From assembly GCF_036227605.1 (NCBI RefSeq), contig NZ_CP109487.1:7737001-7801000 (forward strand): DNA of 64,000 nt. The letters run 5' to 3'. Shown here piece by piece: positions 1 to 64,000 of the stretch. A model generated the notes under the pieces. That model was not told the origin of the DNA and did no database searches. It saw only the letters and a list, made by a program, of their open reading frames with translations. This DNA comes from Streptomyces sp. NBC_01439 (GTDB lineage: Bacteria; Actinomycetota; Actinomycetes; Streptomycetales; Streptomycetaceae). Within the stretch, counting starts at the first letter, position 1. Each line of letters starts with the position of its first letter. Made by a program: the position numbers and the translations under genes.

Positions 1-143
1 GCCGCAGTGTTCTGCACGCCCTCAGCCTGGGCAGCGTCGTCCGCGGGCAGATCGTCGACCAGAAGCTCCGCGCCCTCGTTCGTCTGGTCAGGCTTCTTTC
101 CCGGGATGCCGAGCTGTGCCCGGACTTTCGTCATCAGCGCCAT
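1..143 (-). CDS. N-terminus of the next conjugation gene, possibly VirB4-like (partial)
   Basis: Only 47 codons are inside the window and no stop is met before its edge. The start ATG at 143 is preceded by AAGGA at good spacing, and lies 45 nt after the stop of the two-span membrane protein upstream. The visible residues are hydrophilic (they begin MALMTKVRAQLGIPGKK) and show no domain. A VirB4-type ATPase commonly follows a small two-span VirB3/PrgI-like protein in type IV secretion operons. That position is the only reason to suggest VirB4 here, so the identification is inference. Confidence 0.4.
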   Translation of the reverse strand, partial: MALMTKVRAQLGIPGKKPDQTNEGAELLVDDLPADDAAQAEGVQNTA

Positions 144-188
144 GGTGTCCTTCGTTCGTTCCTCGTCGTGTGAGTCGGCCTGGCGCTG

Positions 189-1088
189 TCAGTTCAGCGA
201 CGCCTTGAGGTCGAGCAGTTCGTCGTCGATGCCCTGGTAGAAGACCCGCAGCATCGGCTCGGCCTCCTCGCGGTCGAGCATCGTGGCTTCCTTGATCATG
301 AGGGTGGAGCCGCCGACCTCGGCCTGGAGGACTTGGTGTCCCTTGCGCAGTGAGTCGGTGTTCTTGCCCTTGAGCAGCAGGTACTGGTGGATCGAGGGGA
401 ACTTCCCGCCCACGTGCTGCGTGAGGATGTCGTACTGCTCGTTCTGCAGCTCGATCAGATCGGGGTCACGGAGCTGAAGGGCCTGGTTGCGCTGCTCCAG
501 GTTCGCCACCTGGTGGTAGATCCGCTGCGGTTCCTTCGTTGTGATGAAGCTGTGCTCGCAGGTCGTCTCAACCTTGCGCCAGAAGGAGTCGACCCGGTCG
601 AGGATCCCGATCCGGTCCTCGTCGAAGAGCAGATAGCTCGCTGAGCCGACGACCAGGTAGACCCGGCCTTCGCCGCCGTCGGAGAAACGGATCAGCCCGT
701 CCTCGTCGATCCCGTCGATGCCGACGATCGAGTAGAAGTCCGTGGGGTTCGAGCTGCGACGGGTGAGGACGTGGCGGGCTGTGCGGGGCAGATACGCAAG
801 GAAGGCCGGCACCCGCATGATGCGCAGTTCCTTCGTCTTCATCAGCCCGCCGAAGTAGGCGATCGCCGCCAGTCCCCAGAGCACGAAGAACGCGATGGCG
901 ACTGGGCCCGAGCTCGCGACGAACGTCGACGTGCTGAACCACAGCAGGGCGAGGGCGCCACCACCGAAGAAGAGCAGCTGCTTGATCGGGGAGGGCTTCG
1001 CCGCCCAGCCGCCCTTGCTGAGCGTGATCTCGTGATCTAGAAAGCTCCTGTTCAGCGAACTTGGCACCTTATAGGACAGTTTCGCCAT
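189..1088 (-). CDS. Two-span membrane protein of the conjugation system (VirB3/PrgI-like topology)
   Basis: A 299-residue protein with two adjacent hydrophobic segments (about residues 36-57 and 61-81), followed by a long hydrophilic domain of about 215 residues that should lie on one face of the membrane. The topology (two helices near the N-terminus, then a soluble part, directly upstream of another secretion gene) resembles VirB3/PrgI-type inner-membrane components that work with VirB4. The soluble domain is much larger than in those families and I do not recognise it. The start ATG at 1088 is followed by a coherent basic N-terminus. The gene begins its own unit: the 370 bases upstream hold a pseudogene end and two CTATC boxes of the backbone motif. 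A conjugation role is inferred from topology and neighbours. Confidence 0.6.
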   Translation of the reverse strand: MAKLSYKVPSSLNRSFLDHEITLSKGGWAAKPSPIKQLLFFGGGALALLWFSTSTFVASSGPVAIAFFVLWGLAAIAYFGGLMKTKELRIMRVPAFLAYLPRTARHVLTRRSSNPTDFYSIVGIDGIDEDGLIRFSDGGEGRVYLVVGSASYLLFDEDRIGILDRVDSFWRKVETTCEHSFITTKEPQRIYHQVANLEQRNQALQLRDPDLIELQNEQYDILTQHVGGKFPSIHQYLLLKGKNTDSLRKGHQVLQAEVGGSTLMIKEATMLDREEAEPMLRVFYQGIDDELLDLKASLN

Positions 1089-1457
1089 GAATCTCCGATC
1101 CCCCCTGCGACCGCAATGGCCATTGCTCGACCTATCGAGAAGTCTTCATACATGAGGCGTGTGGGTGGCATCCTATCTTAGATAAGCCATTCGAAACGAG
1201 ATTGAAAGGGACTCCGATGGCGGCGTGGGGCGAGTCTGACTGGTGGATCCGAGTCATCGCCGCTCTGGTCGAGGACTTCCTGACGAACCGACATCCCGTC
1301 GAGCACTGCCTGCTCCGAGTACCGAGGGGGGTGCGTGCCCGGCGCCGCGCAGCGTCTCCTTGACCCGATCGAGCACCGAGAGCGTTCCTGTCGTGAAACG
1401 GCAGCAGCGGGCCCCGAGGTCCGGGACCCGCTGCAACTCGTCACTACCCGGCCGACA
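1089..1457. other. Intergenic region with two CTATC boxes and TATC-rich promoter-like DNA
   Basis: No gene is apparent. On the minus strand, GATAG boxes occur at 1132-1136 and 1173-1177. The second sits in an A+T-rich palindromic stretch (TATCTTAGATA) that stands out against the GC-rich surroundings. It probably holds the promoter and operator of the membrane-protein gene starting at 1088. Neither box has the perfect CGACTC partner seen at the other copies. Confidence 0.35.
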
Positions 1458-2518
1458 TCAACCGAACGACGGGACGATCTTCTTCTTGCCGCCCTCCTTC
1501 TTCCAGGAGATGCGGGCGTCGAAGGTCTTGCCCTTGGCCGAGACGAAGCCCGTGCCCTGGATGGTCTTACCGGCCGCCAGGTCCTTGCGCTGCGCATCGG
1601 TGAAGGTCACCTGGCACCAGGACCGAGGTGGCTCGTCGTCGGAGCCGAAATCAGGGGTGATCTTCCTGGCCTTCGCGTCCCAGGTGACCTTGCAACCGAA
1701 GGTCTTGCGAGTCCGCGCGCTGACGAAGTCGTCGATCTCCAGCGCCTGGCCCGCCAGGAGCACCGCGACCTCCGCCGGCGTGAACGTCCGGCCAGACCAC
1801 TCCGTCGGCTTGTCCGGCACCTCCAGCTGGAACCCGACGAACTTGCGACCCTTGAAGTTGCCGACGCCGAGCGCACCGGTGGCCGGGAAGGGCTTGTTCT
1901 CCTTCGGCCTCGCCTCGAACGAGATCGTTTCGCCCGCGAGCAGCTTTGCCACCTCGTCATCGCTGAACTCGTGGCCCGACCAGACCTTCTTGAAGGCGAC
2001 CTTCTTCGGGCCACCTGGAGCGGCCTGCCACACGCCCTCGGCGCGGGCTGCGCCGACCTGCTCTTTCACGTCCAGCTCGGCGCGCATGTCGGAGTGGACC
2101 TTCTCGGTGAGCCCGAGATCACCGATGCGCGTGCCCGGCAGGAGCCTCCAGCTCCATTTCGCCGGCCTGCGCCAGCCTGAGCTTTCGGCCCTCCTCGGTC
2201 AGCAGCGGGTACTTCGCCTTGTCGTTGGCGACCTCCGAGTATGTCGAGGTGCGGGTCGCACCTGTACCCATGCCGCGCTTCTCCAGCTGCTTCATGAGCC
2301 ACTTCATCGTCGGGGGCGCTTGAATGCCCACGCCCCTTCGCGCTGCGTCCGGCATCCGCGGCGCGTCCTCGGGGTGCGAGGCCGGCGCGGCCACACCCGC
2401 ACACCGCGGAGTGCAGTACGAGCCGAGGTGCACCCGGGTCCTGGACACAGAGACCCGATAACCCCAGGCTTGCAGCGCTGACGGACGAAAGGAGCTTCTC
2501 CTTGCTCGTCGCGGTCAT
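1458..2518 (-). pseudogene. Type IA DNA topoisomerase remnant (internal deletion plus frameshift)
   Basis: Two reading frames together give the end of a type IA topoisomerase. In 2119-2448 a segment beginning PPTMKWLMKQLEKRGMG, followed by a TRTSTY motif and a YPLLTEEGRKL segment, matches the conserved region near the end of the topoisomerase core. After a frame change near 2155, the frame ending at 1458 gives three repeats of about 60 residues with the pattern W(S/C)xxxF...LLAG...F.SxKGK.F. These look like topoisomerase C-terminal repeats (Toprim_Crpt type). The Toprim domain and the active-site tyrosine region are missing. A start ATG at 2518 overlaps the preceding stop as ATGA and opens a short frame beginning MTATSKEKLL, which suggests that the 5' end survives and most of the gene between was deleted. 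It once belonged to the conjugation operon. Confidence 0.75.
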
Positions 2519-3690
2519 CGGATCGGCCGCCCTTCCCGCTCGCGTTCGATCCTCAACTGCTTCCGGGTGGCCTCACGGGCCATGTCCCGGAGATGGATCG
2601 CCTCCTTGTGTGTGATCGGCGCGTCACGAAGGTTGTGCGAGCCCCGCAGGAAGTTCTCCGTGCGGTCGGCGATGGAGTACGCGAGCGCCTGCTCGATCAC
2701 CGCGCTGGTCTGGCGCACCTCGCCCAGCTCGTCGCGCAGCTTGCGCAACAACCCGTCCCGCTCCCGTTCGACAGCCTCGATGCTCATCAACCGTGTCAAC
2801 ACGCCGCCCAGCAGCGGGTCGCGGGAGCGGAACAGCTCCACTGCGCGCTCGGTGGCAGGATCGGCATCAAGACGCAGGTCGAGCTGTGCCAACAGGAACG
2901 CCATCACCAGCGTGCCCTGGCTCAGCCGCCGGCTGAACTCCCGAGCAGCGCTGTCGCTCACGCCCAGCTCACGGACTGCGGCTGCTCGCAGCTGCTCCCG
3001 CAGCGCGTTCATGACGCTCTCGGGCAGCGCCTTGATGTGCGGCTGGCTCTGCACGCCGACGAGCCGGAAGCCCGACTGGGGGAGCGTGGCGGTCCCGGCT
3101 GTACTGCTCGAGCCCCCCTTCGAGGGCGCGCTCCGCACGGCGCGCTGATCACCGGTGAACTGCAGCGATCCGGGCCCCACCTGCTCGGGTTCGTCCGGTG
3201 CGGCGACGTCGTCACGAGCAGCGATTTCGGCTGTAGCGGCGCCCTCCACGTCCGGCTGTGCCCCGGGAGCGGAAACGGCATCAGTCGCAGGGCCCGCCGG
3301 CACACCGCCCGGGAGCACCCCGTCAGCGGTGTTCTGTCCGCCGCCAGAGCCAGCGCCACCGCGCTGGTTGGATCTGCCGGCCCGCTCGGAGTCGCCAACG
3401 TCGGGCTCGCGGTCCGGCTCCAGGTTCGGGCGATCTGTTTCGGCTTCCCCATCGAGATCAGCCTGCGGACCTTCAGCCTCGAGTTGAGAGCCGATGTCGC
3501 CGGTCTCATCGAACTGCCCCTCCGGCTCGGGTGTTGCCGTCTCAGGCCCAGGCCGTGCGGCCTGAGCCTGGACGTGCTTCAACTCCTCGCTCCCACCACG
3601 CCGGTAGGCGTCGAGGAAGGACGTGTCCACATCCATCACCTCGTCGGTGGGCGTGGCCGCCTCCAGCATCTCTGCGAAGTCCCGGCTCAT
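2515..3690 (-). CDS. Acidic protein with helical C-terminal domain, coupled to the MobC-like gene
   Basis: A 391-residue protein. The first 200 or so residues are rich in Glu, Asp, Pro and Gly and look disordered. The C-terminal 190 residues are helical and charged, with a likely coiled coil (about residues 300-330) and a basic tail (KQLRIEREREGRPIR). Its ATG overlaps the stop of the MobC-like gene as ATGA, and its own stop overlaps the ATG of the topoisomerase remnant, so the three were translated as one chain. Coupling to a relaxosome gene suggests a DNA-processing role in conjugation, for example as a relaxosome or coupling-protein adaptor. I do not recognise the family and the function is inference. 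Confidence 0.65.
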   Translation of the reverse strand: MSRDFAEMLEAATPTDEVMDVDTSFLDAYRRGGSEELKHVQAQAARPGPETATPEPEGQFDETGDIGSQLEAEGPQADLDGEAETDRPNLEPDREPDVGDSERAGRSNQRGGAGSGGGQNTADGVLPGGVPAGPATDAVSAPGAQPDVEGAATAEIAARDDVAAPDEPEQVGPGSLQFTGDQRAVRSAPSKGGSSSTAGTATLPQSGFRLVGVQSQPHIKALPESVMNALREQLRAAAVRELGVSDSAAREFSRRLSQGTLVMAFLLAQLDLRLDADPATERAVELFRSRDPLLGGVLTRLMSIEAVERERDGLLRKLRDELGEVRQTSAVIEQALAYSIADRTENFLRGSHNLRDAPITHKEAIHLRDMAREATRKQLRIEREREGRPIR

Positions 3691-4109
3691 ACGAGCTCAC
3701 CGTCCTCCTCGTCGAGCAGGTAGTTGTCGCCGCGGGTGAGCCCGATCAGCGAGTCGAAGCCCATGGTGACGACGCGTTCGAGGTTCGCCGAGTTCTTCGC
3801 CAGCGCCGCGACCTGATCGACGAGCTCATTGAGCCGCGCGATCTCCAGGGTCGGCAGGTCATAGTCGAGGTTCTCGCGCCGGATCTTCTCGACCACCGCC
3901 TCGGCCACGTACTCGCTCACCGAGGAGAACCCGCGCTTGTCGGCCCAGTACTCCGCGCGCTGCTTCTCGTCCGAGCTCAGCCGGACGAACATGCCCTGGC
4001 GGCCACCGCTGCTGCTCCGTGTCCCGCCCGGCAGTTTCTCCTTCGCGCCGCGCGCAGGTTGCGTCGTCTTGTCCAACTCGGGTGCGGCAGTCATCTGCGG
4101 CTTCTCCAT
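3687..4109 (-). CDS. MobC-like relaxosome accessory protein (ribbon-helix-helix type)
   Basis: A 140-residue protein if it starts at the ATG at 4109, which has an AAGG a few bases upstream. A longer frame to 4238 reads through the regulatory DNA and is unlikely. The central part begins MFVRLSSDEKQRAEYWADKR and continues with a helix-turn-helix pattern typical of ribbon-helix-helix proteins. It is followed by a segment LNELVDQVAALAKNSANLER, close in pattern to the MobC family motif (LNQ...QvN..aknlNq). Such proteins bind at oriT and help the relaxase nick. The large relaxase in this window (57444-59981) is its likely partner. Upstream DNA at 4110-4280 carries inverted repeats and the shared backbone motif, so oriT or an operator may lie there. 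Confidence 0.7.
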   Translation of the reverse strand: MEKPQMTAAPELDKTTQPARGAKEKLPGGTRSSSGGRQGMFVRLSSDEKQRAEYWADKRGFSSVSEYVAEAVVEKIRRENLDYDLPTLEIARLNELVDQVAALAKNSANLERVVTMGFDSLIGLTRGDNYLLDEEDGELV

Positions 4110-4138
4110 GCCTTGCCTTGCCAATCCGTGAAGTCGCC

Positions 4139-4204
4139 TTATCGACGCTAGTGGATAAGACAGCTGCCACTCTTTATGTTTCCTATCGGGCATCGGTAGA
4201 GTCG
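4139..4204 (-). promoter_or_regulatory. Backbone upstream motif before the mobC-like gene, with inverted repeat
   Basis: On the minus strand CGACTC (4199-4204), GATAG (4183-4187) and AGTGG (4167-4171) occur in that order, as upstream of other backbone genes. Immediately downstream an inverted repeat CTTATC/GATAAG (about 4139-4160) with a 10-base spacer is a further protein-binding candidate. The start codon is at 4109. This may be promoter, operator or part of oriT. Confidence 0.5.
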
Positions 4205-4280
4205 AAGACGTGCCCCGCTGCCCCCCTGTGCCACGCATGGCCGCAGCAGGTGGTCCTGCTCGATTCCCTTCAGCGCCCGC

Positions 4281-5117
4281 TCAGGAGCCGGACAGGGGAG
4301 TCGACGTCGCGTTCGTCGTGCAGTCGACGAGCTCCTGGGTGAACCTCGGGGCCTGCCAGATCGCCTTGTCTTTGTCGTTCGGCAGGTGTTCGACGATTGA
4401 CCCGGTGCCGAGCGGCGCACCGCCGGCGAAGAAGTGCAGCGCCTCCTGGCTGAAGCCTGCCTTGTACACCAAGGTCGACAGGCACTGGCCGGCCGCCGCG
4501 TAGGTCTTCTTCTGGCTCTCGTCACGGGCGTAGGAGGAGAACATCGAGACCAGGCCCTTGGTGAGCTCGATGGACGAGCTGACCGGCTGATCCGCGCGGA
4601 CTGGGTAAGCCGGCTGCAGGTTCGGCTTGCCCGCTACTGGCTTCGCGGCTGCCTCCGGCGGCGCGTAGTTCTGAGCCTCGGCGCTACCGCTGTCCGGAAG
4701 TGCAGCCTTGCTGATGCATCCGTCGAAGTCCTCGCGCAGCGACCGCGAGGCCAGGAGTGCGGCGTCGTCCTCGCTCACCTTGTTCAGTCCGCCGATGACC
4801 GCGCCCATGTCGTCGCTGTCGGCCTTGATGATGTAGGCCAGCGCCTTCTCCGACATTCCCGCCTTCCGCACTGCGCTAGCCAGGCACGCTCCGCCGTCCT
4901 CTCTGGAGCTTCCGGCGCCGTGGAAGGCGAGCTTGTCCAGCGCTTTGCTGAGGGCCTCGTTGGTGACCTTGGTCGTGTTTGCGGTCGGGGTTGATGTAGG
5001 CGATGGCTGTGCCTCCTTGGCCGTTCCGCCGTTGCCGCTGGAGCACCCGACGAGCACGACGCCCGCAGCCAGCGCCGCAGTGGAGAGTCCAGCCTTCCTC
5101 GTCTTCCAGGTCCTCAT
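4281..5117 (-). CDS. Secreted lipoprotein with two related half-domains
   Basis: A 278-residue protein with a lipoprotein signal: basic start MRTWKTRKAG, hydrophobic stretch, lipobox LVGC with the lipidated cysteine at residue 25, then a Ser/Thr/Pro-rich linker. The mature part holds two similar blocks, each with the plan CL....V.KAG.S..AL, then a variable loop, then F....(D)C. Each block has one cysteine at either end, suggesting a disulfide-closed helical unit. I chose the ATG at 5117 because GAGG lies at ribosome-binding distance; an ATG at 5129 is also possible. Position upstream of mobC suggests a surface role in conjugation, such as mating-pair contact or entry exclusion. That role is inferred only from context. 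Confidence 0.7.
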   Translation of the reverse strand: MRTWKTRKAGLSTAALAAGVVLVGCSSGNGGTAKEAQPSPTSTPTANTTKVTNEALSKALDKLAFHGAGSSREDGGACLASAVRKAGMSEKALAYIIKADSDDMGAVIGGLNKVSEDDAALLASRSLREDFDGCISKAALPDSGSAEAQNYAPPEAAAKPVAGKPNLQPAYPVRADQPVSSSIELTKGLVSMFSSYARDESQKKTYAAAGQCLSTLVYKAGFSQEALHFFAGGAPLGTGSIVEHLPNDKDKAIWQAPRFTQELVDCTTNATSTPLSGS

Positions 5118-5157
5118 CTCGCCTCGCATCCCCTGTTGCCGACCAGTCTGATTGGAT

Positions 5158-5218
5158 CCACTGGTCTCTGAGGGTATCTTATTCGAGTGGTCATTGAATG
5201 GTTGTCTGCGATGAGTCG
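5158..5218 (-). promoter_or_regulatory. Divergent copy of the backbone upstream motif before the lipoprotein gene
   Basis: On the minus strand CGACTC (5213-5218) is followed by GATAC (5174-5178, one mismatch to GATAG) in an A+T-rich stretch (CGAATAAGATAC), then AGTGG (5158-5162). Between them is ACCATTCAAT, which also occurs upstream of the LysM gene (around 39390-39400). The wide spacing makes this a weak example of the motif. Confidence 0.35.
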
Positions 5219-5302
5219 GAATGTCGCGAGATAGAGGATGCAGAGGCTGTGCAGGGCGGGACTCGGGCGCGCGGAGTGCCTGCGGTCCTGTCTGGCGCTT
5301 GG

Positions 5303-5321
5303 GGATCAACGGAGTTGATCC
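5303..5321 (+). repeat. GATC hairpin, family member
   Basis: An 8-bp perfect stem, GGATCAAC / GTTGATCC, with a GGA loop. It belongs to a family of look-alike hairpins in this window, all with GATC(A/G)(A/G)C arms and a 3-base loop. Confidence 0.6.
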
Positions 5322-5597
5322 GGGGGGCACTGCGATGACGCCGTGCGCGTGTCGGCTGCGGGCGGCCCCCTGTCGGGCGGCTGTGGTGGGCTTCGACCTG
5401 CTGCGGTCGGCTCCCTCGGACCTTCAACGCAGTGCCCGTGTCCATCGCCCGCGACCAGCAGCTCATGCAGGGGGCCACACCCTGACGCGCGCCCGCTTCC
5501 GGATGGAGAGCGCCGGACATGACCATGCGTGCCGCGCACGTCCCCACGCCCATGAAGCCAGGTCTGGTCGTCTATACCGACCAGCAGCTTCTCCGCT

Positions 5598-6194
5598 TTG
5601 ACCGGCTGGAGCCCGGCATCCCTGGTCCACGCGATGCCACCGCTCGGCTCGATAGGCGCCCCGCTTCGACACCATCGGTCTGCAATTGAAGAGGTCATCG
5701 AGCCGCGACGCCGCCCGGCCTGCCGCCTCTGCATGGCCCGGCGACACGTCCGCGGGCTTGTCGTCCGCAGCACCCCGCACCATGAAGGTGTCTGCCACCG
5801 CCGCTGGCTCCTCGGAGAGGAGCAACACGATCTGACGCTGCTGCCCGAGGTTCTGCGGGCCAACCTCCAGCATCACCGGATCGTCCGCCGGGGCACCCAT
5901 CCCTTCACCGAGCTGGCCTTCGTCGATGCCCGCGACCGCCTGACCAGGTGGTTCACCGGTGAGAGAAGCGGAGAGCCTCTTCGGCAGAGGTGGAACCGCC
6001 GGCTCGAAGTGCTCGGCGAGGACCCGTTCGGTGATCCCCACCGCCCCACCGAGCCCCGGATCGAAGTGGCCACCTACCCCGAAGTCATCGTGCTCACCGG
6101 CCTGTTCGCCTCCCCGCACTGGCGAGACCATCCCCAACTGCCCACAGAGACAGCACGCCGATTTGGCATCGCAGACACCCAGCTAGTGCTCTGA
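5598..6194 (+). pseudogene. TniQ-like zinc-finger protein, probably N-terminally truncated
   Basis: An open frame of 198 codons whose residues 36-70 hold CRLC (cysteines 42 and 45) and a later VCHRRW, spaced like the zinc-binding region of TniQ-related proteins. A conserved-looking block follows (QHDLTLLPEVLRAN, RWNRRLEVLGEDP, then a YPEVIVLTGLFASPHWRD segment). This resembles a TniQ-like family common in Streptomyces. The start is unclear: there is no good ribosome site near 5598, and the sequence before the CRLC motif does not look like the family's usual N-terminus. A 5'-truncated relic of a transposition or target-selection gene is most likely. Confidence 0.45.
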
Positions 6195-6290
6195 CCTCAC
6201 AGGTTCGCCGGTTTGGGGCTCGCCTGTGTTTGGGGTGTGCCGGGGCATCCGGTCCACAGCCGCGAGCCCGTGTCTGGCAGGATCTCCCGC

Positions 6291-6605
6291 ATGCTCGAAG
6301 AAAAGCTCGACGCGCTTGCCCAAGTGATGGCTGAGCACATGACCAGGCCGTTCCCGCCCGGCTGCCGCGGCCTGGACGTCGAGGGCCAGGACATGGTGTT
6401 GCTCGACGCGGACTCCTATGGCTATGCAGCCGTCGTTCGTGAAGGCCCGCTCAGCGAGCAGCACCGGGCAGGCTTGACGCGGCTGACGTCAGTGTTCGGG
6501 AAGGTCCTCCCGGCGATCGACGACGAGTACGCGGCCGAGTACTACACGCACGTGCGCGACATGGCTGTGCTGGCCGCCGAAATTGCGAGCCTGCGCGAGA
6601 AGTAG
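6291..6605 (+). CDS. Small hypothetical protein
   Basis: A 104-residue soluble, acidic protein beginning MLEEKLDALAQVMAEHM. The ATG at 6291 has AGGA about nine bases upstream. It appears globular: charged helices at both ends and a short beta-rich middle (DMVLLDADSYGYAAVVREG). No motif is recognised. It stands alone between the TniQ-like relic and a HEAT-like gene on the same strand. Confidence 0.55.
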   Translation: MLEEKLDALAQVMAEHMTRPFPPGCRGLDVEGQDMVLLDADSYGYAAVVREGPLSEQHRAGLTRLTSVFGKVLPAIDDEYAAEYYTHVRDMAVLAAEIASLREK

Positions 6606-6961
6606 TCCTTCGCACGGGAAGGTTCCGGGGCATCCGATGGGGCGGGACACCCCCTTGCCAACGCGGCATGACCCGCAACCCGGTGAACCTATGCCGTCAG
6701 AGCACTAGCGTCGGGCCTGGTCCGGAAACTGCCACCTTCACTGCGAATCCTGGAGCAGGGCGTCTCACCTTCCTGACAAAGCCCAGCTCAGGAACCACCG
6801 GTCTCACCATGATCGATGAGACGCGAACTCGGCGCCGTGCTCAGCCCCTCCCGAAGCCCACGGCCTCCGCGCTCTGAGTCGCAAGCCAATCTGTCACCCC
6901 CCAGGTCAGTGGCCTTCTCCCGTCAAGATCTAATGAGACGGGACACTGGGAGCCTGGTGCC
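6606..6961. other. Non-coding stretch
   Basis: I see no convincing gene. The only open frames lack ribosome sites and any protein-like pattern. The last 60 bases presumably carry the promoter of the following gene. Confidence 0.4.
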
Positions 6962-7378
6962 GTGGAAGACTTCATAGAGCAAGGACTTCGCCACTCGATC
7001 GCTGAAGCCGACTCTCCGGCCTGGCGCGTGAGGGCAGTTGCAGGGCGGCGGCTGGCGGCGGCGCCTCGGATCGAGAGTGTCGCCGGTGTCCTGCACCGTC
7101 TCCTCCTGGACGATCAGGACACTGGAGTGACCTCCGATACTGCTGCGGCTCTGTTGGCTCGGAGGGATCTGGCCGGCCTACGTGCCGTGCTCGCGGCCCG
7201 TGCAGTGGCGTCTGACGAGGGGACGGCTGATCAGCTCGCTGCGGAACTTGACTGTGACCCGCGCTGGGCGACCGGAGAGGGCGATGTCGAGCTGATCACG
7301 CAACTGCGAACGCTGACGTCGGATACAGACCCAGAGATCCGCAACGAGGCCATGTTGCGACTCTCGCGCCTGCGCTGA
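6962..7378 (+). CDS. HEAT-repeat-like protein
   Basis: A 138-residue protein starting at GTG 6962. It is nearly all helical, with two or three degenerate HEAT-like units: AWRVRAVAGRRLAAAP; a middle unit with VTSDTAAALLARRDLAGL; and DTDPEIRNEAMLRLSRL at the end. Such small alpha-solenoid proteins usually bind other proteins. There is no catalytic motif. It is followed by repetitive non-coding DNA and an IS630 relic on the other strand, so it is probably a single-gene unit. Confidence 0.55.
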   Translation: MEDFIEQGLRHSIAEADSPAWRVRAVAGRRLAAAPRIESVAGVLHRLLLDDQDTGVTSDTAAALLARRDLAGLRAVLAARAVASDEGTADQLAAELDCDPRWATGEGDVELITQLRTLTSDTDPEIRNEAMLRLSRLR

Positions 7379-7453
7379 TCGGAAGGGCGGGCAGTGGCCA
7401 ATCTTCGGTGAGAGTGGTCAACCTCCAGTGAGACAGGACAGTCGTGTCGTTGC

Positions 7454-8030
7454 TCATCTGGGTCTGATGGTCAGGCCCGTCTCCGCGAGGCAGCCGTCTA
7501 TGAGGTCGCTGCGGTACTGGATGTGTCGCAGGCCGCGTCGGATGCGCTGAACGAGGTGTTCGGGGGTGCTGAAGGCGACGTTGGAGAGCCAGCCGCGTCG
7601 CAGCAGTGACCAGATCCCCTCGACGGGGTTGACGTCAGGTGCGTAGGGCGGCAGGTAGTAGATGGTCAGCCAGTCCCGGGTTTCGACGAACTCCCGCAGG
7701 CCGGCGGCCTTGTGGACGTTGAGGTTGTCCCAGACGAGCACGATCGGGCCGCCGAGCTGCTGGTGGGCTGCGGTCAGCAGGTCCCGGTAGTCGCGCCAGG
7801 AGAAGCTCTTGCGCCCGTCGCGTCGGCCGTCGTCCCGGCGTGGCCGGTAGATCAGTCGCGACCTGTGGCCGGGTTTATAGCAGGTCAGCGCGGCGATGGA
7901 CACCCGTCTGCGGGAGCGGCCCCGCACCCGCACTACCGGGGTCCGGCCGCGCTGTGACCAGGTCTTCGCCTGCGGCGGCGTCATGGAGAACCCAGCTTCA
8001 TCGCTGAGTAGGCCCGGGGCGCGGTGCCGG
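7454..8030 (-). pseudogene. IS630-family transposase, C-terminal half
   Basis: The frame gives the catalytic half of an IS630-type DDE transposase: a DEAGFS motif (first Asp), VWDNLNVHKA (second Asp) and YYLPPYAPDVNPVEGIW (final Glu), then the usual C-terminal helix and stop at 7454. The N-terminal helix-turn-helix half is missing. Upstream, the reading runs straight into the 3' end of a group II intron. The apparent longer frame to 8794 is intron RNA and antisense maturase sequence, not protein. The missing half is not found on the other side of the intron, so the transposase was already truncated or its other end was lost. Confidence 0.8.
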
Positions 8031-8065
8031 GATTGCTCCCAGTCCGTTTCCCCGGACCTCTCGCC

Positions 8066-8099
8066 GAACCCGCCGTGCCCATTACTAGGCAACGGGCTC
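8066..8099 (-). ncRNA. Group II intron domain V
   Basis: Read on the minus strand, a 34-base element begins GAGCCCGTTGCC and ends GGCACGGCGGGTTC, folding into the two-part hairpin with internal bulge typical of domain V. It lies just downstream of the maturase stop, as expected. Confidence 0.75.
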
Positions 8100-8115
8100 T
8101 CCACGGTCTCTGCCG

Positions 8116-9597
8116 TCAGGTGGTTGCAGGGGTCCAGGGGGTGGGGATCGTGTTGCCGCGGTAGCGATACCGGGTGACCGGGATCGCGCTGATCTTCCGC
8201 AACTCGATCTCGCCCGCGCTGATCGGCAGCCATCGCCCGGTGGGGGTGGTGAGCCTTCTGCGGACGTCCGACCAGTTCCAGTGATGCCGCTCTTGCAGCA
8301 GCCGGATCACTCGCCACCAGACGAGGTTGTCCAGGTTGCTGAAGGTGCGCTTCGCAACGGCATGCCTGAAGTAGTTGGCCCATCCGTGGGTGACCCTGTT
8401 CAGATTGATCAGCACCACGGCCAGGTCCTGCTGCGACGTTCTGTGGGTGAGGGTACGGATCTTCGCCTTCACCGACCGGACGGGCCGGTCGGCGATGAAG
8501 GTGTAGACGTACCACTTGTCCGTTCCGCGCTTGCGGCGCCACTGGATGTGGAACCCCAGAAAGTCGAACCCCTCGCTCAGGTGCACCAGTTGGGTCTTGG
8601 CTTCCGAGAGCCGCAACCCGATCGGTGCGAGGACCTGGGCGATCTCCTCGCGCAGTGCCTCGGTGTCCTGTCTGGTCCCTTTGACCAGGACGACGAAGTC
8701 GTCTGCGTAGCGGACCAGCCGCCACGAGGGCAGGCCCTTGGCACTCCGCCGTTCGCGCCGACTGCTGGTGGACAGTTCCCCGTCCGGTTCCCATGCCCGG
8801 TGCAGGTGCTCATCGAGCACCGACAGGGCGATGTTCGCCAGGAGAGGGGAGATGATGCCCCCTTGCGGCGTGCCGGTGAAGGTCTCCTGCTGTTCACCGA
8901 GTTCCGTGAGGAGACCGGCCTTCAGGAACGCCTTCACCAGCGCCAGTACCCGCTTATCCTTGACCCTCATCCGGATACGGTCCATCAGCGCGACGTGGTC
9001 GATCTCGTCGAAGCACGCCGCGATGTCCGCGTCCAGCACCCACCGATAGCCGTGGGTGCCATAGAAGTGGATCTCGGCAATCGCGTCCTGTGCCCGCCGC
9101 TTGGGCCGGAACCCGTAGGAGACCGGCTTGAAGTCGGCCTCGAAGATCGGCTCCAGCACCAGCTTCAGCGCGGCCTGGACGACCCGGTCGGCGATCACGG
9201 GAATCCCCAGCCGCCGAACCTTCCCCGACCCGCCTGGTTTGGGAATCTTGCGTTCCCGCACCGGTAGCGGCCGGAACGAGCCCTGCCTGAGCTGGGCCCG
9301 TAGGTCGTCCAAGAATCCGGCGACCCCGAATCGCTCCTCAACGTCGGCGGCCGTCAGGCCGTCCACGCCGGGAGTGCGGGCTCCCCGGTTGCCGGCGACC
9401 CGGTCGAACGCCGCGATCAGCGTCGCCGGGTCGTGCACGAGGTTGAACAGATCATCGAACCGGCGGCCGGGATCGGCCGCCGCCCAACGGTGAAGCTTGG
9501 CCTGCATCTCCGATACCCGCTGGCGTGGACCCACCAGGTCCGCCTCCAGCAGAGCGCCGCTGTTCAGCGGTGCGTCTTTCGGCATTGCAGTCTCCAT
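8116..9597 (-). CDS. ltrA: Group II intron reverse transcriptase/maturase
   Basis: A 493-residue intron-encoded protein. Reverse-transcriptase blocks are intact: an N-terminal RT0-like region, GVDGLTAADVEERF, KVRRLGIPVIADRVVQAAL, YGFRPKRRAQDAI, DADIAACFDEIDH, GTPQGGIISPLLANI and the catalytic YADD (RLVRYADDFVVLV). A maturase X domain follows (NRVTHGWANYFRHAVAKRTF). There is no HNH endonuclease domain, so mobility probably uses replication intermediates or single-stranded targets. The protein would splice the host intron and reverse-transcribe it during mobility. It seems complete and possibly active. Confidence 0.92.
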   Translation of the reverse strand: METAMPKDAPLNSGALLEADLVGPRQRVSEMQAKLHRWAAADPGRRFDDLFNLVHDPATLIAAFDRVAGNRGARTPGVDGLTAADVEERFGVAGFLDDLRAQLRQGSFRPLPVRERKIPKPGGSGKVRRLGIPVIADRVVQAALKLVLEPIFEADFKPVSYGFRPKRRAQDAIAEIHFYGTHGYRWVLDADIAACFDEIDHVALMDRIRMRVKDKRVLALVKAFLKAGLLTELGEQQETFTGTPQGGIISPLLANIALSVLDEHLHRAWEPDGELSTSSRRERRSAKGLPSWRLVRYADDFVVLVKGTRQDTEALREEIAQVLAPIGLRLSEAKTQLVHLSEGFDFLGFHIQWRRKRGTDKWYVYTFIADRPVRSVKAKIRTLTHRTSQQDLAVVLINLNRVTHGWANYFRHAVAKRTFSNLDNLVWWRVIRLLQERHHWNWSDVRRRLTTPTGRWLPISAGEIELRKISAIPVTRYRYRGNTIPTPWTPATT

Positions 9598-9913
9598 CCC
9601 TTCTCGATACCGCTGCCGCCCTTCCCCATGTGCGCGGGCTCTCCCCGGCTCGGAGTACTACGGCGGCTCCGCCCCACCCGGACCGTTCGGCGGTCGATGC
9701 GCCTATCCCCAACCGGGCACTGGCTGTGCACGACAGGGGAGTTGAGAACAGGTGGTTCCCGTGTTCACTGCGATTCGCTCGTTGGAGTAGGAGCCCGACT
9801 GTGTCCCTGCGGCATCGCCACGAGTACGCCGTAGACCTTCCTCGTGGCCTCCCGAACGGCTTCGAAATACCGGTCAAGGAGTTCCTCACTGCCACCAGGC
9901 AGCGAGTGCGCAC

Positions 9914-11041
9914 CGCTTCCGGCCCAGATCCGCCAGGTTCGAGCCGGTGTAGTCGTTAAGAGACGTAAAGACGCCGGTTCCTCGCGTACTCCTCTCCATC
10001 CCGCTCGCCGGACCCGCACCATCTGGCAGTACTGGCACGTCCCGGCTTCGTCAGGGCCGCTCCCGCCCTCCCCGGCATCACCCGGATCAGGCTGCCCTCA
10101 GCTCCACCTCCCTGCTACGACAGGTCAGCGGTGAAGGTCTCTCACCTCCACACGAATCACAGCGCCTCACGGCGCAACTCGAAGACGAGCCAGGCTCCAC
10201 GCGCCGCCGCGAGTCTTCCGCGCAGGGCCACACCTCCTTGACCCACCCGGCCACCACCTCTGTGACGGCCCAGGCGGAGCTGACCGATGGGCCCCGGGAG
10301 TGCATTGGAGCAGGCCGCCCGCGAAGCCTTGAGTTCGGCAGCCCAATCCCACGAAAGAGAATGTCATGAGCACGACATCCATTGCCCAAGTGGGCGACAC
10401 CGTCCGCGTTTCATTCCCAAACCCACCTGCGCCCGGCTCCAGATCGTGCTGGGGCGCCGCGTTCTGGTCGCCGGGCCCCGATCCAGGCGGCCCCACGGTG
10501 AACTGACCGAAATCGCCCCAACCTGCGCCACGGTCAAGAACCGCGAAGGCGACCTCCCGACCTCCTAGTCTTCCGGATCAAAGACGTGGAAATCTCCTGC
10601 GCGCCGATTCCCTTCGAGGATCGCCGGACCCTCCTCCCCGAATGCCGCGTGGCCTGACCGGTTCGCTTCCGTCTGCTCCTTCGGGGGCGCCTCCACTGTG
10701 CGATCGAGCCCCCGACCGATGGGCCGCCTCCACCTTCCTCCAGCGGGGGACCGGTACCCCAGCGCACCCACCCCAAGGGTTCGGGCTGCTGCACCACCAC
10801 CCCCACAACAGGCCTGGGCCCGACAACAGTGCCCGTGTAGCCCAAAGACGGGTACGACGACTGCTCCGGCACACATTCACCGCCGAAGGAGAAGCGATGC
10901 CGCGGCCCGCGCTGTTGCCGGATGTCAGAGACCTCGACATCGCGATCAGCAAGCTGCCGCAGGTAGGCGAACGTCCAACTGGAGCCGTGGCCCGAATCAG
11001 CGAGTTCCATTGCGAGCGGGGGCTGGGTGGTGACTGATCTA
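9914..11041. other. Gene-poor stretch with a possible broken small gene
   Basis: No complete gene is convincing. At 10366 an ATG opens MSTTSIAQVGDTVRVSFPN, which looks like a real protein start, but the frame soon changes character. A second frame ending at 10568 (LQIVLGRRVLVAGP...) may be its continuation after a shift. Other open frames here are arginine- and proline-rich shadows. Confidence 0.3.
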
Positions 11042-11058
11042 GATCGACGAAGTCGATC
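11042..11058 (+). repeat. GATC hairpin, family member
   Basis: Stem GATCGAC / GTCGATC with a GAA loop, followed by CGG as in several other members. Confidence 0.55.
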
Positions 11059-11109
11059 CGGAAGTAGATCTGCAGAGGCATCGCCATCCCCCCTCGCGCA
11101 CGGGCGCGA

Positions 11110-11876
11110 TTGCTTCGCGGGCCCTGCGGCAGGTCATGGTCGAGCCCGAGCGCCTCGCCGACGACCTTGCGGCCAACGCCGGAGGGCGCGGCGCGAACTA
11201 CCCAGACCTTGGCGCTGCCTGGGGTACGACCCGCCAGGGCGCAGCAAGCGCTGGCCCCAACCGGTCAGCACCGAGCCTGTGAACCCATCCCGGCGCTGAA
11301 TGCCACCACCGCGAACCGCAAGGTCGAGGAGGCACCCGAGGACCTCACATACGACACGAGCGAAGATGCCGCCGGCGTCTTCCTCGCCGCCAATGCCATT
11401 ACGACGGACGGAGACACGACATGATGTTCGCGATCGGCGCGCTGCTCGGCTGCGCCGCAGCTCTGCTCGCCCTCGCCATAAGGAACAGCCTGACCCGCAC
11501 GCCGCACTGAGGGTGGTGCGCGACCGCCTCGAACTGGTCCACCCCCCAGCACGACGCCCTGCTTTGCCGCGGCTACGTCCAAGACCGCCGCCGCGAACGG
11601 CTGCGCGACATCAGGCAGGGCCGCCCCGTCGAGGAGCAGAACCCGTGGGGCGAGGCGTACCCACTCGAAGAAGAGATCGCCCGGCGAACGAAAGCCGACG
11701 CCTGAGCACCGAGACCACCGCGGCCGCCGCCGACTTCGCCCAGGTGCTCGTCGAGCGGGCCGACGGATACCCGACCGACCCGGAGGGCACAGCGCCCGTG
11801 ATCGCCACAGTCACCGACCCGGCGACAGGCGAGCAGCACCCGGTCCCCATCGAGCCCGGCCAGCTCGGAACAAGGA
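11110..11876 (+). pseudogene. Cluster of small, partly broken reading frames cut by an IS5-type fragment
   Basis: Several short frames look protein-like but none has a clear start. (1) MVEPERLADDLAANAGGRG near 11134 runs into a helix-turn-helix-like NYPDLGAAWGTTRQG. (2) A short acidic frame ends at 11424. (3) MMFAIGALLGCAAALLALAI (11421-11510, 29 residues) could be a tiny membrane peptide whose ATG overlaps the previous stop. (4) A frame ending at 11705 contains GYVQDRRRERLRDIRQGRP. (5) A frame from about 11702 contains DFAQVLVERADGYPTDPEG and is cut by the IS5 fragment near 11876. The order and overlaps suggest a former operon of small plasmid genes. Confidence 0.35.
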
Positions 11877-12067
11877 CATGTGTGCAGGGTCCTCCAGGGC
11901 CCGTACCGTGCCGGCGCATCACGCCACGCCGACCCCGTCCGCAGCTTCCACGCGATCCCGTTCAGCACCCGCCGGTCGTCCAATCGCGGCCGTCCCGAGG
12001 ACGACCGCGACAACAGCCCGGACAGCGCTTCCCACTTCACATCCGTCGGCTCATGACGATGCACCAT
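11876..12067 (-). pseudogene. IS5-family transposase, N-terminal fragment
   Basis: From ATG 12067 the minus strand reads MVHRHEPTDVKWEALSGLL, then GRPRLDDRRVLNGIAWKLRTG and WRDAPARYGPWRTL. This is the conserved N-terminal (DUF4096-like) region of IS5-type transposases. The match ends near 11876 and the catalytic domain is absent. The first codons of the same gene occur again in the downstream copy of the 433-bp repeat, so the fragment predates that duplication. Confidence 0.75.
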
Positions 12068-12890
12068 GTTGACGTGATTGCCCGTCAGGAACGTTTGGGG
12101 CATGTCCTGAAGCGGGCCGAGTGAATGCCGAGCTTGGGGGCATTGCGACGGGGTCTGGTCGGGAGTGGCCGGTAGGTCAGCGAAGAACGCGAGTTTGATC
12201 GGCGAAGCCGATCCGGGACTCGGATTGACGAGGCATTCGATCAGCGCAGCTGATTCGGATGAAGCCTTGAAAGAGAAAAACGTCTGATCGGCGAAGCCGA
12301 TCCGGATGGCGACATGACGGACAACTGAACATCTCGGCCCGAATCACTCAACTGCGCGCGGACGATGTCATCGGTCCGGGCGCAGTGCTGCATTCGAGGA
12401 GAACAGCTCATGCCGAGCGTGTAGCGAAACGGTCCGTTTGGCTTTGTGTTGAACCCGGCGCTTCCCGCGCCACATCCGTCGGCTCATGACGACGCACCAT
12501 GTTGACGTGATTGCCCGTCAGAACCGTTTGGGGCATGTCCTGAAGCGGGCCGAGTGAATGCCGAGCTTGGGGGCATTGCGACGGGGTCTGGTCGGGAGTG
12601 GCCGGTAGGTCAGCGAAGAACGCGAGTTTGATCGGCGAAGCCGATCCGGGACTCGGATTGACGAGGCATTCGATCAGCGCAGCTGATTCGGATGAAGCCT
12701 TGAAAGAGAAAAACGTCTGATCGGCGAAGCCGATCCGGATGGCGACATGACGGACAACTGAACATCTCAGCCCGAATCACTCAACTGCGCGCGGACGACG
12801 TCGTCGATCCGGGCGCAGTGCTGCATTCGAGGAGAACAGCTCATGCCGAGCGTGTAGCAAAACGGCCCGTTTGGCTTTGTGTTGAACCCA
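12025..12890. repeat. 433-bp tandem duplication containing GATC hairpins
   Basis: Bases 12025-12457 and 12458-12890 are near-identical copies, offset by 433. Each copy carries three hairpins of the window's GATC family (first copy 12197-12213, 12239-12256, 12286-12302; second copy at +433) and the start of an IS5-type transposase gene read leftward. The copies differ by scattered substitutions, so the duplication is not brand new. No protein-coding gene is evident inside either copy. Confidence 0.85.
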
Positions 12891-12998
12891 TCGGGGTTGG
12901 CCGTGACCAGGCCGGATCCCGCACTTGACCCCCTTTCCCTGAACACCCATGTGGTGGGCGGCGCTTTGTGCTGCCCACGCCGTAGAAGGAGAAACCTG

Positions 12999-14888
12999 AT
13001 GGATCACAAGTCCACGATGTTGTCGGTCGCGTTCAATGGGGCCGACAACACGGGTAAGACCACGCAGATCGGCCTGCTGGCCCGCCGGATCGGTCCGGCT
13101 GCGGCGTCCGCCGGCGCCCTGCACGACCACGACTCCCGATGGACCGGTATCCGGGACGACATGGCCGGGTGGTGGTTCGAGACGGGCCGCATCGAGGAGG
13201 TCGTGGACGTCCTCGCGACTTCTTACCTCGCGCGATCCGCCGCCCCCGGCGTCGAGAGCCTGCGACTGTTGGACCGGGGAATCCCCATGCTGGAGGCGTC
13301 GATCGCCGCCACCGTTGCCGTTCGCGAGAACCTGGCCGCCCCGGCGGCGGCCGACCGGGCGCGTGCCCTGCTCGAACCTTGGGCCACGGACCTTCGCGTC
13401 GCCGAGAACAAGGAGCTTTCCCTCTACCTGGCGTTCTCCGAGGACATCGGCAAGAACGTGGCCCACAGCCTCGCCCACCAGGCGAGCGTCACCCCGCCCT
13501 ACGACCGCTACCAGTGGGCCCTGAACGAACGACTCAAGGGCATGGTCGGAGAGGGTCGCTTCGAGCACGTGGTGCCGATCGGCGGCCGCTCCATCGTCCA
13601 GGTGCAGCGGGAGATCCGGCGTCTGCTGCACCCGCGGCACCCGGCCGTCCCGGCCCGTGCCCTGGACGGGGTGCAGATCATCGCGCTCGCCGGGCTGTCC
13701 GAGAGCGGCAAGAGCACCGCCGGCGAGTATCTGCGCACGCGACACGGCCACGCCCGCCTCAAGCTCGGGTGGCTGCTCGACACCGCCGCCGCGCACGCCG
13801 GCATACCCGACCCGTACGCGGTCACGGAGGTCGACCAGGCAGAGATGATCGTCGACGCCCTGGATCGCTATCTGACGGCCCACTACTACGTGACCGGCGT
13901 GACGATCGAGTCGCTGCACTCCAAGAAGTCCACCGACGCACTGCGACGAATGCTCGGAGAGCAGATCACCGTCACGTACCTCCACACGCCCATGGCGGAC
14001 CGCCGCGCACGCAGCGAAACCGGAGCCGACGACGTGGTCGTGCGCGACGTCGTCAAGGCGAGTCGAGGCGCGGACAGGATCGTGGACATCGCGGACCGGG
14101 TGATCGACAACTCCGGTACACGGCTCCACCTGGAGCGCTGCCTGGACGAGATGGTCCTCGATCGCCACTGGCCCGCACGGCAGCCGGAGACGCTGCCCGT
14201 GAACATGCTGGGCCTCCCGATCGGCCCGGAGTCCTACCTGCACAAGCTGCTGGACCGCACCACCGGCGGCGCTGACCCGGTGGTGGACCTGCTGGCCGTC
14301 ACCGGGTCCGGTGCCCGGGGCGAGTTCCAGAGCGGGTGGAGCGACCTCGATGTGTTCGTCGTCTCCGACAACGCCCGTTTGGGTGCCCTCGCCGACGTGC
14401 TGGCCGAACTCCGCGCCGACCTGGAGGGCGTCAAGCTCGGCATCAGCGTCGTCACGCTCGCCGAATGCCGCACCGGCAACGTGTCCGTTCGGCTCCAGCA
14501 TGTGCTGGCCCAGATCGGTGCTGGTGCCATCACCCCGCTGTGGGTCCGAAACGGCCTGCGGCTCCCCGCTCCGGACCCGGCCGCCATCGTGGCCGCAACC
14601 GTCGCCAACGGGGTCCAAGCAACCTTCGACATCCGCCGTCAGATCCTCGCCGGCGCCGGCGATCTGCACGCCCTCTACAAGGTGACGGGGGTGTCCGCGA
14701 AGGTGCAGTTGGAGTTCCGCGGCGTACCGGTCTCCGCCGACGTGGACGCCCTGACCAGGCTCCTCGGCGCCCACGGCCACGACACCTCCCTGGCCCGCAC
14801 CGCCCGTACCGACCGCGCCGCCGCCCTCGAGGTAGCCCGGATCGTCCTCGACCTGTGGGACGACACCATGAAAGGACTGAAGCAGTGA
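12999..14888 (+). CDS. Fusion of two P-loop kinase-like domains and a nucleotidyltransferase domain
   Basis: A 629-residue protein starting at ATG 12999 (AAGGAG upstream). Domain 1 (about 1-215) is thymidylate-kinase-like: Walker A GADNTGKT at 14-21, and an LLDRG segment like the DR(Y/G) region of that family. Domain 2 (about 225-400) has a second Walker A, GLSESGKST (Lys238), and resembles small nucleoside/metabolite kinases. Domain 3 (about 415-629) is a Pol-beta-type nucleotidyltransferase, with GSGARG (436-441) followed by SDLD (448-451); I cannot place a third acidic residue. The stop overlaps the next start as GTGA. The operon also encodes an APH-like kinase, an SDR and a Nudix protein, suggesting serial phosphorylation and nucleotidyl transfer on a small molecule. 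The substrate is unknown. Confidence 0.75.
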   Translation: MDHKSTMLSVAFNGADNTGKTTQIGLLARRIGPAAASAGALHDHDSRWTGIRDDMAGWWFETGRIEEVVDVLATSYLARSAAPGVESLRLLDRGIPMLEASIAATVAVRENLAAPAAADRARALLEPWATDLRVAENKELSLYLAFSEDIGKNVAHSLAHQASVTPPYDRYQWALNERLKGMVGEGRFEHVVPIGGRSIVQVQREIRRLLHPRHPAVPARALDGVQIIALAGLSESGKSTAGEYLRTRHGHARLKLGWLLDTAAAHAGIPDPYAVTEVDQAEMIVDALDRYLTAHYYVTGVTIESLHSKKSTDALRRMLGEQITVTYLHTPMADRRARSETGADDVVVRDVVKASRGADRIVDIADRVIDNSGTRLHLERCLDEMVLDRHWPARQPETLPVNMLGLPIGPESYLHKLLDRTTGGADPVVDLLAVTGSGARGEFQSGWSDLDVFVVSDNARLGALADVLAELRADLEGVKLGISVVTLAECRTGNVSVRLQHVLAQIGAGAITPLWVRNGLRLPAPDPAAIVAATVANGVQATFDIRRQILAGAGDLHALYKVTGVSAKVQLEFRGVPVSADVDALTRLLGAHGHDTSLARTARTDRAAALEVARIVLDLWDDTMKGLKQ

Positions 14889-15946
14889 CCGACGCAGTGA
14901 CCGACGCAGTCTTCGCCAAGGACTTCCCCGATCGCACGGCCGCGATTGCGGAAGTTGATGGCCACTACCTGGTCAAAGACCGACTCTCCGTTCCCCGGCT
15001 CCATGGTCTTCACGACGGGCCGGACGGCAGCCAGGTGGTCTTCGACGACGTGTTCGCTCAGGGACGGTGCGAACTCCTCCTCGGCGACCTCATCGCCCTC
15101 GCCGACCGCGACCCGAGCCACATACCCCGTGTCGTCGGGCTCGTTGAAGCCGTGTGCCACGACCTGACCACCGCCTTCATGCCCGAACGCCGATCCCCCC
15201 TGAGTAGCTGCGTTCCCACCCTCTACGCCGACCGCATCCGACCGGGTGGACGCCTGGACGCCTGGTACCTGAACCCCGGCCACTCCCTCGTTCCGGCCGG
15301 AGGAAACGTTCCCGCTCTCACTGCGGCTGACCTCGCCGACCACACGATCACCGTCAACGGCCGGCCGCTCACCATCAACCTCCCCGACATCGTCCACACC
15401 ACCCGCCAGATCCTGACACCGGACAGCAGTTGGGTGAGCGGACACACTCAGGGAGACCCCACCGAGCCCAACATCGCGGCCCCCCTGTGCTGGCTCGACT
15501 TCACGCTCGCCGGCCTCAACACCCTTCCGGGCGAGGCCGCCAACCTCCTCTGGTACCTGATGGGCCTGGGCGGCTGGCTCGTCCCCACCTATCAACCCGA
15601 CACCTACCAGCGCACCATGCGCCTCACTCTCCCGCCCCTCACGACCCCCCGGATCACCCAGCTGCACCACCACCCCGGACGCCGACACCTCGACGTCCAC
15701 TACCGCTGGAACACCGGCCCCGGCCGCCGAGCCGCCCTCACCACCGCCCTGCAAGCCCTGCCCGACATCCCCTGGGACGACTTGCGCCCCTTCCTCACCC
15801 TCCGCGTCCTCGGCGTCGTCAGTCCCCAGCCCATGACGACGACCGACACCCTCCTGACGCTGATCAAAGCTGCCGAACTCCATCAGACGAGCAGCAACGC
15901 CACCGAGTTCTTCACTCAGCACACCTCTGAAACGGAGCTTCCGTGA
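14885..15946 (+). CDS. APH/choline-kinase-like phosphotransferase
   Basis: A 353-residue protein from GTG 14885, which overlaps the previous stop by four bases. The catalytic core is recognisable: GDPTEPNI (Asp191 in the place of the HGD/GDxxxxN catalytic loop), then WLDFTLAG (Asp205, the metal-binding aspartate). The N-terminal lobe has an EVDGHYLVKDR strand that could hold the ATP-binding lysine. Members phosphorylate small alcohols or aminoglycosides. Tight coupling to the kinase/nucleotidyltransferase fusion and the SDR argues for one pathway rather than a stand-alone resistance gene. The C-terminal 100 residues do not match anything I recognise. Confidence 0.65.
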   Translation: MTDAVTDAVFAKDFPDRTAAIAEVDGHYLVKDRLSVPRLHGLHDGPDGSQVVFDDVFAQGRCELLLGDLIALADRDPSHIPRVVGLVEAVCHDLTTAFMPERRSPLSSCVPTLYADRIRPGGRLDAWYLNPGHSLVPAGGNVPALTAADLADHTITVNGRPLTINLPDIVHTTRQILTPDSSWVSGHTQGDPTEPNIAAPLCWLDFTLAGLNTLPGEAANLLWYLMGLGGWLVPTYQPDTYQRTMRLTLPPLTTPRITQLHHHPGRRHLDVHYRWNTGPGRRAALTTALQALPDIPWDDLRPFLTLRVLGVVSPQPMTTTDTLLTLIKAAELHQTSSNATEFFTQHTSETELP

Positions 15947-16731
15947 ACCCCACCTTCCCCATCACTGATCAGTCGCTGCGCAGCCGACCCCTGCTCGGCC
16001 GCACCGCTCTGGTCACCGGAGCCACCGGTGGCATCGGCGCCGCGATCTGCCGCGCCCTCGCCACCGCCGGCGCCCGCGTTGCCGTCGCCCATTTCAACGA
16101 GGACGCTGCCGCCGCCGACCTCCTGGACCAGCTGCCCACCCGAGGCATCGCCGTCTCCGGTGACCTCACCGATCCGATGTTCCCGACCGCCCTGATCGCC
16201 ACCGTCACCGACGCCCTCGCACCCGTCGACATCCTGATCAACAACGCCGGTGCCTACCCCCGTATCCCCTGGGAGGACCTGGACGAGGCCGACTGGGAAC
16301 AGTCCTTCGCCATCAACCTCCACGCTCCGCGCCGTCTGTGCCACGCTGTCACCGCGAGCATGACGGAACGTCAGTGGGGCAGGATCGTGAACATCGGCTC
16401 GATCAATGCCCTCGTGGGCCGTCGCCAGCTCACCCCCTACGCCACGGCCAAGGCCGCGATGATCGGACTGACCCGGTCACTGGCCCGCGATGTCGGCGCG
16501 AGCGGGATCACCGTCAACTCGGTCCTGCCCGGAGCGATCCAGGTTCCTGCTGAAGATCTCCTCCCGCCCTCCGCCCGGGTGTCCCCCGAGCACCAGATCG
16601 CCCGCCAGTGCGTTCCCCGCCGCGGGCGGCCGGAGGACGTCGCCGCCGCTGTCGCCTTCGTGGCAAGTCCTTCGGCCGGGTTCATCACCGGTCAGAGTCT
16701 CCACGTTGATGGCGGCTGGATGATGAACTGA
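15943..16731 (+). CDS. Short-chain dehydrogenase/reductase (FabG-like)
   Basis: A 262-residue classical SDR from GTG 15943, overlapping the previous stop as GTGA. Motifs are all present: TGATGGIG for NAD(P) binding, NNAG, an active-site serine in NIGSINA, YATAK (Tyr166, Lys170), and the C-terminal FITGQSLHVDGGW typical of FabG-like enzymes. It would reduce or oxidise a carbonyl/alcohol on the operon's substrate. The last 60 bases of the gene are duplicated just downstream, so the gene end is intact here but copied. Confidence 0.88.
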   Translation: MNPTFPITDQSLRSRPLLGRTALVTGATGGIGAAICRALATAGARVAVAHFNEDAAAADLLDQLPTRGIAVSGDLTDPMFPTALIATVTDALAPVDILINNAGAYPRIPWEDLDEADWEQSFAINLHAPRRLCHAVTASMTERQWGRIVNIGSINALVGRRQLTPYATAKAAMIGLTRSLARDVGASGITVNSVLPGAIQVPAEDLLPPSARVSPEHQIARQCVPRRGRPEDVAAAVAFVASPSAGFITGQSLHVDGGWMMN

Positions 16732-16804
16732 TCTCCTCCGGCCGGGTTCATCACCGGCCAACGTCTCCACGTTGATGGCGGCTGGATGATGAACTGATCT
16801 CCTC
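16673..16804. repeat. 66-bp tandem duplication of the SDR gene 3' end
   Basis: 16673-16738 and 16739-16804 are near-identical. The second copy encodes the same GFITG...LHVDGGWMMN tail and stop codon but is not attached to a gene. It is a simple local duplication between the SDR stop and the Nudix start. Confidence 0.9.
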
Positions 16805-16828
16805 GACAGCAACGCTTGAGGAGACACA

Positions 16829-17254
16829 GTGAAAGAACGCGTGCGGGCCGTCCTGATCACCCCGGCCCACACCATGCTCGTCATCCGCCGCACCGTCCCC
16901 GGCCGCGACGTCTACCACGTCCTCGTCGGCGGCGGCATCGAGGACGGCGACCCCACCCCGGAAGCGGCTCTCCACCGTGAGATCCACGAGGAGATTGCCG
17001 GGAAGGCTCACATCGTCCGGCTGCTGGGCACTCTCGCCGACACCGAACGCGAAGAGATCCAGCACATCTATCTCGCCGAGGTCCGCACCTGGGCCTTCGA
17101 CGACCGTACCGGCAGCGAGTTCACGCGTGTCGATCGCGGCACCTACGAACTCGTCGAGACCCCCCTTACCACCCCCCAGGCCCTGGCCACCCTCAACCTC
17201 CAGCCTCCATCGGTGCTGCCCCTGATCCAGGAGGTCATGTCCGAATGGGCGTGA
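16829..17254 (+). CDS. Nudix hydrolase-like protein
   Basis: A 141-residue protein starting at GTG 16829 with GGAG upstream. It has the Nudix fold pattern: VRAVLITPAHTMLVIRR, then GGGIEDGDPTPEAALHREIH followed by EEIAG. The REIHEE metal-binding core is intact, but the first glutamate of the classic box falls on a proline, so the box is slightly divergent. Nudix enzymes cleave nucleoside diphosphates linked to another group. As the fourth gene of the kinase/nucleotidyltransferase operon, it may cleave or proofread an NDP-linked product. It is separated from the SDR by the 66-bp duplication. Confidence 0.8.
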   Translation: MKERVRAVLITPAHTMLVIRRTVPGRDVYHVLVGGGIEDGDPTPEAALHREIHEEIAGKAHIVRLLGTLADTEREEIQHIYLAEVRTWAFDDRTGSEFTRVDRGTYELVETPLTTPQALATLNLQPPSVLPLIQEVMSEWA

Positions 17255-17540
17255 AGCGGTGCTGGAGGTTCGGCCTCCTGGGCGCGAATGCCGCGCGACA
17301 GGGAGGAAGACCGTCTGGCCCGTCACCTTCGAAGGATTTCGGCTAGCCGTAGGGCGGTTGGCCTGACAAACCCACCACAGAATTCTGCACGGAGCGGTTC
17401 AAATCCGCAGTGCGCCGGCTGATCCTCGGCGTACGCCAGTGGGCACACCGTGCAGACCAACCACGGAAGAGGTTCGATTCCCGCACGCCGCAGATGATCC
17501 CTGCGGCGTGTCCCTGGAGATCTCTGCAGCTCCAACTACC

Positions 17541-17601
17541 CCAGCACCCCGGTGCGCGCTCTGCCCTCGGGCAGGTGCGGCGCCGGGGTGCTGGGTTTTT
17601 T
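17541..17601 (+). terminator. Strong rho-independent terminator
   Basis: A 12-bp stem (CCAGCACCCCGG at 17541-17552 with CCGGGGTGCTGG at 17583-17594) followed directly by six T residues. The loop holds a smaller hairpin. It closes the region after the Nudix gene. Confidence 0.85.
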
Positions 17602-17643
17602 CGTGGCTCGCCCTACTCGCCCCGTGAAGGCAGTGAGCACGAG

Positions 17644-17662
17644 GGATCAGCAGAGCTGATCC
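17644..17662 (+). repeat. GATC hairpin in the leader of the zinc-ribbon gene
   Basis: Stem GGATCAGC / GCTGATCC with loop AGA, 46 bases before the ATG of the small zinc-ribbon gene. Its position in the probable 5' leader suggests a role in RNA stability, attenuation or translation. Confidence 0.6.
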
Positions 17663-17708
17663 GGATCTGACGTTGAAGAACGTCCGTGTTCCGCCCAGGA
17701 GTCGAGCC

Positions 17709-17819
17709 ATGAACTGCCCCAACTGCGCCAACGACATGGAGTCGAGCGCCTACGGCATCCGCGCCAGCAAGAAGGCCACGCACACGTGCTCCGAGTGCGG
17801 TTACAGCGAAACACGCTGA
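17709..17819 (+). CDS. 36-residue zinc-ribbon protein
   Basis: Too short for routine ORF calling. It has AGGAG eight bases before ATG 17709. The sequence holds two CxxC pairs, CPNC near the start and CSEC near the end, about 25 residues apart, which is enough for one zinc ribbon. Such mini-proteins bind nucleic acid or protein partners. It is preceded by a GATC hairpin in its leader. Confidence 0.6.
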   Translation: MNCPNCANDMESSAYGIRASKKATHTCSECGYSETR

Positions 17820-17998
17820 GCGGCTGCTTCTCTCCCGACGAAGCCGGACGACCTCGTTCACCAGGACCTCGCCCCCCTGGAGGCCGCACATATCTACGGC
17901 GGGCGCTGCGAACTCGACGAACTCGTCTTCTTCGAACCCATGCGGGCGGCCCACCCCCCCACACACACACAAGCACTGACCAAGGAGCACGGACCATC

Positions 17999-18604
17999 AT
18001 GAGTTTCCTCAGCCGCATCGGCTGCATCGAGACCGAAGAGCAGGAGCGGACCCGGCTGGCCCAGGCCGACGAAGGCTCGCTGAACCACTACCTGTCAACT
18101 CTGCCCGTGACCATCGAAGAGTGGCCCAAGGACCTGCTCGTCGAACTGCCCCGGCAGCAGCCGCGCACTCACCAGGCATACCGCGTCGTCGTGGTGCCGA
18201 TCGAGTTCCGGGAGGAGGCTCTGCCTGGGGGTGCCGAGGAGGAGCCGCTGCCGCGCAAGCGCCACTCCGGCGCTTGGACGTGTGCCGTGGTGTTCTCCGA
18301 CGACCCGGACCACCCGGCCGGCGGCTTCCGCATCGATGTCCCAACCGCCGAGATCGTCCGAGGCCGGAAGATCGACCTCGCCACCGCCCTGGCCCCGTTG
18401 TCCCGCGTGTCCGGCGAGACTCTGCACGCCCCGGAACCGCTGTGCGGCTCGGGCGAAGAGCGCGGCGTGATCACCCACTTTGACCGGTCCACGGACGGGA
18501 TCACCGGTCACAGCCGGTGCGACAACGCGCCGTGTGTGGCGGGAGCCGAGACCGCCGTGCACGTGTGCGCCGATGGCACGCGCTTCTACCGCGTTCCGTT
18601 CTAA
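17999..18604 (+). CDS. Hypothetical protein
   Basis: A 201-residue soluble protein from ATG 17999 (AAGGAG upstream). The sequence is acidic, with a beta-rich middle (QAYRVVVVPIEFREE, WTCAVVFSDDPDHPAGGFRIDVP) and four cysteines in the C-terminal third, including CDNAPC, that might bind metal. No known motif is seen. It appears to form a unit with the two small genes downstream. Confidence 0.6.
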   Translation: MSFLSRIGCIETEEQERTRLAQADEGSLNHYLSTLPVTIEEWPKDLLVELPRQQPRTHQAYRVVVVPIEFREEALPGGAEEEPLPRKRHSGAWTCAVVFSDDPDHPAGGFRIDVPTAEIVRGRKIDLATALAPLSRVSGETLHAPEPLCGSGEERGVITHFDRSTDGITGHSRCDNAPCVAGAETAVHVCADGTRFYRVPF

Positions 18605-18726
18605 CGCCACGGCGCCTCCGGATCCGGGGCCTTTGGCCGGTCCCTCCCGGTGAGACGCTCAACGGCCGCCGGTTTCCGCAATGCACCTGTGCGGTGTACC
18701 ACACCAGAAACGCGGAGTTGGTTCGG

Positions 18727-19131
18727 ATGGTGCGCGAAGTCGGCGGCGAGTGTTCCCAGGTGTCGGCCACCATGACCGAGCGGCCGGAGCGAATGCGTGC
18801 GGGTCAACTCGCCGCCCTGCCGACCGTCGCGGAAATCCGGATGGCGTATCCGCTCGCCGGTGGGGGCGCCACGCTGCGGCTCATGACCGTCGAGGGCAGC
18901 ACGACCGAACGCCACATGATCCCGCTCACGGAGCGGGGCGGAGCGGGGCGCGGCCGGTCGGGAGAACCGCACCCCGCCGGTATCTACCTGGACGCCATCA
19001 CGGCAACGGCCGAACGCCTCGCCCACATTGACCGCGCGTACGGTCCCGTGGCAGAACTTCCGGACCTTCCAGCCGGTGTGAGCGCGCACCCGTCCGGCCC
19101 GCGTTCCTGGCGGATCTGTATCCAGCCGTAG
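18727..19131 (+). CDS. Hypothetical protein, start uncertain
   Basis: From ATG 18727 the frame gives 134 residues (begins MVREVGGECSQVSATMTERP). The open frame extends further upstream and the residues just before (RRFPQCTCAVYHTRNAELVR) also look protein-like, so the true start may be earlier or a 5' part may have been lost. The end (SGPRSWRICIQP) is plausible. No motif is recognised. Confidence 0.4.
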   Translation: MVREVGGECSQVSATMTERPERMRAGQLAALPTVAEIRMAYPLAGGGATLRLMTVEGSTTERHMIPLTERGGAGRGRSGEPHPAGIYLDAITATAERLAHIDRAYGPVAELPDLPAGVSAHPSGPRSWRICIQP

Positions 19132-19156
19132 CCGACTGGGGTCTCCTCTTCTGCAT

Positions 19157-19173
19157 GATCAGCGGAGCTGATC
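19157..19173 (+). repeat. GATC hairpin upstream of a small gene
   Basis: Stem GATCAGC / GCTGATC with loop GGA, followed by CGG. It lies about 105 bases before the coding frame beginning at 19280, and an AGGAG follows at 19206-19210. Confidence 0.6.
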
Positions 19174-19279
19174 CGGTCTGGCCTTCGGAAGATCACGTCC
19201 ACGCCAGGAGTACTGCCGTGAGCTAGGGACTCCGCTGCAGAGCAGCGCCGGGGGTCTCACTGCCGAATCCATCAATGCC

Positions 19280-19558
19280 GTGGACCAGGCGATCGCCACG
19301 ATCCGCGAACACATCGGCGAACTGTCCGACTCGAACGACCGCTGCCCGCTGCTCAAGGACGACCGGCAGGGTGGTCCGGCCTCCTCCTACCTGCCCCATC
19401 TCGATGCCCACGATCAGGCGCGGGCCGCGAAGAACCTCTTCGGCGTGCGCGCCTACCGTCGGCCGCTGACCCGCGAGGTGGAGCGTCCGGACACCAGCAC
19501 CCTGGGCTGGTTCGTCATGTTCCGCTGCCCGCTGGTCCGGGACCTGCCCGCAATTTGA
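19280..19558 (+). CDS. Small hypothetical protein, possibly with a damaged start
   Basis: From GTG 19280 the frame gives 92 residues (VDQAIATIREHIGELSDSND...), helical at first, then polar. Protein-like sequence in the same frame (LGTPLQSSAGGLTAESINA) extends upstream to about 19220, where a well-placed AGGAG and a GTG (19218) exist but in a different frame that stops at once. A single-base change near 19222 may have separated the natural start from the body. Function unknown. Confidence 0.45.
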   Translation: MDQAIATIREHIGELSDSNDRCPLLKDDRQGGPASSYLPHLDAHDQARAAKNLFGVRAYRRPLTREVERPDTSTLGWFVMFRCPLVRDLPAI

Positions 19559-19658
19559 GGTGGACCATCCCGACCAGACGCAGCGAATCGGACCAGCGGT
19601 AAGGATCCTTGACCTCATCGTGGATGGATGCGAGCGCTTCGCACCTCAGGCCACCTCC

Positions 19659-20945
19659 TTAACTGTGCTTGCCCGCGGGCTTCGCCGCGAGGGCCTGCTG
19701 CTCGACGTGCCGTGCCGCGATGTACAGGCCCTCGCGGTTCAGGTGCCGCGAGTAGCTCGAGTCGAGGTAGAGCACGGGCACATCGCCAGCGGCCTTCAGA
19801 AGCGCAGGGTGCAGCAGGTGCTTGATAGGGCCCGAGCCGCCGCCGTAGACGTAGACGACCTCGGTCGTCGCACCGGCCTGGGAGAGGACGTCGCCGAAGG
19901 AGGAGGCGATCTCGTCGACCAGGTAGCTGGCCTCGTCCTCGACGAAGCCGGCGGCGCGCTGGTGACGGTTCTTCACCAGCACGGACGGCTTCGCGTGGAG
20001 GAAGTCCGCCAGCTGCTTGCGCGAGGAGAACTGCAGCGTGGCGTCCGACTCGCTCATGCGCTCCATGGCGTTCATCAGCGCGGAGCCGTAGCCCTCGTCG
20101 AGCGTGGATGCCGCCTCGGGGTTGAACCGCCCGTCGGTGAAGACCGGGAAGTTCACGGTGCCCTCACCCACGTCGACGCCGATGGTGTTCCGCGCCGCCA
20201 CCAGATCGGAGGCCGAGACCCCTTCCACGACGGAGGCGTCGCGAGTGCGCAGATCATCGAGAAGAGCCTGGGCCAGCGGCTCGCCCTTGTCGGTGATGGC
20301 GAACTGCGCGGAGGCACCCTCGGCCATCACCTGAACGTCGACGAACTGCAGGCGCACCGAGACCGGGGTGCTGAAGTTCTTGATCGTCACCAGGTGCACC
20401 GCGGGGTCGGAGCTGCCCAGCAGACCGATGAACTCGGCGGCGTAGGAGTGGCGGCGCGCGACGAACTCGGAGATCGGCAGCGCCAGGCCGGCGCGCACCT
20501 GCACGCGCAGCTCGTGATCGGGCAGCGTGCCGTTCTCGCGGACGTAGTCGCGCAGGGCCTTCGCGGCGAAGGCACCCAGGACCAGGACCTTGCTCAGCTC
20601 CTGATCAGCCTTGGAGTGCTTGCCCAGTACCTCGAACTCGGTGAACTTCGAGCCGCGCACGCTCAGCGCTGCCCGGCCGAAGATTCGGCGGTCCGACGCC
20701 GCTACCAGGGTCGTGGTGAGCGAGCAGTCCAGCTGGTTGTAGAAGTCGCCGGCCATCACGGAGGCCGCATCCGCATCGGGGAGCGGCACCTTCGGCGAGG
20801 TGCGGGAAGTCGAGACGACTGCGCTGGGCAGATCGATCTCGTCGAAGATCTCCCGCTTCGTATTCTGGATGACGCCCTTGACGTAGCCGTTGCCGACGTC
20901 GATGCCGCCGGTGAGGGTGATGATGTCGTTGCTGTTGGCGCTCAT
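19659..20945 (-). CDS. ParM-like actin-type ATPase for plasmid segregation
   Basis: A 428-residue actin-superfamily protein. Phosphate-1 motif GIDVGNGYVKGV is near the N-terminus; the phosphate-2 motif NTIGVDVGEGTVNFPVF lies near residue 260; the adenosine motif VYVYGGGSGPIKHLL is near the C-terminus. Together these are diagnostic of ParM/Alp-type filament-forming ATPases that push plasmid copies apart. The gene follows the ParR-like gene after 57 bases, so both are likely co-transcribed. The order parR-parM is the reverse of the classical R1 order. There is no sign of damage. Confidence 0.85.
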   Translation of the reverse strand: MSANSNDIITLTGGIDVGNGYVKGVIQNTKREIFDEIDLPSAVVSTSRTSPKVPLPDADAASVMAGDFYNQLDCSLTTTLVAASDRRIFGRAALSVRGSKFTEFEVLGKHSKADQELSKVLVLGAFAAKALRDYVRENGTLPDHELRVQVRAGLALPISEFVARRHSYAAEFIGLLGSSDPAVHLVTIKNFSTPVSVRLQFVDVQVMAEGASAQFAITDKGEPLAQALLDDLRTRDASVVEGVSASDLVAARNTIGVDVGEGTVNFPVFTDGRFNPEAASTLDEGYGSALMNAMERMSESDATLQFSSRKQLADFLHAKPSVLVKNRHQRAAGFVEDEASYLVDEIASSFGDVLSQAGATTEVVYVYGGGSGPIKHLLHPALLKAAGDVPVLYLDSSYSRHLNREGLYIAARHVEQQALAAKPAGKHS

Positions 20946-21002
20946 GAATTCGGTCCCTCGGTGTTGTGTTGTCTGCCTGGAAAATGAAATTCACCGCGCC
21001 AC

Positions 21003-21467
21003 TCAGCGCCGAGTGCTCGCCATGATTTCGTCAATGGAGGCCTGCTTCGGCGGCTCCGAGGTTGGGCCGGGGGTACTTGCCGCAGGATCCGCGACCGTCT
21101 CAACAGGTGTCGCAACCGGCTCGGGTTGGGCCAACGGCGCTGGTGCTGTCTTCTCGACGACGGCGTCGGCCTGGTCGGCGACCACGGGCCGTGGCTGAAC
21201 GGGCATGGCGGCCGGACGGCGCTCGGTGACCACCTCGTCGTCCTCGCGCTGCTCGGCGCTCTCCAGCGGCGGACGGCCGCGACGCGGCAGTTGCTCGACG
21301 GGCTTGTAGTAGACGTCGACGTATCCGTCGCGCTGAATGGACTCCCGAATGAGCAGTCGCAGCGACTGCGAGATGTTCTCCTGCTGAGCGAGCCACTCGA
21401 TCACCGAGGTGTCGGCAGCGGGCACGGTCCAGCGGACCTTGCGAGGTTCACTCGGCTGATTCGCCAT
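21003..21467 (-). CDS. ParR-like centromere-binding adaptor
   Basis: A 154-residue protein from ATG 21467 (GAGGTGAG upstream). Residues 1-60 hold a ribbon-helix-helix-like domain (RKVRWTVPAADTSVIEWLAQ followed by QENISQSLRLLIRESIQRDG). The rest is a Pro/Ala/Glu-rich flexible tail ending in a short helix (QASIDEIMASTRR), which would suit filament contact. Domain plan and position next to the ParM-like gene support ParR function. It should bind repeats in the upstream DNA and couple plasmid DNA to filament tips. Confidence 0.75.
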   Translation of the reverse strand: MANQPSEPRKVRWTVPAADTSVIEWLAQQENISQSLRLLIRESIQRDGYVDVYYKPVEQLPRRGRPPLESAEQREDDEVVTERRPAAMPVQPRPVVADQADAVVEKTAPAPLAQPEPVATPVETVADPAASTPGPTSEPPKQASIDEIMASTRR

Positions 21468-21590
21468 TGCACTCACCTCGCCCTGCCACTCGCTCCTGCA
21501 CTCCATCCGATCGTTCGCCGGATGCCTCTCGCCCTGTCACGTGGGCTCGCCACCCCTCATGTTTCGCTTCGAATGCGAATCGCTATGAGC

Positions 21591-21615
21591 CCACTCTATT
21601 GTCCCTATTGAGTCG
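21591..21615 (-). promoter_or_regulatory. Compact backbone motif upstream of the parR-like gene
   Basis: On the minus strand CGACTC (21610-21615) is followed at once by AATAG (21605-21609) and, nine bases on, AGTGG (21591-21595). An ACAATAGAGTGG run resembles the ACATAAAGAGTGG before the mobC-like gene. It lies 124 bases before the start codon. Confidence 0.45.
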
Positions 21616-21639
21616 CATGCAAGTCCCACTCGATACGCG

Positions 21640-22130
21640 AGTTGGACGCCATTGCTGTCCCCAGTCGCCCCTGGTGGGGACACCTGCGAGACGCCGCAAT
21701 GCCCCTGCTGGAGACGACTGGGCGCAAGCCGAGGGCGCCATGCGCCTATGAGTCCCCCATGCAACGCAACAAGGGCTCCCGCGGGACACCTGCGAGACAC
21801 CTGACGTCAGGGCGTGGTCCCGGGGAAGCCGCATGGGGGCACACGTGAGCTCCCGCTGGTGTCCCGACCGTGTCTCTTGAGAGACGCCACCCGGCTCCCC
21901 GACGCAGATGTGTCCTCAGAGGGCACTGTGCGCGACACCGGGGCGGCACGGTTGGAGCGCGCGCGAGATGCTGTGCGGACACGCACGGGACTCTGGGAGA
22001 CCCGACAGCAGCAGTCGGTGTCTTGTACGTGTCCCAGTCGCGGCCCCTGCGTGTTTCGATGGGTCACCGCAGAGACGCGAGGGAAGTGCTGATTCACGGG
22101 GCCGCGAGGCCTGACCGCGTCCCTTGCCAA
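21640..22130. other. Repeat-rich non-coding region, candidate parC centromere or origin iterons
   Basis: No gene is supported. A motif related to GGACACCTGCGAGAC recurs (about 21677-21691 and 21781-21796), with degenerate forms containing GACAC/GTGTC and GAGAC/GTCTC through to about 22080, in both orientations. The position just upstream of the ParR-like gene fits a centromere. Irregular spacing means exact repeat units need to be computed. Confidence 0.4.
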
Positions 22131-22427
22131 AGTCATCCGGCGGGTACGTCGAGACGGTCACGGACCGCTGGCGGAGCGCGGCCAGCACAGCTGTCACCGA
22201 GACACCGACACAGCGCTGGTGCGGCGGTCGGCACAGGGGCGTCATCGAGCCGACAAGGTTGGGCAGAGAGAGAAGGGTCGAAGGGGGGAGTGGGCCCCCA
22301 CGCCCAGCGAGCGTGCGAGGAACGACGTGCTTGCGCAGCATCGGCCGTGGGGTAGGAGAGGCGCGGAGGCATTGCTGCGGAGGCACGCCTTGGAGGAAGG
22401 CGACAACGCTCCGATACGCCTCGAGCT

Positions 22428-22454
22428 GCTCGCTGTGCTCGCTGTGCTCGCTGT
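22428..22454 (+). repeat. Three tandem 9-bp repeats (GCTCGCTGT)
   Basis: Exact triplicate of GCTCGCTGT, directly followed by a partial fourth unit. It could be a protein-binding array or slippage product within the putative origin region. Confidence 0.85.
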
Positions 22455-22748
22455 GCCCGATGGGCAGATGGTCGCAGCAGCCGGGGCTCTCTTCTTCTGA
22501 TGCGTTCACGAGAGACCGCCCCGGGCTCGCCGCGCGAGCGCGAAACGAAACACGGCCCGGGGCCGGATCGTGTGTCGACGAGGTGGTGCCGAACGCCCGC
22601 CCCGGACGCGGTGCGTGACGTGCTGGCACGCTGTCGCGGCAGCACCGGAGCAACGACCAGGGCACAGCAGATCCAGGTTGGTGCAACTAGCGCAACACGA
22701 TGGTGCGAGGCCGGCTACGCCGTCAGCAGCGAGCGATGAAGCAGAGCG

Positions 22749-22757
22749 TTGTCCACA
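22749..22757 (+). promoter_or_regulatory. DnaA box
   Basis: TTGTCCACA, an exact match to the preferred Streptomyces DnaA box, in a gene-free region. Confidence 0.6.
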
Positions 22758-23312
22758 GCCGAAGCGACGGCGTCGCGAGAGGGCGGATTCGCTGCTGGGC
22801 GAGGGCTGTGCCGCCTGCGGCAGCAAGGTGATGAACCGGAGCTGTGCCCCGTCCGGAGCAGACCCGTACCGCGCCTCGTTCGTGCCTCACGAGGACGGAT
22901 CGGCACGGGGGTACGGCCGTATCCCGAACGACGAAACATCAGTACCGCCAGAAGGTGTGATGACCAGGGGAAACAGCCAGACCCGTACCCCCGCTGCCCG
23001 AAAGGGGGGAGGGGTACGAGTCGAGAGGGTACGGACCGTTTCCCCTGATGTTCCAGGCTTCCGCTCATGCTCCAGCCGTGGAACAGCGGGGACGGCTACA
23101 AGGAAGTGAAAGGGCATAAGGGAAACTGATAACGCGTGTCCTGCGGACCCTCGCTCCGCTCGGCCTCTTCACTGTGCTCCGATGACGTGTCAGGCATGGC
23201 CGACTGGCTCCACCGGTCGCTCAGCTCGCCGGTCCGTCGGTCGCCGGCGCTCCCTCGGGCGATGCCCAGCCCTGCGCTTGAGAGACGATCCCCAACACTG
23301 CCCCCGCCGCAG

Positions 23313-23321
23313 TTGTCCACA
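23313..23321 (+). promoter_or_regulatory. DnaA box
   Basis: A second exact TTGTCCACA in the same orientation, about 560 bases from the first. Confidence 0.6.
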
Positions 23322-23981
23322 GGCGCGCGGGCAGGGGCGAAGGGTGCAGCAGTGGATGGGCAGGCGCGCAGCGCCTGGCTCGGGCGAGAAGTGACGCTCC
23401 GCGCGGTGGCTCGCAGTGCGATCCGGCCGGGGTGGATCACTCCAGCGGGATCTACCGGGTCGTCAGCCAGCAGGGCTGGCGCGGGAGCTGGGCTGAACAT
23501 CGAGATCGCACGGACCCCATCGGGTCCGCACTCGATGGTCGCTACCCCGCCCGAGTCCACGTCCACGAAGAGGCACAACCACGACACAGTCCCAGCCTGA
23601 ACTCGTCCGGCGATGGAGGAGCCCGCTGCGTGCCGAAGTTGTAGCAATCGAACAGCGAAGCCGTCGCCGAGGATGCGCTCCGGCGAAGTTGGGGACGTCG
23701 GTAACGTCGACTCCACCGACGACGAGAGCAGCGCGCTCGTCACCGTGAACATCCCCCGCAGCGGTGACGGGATGTACGTCGTCCACCTCATGCCGATGGG
23801 TAGTGACGATCAGATCCGCGTCGAGCTCCATCGGGAGAAGGGCCTGGCCGTGATCGGGTCCAGTACCGGCTGGCCGGAACGGGGCAGCGGCATGCAGGCC
23901 GCCGCGCCTGCCCAGACGCCATGACCACAGCTCTCGACTCCGGCTGTGGAGACCGCCGAGTCATGAGGAGAGGAGAGTCGA

Positions 23982-24477
23982 ATGATTGCTGAAATGATTC
24001 CGGAATCGTGCTCGCACGTCGTCCTCTTCGCCGGTTCCCGCAGCTGGAGCGACGCGAAGAGCATGCGTGAGACGTTCAACGGCGCCTGGCGCGGCTGGGG
24101 GCCCAAGAACGTCACCCGGCCGGTGCTTCTTCCGGGGCACTGTCCCAAGGGGGCCGACGCCATGGCTGAACCGATGTGACGGGACGCAGGCTTCGAGATC
24201 GTCATCTTTCCCGCCGATCGGTCGGCCCACAGGGGGAGCAGCCGGCTTCCAGCGGAACCGGGTGAGGGTCGACGCCGCCCAGGTCTTCCGCGAGGCCGGG
24301 GCTCAGGTGCCGTGCACGGCCTTCCTCGGCCTTTGCCAGAAGCCCGGATGCCCGAAGCGGAGCCCGGAGCAGCTCATGCCGGATGCACCGGGGCACTTCT
24401 CGCACGGCACCGTCCGCTGCAGGGCTCGAGCGCGAGCTGCTGGGATCAAGACGACCAACGTGATCCATCCGGTCTGA
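23982..24477 (+). pseudogene. SLOG/DUF2493-like protein, broken by a stop and a frameshift
   Basis: ATG 23982 follows GAGGAGAG. The first frame encodes VVLFAGSRSWSDAKSMRETF and LLPGHCPKGADAMAEPM, the glycine-rich ligand-binding start of a SLOG-superfamily (DUF2493) protein. A TGA at 24177-24179 sits where the family often has tryptophan; the frame continues RDAGFEIVIFPADRSAH. A shift near 24230 then moves to the frame AAGFQRNRVRVDAAQVF...AFLGLCQKP, ending at 24477. Two lesions make it a pseudogene. Intact relatives are thought to bind nucleotides and are common in phages and plasmids. Confidence 0.7.
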
Positions 24478-24484
24478 AGACGCG

Positions 24485-24518
24485 CGAAGGGCCCTGCAGG
24501 GTGCTGCAGGGCCCTTCG
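24485..24518. terminator. Perfect 15-bp hairpin between convergent genes
   Basis: CGAAGGGCCCTGCAG (24485-24499) pairs perfectly with CTGCAGGGCCCTTCG (24504-24518) around a 4-base loop. It sits between the SLOG relic and the convergent lsr2 gene and likely ends transcription from both sides. There is no long T-run. Confidence 0.75.
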
Positions 24519-24565
24519 GGGACGAACGGGAGAAGTCGGCCAGGAGGCGAACATCAGGCTCAGCG

Positions 24566-24901
24566 CTAGTTGCTCCGATCGATGTCGTGAGCCTCGTCGT
24601 AGGCCTGCATGACCTTCTTCGGGATGCGCCCCCGATCCGCGAACTCGTGACCCTTCTCCTTGGCCCACTCGCGGATCTTGTCCCGCTCCTCGGCAGTCGT
24701 CTCAGGTACGACTCGCTTCTTGGGCGCGGGCTTCCCGGCTTTCCGGCTGACCTCCAGGTACGACTTCAGCGCAGCCTCGAGGCCCTTCTTCTCCTCAACT
24801 GTGAGATCGACTTCGTACCAGGTGTCTCCCAGGCCGAAGGTCACGGTAGCCGCATCCGGCTTACCACTGAGATCTGACTCGACAATGCTTCGAATAGCCA
24901 T
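24566..24901 (-). CDS. lsr2: Lsr2-like nucleoid protein / xenogeneic silencer
   Basis: A 111-residue protein from ATG 24901. The N-terminal dimerisation half includes TVTFGLGDTWYEVDLTVEEK. The C-terminal half has the Lsr2 DNA-binding plan: IREWAKEKGHEFADRGRIPK, where ADRGRIP stands for the AT-hook-like RGR motif (usually GRIP or RGRIS), then VMQAYDEAH. Lsr2 binds A+T-rich DNA and silences horizontally acquired genes in actinobacteria. A plasmid-borne copy could lower the plasmid's cost or interfere with the host's own Lsr2. It stands alone, convergent with the SLOG relic. Confidence 0.9.
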   Translation of the reverse strand: MAIRSIVESDLSGKPDAATVTFGLGDTWYEVDLTVEEKKGLEAALKSYLEVSRKAGKPAPKKRVVPETTAEERDKIREWAKEKGHEFADRGRIPKKVMQAYDEAHDIDRSN

Positions 24902-25111
24902 ACCGGCGAGAGTAGCCGATGCGCAAGTACTTTGGAAAGCCTGTCGCAATCATTCGACATAAGTGCGCCATTTGGCGCCTGAATGAGACTCAAAGATGCT
25001 GGTGAATTGGCAGAGGGAGTGACTGTTACTGCTAGAATCGCAGCAGCGTTGAAAGGTGTTTCATGCCCCGTTCTCCACCGACCAGCGACCCCGATCGAGA
25101 GGGCCTCCAGC

Positions 25112-26270
25112 ATGTCCACGCTTCATGCCGTCGACGACCACTCGCTCACCGAAGAGGACGTCGCCGAGATCCATGCGAAGTCGCCTGACACCCGGGTTCT
25201 GCTCACCTGTGACGGCGGAGTGAACTCCCACCGCGGTATCGCCGCCGCGCGTGCCCCGGGCTGGACGACGTTGGCGGCCGACCGCCACGAGGAGCTCGCA
25301 CCGGGCTCGACCGCGGACATCACTGTCGAGCCGTGCCGGATCGACGAGACCTACGCCCACACTGGGATCTGCGGTGCCCACGTCCTCTACCAGGTGATCG
25401 AGGCATGCACCCGTGTGCATTGGCCCGAGAAGCTCTGGGAGATCCGCCTGCTGCGCGGCGCCGCGCCGAAGACCATCCCCAATCCCTGGGGTGGGTTCGA
25501 CGCCGACCCCGATGCCAACGACATCGAACAGTCGATACTGATGCAGCTGCTGCGCACCGAGCCGCATCACCCGGTCTTCCTCCGGGCCTGCGAGGGCTTC
25601 GCGCTCGTGCTCAAGGCCTTCGCCCGGGTCGGCGAGATCCGAGACGTCGACGACCTCGATGAGGGCTTCTTCGGCTTCTACCTCGCCGCCCCGGCGATGA
25701 ACAGCCCGCGCCGCACGGGGGCCGCGCTTGAGCCGTGCTTCGCGGTGTTCACCGCCGACGGTGCCGACGTCATGGTAAAAGGCCGAGAAGTCGGGCGGCC
25801 TAGTCGCCGTGCTCCAGGAGACCACCCAGGTTGCCCTGCTCGCCGTCAGCGCCGATGGCTCCAAAGGCGATCTCGTGCTGGGCCCGGACGCCGACTGCGA
25901 CGCCGGCCTTGAAGATCTGCAGTCGCTGTTCGAGCTGGTGCGCCGGACCGGGGGCCTCAAGCCCTTCGGGCACGGCTTCACCACGGCGGTCGTCGAGATC
26001 GCGATCGAGCCCCTGGGCCTGCGCGTGGACCGGATCGGATCCGAATCGCAGCACCTGCGCCTGATCACCCGGTCCGGCCCGTCCTGCCTGTCCTTTCTGT
26101 GGTGGAACGTCGCTGAGGAGAAGTTCGACGTGATCCAGAGCTTCGTGCAGCGCGCCAGCCGTACCGAGCTCGGGACGCTGCGCTTCACGGCGACGTTGCA
26201 GCCGAACACCTTCCGCGGCGACACCCGCGTCCAGGCCGTCATCAACGAACAGATCACCAGGGCTGCTTGA
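25112..26270 (+). pseudogene. RecJ-like DHH exonuclease relic (5' truncated, one frameshift)
   Basis: The frame from ATG 25112 holds the second half of a DHH domain: CDGGVNSHRGIAAARAPGW, then AADRHEE where DHH would stand, and the TGICGAHVLYQVIEAC segment like the CGAGVA region of RecJ. After an AAAA run at about 25775-25779 the frame moves by one base. The rest (LKPFGHGFTTAVVEIAIEP, like the PFGxGNPxP region of RecJ) continues to 26270. Removing one A joins the two frames cleanly. The DHH nucleophile-binding N-terminal motifs are missing. It is either a broken gene or, less likely, one expressed by frameshifting. Confidence 0.6.
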
Positions 26271-26290
26271 GCCCCGTAGAGGAGAAGACC

Positions 26291-27094
26291 ATGACGACGC
26301 CACCGACCACTTCGCGTCTGCTCGGCATCGGGTGGTGCGCCCTCGTGCCGTTCGCCGTCGTCGCGGTCTACCTCGGTCTGGGCGCCGTCGCGGTCCGCCT
26401 CATCGGAGAGCCGATCGTCGCGACCTCCGTCCTGAGCATGCTTGTTGTCGTCCTGGTCGGCTCGGTGAGGATCCTGCGGCCCCAGTGGCTCGCGCATGCG
26501 CCGGCCCCGCGGCCGAGCACGGAAATTCCGCGCTTCGGGTGGACCGTCGTCGGCTGCGCGGTCCTGGCATTCCTCGCCGGGCAGTCGCTGGCCTTGTGGA
26601 TCTACGCCACGACCGGGTCCACAGGCTTCGACACGTCGAACCAGACGAGGCACGCGGCTGGAGTGCTGGCGACCCTGCTGCTCGCCATGGTCGCGGCTCC
26701 TGTGGGGGAGGAGGCCCTGTTCCGAGGGCTGGTCTACCCATTGCTGCGCAAGCGGGTGAGCATCCTCGCTTCCACGCTGGTCACCGCCGTGGTGTTCGGC
26801 CTGCTGCACGGCAACGCCGTGCAGTTCGCCTCGACCCTGCCGTTGGCGGTGCTCCTGGCCCTGATCTACGAACACACCCGCGTGCTGTGGCCCTGCGTGC
26901 TCCTGCACCTGGGCTTCAACCTCGCTGCCGCCGTTGTCCCGGCACAGGCGCTCTTCGCTCTGGCGAACCCCGTCTCCGCGGCGCTCCTGTACTTGGCCTT
27001 CGCTGGGTGTGCCTTTGGGCTCTACCGGCGGGTCGCCGGCTGGACTGCGCCAGGCGCAGTCCAGGCTTCGGGAGGCGAGTCCGCGATGCAGTGA
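26291..27094 (+). CDS. CPBP-family intramembrane metalloprotease
   Basis: A 267-residue integral membrane protein from ATG 26291 (GAGGAG upstream) with about seven hydrophobic helices. The three CPBP (CAAX/Abi) motifs are present: EEALFRG, VFGLLHGN and HLGFN, supplying the glutamates and histidines of the active site. In bacteria the family includes CAAX-type proteases and bacteriocin self-immunity proteins. The actual substrate here is unknown. It starts 20 bases after the RecJ-like relic, so the two may have been co-transcribed. Confidence 0.85.
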   Translation: MTTPPTTSRLLGIGWCALVPFAVVAVYLGLGAVAVRLIGEPIVATSVLSMLVVVLVGSVRILRPQWLAHAPAPRPSTEIPRFGWTVVGCAVLAFLAGQSLALWIYATTGSTGFDTSNQTRHAAGVLATLLLAMVAAPVGEEALFRGLVYPLLRKRVSILASTLVTAVVFGLLHGNAVQFASTLPLAVLLALIYEHTRVLWPCVLLHLGFNLAAAVVPAQALFALANPVSAALLYLAFAGCAFGLYRRVAGWTAPGAVQASGGESAMQ

Positions 27095-27176
27095 GCGAGG
27101 TACTCAGCCTCTTCTGAAAACGATGGCGCCCTCCGCACTGGACCTGACGGCCTGTCCGGACGCCGCCGACTCGTGA

Positions 27177-27480
27177 CCTTGATACGTCCGAAAGCACCGC
27201 GGATGGCCGAGCGACTGGTCGAGGACGTCTTCACCGCACTGGACGAACAGACCGTCGTCGTCCCGGGCACGGACGCGGCCGTGCTGACCCTTCCCGGCCT
27301 CGCCACCTCGCCACCTCGCTCCGAGCAGTTCTCGGCCAGCTGACGCTCCTCGCCGCCCGGATCGAGGAACTGCTGGAGAACCACCCCCTTTCCAAGGTCG
27401 TGACGTTCATGCCGAGGATCGGCGTCAGGGCCGGAGCGCGGATCCTCATCGACGTCGGCGACGGATCCAGCTGCCGCAGG
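27177..27480 (+). pseudogene. IS110-family transposase fragment
   Basis: Reading across frames gives LIRPKAPRMAERLVEDVF followed by TALDEQTVVVPGTDAA, then a shifted frame with ARIEELLENHPLSKVV and IGVRAGARILIDVGDGSS. These match the middle of IS110-type transposases (the last segment precedes the Tnp_IS116/IS110/IS902 domain). Both ends are missing and there is at least one shift. A related copy lies at 31501-32240. Confidence 0.7.
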
Positions 27481-27496
27481 CCGAGCGGCACGGGGT

Positions 27497-28435
27497 TCAG
27501 CGGTCGTAGCGGTGGGTGTAGGGGGTGTCCAGGCAGGTACGGCAGACGAAGAAGTCGATGCCCCCGCCGCCCAGGTACATGTGGTGTCCGAACGTGTCGA
27601 GGGCGGCGGGGTCCGCCTCGGCTCGCCAGGACGGGGTCGCGGCCTGGTCCTGGCTGGGGTTCCGCTCGTCCAGCGGCAGCCAACGGCCCGCGCCCGGTTC
27701 GGTCGCGGTGACGCTGAGCAGGTGCTCCATGTGCGTGCCGCAGTTCGCGCAGTCAGGCCAGTCCGGCGCCTGGGTCCAACTCGGATATCCGCCGACCTTG
27801 CTCTGCTGAGTGGTGGCCACCTCGAAGTAACCGAATCCGCGTTCCTCATGGAGGGCCTCGAAGCGCTCGCCGAGTTCGCCCGGCAGGTCCCGAAGCGGGT
27901 ATTCCACGGCCGGTGTGGGGGACACCGTGCACGGGCGGGGCAGGTAGTCCTCCTCCGCGGTGTGCGGGCGGGGCGCCTTCCCGTCAGCGACGTCGGCGGC
28001 CGTCAGTGTCGCGCTGCGCCAGTGGAGGCGGGGGTTGGCCGCGTGCTGGTCGTCCTCGTGCACGAGCGGGCACCACAGGATCTGAAACAGGTCGGTACCG
28101 GCGGGGAAGACGAGACCGGGCACGTCCCGTGCGTAGAGCTGGACCACCGGGACCATCGCGACCGGGTCGGGTCCGACGGGCTTGGCGAGCGGCTTGTAGT
28201 GGTCCGGTTCGGCGCACATGGGCCAGGGCTCGCCGGCCGGCCACAGCAGGGGCCCGCCGATGGAGCTGTTGCCGGGGCCCGGCTGCCCGGCCCGGGGGTA
28301 GAGGAGGGTGGCCGTGCGCGCCGCACCGGCCAACTCCGGAAAGACCGAGTCGACATCGAAGGGGATCGGCGCCAACGGGCGCGGCCAGGCCGGCCGGGCC
28401 CCAGAGATGTCCTGCTGTACGTGCCCTGACGGCAT
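27497..28435 (-). CDS. DUF1963/YwqG-like protein
   Basis: A 312-residue protein from ATG 28435 (AGGAG upstream). Early motifs ARTATLLYPRAGQPGP and SSIGGPLLWPAGEPWP, followed by MVPVVQLYARDVPGLVFPAG and a DLFQILWCPL strand, are typical of the DUF1963 (YwqG-like) family. Two CxxC-type pairs (CANC, and CRTC near the end) probably bind zinc. The family's biochemical role is not known to me. Downstream (to the left) lies an IS110 fragment; upstream is the target site of the ISL3 element. Confidence 0.7.
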   Translation of the reverse strand: MPSGHVQQDISGARPAWPRPLAPIPFDVDSVFPELAGAARTATLLYPRAGQPGPGNSSIGGPLLWPAGEPWPMCAEPDHYKPLAKPVGPDPVAMVPVVQLYARDVPGLVFPAGTDLFQILWCPLVHEDDQHAANPRLHWRSATLTAADVADGKAPRPHTAEEDYLPRPCTVSPTPAVEYPLRDLPGELGERFEALHEERGFGYFEVATTQQSKVGGYPSWTQAPDWPDCANCGTHMEHLLSVTATEPGAGRWLPLDERNPSQDQAATPSWRAEADPAALDTFGHHMYLGGGGIDFFVCRTCLDTPYTHRYDR

Positions 28436-28865
28436 GAGGTCTCCTGCTGCTGATGGTCGTACGCCGCCGACCATAGCCCCCGCATCCGACAGCCCTTCCG
28501 TCCGCGCCTCCTGATGTCCCGCATCCCGCCCGTGGGGCGACGGGCGAATGCTCCGGCGTCGGCCTGGACCTGGGGGACCTCTCCCTGAAGAGCACAAGCA
28601 TGGGCCCGAAGCAAGCGCCGCGGCGTTCCCCAATTTCAGCGACATCATTTTCACGTCGCGGAATGCCTTCTCGCCTCCGAGCAACAGGCGTTCCCGGGAC
28701 TCGGTTCTGGCACAGATCTTGGGGAACCATCGCGGAGCGTGACCTCGGTGTTCGATTGCGAGTGACTGACTCGTGCGAGACGGCGCACGCCTTGGCGTCT
28801 GAAGGCCGGAAGTGACGCTCCCTCAGGTGCATGCCGTTCGCTGCTCTGGCTGGCTGTGAACAGTG

Positions 28866-30467
28866 ATGGTGCTGGTCATGCAGACCGATGCACCGTTCTG
28901 GGATTCGCTGGTGTTCGACGGGATCGACGATGTGGAGGTCGAGGCGGTTACGGTCGCGTTCGATACGGTCGAGGTGGTAGCAAGAGGCCGCATGGCGGGG
29001 GCGGCGTGTCCGGACTGCGGCCGCTTCGCGGACCGGGTCCACGACCGTTACCAGCGCAGGCTGAAGGACCTTCCGCTCGCTGAGCAGGGCTTTGTGATCC
29101 GGCTGATGGTCCGGCGATTCATCTGCGGGTCGGCGGACTGTCCGCGCCGAACGTTCGCCGAGCCGTTCTCCCGGCTGGCCGCGCCGTACGCGCGGTTCAC
29201 CACGCGGCTGAACCGCGCCCTGGAGCGGGTGGGGCTCGCCTTGGCCGGACGAGCCGGCGCTCGACTGGCGGCCCAGCTCGGCTTCGGTGCGGGACGGATG
29301 ACCTTGTTACGCAGGGTCATGGCGTTGCCCGATCCGCGATTCAGTACTCCACGCGTGCTGGGCGTGGACGACTTTGCAATCCGTCGCGGCCAGACCTACT
29401 CCACCGTCTTGACCAGTGTCGAAGACCATCGCGTGGTCGACGTGCTCCCGACCCGTGAAGCCGGGCCGCTGGCAGCTTGGCTGGACCGCCATCCCGGCGT
29501 GGAGATCATCTGCCGGGACCGGGCGGGTGCCTACGCCGAGGGCGCGCGGCGCGGTGCACCCGACGCTTTGCAGGTCGCCGACCGGTTCCATCTGTGGCAG
29601 GGCCTCGGCCGCGGCGTGGAGACCTGCGTCGCTGCCCACCGCGACTGTCTGCGCACGCCGGCGCCCAGCGGCACGCTGACGGCCACCCGACCGACTTCAG
29701 GGGGATCGCAAGACGACGCGGAGCCCGTCGGCCGGCGGGCCGCGCGAAAGAAGGCCGCACACGCCCTGGTCCACGAGATGCTCGCCCAGGGGCACTCGCG
29801 CCGGGCGATCGCCCGGCATCTGGGCTGGGGCCTCAACACCGTCCTCCGGTACGCGAACGCCTCACGCTGGCAGGACACCATCCGCGAGAACCGGCCCCGG
29901 CCCAGCAGACTCGATCCCTACAAGCCCTACCTCGAACGACGATTCACCGAGGGATGCACCAGCGTCACCCAACTCCACGGCGAACTGGTCGCCGAGCAGG
30001 CTCCCGTCACCTACGGCATGGTCCGAGCCCACATCGCCACCTTGCGCAGGGACCCGTCCGCCGCACCGCCACGGCCAGCGACCGTACGGCAGGTGACCGG
30101 CTGGCTCACCCGCCACCCCGCCACCCTGAGTGAGGAGGACCGCATCGGCCTCAAGGACCTTTTGACCCGTTGTCCGGAACTGGACACGGCTGCCGGACAT
30201 GTCCGCGACTTCGGCGAGATGCTCACCGACCGCCTCGGCGCCACGCTCCCTGCCTGGATCGACGCAGTCGAAGCCAGCCGGCTGCCCGGGCTCACTGGCT
30301 TCGCGCTCCACCTGCGGCGAGACCTCGACGCCGTGATCGCCGGCCTCACCCTGGACTGGAGCTCGGGCAGCGTCGAGGGAGCCGTGAACCGCATCAAAAA
30401 GATCAAGAGACAGCTCTACGGCCGAGCCGGCTTCCACCTGCTCCGGAAGATGATCCTGCTGCAGTAG
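28866..30467 (+). CDS. ISL3-family transposase
   Basis: About 533 residues (ATG 28866; a GTG three bases earlier is also possible). An N-terminal zinc-finger region has CPDCGRFADRVHDRY and the CGSADCPRRTF pair. The DDE region includes VLGVDDFAIRRGQTYSTVL (first Asp), ICRDRAGAYAEGARRGAP (second Asp) and WSSGSVEGAVNRIKKIKRQ (the Glu). An inserted helix-turn-helix block (HSRRAIARHLGWGLNTVLRY) lies in between. This is the full ISL3 plan and no lesion is visible, so it is probably active. Confidence 0.92.
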   Translation: MVLVMQTDAPFWDSLVFDGIDDVEVEAVTVAFDTVEVVARGRMAGAACPDCGRFADRVHDRYQRRLKDLPLAEQGFVIRLMVRRFICGSADCPRRTFAEPFSRLAAPYARFTTRLNRALERVGLALAGRAGARLAAQLGFGAGRMTLLRRVMALPDPRFSTPRVLGVDDFAIRRGQTYSTVLTSVEDHRVVDVLPTREAGPLAAWLDRHPGVEIICRDRAGAYAEGARRGAPDALQVADRFHLWQGLGRGVETCVAAHRDCLRTPAPSGTLTATRPTSGGSQDDAEPVGRRAARKKAAHALVHEMLAQGHSRRAIARHLGWGLNTVLRYANASRWQDTIRENRPRPSRLDPYKPYLERRFTEGCTSVTQLHGELVAEQAPVTYGMVRAHIATLRRDPSAAPPRPATVRQVTGWLTRHPATLSEEDRIGLKDLLTRCPELDTAAGHVRDFGEMLTDRLGATLPAWIDAVEASRLPGLTGFALHLRRDLDAVIAGLTLDWSSGSVEGAVNRIKKIKRQLYGRAGFHLLRKMILLQ

Positions 30468-30590
30468 CGCCTCGCAGTGGCTATTCGAGGTGCGACTCCC
30501 GATACCTTTCCTCAGGCTGTTCCTCCCAGTGAAAGCGGGCAGCCACGTCCGGCTGCGCGACTTGCAGGACAGGGAGAGGCGGCAGCGATG

Positions 30591-31316
30591 TCATGCTTTG
30601 GCATCGGGCATGCCGCTGGTGACGACGATCGCCGCCACGTCGCCGGTCTTCGTGCGGCCCAACCAGACGACGCCGCCCGACTCGGCCCCGAACGTGACCA
30701 GATCGGCTTGCTGCGACTCATCGCGTACCCGTTGGCACCCGTCGGCCAGCTGCTCAGAATCGCGCGGGGCAGGGACCCCGTCTATGAACGTGCGAAACGG
30801 TGCGGACAAGGTCGTCCACGCGCCTGCATCGGCGAAGCAACCGACATTAGCATCGGAGAAGAAGCGGGGCTCCTCGCCCGGCTGAAGCCTGGCGATGTCG
30901 TCCTCGACACTCAGGCCCATCTCCCATCCGACGACAGGGTCGTCGCTGATGCACAGGCGCGTCGCGGCGCACTCAACACCGTCGACGTGCTCGCCCATGA
31001 ACTCGTACGGGCCTGCCGTCCACGCGATCTCTACCCGGTAGACACCCGGGGGAATGCGCACCGCCAGCTCCCGCGGGGGCCTGGTCGGCAGCCCCCTCTG
31101 GTACTCCCAGACCTGGTCGTCGTGCCATGGCGCATCGACGACAAGCCGGCCGCTCGGTACGCGGATCGTCGTCAGCTCCTCGATGCCCGTCACGACTACC
31201 GGCGTCATCGGATCGTCGTACACCGTCCCAAGGTGAGCACCGGGCGTGAAAGCCGCCTCCAAGTACCAGGTGGCCTCAGGCCCGGCTGCCAGCCGCGCGT
31301 CCCTGACCCACTCCAT
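30591..31316 (-). CDS. DUF4241 protein, passenger of the ISL3 element
   Basis: A 241-residue protein from ATG 31316. The plan is that of DUF4241: a VPSGRLVVDAPWH segment early, RIPPGVYRVEIAW in the middle, and EEPRFFSDANVGCFADAGAW in the C-terminal half (the family's G(V/D)DxGxGxFxD-like turn). DUF4241 proteins are often found among immunity-like or toxin-neighbour genes; no enzyme activity is known to me. The gene lies fully inside the insertion sequence, opposite to the transposase, so it travels with it. Confidence 0.75.
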   Translation of the reverse strand: MEWVRDARLAAGPEATWYLEAAFTPGAHLGTVYDDPMTPVVVTGIEELTTIRVPSGRLVVDAPWHDDQVWEYQRGLPTRPPRELAVRIPPGVYRVEIAWTAGPYEFMGEHVDGVECAATRLCISDDPVVGWEMGLSVEDDIARLQPGEEPRFFSDANVGCFADAGAWTTLSAPFRTFIDGVPAPRDSEQLADGCQRVRDESQQADLVTFGAESGGVVWLGRTKTGDVAAIVVTSGMPDAKA

Positions 31317-31500
31317 GTCTCACTCCCTACTCGCCACCCGGCCGGGCGGTCAACCGAAAGCTACGCGGGCCCGCTGACATCGGCACTTCTTGTATCGTCG
31401 CAATCCGTGATCGCTCCCCAAGATCTGTGCCAGAACCCGGGACTCACCTACAAAGCCACACCGCCGGGGCCGGGACGGTCAACACCTGCGGAGGGGTGCG

Positions 31501-32240
31501 ATGTTGGACACCGAAGGCATGGGCGTCTTCCTCGGGGTGGACGTCGGCAGGACGGCCCACCACGGCCACGGGCTCACCCCGGACAAGCTCAAGGCCAAGT
31601 TCGGCACCGTGTTGTGCCGATCGTGGACCAGCCTGCCTCGATCGGTGCCCCGCCACTGACCGTCGCCCGCGACGCAGGCTGCGAGGTCGCCCACCTGCCC
31701 GGGCTCGCCATGCGGCGGATCGCCGCCCTCTACCCGGGCGAGGCGAAGACGGATGCGAAGGACGCGGCAGTGATCGCGGATGCGGCCCGGGCTCACCGTC
31801 CTGACCGGCTTCGACCAAGACCTCGCCGCAGAAGCCACCCGCACCAGCAACCGGATACGCGGCCTGCTCACCCGGTTCCACCCGTCACTGGAGCGGGTCC
31901 TTGGCCCACGGCTGGACCACCCTGCCGTCGCGTGGCTCCTCGAGCGCTACGGATCCCCGGCCGCACTGCGCAAGGCCGGCCGCCGCAGACTCATCGAGCT
32001 GACCCGGCCCAAGACCCCGCGCATGGCCACCCGGCTGATCGAGGACGTCTTCGACGCCCTCGACGAACAGACCGTAGTGGTCCCGGGAACGGGCACCCTC
32101 GGCGTGGTCATCCCCTCGCCCGCCCGCTCGCTCGCCGCGGTCCACGAACAGCGCCGGGCACTGGAAGCCCAGATCGGCACCCTGTTGGAGGCCCACCCTC
32201 TTCACCCGGTCCAGCACCCACCCCGACCTGGCCGCGGCCA
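31501..32240 (+). pseudogene. IS110-family transposase, multiply frameshifted
   Basis: ATG 31501 opens MGVFLGVDVGRTAHHGHG, the RuvC-like DEDD start of IS110 transposases (first Asp). After a shift the sequence continues PGEAKTDAKDAAVIADAA (the DxxDA motif). After another shift come TRTSNRIRGLLTRFHPSLER, HPAVAWLLERYGSPAALRKA and RLIEDVFDALDEQTVVVPG. The C-terminal catalytic serine domain is absent and the sequence gives way to a transporter relic near 32215. There are at least two shifts. Confidence 0.75.
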
Positions 32241-32850
32241 ACGCCGCGGTCGCCGGCCTGTGCACCCCGCCGCTGGAGGCCGCGCTGCGCGTTCTGTGGC
32301 CGCACGTCGTGCGCAGCCCGCACGAACGGCGAGCCGCGCTCTCGCTCGACGCCTGCGCCCCGGAGCTCGTGTTCATCGGCGGTCCGCTACTCGTCATGGC
32401 TCTGCACGCCCTGACCGGCACCACCGTCGTGCTCATCGCCACAGCGGCGATCGTGCTCGCCGGGTGCGCGCTGTTACGGGCTCGGCCCGATCCGTACCCC
32501 CGGCCTGCGCGCTCTGGCGGCAGCCCTGTTCGGGGCGGGCATCACCCTGGGAGCACTCAACGTCGTCGCCCTCGCCGCAGCCGAACGTCACCACGCCGAG
32601 TACCTCTCGGCGTTGAGGCCCGCGGCGCTCGCAGTCGGCAGCCTGATCGGCGACCTCCTCTACGGACGCCGCACCTGGCCCGGCTCGCCCTCGCGTCAAC
32701 TCCGCGCGATCGGTTGCGGCTTTGCGGTCGGCTCCCTGCCGACGCCTGCCGACCCCGCCCCTGTCCCGGCCATCACGGCCGCCGCACTGCCCGGCCACTG
32801 CTCCCGCGGCAGCCGCAGGTGTTGCCGCCCGGTCCGTCGTGCTCTGGGCC
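32210..32850 (+). pseudogene. MFS transporter fragment
   Basis: Frames in succession read ANAAVAGLCTPPLEAALRVL, AALSLDACAPELVFIGGPLL and ATAAIVLAGCALLRARPDPY, then after a shift LRALAAALFGAGITLGALNV and RPAALAVGSLIGDLLYGRRT. This is the pattern of middle and C-terminal helices of a Streptomyces-type MFS transporter. The N-terminal half is replaced by the IS110 relic, and at least one shift is present. Confidence 0.6.
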
Positions 32851-33141
32851 ACGCGCCGCCACTTCACCCCTGCTGCCGACCACCCTCCGGTGGCGTCCAC
32901 TCAGCCGAACCGCCGACCAGACCATTGGAGAAGTGGCCGTCCCCCCGCATGAGGGTTGGGGCAGGACCACGGCGAGCACGGATCCCGGGTGCACCCGAAC
33001 GTAGGCCAAATCCAATCGACTTGACAGGATCGTTGCGTGTAGGGATATCGTACGACCGCTCATCAAGTGGGCTAGATGATCAACATTTTTGGTTGACCTG
33101 GCCGTACTGTTCAGTTCCGCAACGGGGGGTAAGGCCAGTAC

Positions 33142-33516
33142 ATGCGGTGGAAAGCTCGCCGCGTCGGCAAGGGGCATGCGGTCAGCCGCCCTGCCGTACG
33201 CAGAGCAGCCGGGAACATTGTTGAGAAAACCAAGCGCCGGGCGCAGCCGTTTGACAACATTTTCCGCCCGCGCAGTGTCCGCGGATCACGACCAGTCCAC
33301 CGCATTGCCACCCGGGCGCTCACGGGCGCCGTCATCGCGATGGCCTTCGTGTTCACCGTTGCGTTCGAGGTTGTCGCTGAAGTCCGGTACTTCATGGAAC
33401 CGTACGCCGGCGTCCTGAGTCTGCCGATAGGCATGGGCCTGTTCTGTCTCTGCACCGCTGCCGTCGTGGTCACTGGGCAGCGAAGCGGGGGTTCACTGCA
33501 CACGCGGAAAGTCTGA
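33142..33516 (+). CDS. Small two-span membrane protein
   Basis: A 124-residue protein from ATG 33142: a strongly basic N-terminal 60 residues (MRWKARRVGKGHAVSRPAV...), then two hydrophobic helices (ALTGAVIAMAFVFTVAFEVV and GVLSLPIGMGLFCLCTAAVV). It is probably an inner-membrane protein with a cytoplasmic basic tail. No family is recognised. Confidence 0.5.
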   Translation: MRWKARRVGKGHAVSRPAVRRAAGNIVEKTKRRAQPFDNIFRPRSVRGSRPVHRIATRALTGAVIAMAFVFTVAFEVVAEVRYFMEPYAGVLSLPIGMGLFCLCTAAVVVTGQRSGGSLHTRKV

Positions 33517-33689
33517 CGACTACTGGCTCAGCCTGCCGAACGCATGCCTGAGCACGGGGCGGGTGGCGCCCCGAGAGTTAACGGGGCAGGGGCGAGGGGG
33601 ACGGGGCGATGAGGTGGGCTGCTCGACGGAAGGCCGCCCGGAGCGGGGAGAGTGGCGGGTTGCGTGCAGAACCAGGCGGTGGAACGCCG

Positions 33690-34274
33690 ATGCACCTCGC
33701 GAGAGCAGTCATGCGGTGGCGCAGGGACCCCTCGCGACGCGCCCTCTTGAAGGAATGCGAGAAGCTGCTTGCCGATCTGCCCGTGCCCACTCCCTTCAGT
33801 GTCGAGGCGCTGGTCCGGAACATGGAGCATGCACTGGAGCGTCAGATTCGGCTGGTGCCCTTTGACGACCCGGATGGAGGGCTGGGCACAGCCTGCGGCC
33901 TCCGAGTCAGGACGCCGGAGTTCACGGTCGTGCTCTACCGACGCCGATCCAGCCGGAACCAGACCGAGCACATCATCCTTCACGAGCTGGCGCACGAGTG
34001 GCTGGACCACGGCAGCACCCTGACCGATGAAGAGGTCGAGCGATACGTCCCTGAGCACATCCGGGACGAAGTCCTTCGTCGATTCCCCTCGGCTCTGGTC
34101 CAAGGCCGCGTGAACTACGACAGCCCGGAGGAGCAGCAGGCCGAGTTGTCGGCGTCCCTGATCAAGCGGTTGGCCCGCCATCAGCAGGTGGCCGGCGACG
34201 ACATGGTCAGCCTCTTGGAGTCCTCGCTCTCCCACCCGGTTGCTCCGCCGCGGCGTGGCTCCAAGAACGAATAA
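33690..34274 (+). CDS. ImmA/IrrE-type metallopeptidase-like protein
   Basis: A 194-residue protein from ATG 33690; an earlier in-frame ATG at 33609 would add 27 residues. It contains HIILHELAHEWLDHG, an HExxH zinc-peptidase motif in the context typical of ImmA/IrrE proteins, after ADLPVPTPFSVEALVRNM. Such enzymes cleave repressors. The gene is followed eight bases later by a MAB_1171c-like membrane protein, a pairing common in Streptomyces next to XRE regulators. One of these lies 2.5 kb away on the other strand and is a possible substrate. Confidence 0.75.
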   Translation: MHLARAVMRWRRDPSRRALLKECEKLLADLPVPTPFSVEALVRNMEHALERQIRLVPFDDPDGGLGTACGLRVRTPEFTVVLYRRRSSRNQTEHIILHELAHEWLDHGSTLTDEEVERYVPEHIRDEVLRRFPSALVQGRVNYDSPEEQQAELSASLIKRLARHQQVAGDDMVSLLESSLSHPVAPPRRGSKNE

Positions 34275-34282
34275 CGGACGGC

Positions 34283-35518
34283 ATGCTCGACTTCTTCAGG
34301 TACCTGACCGCGGCAGTGATGACCCTCATAGCCGTCTGGCGATTCCCCGCCGTCCGGTACGGTGACGCCCACCGCCGAGCCCTCTGGGGCGGCTACGCCG
34401 GATTCTCCGTGGCCTTGTGGCTCTACACACCAGCAGCGATGCACGCCGTGGACCACATCCCCGTGATCGACCTGAACGCTCTCCTCAGGCACTTCGCCAG
34501 CACCGCCGCCATCATCGCGTCCTTGACGTACGTTGCGACCAGCTACGGCAAGAGCTCCGAGGCCGTGGTGCCCCGACACGTCACGGTGTCGCGCTGGATC
34601 GCCCGTGCCTCCTACCCGGTGGGCGCAATCGGCGTGACCCTGCTCACCATTCTCTTTTTCACCGTTGTGGACCGCCAGCGGCAAAGTGAAGACTTTCTCA
34701 GCGATCATGCAGGGGAATTGGGCGCCGCTGTGTATATGAGCGTCTTCTACTTCTTCCCGCTCGTCACGACCGCCGTCTGCGGCTACCAGTGGTCGCGTGG
34801 GGCGCGAGAAGCCGAGACGCCCAGCATGCGAATCGGTCTCAGGCTCATGGGAATCTCGATGTGGATGGGGCTCCTCCACACGACTGCCCGAATCGTCATC
34901 GTGTGGACGGCGGTATTTTTCCCGTTGAGCCATTCGACAATGGAGATGCTCATTGATCTCACGGCGATGTGGATGAACCTGCTCTTCCTGATCGTGGCTG
35001 TAGGCGCGAGCATCCCCACCACCAGCGTCGTTGCTGCTCGCTGGAAGACATGGAAGACCCTCTACCGGCTTCACCCGCTCTGGTACGACCTGGTGAAGGC
35101 CTTCCCCGGAACGAGTCTCTACCCGCCCGGGTCGCGCCTGGCCGAGCTGATCCACATGCGGGTCCCCAGCGATGTCCGCCTGGACCGATGGACCCAGGAC
35201 GTCGCCGATGCCTGCGAGAAGCTCCGTTACTACGCCCCGGAGACGCTCCTGTGGGCTGCTGAGGAGACGACCGCGTCGCACCCCGACCCCGAGCCGGGCG
35301 CCGAGGCGTACTGGATCGCCGCGGCGCTGCGTGCCGCTGCCTCCACAAAGGCCAGCCAGTACGCGACGGGCCCGCTCCAGGAGAAACCTTTCGTCGACAC
35401 GAACAGCGAGGCAGCCTGGCTCGTGCGAGTGAGCAAGGCATACGCGGTCATCACCCCGGGCGACGCTCAAGAGCTTCTGCAGCAGTCTGCGGAGCTGAGT
35501 CTTGAACCGGACGCGTAA
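34283..35518 (+). CDS. MAB_1171c-like membrane protein
   Basis: A 411-residue protein from ATG 34283. The first 240 residues form about seven hydrophobic helices (MLDFFRYLTAAVMTLIAVWR, ALWGGYAGFSVALWLYTPAA, and others). The C-terminal 170 residues are soluble and helical, with the family-like segment RLHPLWYDLVKAFPGTSLYP. It pairs with the ImmA/IrrE gene just upstream. The family is called a putative transporter, but the known linkage to XRE/ImmA modules fits a membrane sensor or effector just as well. Confidence 0.7.
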   Translation: MLDFFRYLTAAVMTLIAVWRFPAVRYGDAHRRALWGGYAGFSVALWLYTPAAMHAVDHIPVIDLNALLRHFASTAAIIASLTYVATSYGKSSEAVVPRHVTVSRWIARASYPVGAIGVTLLTILFFTVVDRQRQSEDFLSDHAGELGAAVYMSVFYFFPLVTTAVCGYQWSRGAREAETPSMRIGLRLMGISMWMGLLHTTARIVIVWTAVFFPLSHSTMEMLIDLTAMWMNLLFLIVAVGASIPTTSVVAARWKTWKTLYRLHPLWYDLVKAFPGTSLYPPGSRLAELIHMRVPSDVRLDRWTQDVADACEKLRYYAPETLLWAAEETTASHPDPEPGAEAYWIAAALRAAASTKASQYATGPLQEKPFVDTNSEAAWLVRVSKAYAVITPGDAQELLQQSAELSLEPDA

Positions 35519-35842
35519 AACGTTGCAGCCCGAAAACGCCATTCGAGTTTCAGGTGCTGCTCCTTGCGGCTGAAGAAGTCGACTCAATTGGGAGGTCGCG
35601 TGAAATAGGAAATAGCCTAGCCCCAGGTGCTATTGCCGCCCTTCAGATTCGGGCGGGGCCGCCAGTCCCGCAAAGAGGTGGCTGGTACCGTGGCCATACA
35701 ATGGGCGGCATCGTTTTCCGCCCTGTAAATACCGCCGACCCTGGAAAGCGAAGCGCAGGCGCTGTCGCCGCCACGCGTACGCCGGGGCCGGAACGCTGTC
35801 CAGCACGGGCGGCGCCCAGATTCTCAGCACTGGAGTTCCTGC
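35519..35842. other. Intergenic region
   Basis: No gene is seen. A TACAAT box around 35696 could be a promoter -10 element for the HAD gene, but I see no convincing -35 partner. Confidence 0.3.
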
Positions 35843-36472
35843 ATGTCTCAGCGCACCGGCCTCGTCCTCGACTTCGGAGGCGTGCTCACCACACCGCTCC
35901 TGCCCGTGGTGCTCGCCTTCGAGCAGCGTGAAGGGCTTCCCCAGGGTGCATGCATCTCGGCCCTGTACCAGGACGAAGAGGGCGTCCGGATCACCAGCGA
36001 CCTCGAGCGTGGAGCGGTCAGCCAGACCGAGTGGAACGAGATTGCCGGCAAGAAGCTGGGCGTCTCTCCCGACAACTTGATGGGCAGGATCTTCGGAGGC
36101 CTGCGTCCGGAGCCGCTGCTGATCAACGCGGCCGCCGCGGCGCGGCGAGCGGGGATCAAGGTGGGCATCCTGTCCAACTCGGTGGGCCTCGCGCCCTGGG
36201 ACCTCTACGACGGCTACGACCTCGAAGGGCTGTACGACGTCGTGGTGATCTCCGAGCACCACCAGCTGCGCAAGCCCGACCCCGAGCTCTTCGAGATCAC
36301 GCTCAAGCTCATGGAGATGCCTGCCGAGCAGTGCGTCTTCGTGGACGACACCGAGGGGTACGTCCAGGCGGCGGAGCGGCTCGGTTTCGCGGGGGTGCAC
36401 AACAAGGACCCCAAGCAGACGGTGGCCGACCTGTCGAACCTGCTGGGCGTGGACCTCACCGCCGCGCCGTAG
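35843..36472 (+). CDS. HAD-superfamily phosphatase
   Basis: A 209-residue HAD subfamily IA enzyme from ATG 35843. Motif I is LVLDFGGVLTT, with Asp followed by Gly-Gly in place of DxD: the usual second Asp is replaced, as in many DFGGV-type members. Motif II is GILSNS, motif III lysine lies in LRKPDPELFEI, and motif IV is CVFVDDTEGYVQAA. It would hydrolyse a small phosphate ester. The missing second Asp of motif I is common in this branch, which includes epoxide-hydrolase N-domain-like and phosphatase members, so activity should be treated with caution. Confidence 0.85.
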   Translation: MSQRTGLVLDFGGVLTTPLLPVVLAFEQREGLPQGACISALYQDEEGVRITSDLERGAVSQTEWNEIAGKKLGVSPDNLMGRIFGGLRPEPLLINAAAAARRAGIKVGILSNSVGLAPWDLYDGYDLEGLYDVVVISEHHQLRKPDPELFEITLKLMEMPAEQCVFVDDTEGYVQAAERLGFAGVHNKDPKQTVADLSNLLGVDLTAAP

Positions 36473-36503
36473 CCGGCCTCCGGGCAGGCGCCTGGTCCAG
36501 CCG

Positions 36504-36550
36504 TCCCCGGCCGTTGGCCACCTCACTGCGAGGTGGTCAACGGCCGGGGA
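36504..36550. terminator. Long hairpin downstream of the HAD gene
   Basis: A stem of about 20 bp beginning TCCCCGGCCGTTG and closing CAACGGCCGGGGA, with a short ACTGC loop region. There is no T-run, but the position fits a terminator. Confidence 0.7.
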
Positions 36551-36801
36551 TCTGCGTTGTGCCGGTGCGGCTCGGGACCCTGGTCGTACGCGTCAGAACC
36601 GTGGGACCACATCTGGTACGCGGAAGGTGCCGTTTCACCCCGGACGAAGCCCGGCCGTCGGCTACCCCGACACGCCGCATCGGGCCTGCCCCAAGCTGCA
36701 GCTCAGCCGCGAAGGGCGTCAGGCTGAGGGCGGGAAGCGTCCGGCCCCGCCATGGCCAGGGGCGGACGGCTCGGCGGCGCTGTTGAGGCGTGGCGCCGGC
36801 G

Positions 36802-37677
36802 TCACTGCTCGCTCTGCTTGCCCGGCAGCTTGTTCTTCAGCTCTCCGACGACTTCGTTGATCTTGGCCATCATGCCGGCCGACAGCCCCGCCTGGTTGCC
36901 GCGGGCGGCGAGGCCGAGGATCTGGCCCTGGTGGATCGACCCGAGGAAGCGGATGGCTTCGAGGAATTCACCGGCCGCAGGGCTCAACTCGGCGTCGTCC
37001 TGGAAGAGGGCGATGTCGACCTGGAGAGCATGAGCCAGGCCGGCACGTACTGCGTCCGAGGCAGCCGTCGGGGCGCCCGAACGAAGCGCGGCGATGTCAT
37101 CGGCAGTCATGTGCGTCGTGCCGCTGTGCTCGTTGACGGCCTGCGCGATCTGCTCGTTGGACGGAGACGTCTGGCCTGCGTACCCGTGCTCCAGGAGATA
37201 GTTGATCTTCTCGCCGACCGTGCGAGGTGCAGACGGACGGGCTTCCCTCAGCGGCCGCACCCTGCGGAGCCCGAACGAGACGTCCTGCGCGGCCAGTAGC
37301 TCTTCCGTCGTCACCCCGTAGGCGTGCGAGAGGGGTCCCACGTAGGCATCCTGGAGCCGACGCCTGCCGGACTCCGCGTTGCTCAGCGGCACGCGACTGG
37401 CGTCGATGGCCTCGGAGGCCTGCGCCACGCTGAGGCCGGCGTCGCAGCGAAGCAACTGCAGGTCCACGGCGCCGTCGTAGGGGAAGAGGACGTCGAGGTC
37501 CTGACCAAGTGCCGACGCGATCCCCGGGAGCTTCTCCCCCTTGGGGAACTCCTCGCCGCTTTCCCATCGCGCCACGGTCGGGCCGCGGACACCTACTCTC
37601 GCGCCCAACTCCTTCTGGCTGAGCTCCCTACCCCGTCTGACAGCTCGCACTCGGCTGCCGTCGAATTGACGTGGCAC
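36802..37677 (-). CDS. XRE-family regulator with two helix-turn-helix domains
   Basis: A 291-residue protein from GTG 37677. An N-terminal HTH_3 domain spans residues 8-65 (VRAVRRGRELSQKELGARVG and PTVARWESGEEFPKGEKL). A second, weaker HTH lies at about 75-125 (RCDAGLSVAQASEAIDASRV). The C-terminal part resembles another regulator-like helical domain (SNEQIAQAVNEHSGTTHMTA). It faces the ImmA/IrrE and MAB_1171c-like genes across the HAD gene and may be the repressor cleaved by the peptidase. Confidence 0.8.
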   Translation of the reverse strand: MPRQFDGSRVRAVRRGRELSQKELGARVGVRGPTVARWESGEEFPKGEKLPGIASALGQDLDVLFPYDGAVDLQLLRCDAGLSVAQASEAIDASRVPLSNAESGRRRLQDAYVGPLSHAYGVTTEELLAAQDVSFGLRRVRPLREARPSAPRTVGEKINYLLEHGYAGQTSPSNEQIAQAVNEHSGTTHMTADDIAALRSGAPTAASDAVRAGLAHALQVDIALFQDDAELSPAAGEFLEAIRFLGSIHQGQILGLAARGNQAGLSAGMMAKINEVVGELKNKLPGKQSEQ

Positions 37678-37918
37678 ATGAACTCCTGCGACTTGGCGGT
37701 CTGGACCTCGGGTGGCGATGAGAGAACCCTAACGGCAACAGGCTTGATCGATCCATGCATCTACCGTACGTTTCTGTATCGCACCTGATGATGGGGCTCT
37801 GCTCGCGCGTCGATCCTATGCCCTGTGGTTAGTCCATCGCTGAACTACCCGCCCTGTTCAAGGCGGGTCCACCGGACCCGGTCATGCAACGGCCTAGGAA
37901 CCTGGAAGGATCCCACCG

Positions 37919-38437
37919 ATGATCCAGTCTCACCCAGAGGCGTCCAACTCTGATGAGTTCAAAGGTTTCAACGAAGCCCGGCGCATCATGTGGTGCTACG
38001 AGGCTCGTGTCCGCGTGTGCGAGCGGTTCGAGGAGACGAGCTTCGTTGGTGATGCCAACGTTGCGGCGGTCCACGTCGACAACACCACCAGGGCGGACCG
38101 CGTGTTCCTCGTGGCATTCGACGAGGCCGGCCAGCAGGTCGGCGTTGACACGCTCTACATCGACGGGCCGAATCAACACCTCGACATCGCTTCCGAGTTC
38201 GACCACGACTTCACCGGTATGGACGTCGTGCCGGACTCGCAGCTTGACCAGGCCATCTCTCGCGAGAACGGCTGGGTCGTCGACCTGAAGGTACTGCGCG
38301 AGTACGAGCCCTTGGTCGATCGCCGGGCCACGCAGCGCGCGGTGTTCTTGGTGCATCTGCAGGACATGATGACGAACGGCGAGGTCCGCGGATTCCTGTT
38401 CGGCCGAGGTGAGTCCGATGAGGCTGATGCGGCGTGA
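37919..38437 (+). CDS. Hypothetical protein
   Basis: A 172-residue acidic, soluble protein from ATG 37919 (AAGGA upstream). The sequence alternates beta strands and helices (VAAVHVDNTTRADRVFLVAF, DLKVLREYEPLVDRRATQRA). No motif is recognised. A GATC hairpin follows it 100 bases downstream. Confidence 0.6.
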   Translation: MIQSHPEASNSDEFKGFNEARRIMWCYEARVRVCERFEETSFVGDANVAAVHVDNTTRADRVFLVAFDEAGQQVGVDTLYIDGPNQHLDIASEFDHDFTGMDVVPDSQLDQAISRENGWVVDLKVLREYEPLVDRRATQRAVFLVHLQDMMTNGEVRGFLFGRGESDEADAA

Positions 38438-38537
38438 GGGACCACGATCTTGTACATCAGACGGCCCCGCTGGCCGGGCTGCCGGCGGGGTCGCCTGATC
38501 TCTGACGCTGTTACGGCGCTGCGTTCTCGCAACGAGG

Positions 38538-38558
38538 GGGATCGGCACAGCTGATCCC
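38538..38558 (+). repeat. GATC hairpin, family member
   Basis: Stem GGGATCGGC / GCTGATCCC (one G-T wobble) with an ACA loop, in the gap between a hypothetical gene and the convergent LysM gene. Confidence 0.55.
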
Positions 38559-38733
38559 GGTGTCGAACCCGGGCGGAGTGCAGGCGTTCCGTGGACCGGC
38601 TCACGCCGGTCCCGGGTGACGCATGGCGATGAGCCCGCCTGAGGAGACGGCGACGCCCTGACGGCCTCGTGGCGCCAGGGCGTCGATTCAGGCTCGGTAC
38701 GTGAGTACGTGACGGTGTTGCCCTGTCGCGTCG

Positions 38734-39285
38734 TCACACCCGGGGGATGAGCAGCGAGGCCCCCGCGTAGATGAGATCCAGATTCTGGATCTTGTTCGCC
38801 TCGACCAGAATGCCGATCGGAACCCCCGTCGCCCCCGAGATCGCGGCGAGCGTATCGCCTGGCTCGATGGTGTGCGGCTTCGCCTTCGGCGCGGGCTCGG
38901 CCGGTGCGCCCGATCCGTTGCGCTCGTCCTCGTTGCCGCGACCGGGCGGCGAAGCCCGACTCGCCTCGCTCTCGTCCGGCTTCCCCGCGCCGCCCTCGCT
39001 CGGCTGCTGGGCGCTGCTGTCTCCGGCGTTCTTCTCGTCAGGGTTCCCCGGTGCCTCGGCCGGGGCGTGATTGCCCTGCAGTGCCCGGGTGAAGCCGCCG
39101 TCGGAAGTCGCGAGCTGCGTCAGGCCCCAGCCGGCGAAGAGCGCCGCTCCGCCCGCCATGACGATGGCTGCGATGAGCGGCCCGCTGCCGAAGCCCATCG
39201 GGCCGGCGTGACTCCCGGCCGTTGCTCTCGTCCGTGCCGTCGGCTTCGACGCCGTCCCCGCTGGCCTCTGAATCGTAGCCGCCAT
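38734..39285 (-). CDS. Membrane-anchored LysM protein
   Basis: A 183-residue protein from ATG 39285. One membrane helix (about residues 35-57, GSGPLIAAIVMAGGAALFAG) is followed by a disordered Glu/Gly/Pro-rich linker and a C-terminal LysM domain (HTIEPGDTLAAISGATGVPI, then ILVEANKIQNLDLIYAGASL and LIPRV). The LysM would bind peptidoglycan outside the membrane. It is the last minus-strand gene before the backbone block and may help anchor the mating apparatus or open the wall. Upstream DNA shares ACCATTCAAT with the lipoprotein promoter region. Confidence 0.8.
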   Translation of the reverse strand: MAATIQRPAGTASKPTARTRATAGSHAGPMGFGSGPLIAAIVMAGGAALFAGWGLTQLATSDGGFTRALQGNHAPAEAPGNPDEKNAGDSSAQQPSEGGAGKPDESEASRASPPGRGNEDERNGSGAPAEPAPKAKPHTIEPGDTLAAISGATGVPIGILVEANKIQNLDLIYAGASLLIPRV

Positions 39286-39722
39286 CCCTACCCCAACTCC
39301 TCTATGAATAGCATGCAGAGTCATCCATGTCCGACATTGACATTCTACTCACAGTTGAATCCAAGTAGGTGCGATAAGGGATTGAATGGTAGTCGGAATC
39401 TTGTCTGATGGATAGCCAATGGTCATCGCCTGGTGCTCGTCGGCCCCCGCTTGACTCCCGCCCTGTATCAGCGCGGTGGTCTCGTCGAAGCGCTTCCGGC
39501 CCGGGCGTTCGCCCGGTTCGGGACGGCCGTCGACAAACTGAGCGCCGAAGCGACCTCCCGGGCTGGCCAGCACCGGCCGGACGGCGCCGTCACGCTGCTC
39601 GACCGCGCGATGGCGGATCGGGTCCTGGAGCAGGAGTGGTGGCCCGGTGGCGCTCGCTCGGCATTGTCTGCATGCAGGGCGACGAGGGGAACTTCTGAAG
39701 TCGTGGCTGTCCATCGGTCAGG
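39286..39722. other. Upstream region of the LysM gene and an unidentified relic
   Basis: The first 130 bases are unusually A+T-rich for this DNA and should hold the promoter of the LysM gene (TTATCGCACC and similar TATC boxes). From about 39418 the plus strand gives a protein-like frame (VLVGPRLTPALYQRGGLVEA, VDKLSAEATSRAGQ) with no clear start that runs into the terminator at 39723. I take it as the relic of an unidentified gene. Confidence 0.35.
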
Positions 39723-39764
39723 GCCCGTGCTCCAGCCCGCACCGTGCGGGACTGGAGCACGGGC
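39723..39764. terminator. Perfect 13-bp terminator hairpin
   Basis: GCCCGTGCTCCAG (39723-39735) pairs with CTGGAGCACGGGC (39752-39764), followed by TCCTCCTTCTCTT. The loop itself holds a small hairpin. Confidence 0.8.
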
Positions 39765-39892
39765 TCCTCCTTCTCTTGCCTGGCCCGCCTCTCGGAGATG
39801 GGTGAGCCATCATTCGACGCCCATATCGACTCGGCGGGAACCCTCGTGTGCGAGTCGACGAGAAGTTGATCTCGACTGAGTAGACTGAAGGC

Positions 39893-40183
39893 ATGACTCG
39901 CAACGACGATGCTCACGACAACGGCACTCCAGGCGCCGAGCTCCCGAAGTTCTCTGTCAATGTCGTCCCGACGGACCAGCTCAGGCTCATGAAGTACGAC
40001 CACGCGGCCCACGTCCACGCTGAGGCTGATTTCCAGGCCGAGCTCTCCCGTCGCATCCAGGAGTCCGACGCCTCCAGCGAGGCGGGCATGACCACCGAAG
40101 AGCTGGCCGAGAGCCTCGGCCCGCTCGGTCAGCAGTGGGCGGATGACTACCGTGCTGCCCAGCAGAAGAATCCTCATGAGTGA
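39893..40183 (+). CDS. Small hypothetical protein
   Basis: A 96-residue acidic protein from ATG 39893 with GAAGG just upstream. It is helical in its second half (ADFQAELSRRIQESDASSEA). It is one of few plus-strand genes in the backbone area, and the following short frame starts inside its end (ATGAGTGA). No family is recognised. Confidence 0.5.
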   Translation: MTRNDDAHDNGTPGAELPKFSVNVVPTDQLRLMKYDHAAHVHAEADFQAELSRRIQESDASSEAGMTTEELAESLGPLGQQWADDYRAAQQKNPHE

Positions 40184-40398
40184 GCGTCGGCCTGCCATCC
40201 GTTTCGTGCCGACCGTCGGTCTCAAGTAGGACCTCCAGACTCTCCACGACGCTGCGGTGACGCGACCTCGTGGACCAGAAAGCCGGCTCCTGCGCGTGGC
40301 CCTCAACCAGCTGGCCCGGATCCAGCAAGGCGCGCCGGGCACGCACCCGCTGGGGGGTCAGTGCGCTCGTGCTGATCTTCGTCATCGCCGACGGCTGA
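40176..40398 (+). pseudogene. Short coupled frame interrupted by an in-frame stop
   Basis: ATG 40176 overlaps the stop of the preceding gene. It reads MSERRPAIRFVPTVGLK, then TAG, and the same frame continues protein-like (DLQTLHDAAVTRPRG, LRVALNQLARIQQGAPGTH). A shift then seems to follow. The pattern suggests a former gene inactivated by an amber stop. The identity is unknown. Confidence 0.3.
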
Positions 40399-40434
40399 GC
40401 CTCGCGGCCGAACTCATTTCATCCATAAAGAAAA

Positions 40435-40464
40435 TCCCCGTGTTGCCTGTGGGCATCACGGGGA
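40435..40464. terminator. Bidirectional terminator downstream of the HU-like gene
   Basis: TCCCCGTG (40435-40442) pairs with CACGGGGA (40457-40464). The minus strand continues TTTTCTTTAT and the plus strand CTCTCTTTTCT, so both directions have a T-rich tail. Confidence 0.8.
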
Positions 40465-40491
40465 CTCTCTTTTCTGCCGGCTCCTCGCTGT

Positions 40492-40872
40492 CTACGATGC
40501 GGGCCGCAGCTCACGACCCTCAATGGAGTTTTCGAACTTGTCGGCATCCCCGATCGTCCCGTAGGTATCCGGTGAGGCGTCGGCATTGCTCCCCAGTCGG
40601 CGGTTGAAGGTGCTCGATGCGGAGAACTTGAGAACCACGTAGTCATCGACGTCGCTCTTGCCGAAGCGCACCTTGTGGCCCTTGTGGTCCTGCCGGTAGA
40701 AGCGGCCGAAGCTCGTGAGTACGACCGCCTCTCCGCAGCTCACCGCCCCAGTGAGTTCACCAAGCAACGACTCGTATACCTTGTTCACCACCGGGATGGG
40801 CAACTTGCTACGAGTCGCGACCCGCGAGATGAATTCGCGCTTATTGACACGCGGTGTCTTCGTCGTTTCCAT
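40492..40872 (-). CDS. HU/IHF-family nucleoid protein
   Basis: A 126-residue protein from ATG 40872; an earlier ATG seven codons upstream is less likely. The HU plan is clear: NKREFISRVATRSKLPIPVV (helices 1-2), LTGAVSCGEAVVLTSFGRFY (with SFGRF for the GFG(T/S)F turn), and a beta-arm ending LKFSASSTFNRRL, followed by a 25-residue acidic tail. HU bends and packs DNA. This plasmid copy may shape the relaxosome, origin or the plasmid's own promoters. A divergent backbone motif lies upstream. Confidence 0.85.
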   Translation of the reverse strand: METTKTPRVNKREFISRVATRSKLPIPVVNKVYESLLGELTGAVSCGEAVVLTSFGRFYRQDHKGHKVRFGKSDVDDYVVLKFSASSTFNRRLGSNADASPDTYGTIGDADKFENSIEGRELRPAS

Positions 40873-40909
40873 GTTTACACCCTGTCCTATCACTGTTCAT
40901 GACGCAGTT

Positions 40910-40948
40910 CCACTTAGAAACCAGTCTATCGGATATGGTCATGAGTGG
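40910..40948 (-). promoter_or_regulatory. Backbone upstream motif before the HU-like gene
   Basis: On the minus strand CCACTC (40943-40948, one mismatch to CGACTC), GATAG (40926-40930) and AGTGG (40910-40914) occur in order. A second GATAG lies closer to the start at 40887-40891. Confidence 0.45.
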
Positions 40949-41004
40949 AGAAGGGGAGTTGGGCGTATCAAGTGCAATCGGCATGCCTATCGTTGCTCAT
41001 TTGA

Positions 41005-41370
41005 CTAGATTTCCAGATCTGGCTCGATCCCCTCCCGATCGTCCTCGGGCTCATAGTCGACCGACTCGATGATGTTCCGCGTGTTCGGATCGCGGCGGTG
41101 GTTCATGATCTTGTTGTGAGACTCCTCGGACCGCCGCTGCGCCGCCACGCGGTGGGCCGCATCGAGCTTCGTGCCGATGTTGCGCTCTCCGAACTCCATC
41201 AGCGAACTCAGTGCCGACTTCGCGCCCTGCTGGATCGCGCTGACGTTCGACTTGTTCTGCGCCCGCTGCTGCTCCCATCGGCTCCGATCCTCCGGTGTGA
41301 CGTAGCCGAACATCCGCGCGAAGCGCGATCCGAACCTGACCTGCTGTCCCTCGTTCTGTTCCTGGTTCAT
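41005..41370 (-). CDS. Small charged hypothetical protein
   Basis: A 121-residue protein from ATG 41370, with a strong AGGAGG site. It is highly charged and helical (TPEDRSRWEQQRAQNKSNVS, SSLMEFGERNIGTKLDAAHR) with an acidic tail. It is the third gene of the run that starts with the polymerase-like protein and is separated from the 577-residue gene by 41 bases. It could be a small subunit of the same complex, but this is only inferred from position. Confidence 0.6.
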   Translation of the reverse strand: MNQEQNEGQQVRFGSRFARMFGYVTPEDRSRWEQQRAQNKSNVSAIQQGAKSALSSLMEFGERNIGTKLDAAHRVAAQRRSEESHNKIMNHRRDPNTRNIIESVDYEPEDDREGIEPDLEI

Positions 41371-41411
41371 GCCCCCTCCTCCTGCTCCTTGTTCGTGTTC
41401 TCGGATCGCGC

Positions 41412-43145
41412 TCAGGTGGGCTGGTAGTCCTCGGAGTCGGCCTCGGCGTTCGGGCCGTTGTTCTGCGCGCCGGCCTCCTGCTCGGCCGACGGCCCCGTAG
41501 GGCGCGACCGCGGCTTGAGTCGCTGCTCCTCGAAGAAGGCCCCGGGGTCGTCGACCGCCGTCTGCAGTGTTTGCTGCCAGTTCTCTCCGAGGCTCCGCTT
41601 CAGCTGAGCCTCAAGATCCGGGTACTCCTCGTTCACTGCCTCCATCGCGTCGACATAGGCGTTGGAGTAGACCCGCTGCTGCTCCTCGGGTGGTAGACCG
41701 TCGATGTCCATGCTCGCGATCATCACCTCGGACTGGTCCAGGCGGTGCTGGAGCATGTCGGGCAGCCCGCTGGTGTCCAGACCCTGCTTCTGCGCCGCGA
41801 AGCCGACCAGGTAACCGAGCATGTTGCCCCCGTAGGCCTCTTGGTCGCCGCGGCCCAGCGCGTTGAGAAGCGAGGTCTTCATCGTCTCGGCGAGCTGAAC
41901 CTGGTGGGCGTCCGCGTCCATGGGTCGGCGCAGTGTGAACATCCCGTCCTCGGGCAGACGCTGGCCCAGCTGGTCGTCGAACTCCCCGCTCCAAACGGTG
42001 TGGACCCGGTCGGAGCCCGCGATCTGCTGCTCGTGTGCAGGAGCCTTGACGATCCGTCCGTGGGCCACGCCGTTGAACATCGTGCGCAGCTCGGGCTCGT
42101 ACTCCATCCGCTCGCCGATGATCATTCGGGCGCGCTGGACGACCTCCCGGCGCTCCAGGCCGTCTTCGCTCATCTGCTCGTGCAGCCGCTTGCGCATCGC
42201 CCGGTAGCCATCGCGGATCAGGCCAACGTCCGCGCCCGGCTCGCGCATCTTCCAGAAGGCGTTCTCCATGAGCGCGACCTCGGTCATGGCTGCCGAGTCC
42301 GGAGTGAACATCTCCCGGTGGCCGCGCTCACGGTGCTGCATGGCGTCGAAGCGCCTGCGCCACTTCTTCGTCAGGTGGTCACGCGGATCCGTGCTGCCGA
42401 TGAGGCGCTCGCGCCGGGCGTCGCTCGGCAGGTCCTTGAAGATCCTCTGCCGGTGCGCAATGTCGCTCTCGGCAAAAGCCACCATGCCACGGGCCCTCGT
42501 GTCGATGCGCTCCTGGACCTTGTCCTTGAGGGGTTGGAGGTAGCTGTCCATCTCCTTCTTGAAGTCCGGGGCGAGCATCCGCATCGTCATCACCATGCCG
42601 ACCGCCTGGATGACCGAGTTGGCATTCACTCCGCGCGAGAGCGACTTGAGACACGACTGCATCATCATCTGCATGTAGACGTGGTGCATGACGCCGAGGT
42701 CCTGCGTCCGCTCCTCGTCGTTGAAGCCGGGCACGAACAGCTTCGAGTCCCGCAGCGAGGCCATGTACTTCTCGCCGGCCAGCCGCGTCTCCGCCCGGAG
42801 CTTGAGCAGCTGCTCGCGCTGATCCACGCCCTCGCCCTCGGCTCGGTCGACGTCGATCCCGTGCACGCGCTCACGGTCGGCCATCCGCTTCCGGGTCTTC
42901 TCACCGAAGAACTCGCGGGCACGGTCCCGGAGCCGCTCGCGCCGGGCGCGCGCACCGTCTGCGTCCTGCGGCCCCGGATCGTCGACCACCTCGGCGTCGA
43001 TCGGCTCGTCCGAGCGCGAGTCCCAGCGGGCATAGGTGTTGCCTCGCGGCTCACGGGTCTGAAGCCGATCGTCGCCAACCGGAAGCACCTTGATCGCGCG
43101 CCGGCGGCCCGCGGGTCCTGTTCCCAGTTCCTTGGGCTGTGCCAT
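41412..43145 (-). CDS. 577-residue partner coupled to the polymerase-like gene
   Basis: ATG 43145 follows the stop of the polymerase-like gene by one base, so the two are almost surely translated together. The protein is largely helical and charged: a disordered N-terminus, a middle domain with a hydrophobic patch (YMQMMMQSCLKSLSRGVNAN, SVIQAVGMVMTMRMLAPDFK), and a long helical C-terminal half with acidic residues. I see no sigma-factor region, helix-turn-helix or enzyme motif. Tight coupling in stoichiometric fashion suggests a partner or specificity subunit of the polymerase-like protein, or a structural part of the conjugation system. Family unknown. Confidence 0.7.
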   Translation of the reverse strand: MAQPKELGTGPAGRRRAIKVLPVGDDRLQTREPRGNTYARWDSRSDEPIDAEVVDDPGPQDADGARARRERLRDRAREFFGEKTRKRMADRERVHGIDVDRAEGEGVDQREQLLKLRAETRLAGEKYMASLRDSKLFVPGFNDEERTQDLGVMHHVYMQMMMQSCLKSLSRGVNANSVIQAVGMVMTMRMLAPDFKKEMDSYLQPLKDKVQERIDTRARGMVAFAESDIAHRQRIFKDLPSDARRERLIGSTDPRDHLTKKWRRRFDAMQHRERGHREMFTPDSAAMTEVALMENAFWKMREPGADVGLIRDGYRAMRKRLHEQMSEDGLERREVVQRARMIIGERMEYEPELRTMFNGVAHGRIVKAPAHEQQIAGSDRVHTVWSGEFDDQLGQRLPEDGMFTLRRPMDADAHQVQLAETMKTSLLNALGRGDQEAYGGNMLGYLVGFAAQKQGLDTSGLPDMLQHRLDQSEVMIASMDIDGLPPEEQQRVYSNAYVDAMEAVNEEYPDLEAQLKRSLGENWQQTLQTAVDDPGAFFEEQRLKPRSRPTGPSAEQEAGAQNNGPNAEADSEDYQPT

Positions 43146-43146
43146 C

Positions 43147-46100
43147 TCAGTACCCCATCCCGTAGCCGTCGTCGTTGACCTCCGGCTGATCGATCTCGAT
43201 GCTCGGCGTGTAGACCCGGCGCGCCGCGCCCACGCCGACGGCATGCGCGGAGCGGCGATGCGAGCCGCGGGTGCGCGCGGCCTCCGCGTCCTGAGAGATC
43301 ACGTCGCGCTTGACGACCGAGTCATCGACAGCGATCACGGCGTTGTCCAGGCCGTGCTTCTCCGCGGAGCCCAGCTGATCGAGCTGCCGAGAAGTCTCCG
43401 CCCGAGCCTTCCGAGTCCCCGAGGACGCGAACTGCTCGTTCTTCTCGCCGTCGTAGACGTTCTCGCGGTTCTTGGCCGCCTCGACCAGATCGGCGAACGT
43501 GCCGCCGTAGGCCATCCGGTCCATCACGGTGCCCCGCAGCGACACATCTTCTTCCAAGTTGCGGATGAGCCCGGTCGTCGGGTCCGCCAGCGCACTGGCC
43601 ACGCGGGCCACGTACTCCGGGTTGACCGTGACTCCGAAGCCCTCCTTGGACTCGTAGAACTCGATGAACTGCTTCTCCCACTCCGCGGCCCTAGCCTGGA
43701 CGGGCTCACCGTCGACGAATGCCGTGTGCCACAGGCCCGGGCCGACGTGTTCGATGCTGCGGCCCCTCCAGAGATCGCGGCCGGGGCCCTGGAGCATCGC
43801 GTACTTGTGTCGGGCCTCGGCGGCGTCGTGCTTGGCCTGCAGGATCGCCTGGGTCACCGGGTAGGTGACCTCCAGGACGGCCTTGAGGTCCTCGCCGCGC
43901 AGCGCGCGCACGGCGCGCTGGCTGAACGAGCCGCCCAGGCCGGTGCCGTGGGACTTGATCGCCGTGGCGAACATCGAGGCTTCCTGGTCGGCCTGCGTGA
44001 TGCCGGGCGTGCCCTGCGCGTCGCCCAGGTTCCGGGCGTAGTCGGAGAGCTTCTTCTCGTTCCCCTTGGCGCCGGTCTCGACACAGACCTCGCGCACGCT
44101 CTGCAGGTGCGCCTCGCGATCCGAGAACGTCAGTGCCGCGCCGAACTCGCCACGCTGCGCCTGGCGGTACAGCCCGCTCAGCTCCTCCGTCACGACCTGC
44201 TGGGCGAGCTTGATGTCCTCCGGCGAATCCGAACCCGTGAGTGCCTGTAGCCGGAGCCGGTTCGCCTGGCTCCGCGAACCCTCCAACTCATGGGCCAATC
44301 CAGCGTCCTTGGACAGCGCGACCTGGGTGTCCAGCGACACCTGCATGGCCAGCGGGTGTGAACCATCGCCCTTGACCACTCCGGTGTCCAACAGGTTGGC
44401 CGGCACCGAGAGCTTCGCCAGGGCCTCGGCCTTGGCGGCATCGCTGTGCAGCTTCACCACGGCGACGGCGTCACCGTCGAAGTCGCCGTCGAAGCAAGCG
44501 TCCATCACCGGGTTGATCGCGGCGCCGGTGAGCCGGTCGTCGATCGCGACCCGCATGTAGCGCACGCCGGCGTCACGGAGCACCGGGTCACGCCACACCA
44601 GCGCGTGGTCGCCCTCGGCAAGCCCCAGCTGCTCAGCCTTGACCGAGCTGAGCGCAACCTGGTCGACGTTCAGTCGTGGGTCCGCGGTCCACACCATCGT
44701 CGCCGAGTCGGTGAGCCGTGAGGCCATCAGCCCGGTCTTGAAGATGTTGCTCTTGCCCGTCAGCACTCGCTTCTGGACGTCGGTCGTGATCCCTTCGAAG
44801 GCGCGCTGAGCGCGCGAGACCGATTCGCTCATGCCGCGACGCACCTCGGCGCGCTTCGCGGCGGACAGCCCCTGGCCGTCCAGCTGCTCGGCCATGTAGC
44901 GGTAGCGGCAAGCCTCCGCGAAGACGTCCTGGTAGCCGCGGGTGTAGTCGTGCGTGACGGAGGACCCGTCCTCGAACTCCTGACCACTGCGCAGATGCGA
45001 GGACATCACCGGCAGCTTCCACGAGCTCGCGCTCACCGTCTCGGTCTGCTCACCCGTCGGATACGTGAGCGGGAACGGGATCTCCATGTCGCCGCCGCGG
45101 TCGCCGATGAGGTGGCCGAAGGACTGGCGCATCGCCATGGTGTTCACTCCCGGGAGCTGGCCCGCCTTGCGCGGCTGCGTGCGCAGCAAGTCGGGCATCG
45201 GGATGAACCGACGCTCGGTACGCTCGTCGAGGCCCTCTGCCTGGCCGATCACGCGCAGCGTGCCGTCAGCGTCCATGTCCATGCCGGATACCAGCAGGTA
45301 CTCGCGCAGGCTCGACTCGGCCCCGCTGTTGTGGCCGTAGAACTCGCGCATGATCGCCGGGCAGTCCTGAGACTGCAGCGCCCAGGCCAGCTGAGAAGAG
45401 GCCTTACGGCCCTTGCCAGCACGCACCTGCTCCTCGTTGTAGATCTTCGTCTTCTCGTCGACGGCCATATGGGTGACCACGAAGCGCATCTCGCCCATGG
45501 CACTCGGCCGCAGTTCTCCGTTGGGCGAGCGTAGATCGGAGACGTTCCCGCTCATCAGCTCTTGCGCCGAGCCCGCGTTGCGCCGGGAGATGAGGCTGAA
45601 CGGACTCATCACCACGTCCAGACCCGGGTTGGCCCGGAACCAGTTGACCTCTTCGACGACGGCCTGCTGCTGCGCGTCGTGCAGAGGCATGTCCCGGTCG
45701 ACGATCAGCGAGATCACGCCCTTGTTGCCGTGCAGATCCGAGATCTTGTCGCCCACGACGAGATCGCGCTCCTGACCGCCGGCCCCGCGGATGCGGTGGC
45801 GCCCGGCGAACTCCTTCGACACCACGATCGGGTCATCAGCCGTCCAGCCGCCGAAGGTCATCAGCGCCGTCTTCGCCGGCGCGGTGACCTGAGAGGACTG
45901 CATGATCGTCGAGGCCGTCATCTGCTGCCGGTCGAACGGGTCGTACCGCAGCGTCTCGAGCTCGGGGAGAGCCATGAGCGGCGCACGCTGTCCGGCCACG
46001 CTCTCGTCGCCCGGCACGATCCGACCGTCGGTGTCGATCCGGGCCTGAGCGGTCAGGTACCGCACGATGCCCTGGTTGGTCGCGCCTCCGGTCATCACCG

Positions 46101-48702
46101 GGTCGAAGTAGCCGCTGGGCGCGGCCACGTTGTTCCGGTCCTTGCCGGTGAGCACCGTCATGTTCCGCCCGCCGGTGAGCCGCCAGGCGTCGAAGCGGTT
46201 GTCATCAGCCGGGTCGGTTCGGTCGCGCTGGGCCCTGTACTCGGCGTAGACCGTCGAGCCGGCCTTGATCTCGTTGGAGTAGCGCACACGGCGCGCCTCG
46301 GTCTGCAGGATCGCTGCCGTCCACTCCTCCAGGTGCGCCTTGATCTCGCCGGTGGACCCGTCCCGCTGGTACGTGGTGGCGCGCTCGATGAAGTCGATCG
46401 GGTGCTTGGTGCCGTACAGCTGTGAGTAGACCGTGTTGAGCGAGGAGGGCTCGCCGGTCTCGCTCCGCCAGGCGCTGAGGTCACCAGCGATCTGGTACTG
46501 GATGCGCTCGTGCATGAGCTGCTCGTAGCCGCGCAGGCGCGTGCGCTCCTCGACCGAGGTCGGAGCCTCGCCCGGAGTCTGGGCCGTGATCGTGGCCTCG
46601 TAGCCGGGCACGATGAGGGCGTTCTGCCCGCTGGCGAAGGCAGTGGTGATCTCGCCGTACTCGCCGACGTCGAAGACCTGGCCGATCTCACCCGAGATCG
46701 GAGTTCCCTTGCCGTCACGGCGCAGCTTCTCGCCGCTCCAGCGAATGACGCCGTGCTCGTCGACCAGGATCTCGGAGACCGTCGCCGCGTTGCGCTCGAT
46801 GCTCTCGCGCACGGTGACCCCGATACGCCGTATGAACGCAGATTCGTGATCGGCGATCGGCACGGAACGCTCGGCGTTGAAGCGGACGAGCCGGTCCTTG
46901 AACCGGGTCGTCTGGAAGGTCGAGCCCATTATCTCGTCGGGGGAGATCTCGCAACGACGAAGCGCGGAGGCGAGGTTGTCGAGGTTCGACCACTGCCCGG
47001 TGGGGCTGGTCATGTATCGCGCCACCCGCTCCGGGTTGAAGCGCTGATCGACCCACTCGCCGTCGACGTCATGGGGCAACGCTTCCCAGGTCCCGATGAG
47101 TTCGAAGGGAACGTCCTCAGCGTGCTGTCGGACCTTCTCGACGGCGGTGCCGCCGTAGACGAGGTTGCCCATATCGGGCGCCTCCTCGGCCTGCAGCTCG
47201 CCGATCTCGTCCAGCCGTTCCTGGTACATCTCTTCGGTCGCACCCGGGCGCAGCAGTTCGCTGCGCACACCCGTGAGCACGTCCCAGTACGAGCGCTGGA
47301 TGGCAGCGACCTCAGAGTCAGCCGAGTACTCCGGCGGTTCGATCGCATCCAGCTGTCCGCCGGTTCGCTCCAGCTCCGTCTCGGCACGAGCAATGAGATC
47401 CTCGACGCCAAGGGCTGCCTGCAGGTTCTCCCGAGCGCTCTCGACGGCGGTCTTCGCATAGGCCTCGGCCGGCTCGGTGTCGAGGAAGAACGCCGGCAGG
47501 GAGCGGTTCTTCGCGTCCCGGCGCAGCATCACCTTCGAGCCGGGCCGAGGGCCGGACTCACCGGGGGCCACGTAGTCGCCGACCACGAACATCGACTCAG
47601 GGGCAACGTGGTAGCTGTCGGGCACATCCACCACCGTGCCGTCACGGCCGCGCTCCCGGTGTGTCGCGCCGGTCTCGCCGGCGGCGCGCCCCGGCAGATC
47701 CGTACGCTCGACCCGACGTCCCTGGGCGAAGCGCAGTAGTTGGACGGCCTCCGCCGGCGAGGGAGAGTAGACCGCCATGCCGCCGGGAACCCGGTAGTTC
47801 GTCGAGTAGCGCAGCACGGTGCCGTTGTCGTATATCCGAGCTCCGGCGTACTCCTCCTGACGTGTGTCGGTGAGGCGGATCTCCATGCCGGTCCCGGCGA
47901 TCTTCGCCTTGATCTGACCTGGCTCGCGGTCGCGCACCACCTCGTAGGACACGCCCTGGGCCTTCAGCTCTTCGAGCAGTGCTGCCGAGCGCGCCACGGC
48001 GCGCCGGGACATGAAGCGGTTGCGGTCGACGCGGTTCGTCTGCGGGTCCCGGGCGCCGTCGATGACCCACTCGCGCACCTGGTCGTACTCCCGCTGGCTC
48101 ATCTTGTCCATCAGCGCGGTGAGTCCAGCGGCGTCGTCGTTCGTCATCGCGCGGCCCGCCTCGAACGGCTTGCCAGCGTCGTCGATGCGCCAGAGCACCA
48201 TGTTTCCGTGCCGCGGATCGGCCAGGGTCTCCACCTCGCCGCCGGCCACGCGTCCGATGGTCTCGTCCGGCAGGTACACCAGCGCGGTCCCGGCGCGCTT
48301 CACGGTCGCGCGTTCGGACCAGTCGGGGTCATAGGGGCTGATCGGCAGCCCGGCCGACTTCGGGTCGACCTGGGCACCGACACCGGTGACGCGGGTGAAC
48401 TCCCGCTGCGACTGCTGATAGCGCTCGTTCTGCGGGGAATGATCACCGAACTGCGGCTCGTAGCCGGACACCTTCTCCTCGAACGCCCGGTCGATGGCGG
48501 AGAGGCAGTCCGTGATGCCCAGCCGCGGGTCGGCCAGTGCGGTGCCCCGTTGACCGAGGATCTCGTCGACTCGGGCGCGGATCGCCTTGGCCTGGGAGAT
48601 CGGAACGACCTGTCCGGTCTGCGCCCGGGCCTGCTCGACTGCCTTGTAGTAGACGTACTCGTAGAAGTACCTGCGCAGTCCGCGCGCCTTCTTCATAGTC
48701 AA
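43147..48702 (-). CDS. Single-chain RNA polymerase-like protein (fused beta and beta-prime barrels)
   Basis: An 1851-residue protein. The beta-type half shows TALMTFGGWTADDPIVVSKE (Lys963; compare the GYNFEDAIIIS region), GDKISDLHGNKGVIS (Lys986 and Lys994, the same 8-residue spacing as the catalytic lysines 1065/1073 of E. coli beta), DMPLHDAQ, and SPFSLISRRNAGSAQELM (Asn1042; compare NPLGVPSRMNIGQILE). The beta-prime half shows GKSNIFKTGLMASRL, LVWRDPVLRDAGVRYMRV (compare NRAPTLHRLGIQAF) and DGDFDGDAVAV with Asp1407/1409/1411 for the metal-binding NADFDGD. Next comes TGAKGNEKKL (compare SGARGS). A weak trigger-loop-like TQAILQAKH (His1625) follows. The first 900 residues and last 220 are unrecognised. 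The order beta then beta-prime in one chain recalls phage YonO-type enzymes. I infer DNA-dependent RNA synthesis; substrate form (ssDNA or dsDNA) and promoter are unknown. Confidence 0.85.
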   Translation of the reverse strand: MTMKKARGLRRYFYEYVYYKAVEQARAQTGQVVPISQAKAIRARVDEILGQRGTALADPRLGITDCLSAIDRAFEEKVSGYEPQFGDHSPQNERYQQSQREFTRVTGVGAQVDPKSAGLPISPYDPDWSERATVKRAGTALVYLPDETIGRVAGGEVETLADPRHGNMVLWRIDDAGKPFEAGRAMTNDDAAGLTALMDKMSQREYDQVREWVIDGARDPQTNRVDRNRFMSRRAVARSAALLEELKAQGVSYEVVRDREPGQIKAKIAGTGMEIRLTDTRQEEYAGARIYDNGTVLRYSTNYRVPGGMAVYSPSPAEAVQLLRFAQGRRVERTDLPGRAAGETGATHRERGRDGTVVDVPDSYHVAPESMFVVGDYVAPGESGPRPGSKVMLRRDAKNRSLPAFFLDTEPAEAYAKTAVESARENLQAALGVEDLIARAETELERTGGQLDAIEPPEYSADSEVAAIQRSYWDVLTGVRSELLRPGATEEMYQERLDEIGELQAEEAPDMGNLVYGGTAVEKVRQHAEDVPFELIGTWEALPHDVDGEWVDQRFNPERVARYMTSPTGQWSNLDNLASALRRCEISPDEIMGSTFQTTRFKDRLVRFNAERSVPIADHESAFIRRIGVTVRESIERNAATVSEILVDEHGVIRWSGEKLRRDGKGTPISGEIGQVFDVGEYGEITTAFASGQNALIVPGYEATITAQTPGEAPTSVEERTRLRGYEQLMHERIQYQIAGDLSAWRSETGEPSSLNTVYSQLYGTKHPIDFIERATTYQRDGSTGEIKAHLEEWTAAILQTEARRVRYSNEIKAGSTVYAEYRAQRDRTDPADDNRFDAWRLTGGRNMTVLTGKDRNNVAAPSGYFDPVMTGGATNQGIVRYLTAQARIDTDGRIVPGDESVAGQRAPLMALPELETLRYDPFDRQQMTASTIMQSSQVTAPAKTALMTFGGWTADDPIVVSKEFAGRHRIRGAGGQERDLVVGDKISDLHGNKGVISLIVDRDMPLHDAQQQAVVEEVNWFRANPGLDVVMSPFSLISRRNAGSAQELMSGNVSDLRSPNGELRPSAMGEMRFVVTHMAVDEKTKIYNEEQVRAGKGRKASSQLAWALQSQDCPAIMREFYGHNSGAESSLREYLLVSGMDMDADGTLRVIGQAEGLDERTERRFIPMPDLLRTQPRKAGQLPGVNTMAMRQSFGHLIGDRGGDMEIPFPLTYPTGEQTETVSASSWKLPVMSSHLRSGQEFEDGSSVTHDYTRGYQDVFAEACRYRYMAEQLDGQGLSAAKRAEVRRGMSESVSRAQRAFEGITTDVQKRVLTGKSNIFKTGLMASRLTDSATMVWTADPRLNVDQVALSSVKAEQLGLAEGDHALVWRDPVLRDAGVRYMRVAIDDRLTGAAINPVMDACFDGDFDGDAVAVVKLHSDAAKAEALAKLSVPANLLDTGVVKGDGSHPLAMQVSLDTQVALSKDAGLAHELEGSRSQANRLRLQALTGSDSPEDIKLAQQVVTEELSGLYRQAQRGEFGAALTFSDREAHLQSVREVCVETGAKGNEKKLSDYARNLGDAQGTPGITQADQEASMFATAIKSHGTGLGGSFSQRAVRALRGEDLKAVLEVTYPVTQAILQAKHDAAEARHKYAMLQGPGRDLWRGRSIEHVGPGLWHTAFVDGEPVQARAAEWEKQFIEFYESKEGFGVTVNPEYVARVASALADPTTGLIRNLEEDVSLRGTVMDRMAYGGTFADLVEAAKNRENVYDGEKNEQFASSGTRKARAETSRQLDQLGSAEKHGLDNAVIAVDDSVVKRDVISQDAEAARTRGSHRRSAHAVGVGAARRVYTPSIEIDQPEVNDDGYGMGY

Positions 48703-48746
48703 TCAGCCTTCTGTGAATGCTCCGGGTTACATAGAGACTACATCGC

Positions 48747-48763
48747 CTATCGAAAGAGAGTCG
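48747..48763 (-). promoter_or_regulatory. Backbone upstream motif before the polymerase-like gene
   Basis: On the minus strand CGACTC (48758-48763) and GATAG (48747-48751) are separated by six bases. The AGTGG element is not found at this copy. The start codon is 45 bases downstream. Confidence 0.5.
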
Positions 48764-48861
48764 GAGGCTATTTGTAAGGTGAGTGTCGAGGCTGTCTCCC
48801 ATAGGTGAGAGATGGCTTCGGCACTGGTTGTGATCCTTGTCCGCCCCTGAGTGGCCGTCAG

Positions 48862-51800
48862 TTACTTCGAGTTCATCTCGATGGCCATCGCCCTGTCGAA
48901 CCGGCCGTCGGCCAGCACCTCCCAGCTCGGCAGCGAGGCCAGGTACTGGTAGAAGGCCGAGTAGACCTTCACCGTCGCCAGCGACTTCAGGTCCTCCTCG
49001 GTGACGTCCTCCTCCGCGAACACCCGCGAGTCCTTGCCGTTCACGTGGCCGTTGATCCGGCGGGCGGCATTGGCGTATGCGTCCGAGCGGATCTGGCTGA
49101 TGTAGGTCTGAGACCCATCGGCGCTGCGCAGTTCGCCGTCGCCGCCGACCGAGAAGTGCTCGCGATCCTGCTCCAACTCGGTCTGCGCGGACTTGTAAGC
49201 CTCACCGATCTCGATGTCCAGGCTCTTGACCTTTGCCGAGCCGTCGGGATTGACCAGCATCTCCTTGCTGATCGTCCCCTCCGCGTAGAGCAGACGCTGC
49301 CGCTCGACGCTGACCGCCTGGCTCTCGGCGACTGCGACCCCGACCTCGACGTTCTCGATGAACTGGTCCTCGTCGAACATGCTCATCCCCTCGTACTCGT
49401 CGGGGTCGACGACCACCGGAGCGTTGGGGTCCTGGCCCTTGTCGACCGTGGTCATCGTCGTGATGACCTCCATGACCTCGTCGGCGTAGACATCCGGGTC
49501 CAGGCGCTCGACGTCGACCTCCTGGTAGCCGTAGATCTCCTTGTACTGCGCCTTCGCGTCCGCGGCCTTGACCGCCTGCCGCATGCGCTTCTCCAGCATC
49601 TTCACGAAGTCCGGCTGATTCATCCGCACGTCGAAGTCCATGGCACTGGACAGCGTTGGGATCGTCTGCAGCGAGTACGTGTGCCCCGGGTGCTTGATCG
49701 TGTTCCCCAGTAGCCGGAACGACATCGGCAGGATCGTCTGGTTGCGGTTCCAGATCGGCGCATCGCCGGCCCGGAAGACGATCGAGTTGCGCGGCGAGAG
49801 GAAGGCCATGTCGTTGTAGCTGATCAGCGGCTCTTCCTTGGTGCTCATCGTGTAGGAGACCCGGCCCTCGGTCTTGCCGCCGATGACCTTGTCGAGATCC
49901 TGGCTGATCTGCTTGCTGTCCCTGTACGACCGGTGAGTCTTGCCGCTCATCTTCTCCAGCGTCTCGATCATCGAGTCGTCCGTGGATTTCAAGAAGACGA
50001 TGTTCGAGGTGTTGCCCTGCACGATCTTGTCGACGCTCTCGCCGTAGACGTCGCGCAGTTGCTGCAGGGTCTGCAGGATGAGCGTGAACTGCTGCTCCTG
50101 GCCCAGGCCGATGGAGAGCATCGTCGCGAAGCCGTCGATGCCCTTGCCCTCCGACTGCAGGTTGCCGAGCTCGTCGAGCATGAACCGCGTGCGGTAGAGC
50201 GGCTTCTGGTTGGACTTCGTCATGTACGCCTGGTCGGCGCTCACGTCGAACAGCTGCTTGACCAAGATCAGGATCAGTTTCGCGTACTTCATCAGGTGCG
50301 GCGGAGTCACGAGGAACAGCGCCTTCGGGGACTCCGAGTAGCGGGACAGTTTCTGCGTGATCGCCCGTGCCTGATACGAGACCTTCTCCGGGTTGCCGCC
50401 GCCGGAGAAGTCGATCCGCGTGTCCGGGTAGAGCGTGTCCCCGGCCTGGAAGGACAGGATCTTCCCGTCCCGAGTGCCACCCTCACGCACCGGCTTCAGC
50501 TCACGCATCACGCCGTTCTTCACGATCTTCTTGCCAGTCACCGGCTCGACCACGTAGTGCCGGCCATTGAGCGAGACCTGGTGGGTCTTCGTGAAGCTGA
50601 AGTAGAAGGTGCGCACCAGCATCTTCGTCTGCGGGTTGACCAGCTCCAGCTTGAGCCAGGCTTCGTCGTCAGGGAACTTGCCCTTGAAGTTGTACCGGGC
50701 CCAACCTTCGCGGCCGACGATCTCCTCGTGCTCGAAGTCCTCGCCGAGGCTCTTGGTGAACATCGGGTCCGCGTAGGCCGACCACACGGCCTGCTGACCG
50801 ACGAGGTGGTCGCGCTTGACGTAGTTCGGCGCGAAGCGCACGCCGAGGCGGCGCGGGAAGCTCAGGCCGGCCAGGTCGGTGTTCTGCGACGGCTTGCCCG
50901 AGGTCAGCGTCGAGATCGTGGGGTCGGTGAAGAACGACATGGCGGTGATCGCGATGCCGTACACCGAAGCGAGCATCTTCTCCGCCCCGGCCATCGAGCG
51001 CAGCGCGTTGTGGGTGTTGCCCACCAACGTGCGCATGTTGTTGCGGGGCAGCTCCTCGCTCGCGTTGAAGTACAGGCTGAGCATGTCCTGATCGGCCTTG
51101 CCCTCCCACATGAAGGCCTGGGCCGCTGCCTTCTCCTGCGCCTCGGCCAGGGCGTCCCCGTTGTTCTCGAACTCGCCGGCCTTGACCCGCTTCTCCAGTT
51201 CGGCCTCAGGGTTCTTGATCTTCTTCGAGCTCATCTGCACGAAGAGCTGGTAGCAGTTGTAGAGCGTGACCTTGCCCCAGAGGTCATCGAGCTTCTGCTC
51301 GAGCAGCGCCGGGTCCATGCTCAGCGCGGCCGCGGCGCTGCGCAGCTCCCGTTCCTCCTCCAGGTAGAAGTCGATGAGTCCGTAGGCCGCGCGCTTGAAG
51401 GCGTTGTTGGCGGCGTTGGGCCAGACCGGGTCCTCGCCGGCGTCGAGCGGAAAGAAGATCCCGGCGATGTTCTCCACATAGAGCGCGCACTTGGTGAAGT
51501 TGCCCTCACGCGCTGCGTCGGCCGCCAGCCCCAGGGGGTTGTAGATGTCGGTCTTCATGGAGTTGATCAGATTGAACTGCACCGGTTCGAACCCACGTGT
51601 GACCAGCGGCACGTAGTTCTTCACCAACAGCTCGCCCTTGGGGTCGTTGATGACCATGTTCGAGGGCTTCTTCTCCCGCGACCACATGTCGATGACCGGC
51701 TCGATGTACGTCTGGCCCTTACCGGCTCGGGTAATGGCCAGCACCATGGTGTTCACCGGCGCGGTATCGACCACGTACGCCCCGGCAGGGCGCTGGACCT

Positions 51801-52908
51801 CGTACGCCGGGAACGTCCAGTCCTCCTTGATCAGGGCGGCGACGGTCTTGTACGTGTCCGATCCGAAGCCGAGTTTGTCCCGGTTCTTGCCGTCAGGGTT
51901 GTACGGGATGCGAGTGGTGTCGTACTTCTGCCGCAGGGTCTTGACATCGGGGAGCCCGGATGCCTCGAACAGCTCGTCGCCGAAGCCTTCGTCGATGATC
52001 GGCAGGGTCTGCGTCAGCGGACTGCCTTCGTCGTCGTCCATGACCTCGCCGGCGTAATAGGCGAGGTTGCCCTCCTCATCGATGACGTCCTTCTCGGCGC
52101 GCTGGGCGACCTCGACGGTGCCCAGACCCTTCTGCCTGAGCATCATGTGGCTGAGCATCGAGCTGACCTGCACGCTCGAGTGAGCGCCGGCGTCGGGGAA
52201 CCAGTCGTAGTTCTGCTGGATCTCTTCCGGCAGAGCGATGTGCTGGTCGTTCTGGTACTGGTTGATGTCGCTCGTGGTGTTCATCAGGTTCGCCGCGGCG
52301 ACCCTCCGCGAGAACCACGTGCCGATGATGAGGGCGACCATCAGACCCGAGCCGAGCGTGATGAAGAGCTTGAACCCCGAGACGTCGGCCAGCTGCTCTC
52401 CGACCGTCGTCGCGCTCTTCTCGGGCTCAGCCGGCCTGCCGGCGCTGAGCTCGTCGTCCTTTGCCGCGGTGTACCAGATGGGCACCGGAACAGCCTCAGC
52501 GCTGGGGTAACACTTCGCCTTCACGTCCGGGTTGCCGTCCTTGGTCAGGGGCCGGTAACACTTCACGACCGAGCCGCCCGCACCCGTCGCGGTGTCCTGA
52601 ACGTAGTACGCACTCGGCTTGCCGCTGCCGCTGCCGGACACGCTCGAGCCCACGGACACGCTCACCGACAGCACCGCCGCGGCGATGAGCGAGTAGAAGA
52701 CCCAGGCAACGACCGTCACCAGCACTCCGGCGATCACCGCGACGACGGTGCCCGGTCTGGTCGACCTCAGGGTCAGGAACTTGCTGCGGTCCAACTGCTG
52801 GTTGTCGTAGACGTCTCGGTTCGTCAGCGTCTCGACGGGCGTCCGCGCCGAGATCTTCTCCCAGCTGCTCGCCTTCGGCCGTGCTGCCTTCCGCCTGTTC
52901 GTGGCCAT
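48862..52908 (-). CDS. VirD4/TraG-like type IV coupling protein
   Basis: A 1348-residue ATPase from ATG 52908 (AAGGA upstream; an ATG at 52938 is possible). Two membrane helices lie near the N-terminus (about residues 37-67, then around 150-170). The Walker A is AITRAGKGQTYI (Lys397), with VINDPKGELLVKNYVPLV shortly after, as in TraG/VirD4. The Walker B is RFMLDELGNLQSEGKG (Asp912-Glu913), followed by the Gln-rich LILQTLQQLRDVYG sensor region. A large insertion lies between the two Walker motifs, and a long C-terminal extension of about 250 residues is present, making the protein roughly twice the usual size. It would bring the relaxase-DNA complex to the secretion channel and pump DNA. It ends 160 bases before the polymerase-like gene. 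Confidence 0.9.
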   Translation of the reverse strand: MATNRRKAARPKASSWEKISARTPVETLTNRDVYDNQQLDRSKFLTLRSTRPGTVVAVIAGVLVTVVAWVFYSLIAAAVLSVSVSVGSSVSGSGSGKPSAYYVQDTATGAGGSVVKCYRPLTKDGNPDVKAKCYPSAEAVPVPIWYTAAKDDELSAGRPAEPEKSATTVGEQLADVSGFKLFITLGSGLMVALIIGTWFSRRVAAANLMNTTSDINQYQNDQHIALPEEIQQNYDWFPDAGAHSSVQVSSMLSHMMLRQKGLGTVEVAQRAEKDVIDEEGNLAYYAGEVMDDDEGSPLTQTLPIIDEGFGDELFEASGLPDVKTLRQKYDTTRIPYNPDGKNRDKLGFGSDTYKTVAALIKEDWTFPAYEVQRPAGAYVVDTAPVNTMVLAITRAGKGQTYIEPVIDMWSREKKPSNMVINDPKGELLVKNYVPLVTRGFEPVQFNLINSMKTDIYNPLGLAADAAREGNFTKCALYVENIAGIFFPLDAGEDPVWPNAANNAFKRAAYGLIDFYLEEERELRSAAAALSMDPALLEQKLDDLWGKVTLYNCYQLFVQMSSKKIKNPEAELEKRVKAGEFENNGDALAEAQEKAAAQAFMWEGKADQDMLSLYFNASEELPRNNMRTLVGNTHNALRSMAGAEKMLASVYGIAITAMSFFTDPTISTLTSGKPSQNTDLAGLSFPRRLGVRFAPNYVKRDHLVGQQAVWSAYADPMFTKSLGEDFEHEEIVGREGWARYNFKGKFPDDEAWLKLELVNPQTKMLVRTFYFSFTKTHQVSLNGRHYVVEPVTGKKIVKNGVMRELKPVREGGTRDGKILSFQAGDTLYPDTRIDFSGGGNPEKVSYQARAITQKLSRYSESPKALFLVTPPHLMKYAKLILILVKQLFDVSADQAYMTKSNQKPLYRTRFMLDELGNLQSEGKGIDGFATMLSIGLGQEQQFTLILQTLQQLRDVYGESVDKIVQGNTSNIVFLKSTDDSMIETLEKMSGKTHRSYRDSKQISQDLDKVIGGKTEGRVSYTMSTKEEPLISYNDMAFLSPRNSIVFRAGDAPIWNRNQTILPMSFRLLGNTIKHPGHTYSLQTIPTLSSAMDFDVRMNQPDFVKMLEKRMRQAVKAADAKAQYKEIYGYQEVDVERLDPDVYADEVMEVITTMTTVDKGQDPNAPVVVDPDEYEGMSMFDEDQFIENVEVGVAVAESQAVSVERQRLLYAEGTISKEMLVNPDGSAKVKSLDIEIGEAYKSAQTELEQDREHFSVGGDGELRSADGSQTYISQIRSDAYANAARRINGHVNGKDSRVFAEEDVTEEDLKSLATVKVYSAFYQYLASLPSWEVLADGRFDRAMAIEMNSK

Positions 52909-53044
52909 CGTGATTCCTTGCTCTCGAGCCTCGCTCATTTCGCTGTCCCGCCGTCCAGTGCGCCCGGCTGCGCAGACGACGACGGCGCATGGGGAACGCG
53001 CCCCATGCGCCGTCAGATCACCCCGTCGGTCCTGACCGGATCGC

Positions 53045-55102
53045 TCAACGGATCGAGACCACCCCGACGATGAAGCCGGCCACGCCCATCAGGAGCGAGA
53101 GCGTGACGATCAAGACGATGAGGATCTTGTTCGAGCGGCTCTGCATCTCGGAAGCCCGCGCCAGCTCGTTGGCGTAGGACTCCTTGTCGGCCTGCATCTC
53201 CGTCAGGCGTGCTTCGTACCGCTTGGCCACCGAATCCTCGACCATCGACAGCTGCTTGAGCAGGTCGGTGACCCGCGTCACCTGGGAGTTGGTCTTCTCC
53301 TTCTCCAGGTTGAGGTTGTGCTGCCAGTCGGCGTCCCGAGTCGTCATCTGCGCGATGGCGTCCTTGCGGTTGCGTTCGAGCTCGTCCTCCATACGGCGGA
53401 TCCGGTCGGCGTGCTCAGAGCGCACCGACTCCAGGAGGTCCCGCTGTTCCCGGCGCAGGATGCCGATCTCGTCCGTGGTCCGCTGCTGCTCGGCCAGCGC
53501 CTCGAACTGGGCGATGTCGGCCTTGCGGTTGTCGTCGACGATTCGCTGGATCTCGGACTTCCACTGCCTCAGACGCTCTTCCTCGGCCGCCAGGTACTCC
53601 GACTGCCGCTCGGCCAGCACCTCGAATATCCGCGTCTGCCCGGTCTGCATCTTCAGCGTTGCGTCCGACCGCCGGACCCGCAGGATTTCCTGCTGGTTGT
53701 GCGCGTGGGTGTCCTCGATGTCCCGCTCGATCTCGGCGGTGGAGTCAATCTGCTCGCGCTCCATCCGCGAGCGGTTGCGCTCCTTGTACTGCAGCTCCGC
53801 CGAGAGCGCCGCCTGCTGGGCCACCTTGGTGGCCTGCGCCTCATAGTCCTTGGCGATCTCCGCCCGGCGGGCTCGGATCTTTTCCTCCCTCTCCGTCTGC
53901 CGCTGCTGGTGCTCAGCCTCAGCCGCGTCCTTCAACAGCTTGTACCGGGAGCCCTCGCGGTCGGTGGCCACCGCACGGATGACCTGCTCGGTGTGTGCCG
54001 ACATGAGGTTGACGTAGAGCGCACGCAGCTCGTCCTTGTGCGCGGAACGGAGCTGCATCAAGTCTGCGTTGGCCTGCCGGTTGAGCTGGGCGACCTGGTC
54101 CCCGAGCCACTCGGTCGCTCCCTCGGGCACGGCGATCTGTACGACCGGTGCGCCGATGGCGAAGGTCGCGTTGAACTCATCGAGCCGGACGTCCAGGTCC
54201 AGTTCCTCGGAGAGGAACCGGCGGGCGATGACGTCGCGCACCTGGGCCTGATCCGCCAGCAGCACAGCGTCTCCGGCCTCCTGGTGGTCGCCTTCGATGC
54301 CGTAGCCGGCGTCGGTCTCGTCGAAGCCCTCGTAGCCGGTCACCTCGTCGCCGTCGTAGTCCGGCTCTGGCTCGACCGAAGCGGTGCCCACGTCGTCCCC
54401 GTCGAACACGGGTGCGTCCACCCCTTCACCGTCGTCGACGACGTCGCTGAAACGCGGCTCGTCGTCCAGGCCCTCGCCAGCCCCCTCGTCACCGGGGATC
54501 TCATCGAAGATCGCATCCCCCTCGTCCTCCCAGAAGACCGCCGGGGCGGGGACAGCGGTCCCGGCCTCGGCGACCAGGCCGCTGTGCTCTTCCCACGCCT
54601 TCTTGCCCACGGCTTCTTCGAGGCTCGTGGTACCTGCAGCGACAAAACGCGCCTGTGCGAAGGTCGCATCGTTCACCAGATCGACGAGCAGATCGCCGCC
54701 GGGCTTCTGCCACACGACGGCCCAGGCGTAGGTGGCGCCGGTGAGCAGCGAGTACTCCTCCATGCGCGCGAGGGTCTCGTCGGTGGGGATGATGCCGAAG
54801 ACCTCCTCTTCGATCATCTCTGCCGTGGCCACCGTGCGGATCTGGTCGGAGCTGATGAGCTCGATGATCGAGCCCTTCGCCTCGTCCCGGCCGTGCCGCA
54901 TGCTCAAGCCGCCGATCTCGTCGGCAGCAAGCACGAGCATCACCCAGGCCGTGCCGCTGGGAAAGACGAACGGAGTGTTCGACCGCAGCAACTCGACCGC
55001 TGCCGGGATCGCCGTCTCCCTCACCACGGAGGCCAGAAGCTCGTGGGGCTTCTTCTTCCGTTCCTTCTTCTGGCGGACCGCCGCCGTTCCCAGAATGCCC
55101 AT
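53045..55102 (-). CDS. Tail-anchored coiled-coil protein
   Basis: A 685-residue protein from ATG 55102 (a frame opens earlier, but MGILGTAAVRQKKERKKK is the natural start). The N-terminal 190 residues look globular (FVFPSGTAWVMLVLAADEIG, YAWAVVWQKPGGDLLVDLV). A 120-residue very acidic linker follows, then about 350 residues of continuous coiled coil. The protein ends in one membrane helix (KILIVLIVTLSLLMGVAGFI) with almost nothing after it, so it is tail-anchored with the bulk in the cytoplasm. The position between the AAA+ ATPase and the coupling protein suggests a scaffold that links substrate-handling factors to the membrane channel. Family not recognised. Confidence 0.7.
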   Translation of the reverse strand: MGILGTAAVRQKKERKKKPHELLASVVRETAIPAAVELLRSNTPFVFPSGTAWVMLVLAADEIGGLSMRHGRDEAKGSIIELISSDQIRTVATAEMIEEEVFGIIPTDETLARMEEYSLLTGATYAWAVVWQKPGGDLLVDLVNDATFAQARFVAAGTTSLEEAVGKKAWEEHSGLVAEAGTAVPAPAVFWEDEGDAIFDEIPGDEGAGEGLDDEPRFSDVVDDGEGVDAPVFDGDDVGTASVEPEPDYDGDEVTGYEGFDETDAGYGIEGDHQEAGDAVLLADQAQVRDVIARRFLSEELDLDVRLDEFNATFAIGAPVVQIAVPEGATEWLGDQVAQLNRQANADLMQLRSAHKDELRALYVNLMSAHTEQVIRAVATDREGSRYKLLKDAAEAEHQQRQTEREEKIRARRAEIAKDYEAQATKVAQQAALSAELQYKERNRSRMEREQIDSTAEIERDIEDTHAHNQQEILRVRRSDATLKMQTGQTRIFEVLAERQSEYLAAEEERLRQWKSEIQRIVDDNRKADIAQFEALAEQQRTTDEIGILRREQRDLLESVRSEHADRIRRMEDELERNRKDAIAQMTTRDADWQHNLNLEKEKTNSQVTRVTDLLKQLSMVEDSVAKRYEARLTEMQADKESYANELARASEMQSRSNKILIVLIVTLSLLMGVAGFIVGVVSIR

Positions 55103-55178
55103 TGATGCCGATCCCCTCGCCAAAAGAACACAGTCCGCCTGGTTTATGAGCATCCTATCGTCGTCTTGTCAGAGTAGG

Positions 55179-55217
55179 CAACTACAAGACCTCGAAGGGC
55201 TATCGACTCGTTAGTCG
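55179..55217 (-). promoter_or_regulatory. Backbone upstream motif before the coiled-coil gene
   Basis: On the minus strand CGACTA (55212-55217, one mismatch), GATAG (55200-55204) and AGTTG (55179-55183) occur in order. Another GATAG lies at 55155-55159. Confidence 0.45.
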
Positions 55218-55243
55218 ACTGGGTCCTGCCTGCCTTGACCGAC

Positions 55244-57010
55244 TCATCGCACCGCACTGACCTCGATGTGGGCATCGGAACTCAGCAGGTTTTTGTCGTC
55301 GCTGACCAAGTCGCCGACGACGTCAATGCGGATCCGTCGCTCTGAGGGGTGCTCGTTGAGGAAGGTCGCCACAGCGGTGGTGACCTCGTCGGTCAGTTTC
55401 GCCATGGCCGCACGCGCGCCGCCGGCATCGGAGTCGGTGTCACCCTTGTCCTCGATGAGGTACTGCAGGACCCTCGCATCGACGTCGACCCGCACGTTGT
55501 GCTTGATGAACACCTCCTGCACCATCTGCCGCAGCTTCTTTCGCACGATCTTCTGCTGCGTCGGCAGCGACAGCGGCTGGAAGGGTACGATCGCGTCGAT
55601 GCGGCCCAGCAGCTCGGGCGGGAACCGGTTGTCGCCCGTCGTCGAGGAGATGGAGCGGCGGATCAGCTTCTCGTACTCCATCAGCTGTTTGCCCGAGCCG
55701 GTGTCGTCGGCGGCGTACTGCGAGATGCTCTTGTAGATCTCCGTGCCGGCGTTCGTCGTCAGGACGATGTATGTGTTGAGGAAGCTCACTTCGCGGTTGT
55801 TGTCGTCGTTGAGCCGGCCGTCGTCGAGCACCTGCAGTAGCACGCGCGTGACCATCGCCGAGGCCTTCTCGACCTCGTCGAAGAGCAGTACGGCGTGGGA
55901 GAGGTCCCATACCCGCTTGGTGAGTTCGGAGCGGAAGGCCGCGAATGACGAGTCCTCGGCGTACTCCGTCATGTCGAAACGGATCAGGTGCCGCTGGTCA
56001 TCGCCGAACAGCAGCTTCGCCAGCTGCTTGGTGAGTTCGGTCTTGCCGACACCGGTGGAGCCCGTGAACAGCAGGCTCGCCATCGGCTTACCCTTGTCGT
56101 TGAGGTCCGCCACCGCCAGCTGCAGGCGACGTGCCACCGCGCTGGTCGCCCAGTCCTGGCTGAACACCTTCTCGTCCAGCTGCTTCTTGATCTTCGCGCC
56201 GTCGACCTTGAAGGCCACGTTGACGTTCAGGGTCTCCATGAGCACGTCCGAGAGCAGGTCCCGGTCCATCGGCCGGTGCGTCAGGCGAGACCAGCCGACC
56301 ATGGAGTCGAGCACGAGGATCGACTTGCGCGGTTGAGCGCTGGCCGGCATGTAGCGCTGGGTGTACTCGTAGATCTGCCGGAAGATGTGGTCGTCGTAGA
56401 ACTCGTCGGCCACCCCGTATCGTTCGGCCATGCCCTGCAGGATCTTGATGGTCGTCGACTGGTCGGGAGGGTTCAGGTTGATGCGTTGCAGTCGCTCGAC
56501 GAGCGGCTGGTTCGGCGAGATGTGCTTGTGGAACTCCTCGTAGGTTGTCGCCGCGATGATCCTGATGCCGCGGGTTCCCGATGCGGCGAGGACCGGCTTG
56601 ATCGCCTCGACGGCGGCGTCGGAGAGCTGAACCACCTGATGGAACTCGTCGATGAAGAGGATCAGTTCGTGCTTCTCGTTCCTGACGAAGTCCTCGGCCT
56701 CGTCGAAGAAGCCCTTGAGAACCGCGGCCATGTTCTCGGCGGTGCCCGCCTCGGAGATCATGCGCGCTGGGTCCACCTCCAGGTAGAGGCGGTCCTTGTC
56801 CACCAGCATCGTGGCCTGGACCAGGGCCGTCTTGCCCGTGCCGGCCTCGGCCAACAGGAGCGCGTTGCACAGCTCGGGACGGCTCATCGAGGCCAGCAGC
56901 TGTGTCGTCTCGTGCTCGCGGCCGACGATGTCGCGCTCGGCCTTCTTCAGTGGCTCCGAGAGCTTGGACAGGAGCCGGTAGCGCTCGTTGAGCTGCACCT
57001 CTTGAAACAT
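55244..57010 (-). CDS. ClpB/ClpA-like double AAA+ ATPase without N- and M-domains
   Basis: A 588-residue protein from ATG 57010. The first AAA+ module has Walker A LAEAGTGKT (Lys60) and Walker B LILFIDEFHQV. The second has Walker A FTGSTGVGKTELT (Lys323), Walker B VLLFDEVEKA, then ELLGRIDAIVPFQPLSLPTQ as in ClpB. This is the Hsp100 disaggregase/unfoldase arrangement, but the Clp N-terminal domain and the middle coiled-coil domain are missing (ClpB has about 860 residues). It could unfold the relaxase or other passenger proteins for export, or remodel the relaxosome. It is transcribed from its own upstream motif, followed by the coiled-coil and coupling-protein genes. Confidence 0.85.
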   Translation of the reverse strand: MFQEVQLNERYRLLSKLSEPLKKAERDIVGREHETTQLLASMSRPELCNALLLAEAGTGKTALVQATMLVDKDRLYLEVDPARMISEAGTAENMAAVLKGFFDEAEDFVRNEKHELILFIDEFHQVVQLSDAAVEAIKPVLAASGTRGIRIIAATTYEEFHKHISPNQPLVERLQRINLNPPDQSTTIKILQGMAERYGVADEFYDDHIFRQIYEYTQRYMPASAQPRKSILVLDSMVGWSRLTHRPMDRDLLSDVLMETLNVNVAFKVDGAKIKKQLDEKVFSQDWATSAVARRLQLAVADLNDKGKPMASLLFTGSTGVGKTELTKQLAKLLFGDDQRHLIRFDMTEYAEDSSFAAFRSELTKRVWDLSHAVLLFDEVEKASAMVTRVLLQVLDDGRLNDDNNREVSFLNTYIVLTTNAGTEIYKSISQYAADDTGSGKQLMEYEKLIRRSISSTTGDNRFPPELLGRIDAIVPFQPLSLPTQQKIVRKKLRQMVQEVFIKHNVRVDVDARVLQYLIEDKGDTDSDAGGARAAMAKLTDEVTTAVATFLNEHPSERRIRIDVVGDLVSDDKNLLSSDAHIEVSAVR

Positions 57011-57044
57011 GCCACACAAGACCTCTCGACAGGACTGATGATTC

Positions 57045-57089
57045 AACTGGAAAATCAGTCGAAACCTATCACGAGTCGCACTTGATAGG
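57045..57089 (-). promoter_or_regulatory. Backbone upstream motif with perfect inverted repeat before the AAA+ gene
   Basis: On the minus strand CGACTC (57073-57078), GATAG (57066-57070) and AGTTG (57045-57049). In addition CCTATCA (57065-57071) and TGATAGG (57083-57089) form a perfect 7-bp inverted repeat around the CGACTC element. This symmetric form looks like a dimeric protein's operator. Confidence 0.55.
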
Positions 57090-57379
57090 GCACTTGATGG
57101 GGGGTTGGAAGGGTTGTTGAGCGCATTCCGAGTCCTTTCGTTCTGCGCTCTGGTCGAGGGTTGCCCACCCGCTGCACTCGGGCTGGCTGTCCTTCGGCGC
57201 CTGGGGCTGCTCGGGCTGGTAGTCGAAACGCTCACTGGCTGGGCCTTGGATCGGAAGCCGGCGGCCGCGCGATCAGTGCTCTCGGTGGTGTGAGCTGACT
57301 GGCAGGTAGGCGCCCCGCGATAGCGCTCCAGCGAAGCCGTCATGGCTCGTCGCCCCATCCCGCTCGTGTCCCGTGTAGC

Positions 57380-57415
57380 CGAAAGGCCCCTGGATGTCGT
57401 TCCAGGGGCCTTTCG
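57380..57415. terminator. Perfect 14-bp terminator hairpin downstream of the relaxase gene
   Basis: CGAAAGGCCCCTGG (57380-57393) pairs with CCAGGGGCCTTTCG (57402-57415). It follows the relaxase stop at 57444 on the minus strand. The 57090-57379 segment between this terminator and the AAA+ promoter holds no recognisable gene. Confidence 0.85.
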
Positions 57416-57443
57416 AGGGGTCAACTCGGCCTCGACCTTGGTC

Positions 57444-59981
57444 TCAGCCGACCGTCGGCTGGTCGACCTCGACCTCGGCTGCCTGCTCCCGCTCGATCTC
57501 GGGGGCCGAAGCCTGAGCCTGTGACTCCTTGGCCGCGGCCTGGGCATCGCGGGCTGCGCGCATGAAGGCGAACTGGTTGTCCAGCGTTTCGCTGTCGACC
57601 TTGAAGTCGGAGGCCTCGACGGACTTGGTGTTGACCACCGGGCCGGTGCCGTGCGTCGCGGGCACCACATTGCCCTTGAAGTCGTAGACGGTGCCGACCT
57701 CGTTGCCGTCCTTGTCCAGGATCGGCTCGGTGTTCGGCCCCGCGGCCTTGGCGATCTCGGTATCTACTGTGGTCACAGCCTGATCGACTCGGGCCTGGAC
57801 CCGCACGACGAGGCCGGCGTCCAGCGAGGAAGCCTTGGATTGCCGCATCCGCTCGGCCTGCCCGCGCCCGGCGCGCAGCTCCGCGATTCGGGAACGCAAC
57901 ACGAGCGAGCCGGATCCCTCGCCCGACTGCTGGGGCATCAGCTCCCGGGAGACCCGTGTCATCGCCGCGACATCGTTCACCGGCAGATCGGGAATTGCCT
58001 CTGCCTGACCGGACTGGTCCAGGTAGTCCATCGCCGCCAGCAGCAGCCGTCGGCGATCCCTGGCCGTCTCGACGAAGGCCTGGTGTGCGCGTTGCCCGAT
58101 TGCGACGTCGGTGACGAAGTCGTAGCCCAGGTGGTGTAGATCCAAGCCCTTGACCTCGTCGAAGTCATACGCGGCACTGACGACGACCTTGAAGTCCGTG
58201 CTGACCGCGTCGGTCTCCGTACTCGCCCGGTCCTCGGCGCTCGACCCCACGCGCAGCACCAGGCCGGAGGAAGCGAGATCGGCCCGGAGGCCGTCCAGCT
58301 TCTGGTCGTAGGACTGCTTCATCGTCCGAATGCGCGCGTCCAGCACCGCCAGGCCGCGCTTGCCCTCGGTCAGGAGCCTGCCGCCGGGCTGATCGTAGAT
58401 CGTCCGGCCCAGATTCTCGGCCTCCTCGGAGTCTTTCGTCCGCTGCAGAGAGGCATCCGCGCGCAGGGCCATGAGCGAGAGCAGCCGCTGGCCGTAAGCC
58501 GCCACGTCCTGCTGCTGCTCGTGCCACGCGCCTGCATCCCCGACGAAGGGTAGGAAGTGCCGGTACTTGCCCATCAGCCTCCAGTGGTAGTCCTCCTCGA
58601 AGCGATAGAAGTCGTAGAGCGGGCGCGAATCCTCGGCGGCAACACCGGCCTTGTCGGCCCGTTCCCACTGGTGAGCGAGATCGCGATAGACCTTGACCTT
58701 CTCCCGGTGATGCTGCAGACGTGAGGCGTAGCTGCGCAGCCGGAAGCCGAAGGAGACCAGATCGGCTTCCGTGTTCCCGTGGTCGACCTGACGATCTGCA
58801 GCCAGCGCTGCCATCTGCTGATAGTCCATCCCCATGACTTCGAGCATCGGCGTGCGCACGCGCAGTTCCGACTCCTGCATGGTTCGCAGCATCTGGTAGA
58901 TGCCGTTGACGGCGCGCTCCGTGATCTGCGTACGTCCCTGCTCGACCAGCTCCTGCCATTCCTCCGCGCTCAGGGACTCCTTCGCGCGGCGCTCGTTGGC
59001 GTGGTCGACGATGCGCCCCATGGCCTCCGGCATCGGGGACCCAGCACGTTCGAGCTGCTCCTTCACGAGCTCGGTCACCAGCTGGTTCGCCTTGCGCATG
59101 CGAGCGTCGTTCGAGCCGGCGCGCCACAGCGTTCGGTCCACAGGCAGGCAGGCGAGCAGAAACTGCGGCAGAGACTCGGCACGGATTCGCTCGTGCGCCC
59201 ACCGCTTGATGAAGGTGGTGACGTTGCGCCGCTCGTAGCCGACGGCGCTGGAGAGGTGAGCCACCGCCTGCTTCTCGTCGAGCCAGGCATCGACGCCGCG
59301 GCGGAGCCGGAACTTGTGCCGGTCCAGTAGCTTGCCCCGCTGTGTGCCGTTCTTCGTCACCTGGCCCCGGCCGCCGTCGACCATGGCCAGGTGGCAGTGC
59401 ACATGCTCGGTGTCGACCTGGATGACCCCCACGTACCGCAGGTCGTCGAAGCCGCTGGTGCCCGAGCTCATCCGCTCCAGGCCGTACATGATCGCCATGC
59501 GCAGCTTCATCTGATCGATGTGGCCGCGGTAGTCACCGCGGGCTTCGCAGTGGAAGTCATCGGCGACGATCTTTTGCTTCCGCAGGTACTCCTCGTCGAA
59601 GGACAGCACGGTCTTCAACACGGTGTGCCCCGCGTCGAAGTAGCGCTGGATGTCCTTGCTGGCCGCCTTGAGCTGTTCGTCCGAGAGCGAGACCGAGCCG
59701 TAGCCGAAAGCCACGCCGCCGTCGCCTTGGGCCTGGCGCATCTCGTGCTTCGTCGCACCCCGCGAGATGCCGACGCGCTCGACGGCGGACTCCCGCGCCG
59801 TGTAGCGCAGGATGAAGTCGTCGGTGCGCAGACGCTGGATCGGAGCCAGAGACTCCGTCGCCTGCGCGCGGGCCATGTACCGGGTGACGTAGTCGCCCGG
59901 CGTCGCGCCGCGCGATCCCTTGCCACCGGGCAGCGGCACGCTGAACTCGTTCACGATCACGATGTCCTGCTTCAGGCCCAT
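57444..59981 (-). CDS. HUH relaxase (MobP2/MOBP-like)
   Basis: An 845-residue protein from ATG 59981. The N-terminal 230 residues form the relaxase domain: an early strand IVIVNEFSVPL, then DYVTRYMAR (a candidate for the catalytic tyrosine, as in the YIxR-type start of MobP2 proteins), and the histidine triad HVHCHLAMVDGG with His193, His195 and His197 for metal binding. A long helical region of about 600 residues follows, without a recognised helicase or primase domain. The enzyme would nick oriT and lead the strand into the recipient. It is the fifth gene after the three single-span proteins and is closed by a terminator. The MobC-like protein at the other end of the window is its likely helper. 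Confidence 0.85.
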   Translation of the reverse strand: MGLKQDIVIVNEFSVPLPGGKGSRGATPGDYVTRYMARAQATESLAPIQRLRTDDFILRYTARESAVERVGISRGATKHEMRQAQGDGGVAFGYGSVSLSDEQLKAASKDIQRYFDAGHTVLKTVLSFDEEYLRKQKIVADDFHCEARGDYRGHIDQMKLRMAIMYGLERMSSGTSGFDDLRYVGVIQVDTEHVHCHLAMVDGGRGQVTKNGTQRGKLLDRHKFRLRRGVDAWLDEKQAVAHLSSAVGYERRNVTTFIKRWAHERIRAESLPQFLLACLPVDRTLWRAGSNDARMRKANQLVTELVKEQLERAGSPMPEAMGRIVDHANERRAKESLSAEEWQELVEQGRTQITERAVNGIYQMLRTMQESELRVRTPMLEVMGMDYQQMAALAADRQVDHGNTEADLVSFGFRLRSYASRLQHHREKVKVYRDLAHQWERADKAGVAAEDSRPLYDFYRFEEDYHWRLMGKYRHFLPFVGDAGAWHEQQQDVAAYGQRLLSLMALRADASLQRTKDSEEAENLGRTIYDQPGGRLLTEGKRGLAVLDARIRTMKQSYDQKLDGLRADLASSGLVLRVGSSAEDRASTETDAVSTDFKVVVSAAYDFDEVKGLDLHHLGYDFVTDVAIGQRAHQAFVETARDRRRLLLAAMDYLDQSGQAEAIPDLPVNDVAAMTRVSRELMPQQSGEGSGSLVLRSRIAELRAGRGQAERMRQSKASSLDAGLVVRVQARVDQAVTTVDTEIAKAAGPNTEPILDKDGNEVGTVYDFKGNVVPATHGTGPVVNTKSVEASDFKVDSETLDNQFAFMRAARDAQAAAKESQAQASAPEIEREQAAEVEVDQPTVG

Positions 59982-60075
59982 CGTCGCTCTCCTTCCCGTC
60001 TCGCTACCGATGCACTACGGCCCCGGCTGCTGTCCGCCAGCACCCGGGGCCGCGCACGTCATGCCTGATCCGTCC

Positions 60076-61119
60076 TCAGGAGCCCAAGCTCTGCTCGTCG
60101 TCAACGCCGAAGTCCAGATCGGCCGCACGCTGGGCCACCTGGAGCTTGCGCTCGTCCAGGCTCGGAACGGGCTTGACCTCACGTCGGCGTGTCTCCTGCT
60201 CCTCCGCCTCCAGGTCGGGATCCAGGTTCAGGTCGCGCTGCGCCTCACGGGTCGGAACCGAGGAAGCGGACGGCACCTTCTCCTCTTCAGCCCTGTGCAG
60301 TGGTGCAGCCACGCGCTCCCGGTAGAGGTTCTCCGTGGTGCCCTCGGTGCTCGCACGCTCGGTCTTGTACCGTTCCCGTTCGGCGGCGATCTCCGCCTCG
60401 ATCTGCCGCAAGCGTGCGTTCATGCCGTCAGCGACCGGCGCTGCCTCGGGCACGGGCGCTCCGACGACCTGCTTGACCTCGGTGTCCAGGCCCAGCTCGT
60501 CCTCGGTGAACAGCAGGTTGATCGCGTCCGAGCGCGACTTCAGCCCACGTGCATCGACTACGGCCTCGGCCCGCGGGACGCCGTTCTTGGAGTGGTCGGC
60601 GAAGTAGCCGGCGAGGTCATAGCCGCTGGACTCGAGATCGATCTCCAAGCCCCCGATGCCGTGGATCTGGGCGAAGACCACGGGCACGTCACCTTCGGTC
60701 TGCACCTCCGACGGAGCGAGGACAAGCATGTCCGCCGTGGCCGGCAGCTCCCACTCGATCCCGGTGACCTGCTCGGGCACGGTGAAACCACTCGTGAAGT
60801 ATCCCTTGCCGGCCAGCACCACCAGCTGCTGGTCGTCGAACTCGTAGAAGGCGTCCACCTTCTCGCCCTGGCCGGGGGAGTAGGTCACCTGGGAGATACC
60901 GAACGGCAGGGCCTCGGCCGGGGTGACCGAGCGCAGCTCGCCCGTCATGTGCAGATACGGACGATAGTTCTCCTCCACGCCCCGATGCTTGAGGTCGAGC
61001 GATTCGACCATGACGCCGAGCTCGGCGACCACCCCCTCCAGCCGGTACGTCTCCACTCCTCGTTCACGCAGGACGCGGTGGGCCCATACGTCGTTCATCG
61101 TCAGTCCTGCGGTACGCAT
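60076..61119 (-). CDS. Soluble protein of the conjugation operon
   Basis: A 347-residue protein from ATG 61119, which overlaps the previous stop (TGATG). Beta-rich in the first 220 residues (YRPYLHMTGELRSVTPAEAL, EWELPATADMLVLAPSEVQT, DVPVVFAQIHGIGGLEIDLE), then charged and helical. It may bind the relaxase encoded next, 94 bases downstream, but there is no motif that I recognise. Co-translation with the two-span membrane protein argues for a part in the same machine. Confidence 0.65.
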   Translation of the reverse strand: MRTAGLTMNDVWAHRVLRERGVETYRLEGVVAELGVMVESLDLKHRGVEENYRPYLHMTGELRSVTPAEALPFGISQVTYSPGQGEKVDAFYEFDDQQLVVLAGKGYFTSGFTVPEQVTGIEWELPATADMLVLAPSEVQTEGDVPVVFAQIHGIGGLEIDLESSGYDLAGYFADHSKNGVPRAEAVVDARGLKSRSDAINLLFTEDELGLDTEVKQVVGAPVPEAAPVADGMNARLRQIEAEIAAERERYKTERASTEGTTENLYRERVAAPLHRAEEEKVPSASSVPTREAQRDLNLDPDLEAEEQETRRREVKPVPSLDERKLQVAQRAADLDFGVDDEQSLGS

Positions 61120-61643
61120 CACTTGCTCCTCTTGCGGTTGGTCTTGTTCGTGTGGGTGGGCCTGGTCGTGGACTTCGGTGTGACGTCGGCCCCGGTCGCC
61201 TCGCCCCGGGCGTCCTGGATCTTCGCGATCATCCGAGTTGCCCAGCGCCACATGCCGCGCATCACGACGATCTCGCCCGCCGCGAGCAGTACGACCAGGA
61301 AGAGGAGCGGCATCAGCCACATGGCGATGGTTCCATCCGCGCTGAGCGCACCCCGGGATGCGCCCGACTGCTGGTGCAGCCACGCGCCCAGTAGCGGGAG
61401 GATGACCACGGCCGTGATGAATGCCAGCAGATAGTCGGCGAGAAGGACGACGGCCCGGAAGAACCCCGCCCACACCACGACGGAGAACCTACCGGCCTGA
61501 TTCTTCGGAGCCAGGCGCCGCCATCCGGTGCGCAGCTTCGAATCCTCGTGCTCCTCCTCGGGCTTCGCCGTGGTCTTCCTCGCCGCCGCGGCCGTGCTCG
61601 TCGGGACAGTCGTCTCGGTCTTCTCCAGGGCCTGAGTCGACAT
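61119..61643 (-). CDS. Two-span membrane protein of the conjugation operon
   Basis: A 174-residue protein from ATG 61643. A basic, disordered N-terminus of about 55 residues is followed by two long hydrophobic segments (about 60-88, FRAVVLLADYLLAFITAVVI; and about 103-125, IAMWLMPLLFLVVLLAAGEI), then a basic tail ending KTNRKRSK. The stop overlaps the next start. The size and topology are those of small VirB-type inner-membrane components, without a sequence match that I recognise. Confidence 0.7.
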   Translation of the reverse strand: MSTQALEKTETTVPTSTAAAARKTTAKPEEEHEDSKLRTGWRRLAPKNQAGRFSVVVWAGFFRAVVLLADYLLAFITAVVILPLLGAWLHQQSGASRGALSADGTIAMWLMPLLFLVVLLAAGEIVVMRGMWRWATRMIAKIQDARGEATGADVTPKSTTRPTHTNKTNRKRSK

Positions 61644-61706
61644 GTTCGTGTCCTTACGTTTCGTAGGGGTCTTCTGGGGTGCGTGCCGAAGCGGTGGGCG
61701 CTCCGC

Positions 61707-62417
61707 TCACCGTTTCGGCTTGGGGGAGGACTGTTCCTCGCTGGCGCCGACGAGGGCGTCGCGGGTCTTGCTGGAGGCCCGGTAGGCGTCCAGCGACGTC
61801 GCCGTGCCGTCCTGAGAGGTGGAGTAAGTGAGGACCACGAACTCGCTCTTGGCAGTGCTGCTCTGAGTCGGGCCAACGCGGACCGGATCGAGACGGGCCA
61901 CCCCCGTGTAGGAGTAGTTCAGGCCCTGCACCCGACTCACGTGGACGTCCAGATCAGCAAGCGCGTACGTCGTCCCAGCGCCCTTCGTGGCTCCGGTCGC
62001 AGTCATCCACTCGGGCACGAACTCGGTCAGTACCCGGGACTCGTGGTCGAGGAAGCCGTAGCGCGCGTCGAGTAGCGCCTGCTGCTCCTTGACGGTCCGG
62101 CTCGTCGCCGAGCTGTCCGTGAGGCCGAGCAGAAGGGACCGGCCCGTCGTCCTGTCACGGTTCACCCGCTCGATGTCCACGCCCGGCAGCTGGGCCAGCA
62201 GCGCCGTGTGCTGTGCCGCGAGCTCGGTCTGGGCGTCGCTGAGGTTGCCTTCGAGCTTCTGAACGACCGCGTCGTCCTGGACGTCCGACGCAGCCGGAGC
62301 GTCGCTGAGCAGGCTGGCTCCGAGCGTGACCACCGAGAGCGCGAGCAGCGCCCCGGTGCCGCCGAGCAGGATCCTCCCGGCGTGCAGTCGCAACTTGTCC
62401 TTGGTCTCCTCGTTCAC
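61707..62417 (-). CDS. Single-span membrane protein 3 of a set (VirB8-like plan)
   Basis: A 236-residue protein. The start is GTG 62417, overlapping the previous stop as GTGA; the longer frame upstream lies within the previous gene and is not used. Residues 17-38 form a membrane helix (GGTGALLALSVVTLGASLLS), followed by about 195 residues outside. The soluble part has the mixed alpha/beta look (GFLDHESRVLTEFVPEWMTA, EFVVLTYSTSQDGTATSLDA) expected of NTF2-like VirB8/TcpC domains. This is a structural guess. Confidence 0.65.
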   Translation of the reverse strand: MNEETKDKLRLHAGRILLGGTGALLALSVVTLGASLLSDAPAASDVQDDAVVQKLEGNLSDAQTELAAQHTALLAQLPGVDIERVNRDRTTGRSLLLGLTDSSATSRTVKEQQALLDARYGFLDHESRVLTEFVPEWMTATGATKGAGTTYALADLDVHVSRVQGLNYSYTGVARLDPVRVGPTQSSTAKSEFVVLTYSTSQDGTATSLDAYRASSKTRDALVGASEEQSSPKPKR

Positions 62418-63202
62418 GGTGCCTTCACCTCCTGCTCCAGAGCCTCGCCCGTGGCCGTCGTACCGGTCTGGATGTTCACGAAGGCGTTGCGGACCAGGTC
62501 GTAGTCGGCGCGGGCCCAGGCCAGCACCGCCGGCTTCTCGCCCGCACCGGTCCTGGTCTCCATCGCCAGCCAGGTCACCGCGATGGTGCCGTCGTCGTTG
62601 ACCAGGTAAGGCGCCTGGACGGCCCACTCAAAGCCGGAGTTGAAGCTCATGGGGATCCCGACGCCGGCTGGTACGTCCTTGTCGCTGGCGAGCAGGTACC
62701 ACGGGCCCAGGTCTCCCTGGTGTACCGAGGGGGCGAAGTAGGGGATGAGGTTGCGCAGCGTCGACTGAGACGTCGCCGCGTCGAGCTTGCCGCCGGCTGC
62801 CGCCACGTTGGGCGTCAGGTAGCGGTAGTCGTTCTGCAGCTTCGCGACCTGACCAGCCGCCGTCAGGGCCGTGGTCAGACCACGCTCGGCGTCGCCGACC
62901 TTCGGTAGCGCCGCGGTCTTCGCCTCGGTGATCCTGATCTGCTCCTGCAGAGAGGACATCTCCGGTACGGCCGTACCGCGCGCCGCGCTCTGGCCGCCGG
63001 AGATTCCTGCGGAGAGTACGAAGCACAGCAGTGCGCCGACACCCATGCTCAGGCCGGCCGCAAGGGTGGGCTTGCGCAGGATGCCCGCGGGCTCCGTGTG
63101 CTCAGGAGCGTCCGCGCCCTCCTGCGAGGACCCGGACGTCGCGACGAAGCGCGTCTTGCGTACCGTGGACCCGCTCGACTCCTCGGCCTGTGTCGATGCC
63201 AT
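62414..63202 (-). CDS. Single-span membrane protein 2 of a set (VirB8-like plan)
   Basis: A 262-residue protein from ATG 63202. A disordered cytoplasmic N-terminus of about 45 residues is followed by one membrane helix (AAGLSMGVGALLCFVLSAGI) and an outer domain. It shares a plan with its neighbours: a short coiled coil after the membrane (EMSSLQEQIRITEAKTAALP), then a mixed domain (WAVQAPYLVNDDGTIAVTWL, WARADYDLVRNAFVNIQTGT). A well-formed copy of the backbone motif lies upstream, so a transcript may begin here. Confidence 0.65.
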   Translation of the reverse strand: MASTQAEESSGSTVRKTRFVATSGSSQEGADAPEHTEPAGILRKPTLAAGLSMGVGALLCFVLSAGISGGQSAARGTAVPEMSSLQEQIRITEAKTAALPKVGDAERGLTTALTAAGQVAKLQNDYRYLTPNVAAAGGKLDAATSQSTLRNLIPYFAPSVHQGDLGPWYLLASDKDVPAGVGIPMSFNSGFEWAVQAPYLVNDDGTIAVTWLAMETRTGAGEKPAVLAWARADYDLVRNAFVNIQTGTTATGEALEQEVKAP

Positions 63203-63221
63203 TAGACCTCAACTCACCGTT

Positions 63222-63262
63222 CCACTCGAATATCAGCGCAACTCTATCAGCGAGGCGAGTCG
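63222..63262 (-). promoter_or_regulatory. Backbone upstream motif before the second single-span protein
   Basis: On the minus strand CGACTC (63257-63262), GATAG (63244-63248) and AGTGG (63222-63226). The AGTGG ends 20 bases before the start codon. The stretch between has CTGATATTC, close to CTGATTTTC at the same place before the AAA+ gene. Confidence 0.55.
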
Positions 63263-63276
63263 AAAGGGAGTGTGAG

Positions 63277-63978
63277 TCATTTGGAATGGCGAGTCTCGCC
63301 GCTCGCCGGCACGCCGGAGAGGTTCGAGACCTTGCCCTGGGCGTCGACCGTGACGAAGAGCAGCGCGCGCCGGTGCGCCGTGACGCTGGCTTTGCTCGCC
63401 TTGTTCTGGGACGTCGCGTCGGAGGTGGCCTCGACGTCGGCAAGGACGGCGTAGGTGTAGACGCCCGCCTTGGCGTCGATGACCTCTATGTCCGGATCCG
63501 CGCCGAGGGTCGAGTTCAGGCCAACCGTGTCGATGTAGTAGTAGCGCCGCCCTTGGGAATCCTCGTTGAACCTCGACGGGGGCATGAACGACTTCAGGAA
63601 CATCTCGTTCTCGGTGAGGTCGAACCGACTCTTCAGTCTCTCGCGCGCAGCCTCGTAGCTCTGCCCCGAGTCCCACGTGAAGACCATCGAGAGCAGCGAC
63701 CTGATGCGCTCACCGTCGGTGCTCAGCCGGCTCTGGCTGACACCCAGGGCCGCCATGACGTCCGCGTTCGCCTGCTCGGCGCGACTCTTCTGGACTGCCG
63801 CCAGACGTCCCTCGACATCGTTGATCCGGGCTTCCTGCTCAACCACGGCCGCGTGCTGGCTGCTCCAGGTCGCTCCGCCAACCGTCGCGACGACCGCGAG
63901 GACCGCTGCCGTCCCCAGGACCGAGATGTTGCGCCGGAAGAATCCCCGCCGCGCGGGTGCTGCCGTCTGCTCCGTCAT
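63277..63978 (-). CDS. Single-span membrane protein 1 of a set (VirB8-like plan)
   Basis: A 233-residue protein from ATG 63978 (GGAGGAGGG upstream). One membrane helix near residues 18-40 (NISVLGTAAVLAVVATVGGA) is followed by a coiled-coil stalk (VVEQEARINDVEGRLAAVQK) and a mixed domain (SLLSMVFTWDSGQSYEAARE, AGVYTYAVLADVEATSDATS, RRALLFVTVDAQGKVSNLSG). This is the layout of VirB8/TcpC or Mce-associated proteins, and the outer domain has the length of an NTF2-like fold. Two similar proteins follow. The exact family is unresolved. Confidence 0.65.
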   Translation of the reverse strand: MTEQTAAPARRGFFRRNISVLGTAAVLAVVATVGGATWSSQHAAVVEQEARINDVEGRLAAVQKSRAEQANADVMAALGVSQSRLSTDGERIRSLLSMVFTWDSGQSYEAARERLKSRFDLTENEMFLKSFMPPSRFNEDSQGRRYYYIDTVGLNSTLGADPDIEVIDAKAGVYTYAVLADVEATSDATSQNKASKASVTAHRRALLFVTVDAQGKVSNLSGVPASGETRHSK

Positions 63979-64000
63979 CGCTTCCCGCCCTCCTCCTGTG

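What the first reader, a model, noticed from the sequence alone, without database searches (positions are those of the whole stretch)
43147..48702. Conjugation block encodes a single-chain homologue of the multisubunit RNA polymerase
Seen: one 1851-residue protein holds, in order, beta-type signatures (GDK...HGNKGVIS with Lys986/Lys994 at the 8-residue spacing of the catalytic lysines; the SRMNxGxxxE-like SRRNAGSAQE) and beta-prime-type signatures (an RxPxLxxxG-like segment, then DFDGD with Asp1407/1409/1411). Known: the RNA polymerase active site is built from two double-psi barrels with exactly these residues, and single-chain versions such as YonO of phage SPbeta exist. Inference: this plasmid-type element carries its own RNA polymerase of a distinct, larger lineage. 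I know of no described single-chain polymerase within a conjugation gene block.
Basis: partly seen in the sequence, partly recalled or inferred. Interest (0 to 1): 0.96.

Follow-up and report, generated by a model that had tools for sequence, protein, structure and literature searches.

The report
Conjugation elements' own one-piece RNA polymerase
A block of bacterial DNA-transfer genes carries a one-piece relative of the cell's transcription enzyme, with the key catalytic residues kept, that likely gives the travelling DNA its own RNA-making machine.

The parts
43147..48702 (-). single-chain RNA polymerase homologue, 1851 codons from TTG; likely start ATG at 48696 (1849 aa)
46843..48702 (-). 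N-terminal region, residues 1-620, no family found
   Evidence: no PDB sequence match with profile A3 at E 1; barely tested by fold
45448..46842 (-). beta-like part, residues 621 to 1084/1085
45709..45753 (-). GDKISDLHGNKGVIS, lysine motif (K986, K994)
   Evidence: K986 and K994 78 of 78; RpoB 900 best site, 0 of 200 shuffles as good
45559..45588 (-). SRRNAGSAQE motif (R1040)
   Evidence: R1040 78 of 78; RpoB 938 best site, 0 of 200
43483..45273 (-). beta-prime-like part, residues 1144-1740
44566..44592 (-). RDPVLRDAG (R1371, P1373)
   Evidence: 78 of 78 for R1371 and P1373; RpoC 497 best site, 2 of 200
44470..44484 (-). DFDGD, Asp triad D1407, D1409, D1411
   Evidence: 78 of 78; RpoC 530 best site, 0 of 200
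44029..44085 (-). TGAKGN segment, counterpart of beta-prime SGARGN
   Evidence: RpoC 799 best site, 0 of 200 shuffles; aligned
43894..43977 (-). bridge-helix counterpart, residues 1576-1603 (name of the helix recalled)
   Evidence: aligned to beta-prime TALKT..AGYLTRRLV; part of a predicted helix 1570-1622; motif scan alone not significant, 145 of 200 shuffles as good
48862..52938 (-). VirD4/TraG-type conjugative coupling protein, directly upstream
   Evidence: PF02534 5.9e-19, PF12696 1.7e-13
53045..55153 (-). protein of unknown family in the conserved block
   Evidence: no family; 32 of 32 loci L006-L037
55244..57670 (-). ClpB-like AAA ATPase (ORF start overlaps mobL, true start lower)
   Evidence: PF07724 7.2e-34; 32 of 32
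57444..59981 (-). MobL relaxase
   Evidence: PF18555 4e-109
41412..43145 (-). 577-residue protein of unknown family, ATG one base after the polymerase stop codon
   Evidence: matched in 32 of 32 loci L006-L037, and in L001, L002 and L038
41005..41370 (-). 121-residue protein of the block
   Evidence: 29 of 32 loci
40492..40893 (-). HU-like DNA-binding protein of the block
   Evidence: PF00216 2.4e-7; 29 of 32 loci

Best explanation
The gene encodes one chain whose middle and C-terminal parts match the RNA polymerase beta and beta-prime subunits, keep the Asp triad and paired lysines, and lie directly behind the conjugation coupling-protein gene; it likely works as the element's own sigma-independent RNA polymerase. 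Shown by sequence and prediction: the two halves in order in one chain, the conserved residues, the lack of room for a flap, the fixed setting. Inferred: that it makes RNA; that its template is the element's own DNA during the transfer cycle; that the long N-terminal region, or the 577-residue protein encoded right behind it, takes the place of sigma and flap in start-site choice or ties the enzyme to the transfer machinery.
For: Pfam matches to both barrels; profile match to beta-prime chains E 5.1e-20, running from the LPVLPxxLR segment through DFDGD to the bridge helix; host RpoB/RpoC matched half by half. Model of 560-1740: pLDDT 87, pTM 0.79; the 50 solved matches shown are RNA polymerase entries. 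Model of 1-1150: pLDDT 84, pTM 0.79; the 50 shown are beta or Rpb2. K986, K994, R925, R1040, R1371, D1407, D1409, D1411 identical in 78 of 78 aligned proteins, D957 in 76. Purifying selection: dN/dS 0.22-0.25 in 5 of 6 comparisons with close Streptomyces copies, 0.52 in the sixth. D957 to K986 is 29 residues against about 151 in the host RpoB (worked out); the flap, which binds sigma, is an insert in that barrel (PMC7824862, passages). VirD4 gene upstream on the same strand in 37 of 44 genome-contig loci, in L036 and L044 as a fragment; over the 41 fetched loci with both genes, 37 have at most 207 bases between VirD4 and the polymerase's open frame. ATPase, unknown protein, VirD4, polymerase and 577-residue protein occur together in 32 of 32 loci L006-L037. 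The same 4 of 150 genomes carry VirD4 and polymerase. Their divergence goes together over the window and 39 loci, Spearman 0.917, 0 of 2000 permutations. Relatives in 13 of 72,556 plasmids, none in 50,697 phage records. A carrier plasmid, Gordonia pGKT2, moved between genera in the laboratory (review PMC5640721, passages).
Against: No activity shown. The distance between the Asp triad and the lysines was not measured. No significant trigger-loop match. No repeated promoter-like motif found; by eye, against a recalled consensus, some genes including this one have host-like -10 hexamers, so host polymerase may serve them. In 7 of the 44 loci no VirD4 was seen (L038-L042, L046, L049), and two of these (L039, L041) have a DEAD helicase next door instead; several contigs are short. 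The link to VirD4 could be hitch-hiking within one module, and the Mantel test does not remove shared descent. The relaxase was seen only in the window, L001 and pGKT2, because the other loci stop short of it. No VirB4 ATPase was found by Pfam near the window.
Confidence: 0.68

Rival explanations
1. The polymerase is carried into the recipient with the relaxase-bound strand and starts RNA synthesis on the incoming single strand, as first transcripts or as primers for the second strand.
For: Close link to the coupling protein. No primase and no sigma domain among the 30 ORFs of the region scanned (ORFs chosen mechanically). No room for a flap. Among phage families matched by the 16 members, phrog_23188, called tape measure protein, is matched by 5, and BFVD rank 1 is a 'minor tail protein'; the tape-measure-fused P23-45 polymerase is proposed to act as phage DNA enters (PMC10770324, sections 11-12). 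RP4 TraC1 primase and pSa ArdC are reported to be transferred (PMC5512222, passages), and pED208 moves several proteins (PMC8406263, search listing).
Against: No transfer signal tested. PHROGs called RNA polymerase beta subunit are matched by more members (8, 7 and 5), and the window's protein itself does not match phrog_23188. Conjugative elements in print use primases for this step (PMC5512222, passages).
Confidence: 0.3
2. Donor-side late-gene polymerase: host polymerase makes it, and it then transcribes the transfer genes from its own promoters, as YonO does for SPbeta late genes.
For: YonO precedent (PMC5467207, passages). In the annotated plasmid copy L001, 12 of the 16 intervals between the block's genes exceed 30 bases, 11 of them 63-194 bases, room for own promoters.
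Against: No shared promoter motif found; the shared word TTCGATAG occurs once in the window and twice in L001.
Confidence: 0.3
3. It is a DNA polymerase or dedicated primase built on two barrels, like archaeal PolD, and copies the element.
For: Two-barrel enzymes include PolD (PMC7281927, passages).
Against: The rows shown in solved-structure searches by sequence and fold are RNA polymerases; lists are cut at 50 or 60 rows.
Confidence: 0.07
4. It is a catalytically dead relative that acts as decoy or regulator of host polymerase or as scaffold of the transfer complex.
For: Setting next to the coupling protein.
Against: Eight residues that correspond to active-site residues (correspondence partly recalled) are invariant in 78 of 78 over two phyla, which a dead enzyme would not be expected to keep.
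Confidence: 0.05

Closest known systems
Cellular multisubunit RNA polymerase beta and beta-prime (Pfam PF00562, PF00623)
   Different: One chain instead of two subunits; no room for the flap; trigger loop not established; 620-residue N-terminal region without known family; no second alpha gene: one PF01000 match in the whole genome
YonO of phage SPbeta and YonO-like proteins (PMC5467207, passages)
   Same: Single chain with both barrels, carried by a mobile element; lacks the flap insert, as YonO does (PMC7824862, passages)
   Different: YonO is about 100 kDa and its paper reports no similarity to cellular enzymes beyond a few residues; this one is about 200 kDa (estimated from length), its family profile reaches E 5e-20 to beta-prime, and it lies in conjugation modules. 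Direct comparison not made: SPbeta record not held
P23-45 gp96 tape-measure-fused RNA polymerase and gp64 (PMC10770324, sections 11-12)
   Same: Single-chain two-barrel enzymes of mobile DNA; 5 of 16 family members match a PHROG called tape measure protein
   Different: P23-45 enzymes are phage proteins and gp96 has no clamp; ours lies with a relaxase and coupling protein
[quoted passage not shown]
   Same: Named in print as single-chain two-barrel enzymes of plasmids or mobile elements; NCGL1702-like ones lack the flap insert too; either class may include this family
   Different: The passages read give no conjugation setting, function or sequence; supplements could not be read, so identity is open
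Polymerase of linear cytoplasmic plasmids of fungi and plants (PMC7281927, passages)
   Same: Fused large subunits carried by a selfish element
   Different: Eukaryotic cytoplasmic plasmids, no conjugation; the K. lactis enzyme is described as two-subunit (PMC6211774, search listing)

Membership tests
two-barrel RNA polymerase superfamily | beta-type and beta-prime-type catalytic domains both present | tested here: met
   PF00562 and PF00623 in 16 of 16 members at E 1 or better; window protein 4.4e-8 and 7.2e-5
two-barrel RNA polymerase superfamily | Asp triad and paired lysines conserved | tested here: met
   78 of 78
two-barrel RNA polymerase superfamily | fold of beta and beta-prime | tested here: met
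two-barrel RNA polymerase superfamily | Asp triad and lysines face one site | not testable with these tools
two-barrel RNA polymerase superfamily | makes RNA on a template | not testable with these tools
   needs purified protein
cellular multisubunit RNA polymerase | catalytic barrels on separate subunits | tested here: not met
   both motifs in one open frame in the window and aligned in one frame in the fetched loci (L049 and L050 fit poorly)
cellular multisubunit RNA polymerase | flap insert between the NYED-type and GDK-type motifs | tested here: not met
   29 residues against about 151 in the host RpoB
cellular multisubunit RNA polymerase | trigger loop after the bridge helix | tested here: inconclusive
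   best scan site for 1608-1627 is RpoC 1210, the trigger loop second; no hhalign match
YonO-like | specific sequence kinship to YonO | not tested
   SPbeta record not held
YonO-like | similarity to cellular enzymes limited to a few catalytic residues | tested here: not met
   family profile E 5.1e-20 over profile positions 657-1047; the single sequence reaches only 0.032 in PDB
phage tape-measure-fused RNA polymerase | kinship to tape-measure-fused enzymes | tested here: inconclusive
   phrog_23188 in 5 of 16 members, best 1.7e-4, not in the window's member; beta-subunit PHROGs in 8, 7 and 5
[quoted passage not shown]
   sequence not obtained; one paper in the library names it
conjugative element with MobL relaxase | MobL relaxase and VirD4-type coupling protein | tested here: met
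   PF18555 4e-109, PF02534 5.9e-19
conjugative element with MobL relaxase | VirB4-type ATPase | tested here: inconclusive
   PF19044 gives one sub-threshold hit elsewhere in the genome; a TraG-like P-loop protein follows the gene in L046

The most novel reading that the evidence does not exclude
Gram-positive conjugative elements ship their own one-piece RNA polymerase through the transfer channel together with the single strand, and it starts transcription or priming on that strand before host polymerase can act: the conjugation counterpart of the virion RNA polymerases that phages inject.
Probability: 0.28. Interest if true: 0.94.

Novelty: new variant of a known kind. Interest (0 to 1): 0.82.

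Why it matters
Conjugating DNA is generally taken to rely on host RNA polymerase or on primases for its first RNA in the new cell (general knowledge; primases also in PMC5512222, passages). A dedicated polymerase next to the coupling protein in two phyla makes a long-open question testable: how a single strand that enters a foreign cell is first read. It also adds a compact single-chain enzyme without a flap whose family profile reaches the cellular enzyme well beyond the catalytic residues, useful for asking which parts of RNA polymerase are needed. Relatives sit on Staphylococcus and Lactococcus plasmids as well as in Streptomyces and other actinobacteria.

Tried and rejected
Trigger loop: I first read PxTQxxLxxKH (1615-1625) as a trigger-loop motif by eye (note). 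A profile scan of 1608-1627 put the C-terminal SFQETT site of RpoC first (z 4.6, 8 of 200 shuffles as good) and the trigger loop second (z 4.0); hhalign of 1603-1720 found neither; the model makes 1570-1622 one long helix. I dropped the claim.

Own promoter: gaps between genes of the annotated plasmid copy, and alignments of the stretches upstream of the polymerase and HU genes in 12 Streptomyces elements, gave a shared TTCGATAG-like word, but it occurs once in the window and twice in L001. Rejected as a motif. The promoter scanner was not run.

Own alpha subunit: an rpoA gene lies about 26 kb away on the NBC_01454 plasmid, but the window's genome has a single PF01000 match, far from the window. 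Rejected.

Phage origin: no match to P0001 (E 1e-5) or L048 (E 0.01) in 50,697 phage records; in 2.9 million viral contigs 46 stretches had a pattern and 1 matched, weakly (L050); it and L049 align poorly. Both were left out of the tree and the host comparisons. L032 and L036 were also left out of the hhalign profile, L038 and L041 out of the tree.

N-terminal 620 residues: no sequence match in solved structures; the fold rows cover 621-1086 only, so this part is barely tested, not new. PolD, QDE-1, phi14:2 gp66 and the P23-45 enzymes are not among the rows shown; the lists are cut, so this says little.

VirD4 dN/dS is unusable for L001, L006 and L008 (ratios above 3): a stop codon ahead of the start lay in the span and shifted the codon register. 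In one search the protein behind the polymerase was translated in a wrong frame (15 stops), so that column is void; I redid it in the right frame. The phylum sample of 396 genomes has 13 matches at 1e-3, but only the own genome is a full copy; the other 12 are short matches inside frames of 1068-1419 residues at the two catalytic motifs, most likely RpoB and RpoC.

Papers: nine library searches listed no paper that I recognised as linking a single-chain two-barrel polymerase with a relaxase or coupling protein. A term search inside the MobL/pLS20 relaxase paper (PMC5313138) finds no mention of RNA polymerase, and inside the S. capitis plasmid paper (PMC4585213) only sigB in a table. The library is open-licence only; supplements could not be read; Iyer 2003 and the phi14:2 gp66 paper are not held.

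Full report
Observation. The ORF window:43147-48702:- encodes 1851 residues from a TTG; an ATG two codons later, 10 bases behind AGAAGG, is the likelier start and matches the one annotated in a 92%-identical plasmid copy. Pfam gives Rpb2 domain 6 at 977-1058 (E 4.4e-8, above cut-off) and Rpb1 domain 2 at 1361-1429 (E 7.2e-5, just below cut-off for the whole protein and just above for the core alone). NCBIfam, PHROGs and PDB sequence searches give RNA polymerase subunits, and one unnamed phage family, but weakly: best E 5.7e-5, 9.7e-4 and 0.032.

Family. A search of 5.8 billion proteins scored 7985 candidates and returned 503 at E 1e-3, of which 120 were listed; most have 1836-1938 residues, those with an organism name are actinobacterial, and some sources call them DNA-directed RNA polymerase or RNA polymerase Rpb2. 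Among 72,556 plasmids 13 match: one each of Streptomyces, Rhodococcus and Gordonia, five Staphylococcus and five Lactococcus. Among one genome for each of 84,980 species, 44 loci were found by pattern and tblastn, 32 of them L006-L037 actinobacterial, the rest mostly Lachnospiraceae and other Clostridia, L047-L049 with weak E-values. It is uncommon: in a phylum sample of 396 genomes only the own genome has a full copy, and 4 of 150 genomes of the genus have one. A midpoint-rooted core tree of 74 sequences (L038, L041, L049, L050 dropped) puts the actinobacterial loci L006-L037, L001-L003 and the window in one clade of 63 (support 0.95) with six Clostridia as neighbours; a Staphylococcus-Lactococcus pair, a Bifidobacteriaceae MAG and an Oscillospiraceae pair lie more deeply.

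Active site. In an alignment of 78 proteins, which includes the two poor fits L049 and L050, D985, K986, K994, R925, R1040, R1371, P1373 and D1407-F-D-G-D1411 are identical in 78 of 78, and D957 in 76. A scan of the host's own RpoB and RpoC with family columns picks the matching site first for the D957 (RpoB 744), K986/K994 (RpoB 900), SRxN (RpoB 938), RxPxL (RpoC 497), DFDGD (RpoC 530) and GARGN (RpoC 799) segments, with at most 2 of 200 shuffles as good. It also picks the expected site first for R925 and the bridge helix, but there 38 and 145 of 200 shuffles do as well, and it misses the VDEKT segment. The stronger evidence for the bridge helix is the profile alignment to beta-prime, E 5.1e-20, which runs through it. 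Which residues these are in E. coli is partly recalled.

Setting. Upstream on the same strand lie VirD4, a protein of unknown family, a ClpB-like ATPase and a MobL relaxase; downstream a 577-residue protein that starts one base after the polymerase's stop, a 121-residue protein and an HU-like protein. The ATPase, the unknown protein, VirD4, the polymerase and the 577-residue protein are all matched in 32 of 32 loci L006-L037, the 121-residue and HU-like proteins in 29 each; the loci end before the relaxase, which I saw in the window, L001 and pGKT2. The 577-residue protein also has a match in the clostridial L038 and in L002. VirD4 is seen on the same strand upstream in 37 of the 44 genome-contig loci, in L036 and L044 as a fragment; in the 7 others (L038-L042, L046, L049) it was not seen, some contigs being under 13 kb, and L046 has a TraG-like P-loop protein next door. 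Over the 41 fetched loci with both genes, 37 have at most 207 bases between VirD4 and the polymerase's open frame; the four others are L004, L032, L036 and L044. In 150 genomes of the genus the four with this VirD4 (E 1e-20) are the four with the polymerase. Divergence of the two proteins goes together over the window and 39 loci (Spearman 0.917). The polymerase changes faster: L047 has 53% identity in VirD4 but 22% in the polymerase.

Function. pGKT2 of Gordonia, which carries a copy with VirD4, an AAA ATPase and MobL, moved in the laboratory to Gordonia polyisoprenivorans, Rhodococcus jostii and Nocardia (review PMC5640721, passages, citing Jung 2011). No VirB4 was found by Pfam around the window, so the transfer channel itself is not described here. 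No primase or sigma domain turned up in the 30 ORFs scanned. I give: homologue 0.98; makes RNA 0.85; serves the element's own DNA in the transfer cycle about 0.68; enters the recipient about 0.28. These are judgements, not computed values. The 577-residue protein, constant and directly behind the polymerase gene, is a candidate partner; this is an idea, not tested.

What is known. YonO is a proven single-chain enzyme of a phage that reads its late genes, and its paper states that similarity to cellular enzymes is limited to a few residues (PMC5467207, passages). [quoted passage not shown] The survey of proteins carried by conjugative elements lists primases for them and N4-type polymerases for phages only (PMC5512222, passages). 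So the kind is known; what is new here, as far as the nine searches go, is the conjugation setting, the spread over two phyla and the closeness of the family profile to the cellular enzyme.

Noticed in passing
L001:9135-13430; VirD4 of L009, L010, L019, perhaps L037, and of genomes G480 and G516: The ClpB-like ATPase of L001 (1431 aa) has LAGLIDADG and homing-endonuclease matches, and VirD4 of several relatives is split into two matches with about 1 kb of open frame between them or has only a partial match in a frame of over 1700 codons. They look like inteins in conjugation ATPases.
   Followed up: partly
window:41412-43145: The 577-residue protein behind the polymerase is matched in 32 of 32 actinobacterial loci and in clostridial L038 but has no Pfam family in its L001 copy.
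   Followed up: partly
L001:19866-19911, L006, L007, L008, L009, L023, L028, L031, L060; window about 48780-48830: An exact inverted repeat CAGTGCCGAGG...CCTCGGCACTG lies between VirD4 and the polymerase gene in 9 of the 63 loci then held; in the window it is decayed and the stretch folds no better than shuffles. Terminator or binding site.
   Followed up: partly
L047:4169-12493, L048:5102-13513: Oscillospiraceae versions of about 2800 codons, far larger, next to a VirD4 still 51-53% identical to the window's.
   Followed up: no
NZ_CP109461.1 96401-97426 (L057:8402-9427): A plasmid-borne rpoA gene about 26 kb from the polymerase gene; not present in the window's element.
   Followed up: partly
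window:8116-9597: Group II intron maturase (RVT_1, GIIM); its frame overlaps the end of a DDE_3 transposase frame at 7454-8794.
   Followed up: no
window:19659-20945: Weak match to actin-like proteins (MreB-like_C, ALP_N), possibly a plasmid-type segregation protein.
   Followed up: no
L054:9257-11893: An 878-residue frame with a BacA/UppP domain only in its C-terminal third; not checked whether the frame start is real.
   Followed up: no
L042: A Bifidobacteriaceae MAG has the polymerase with a UvrD helicase and a ClpB-like ATPase on the opposite strand and no VirD4 seen.
   Followed up: no
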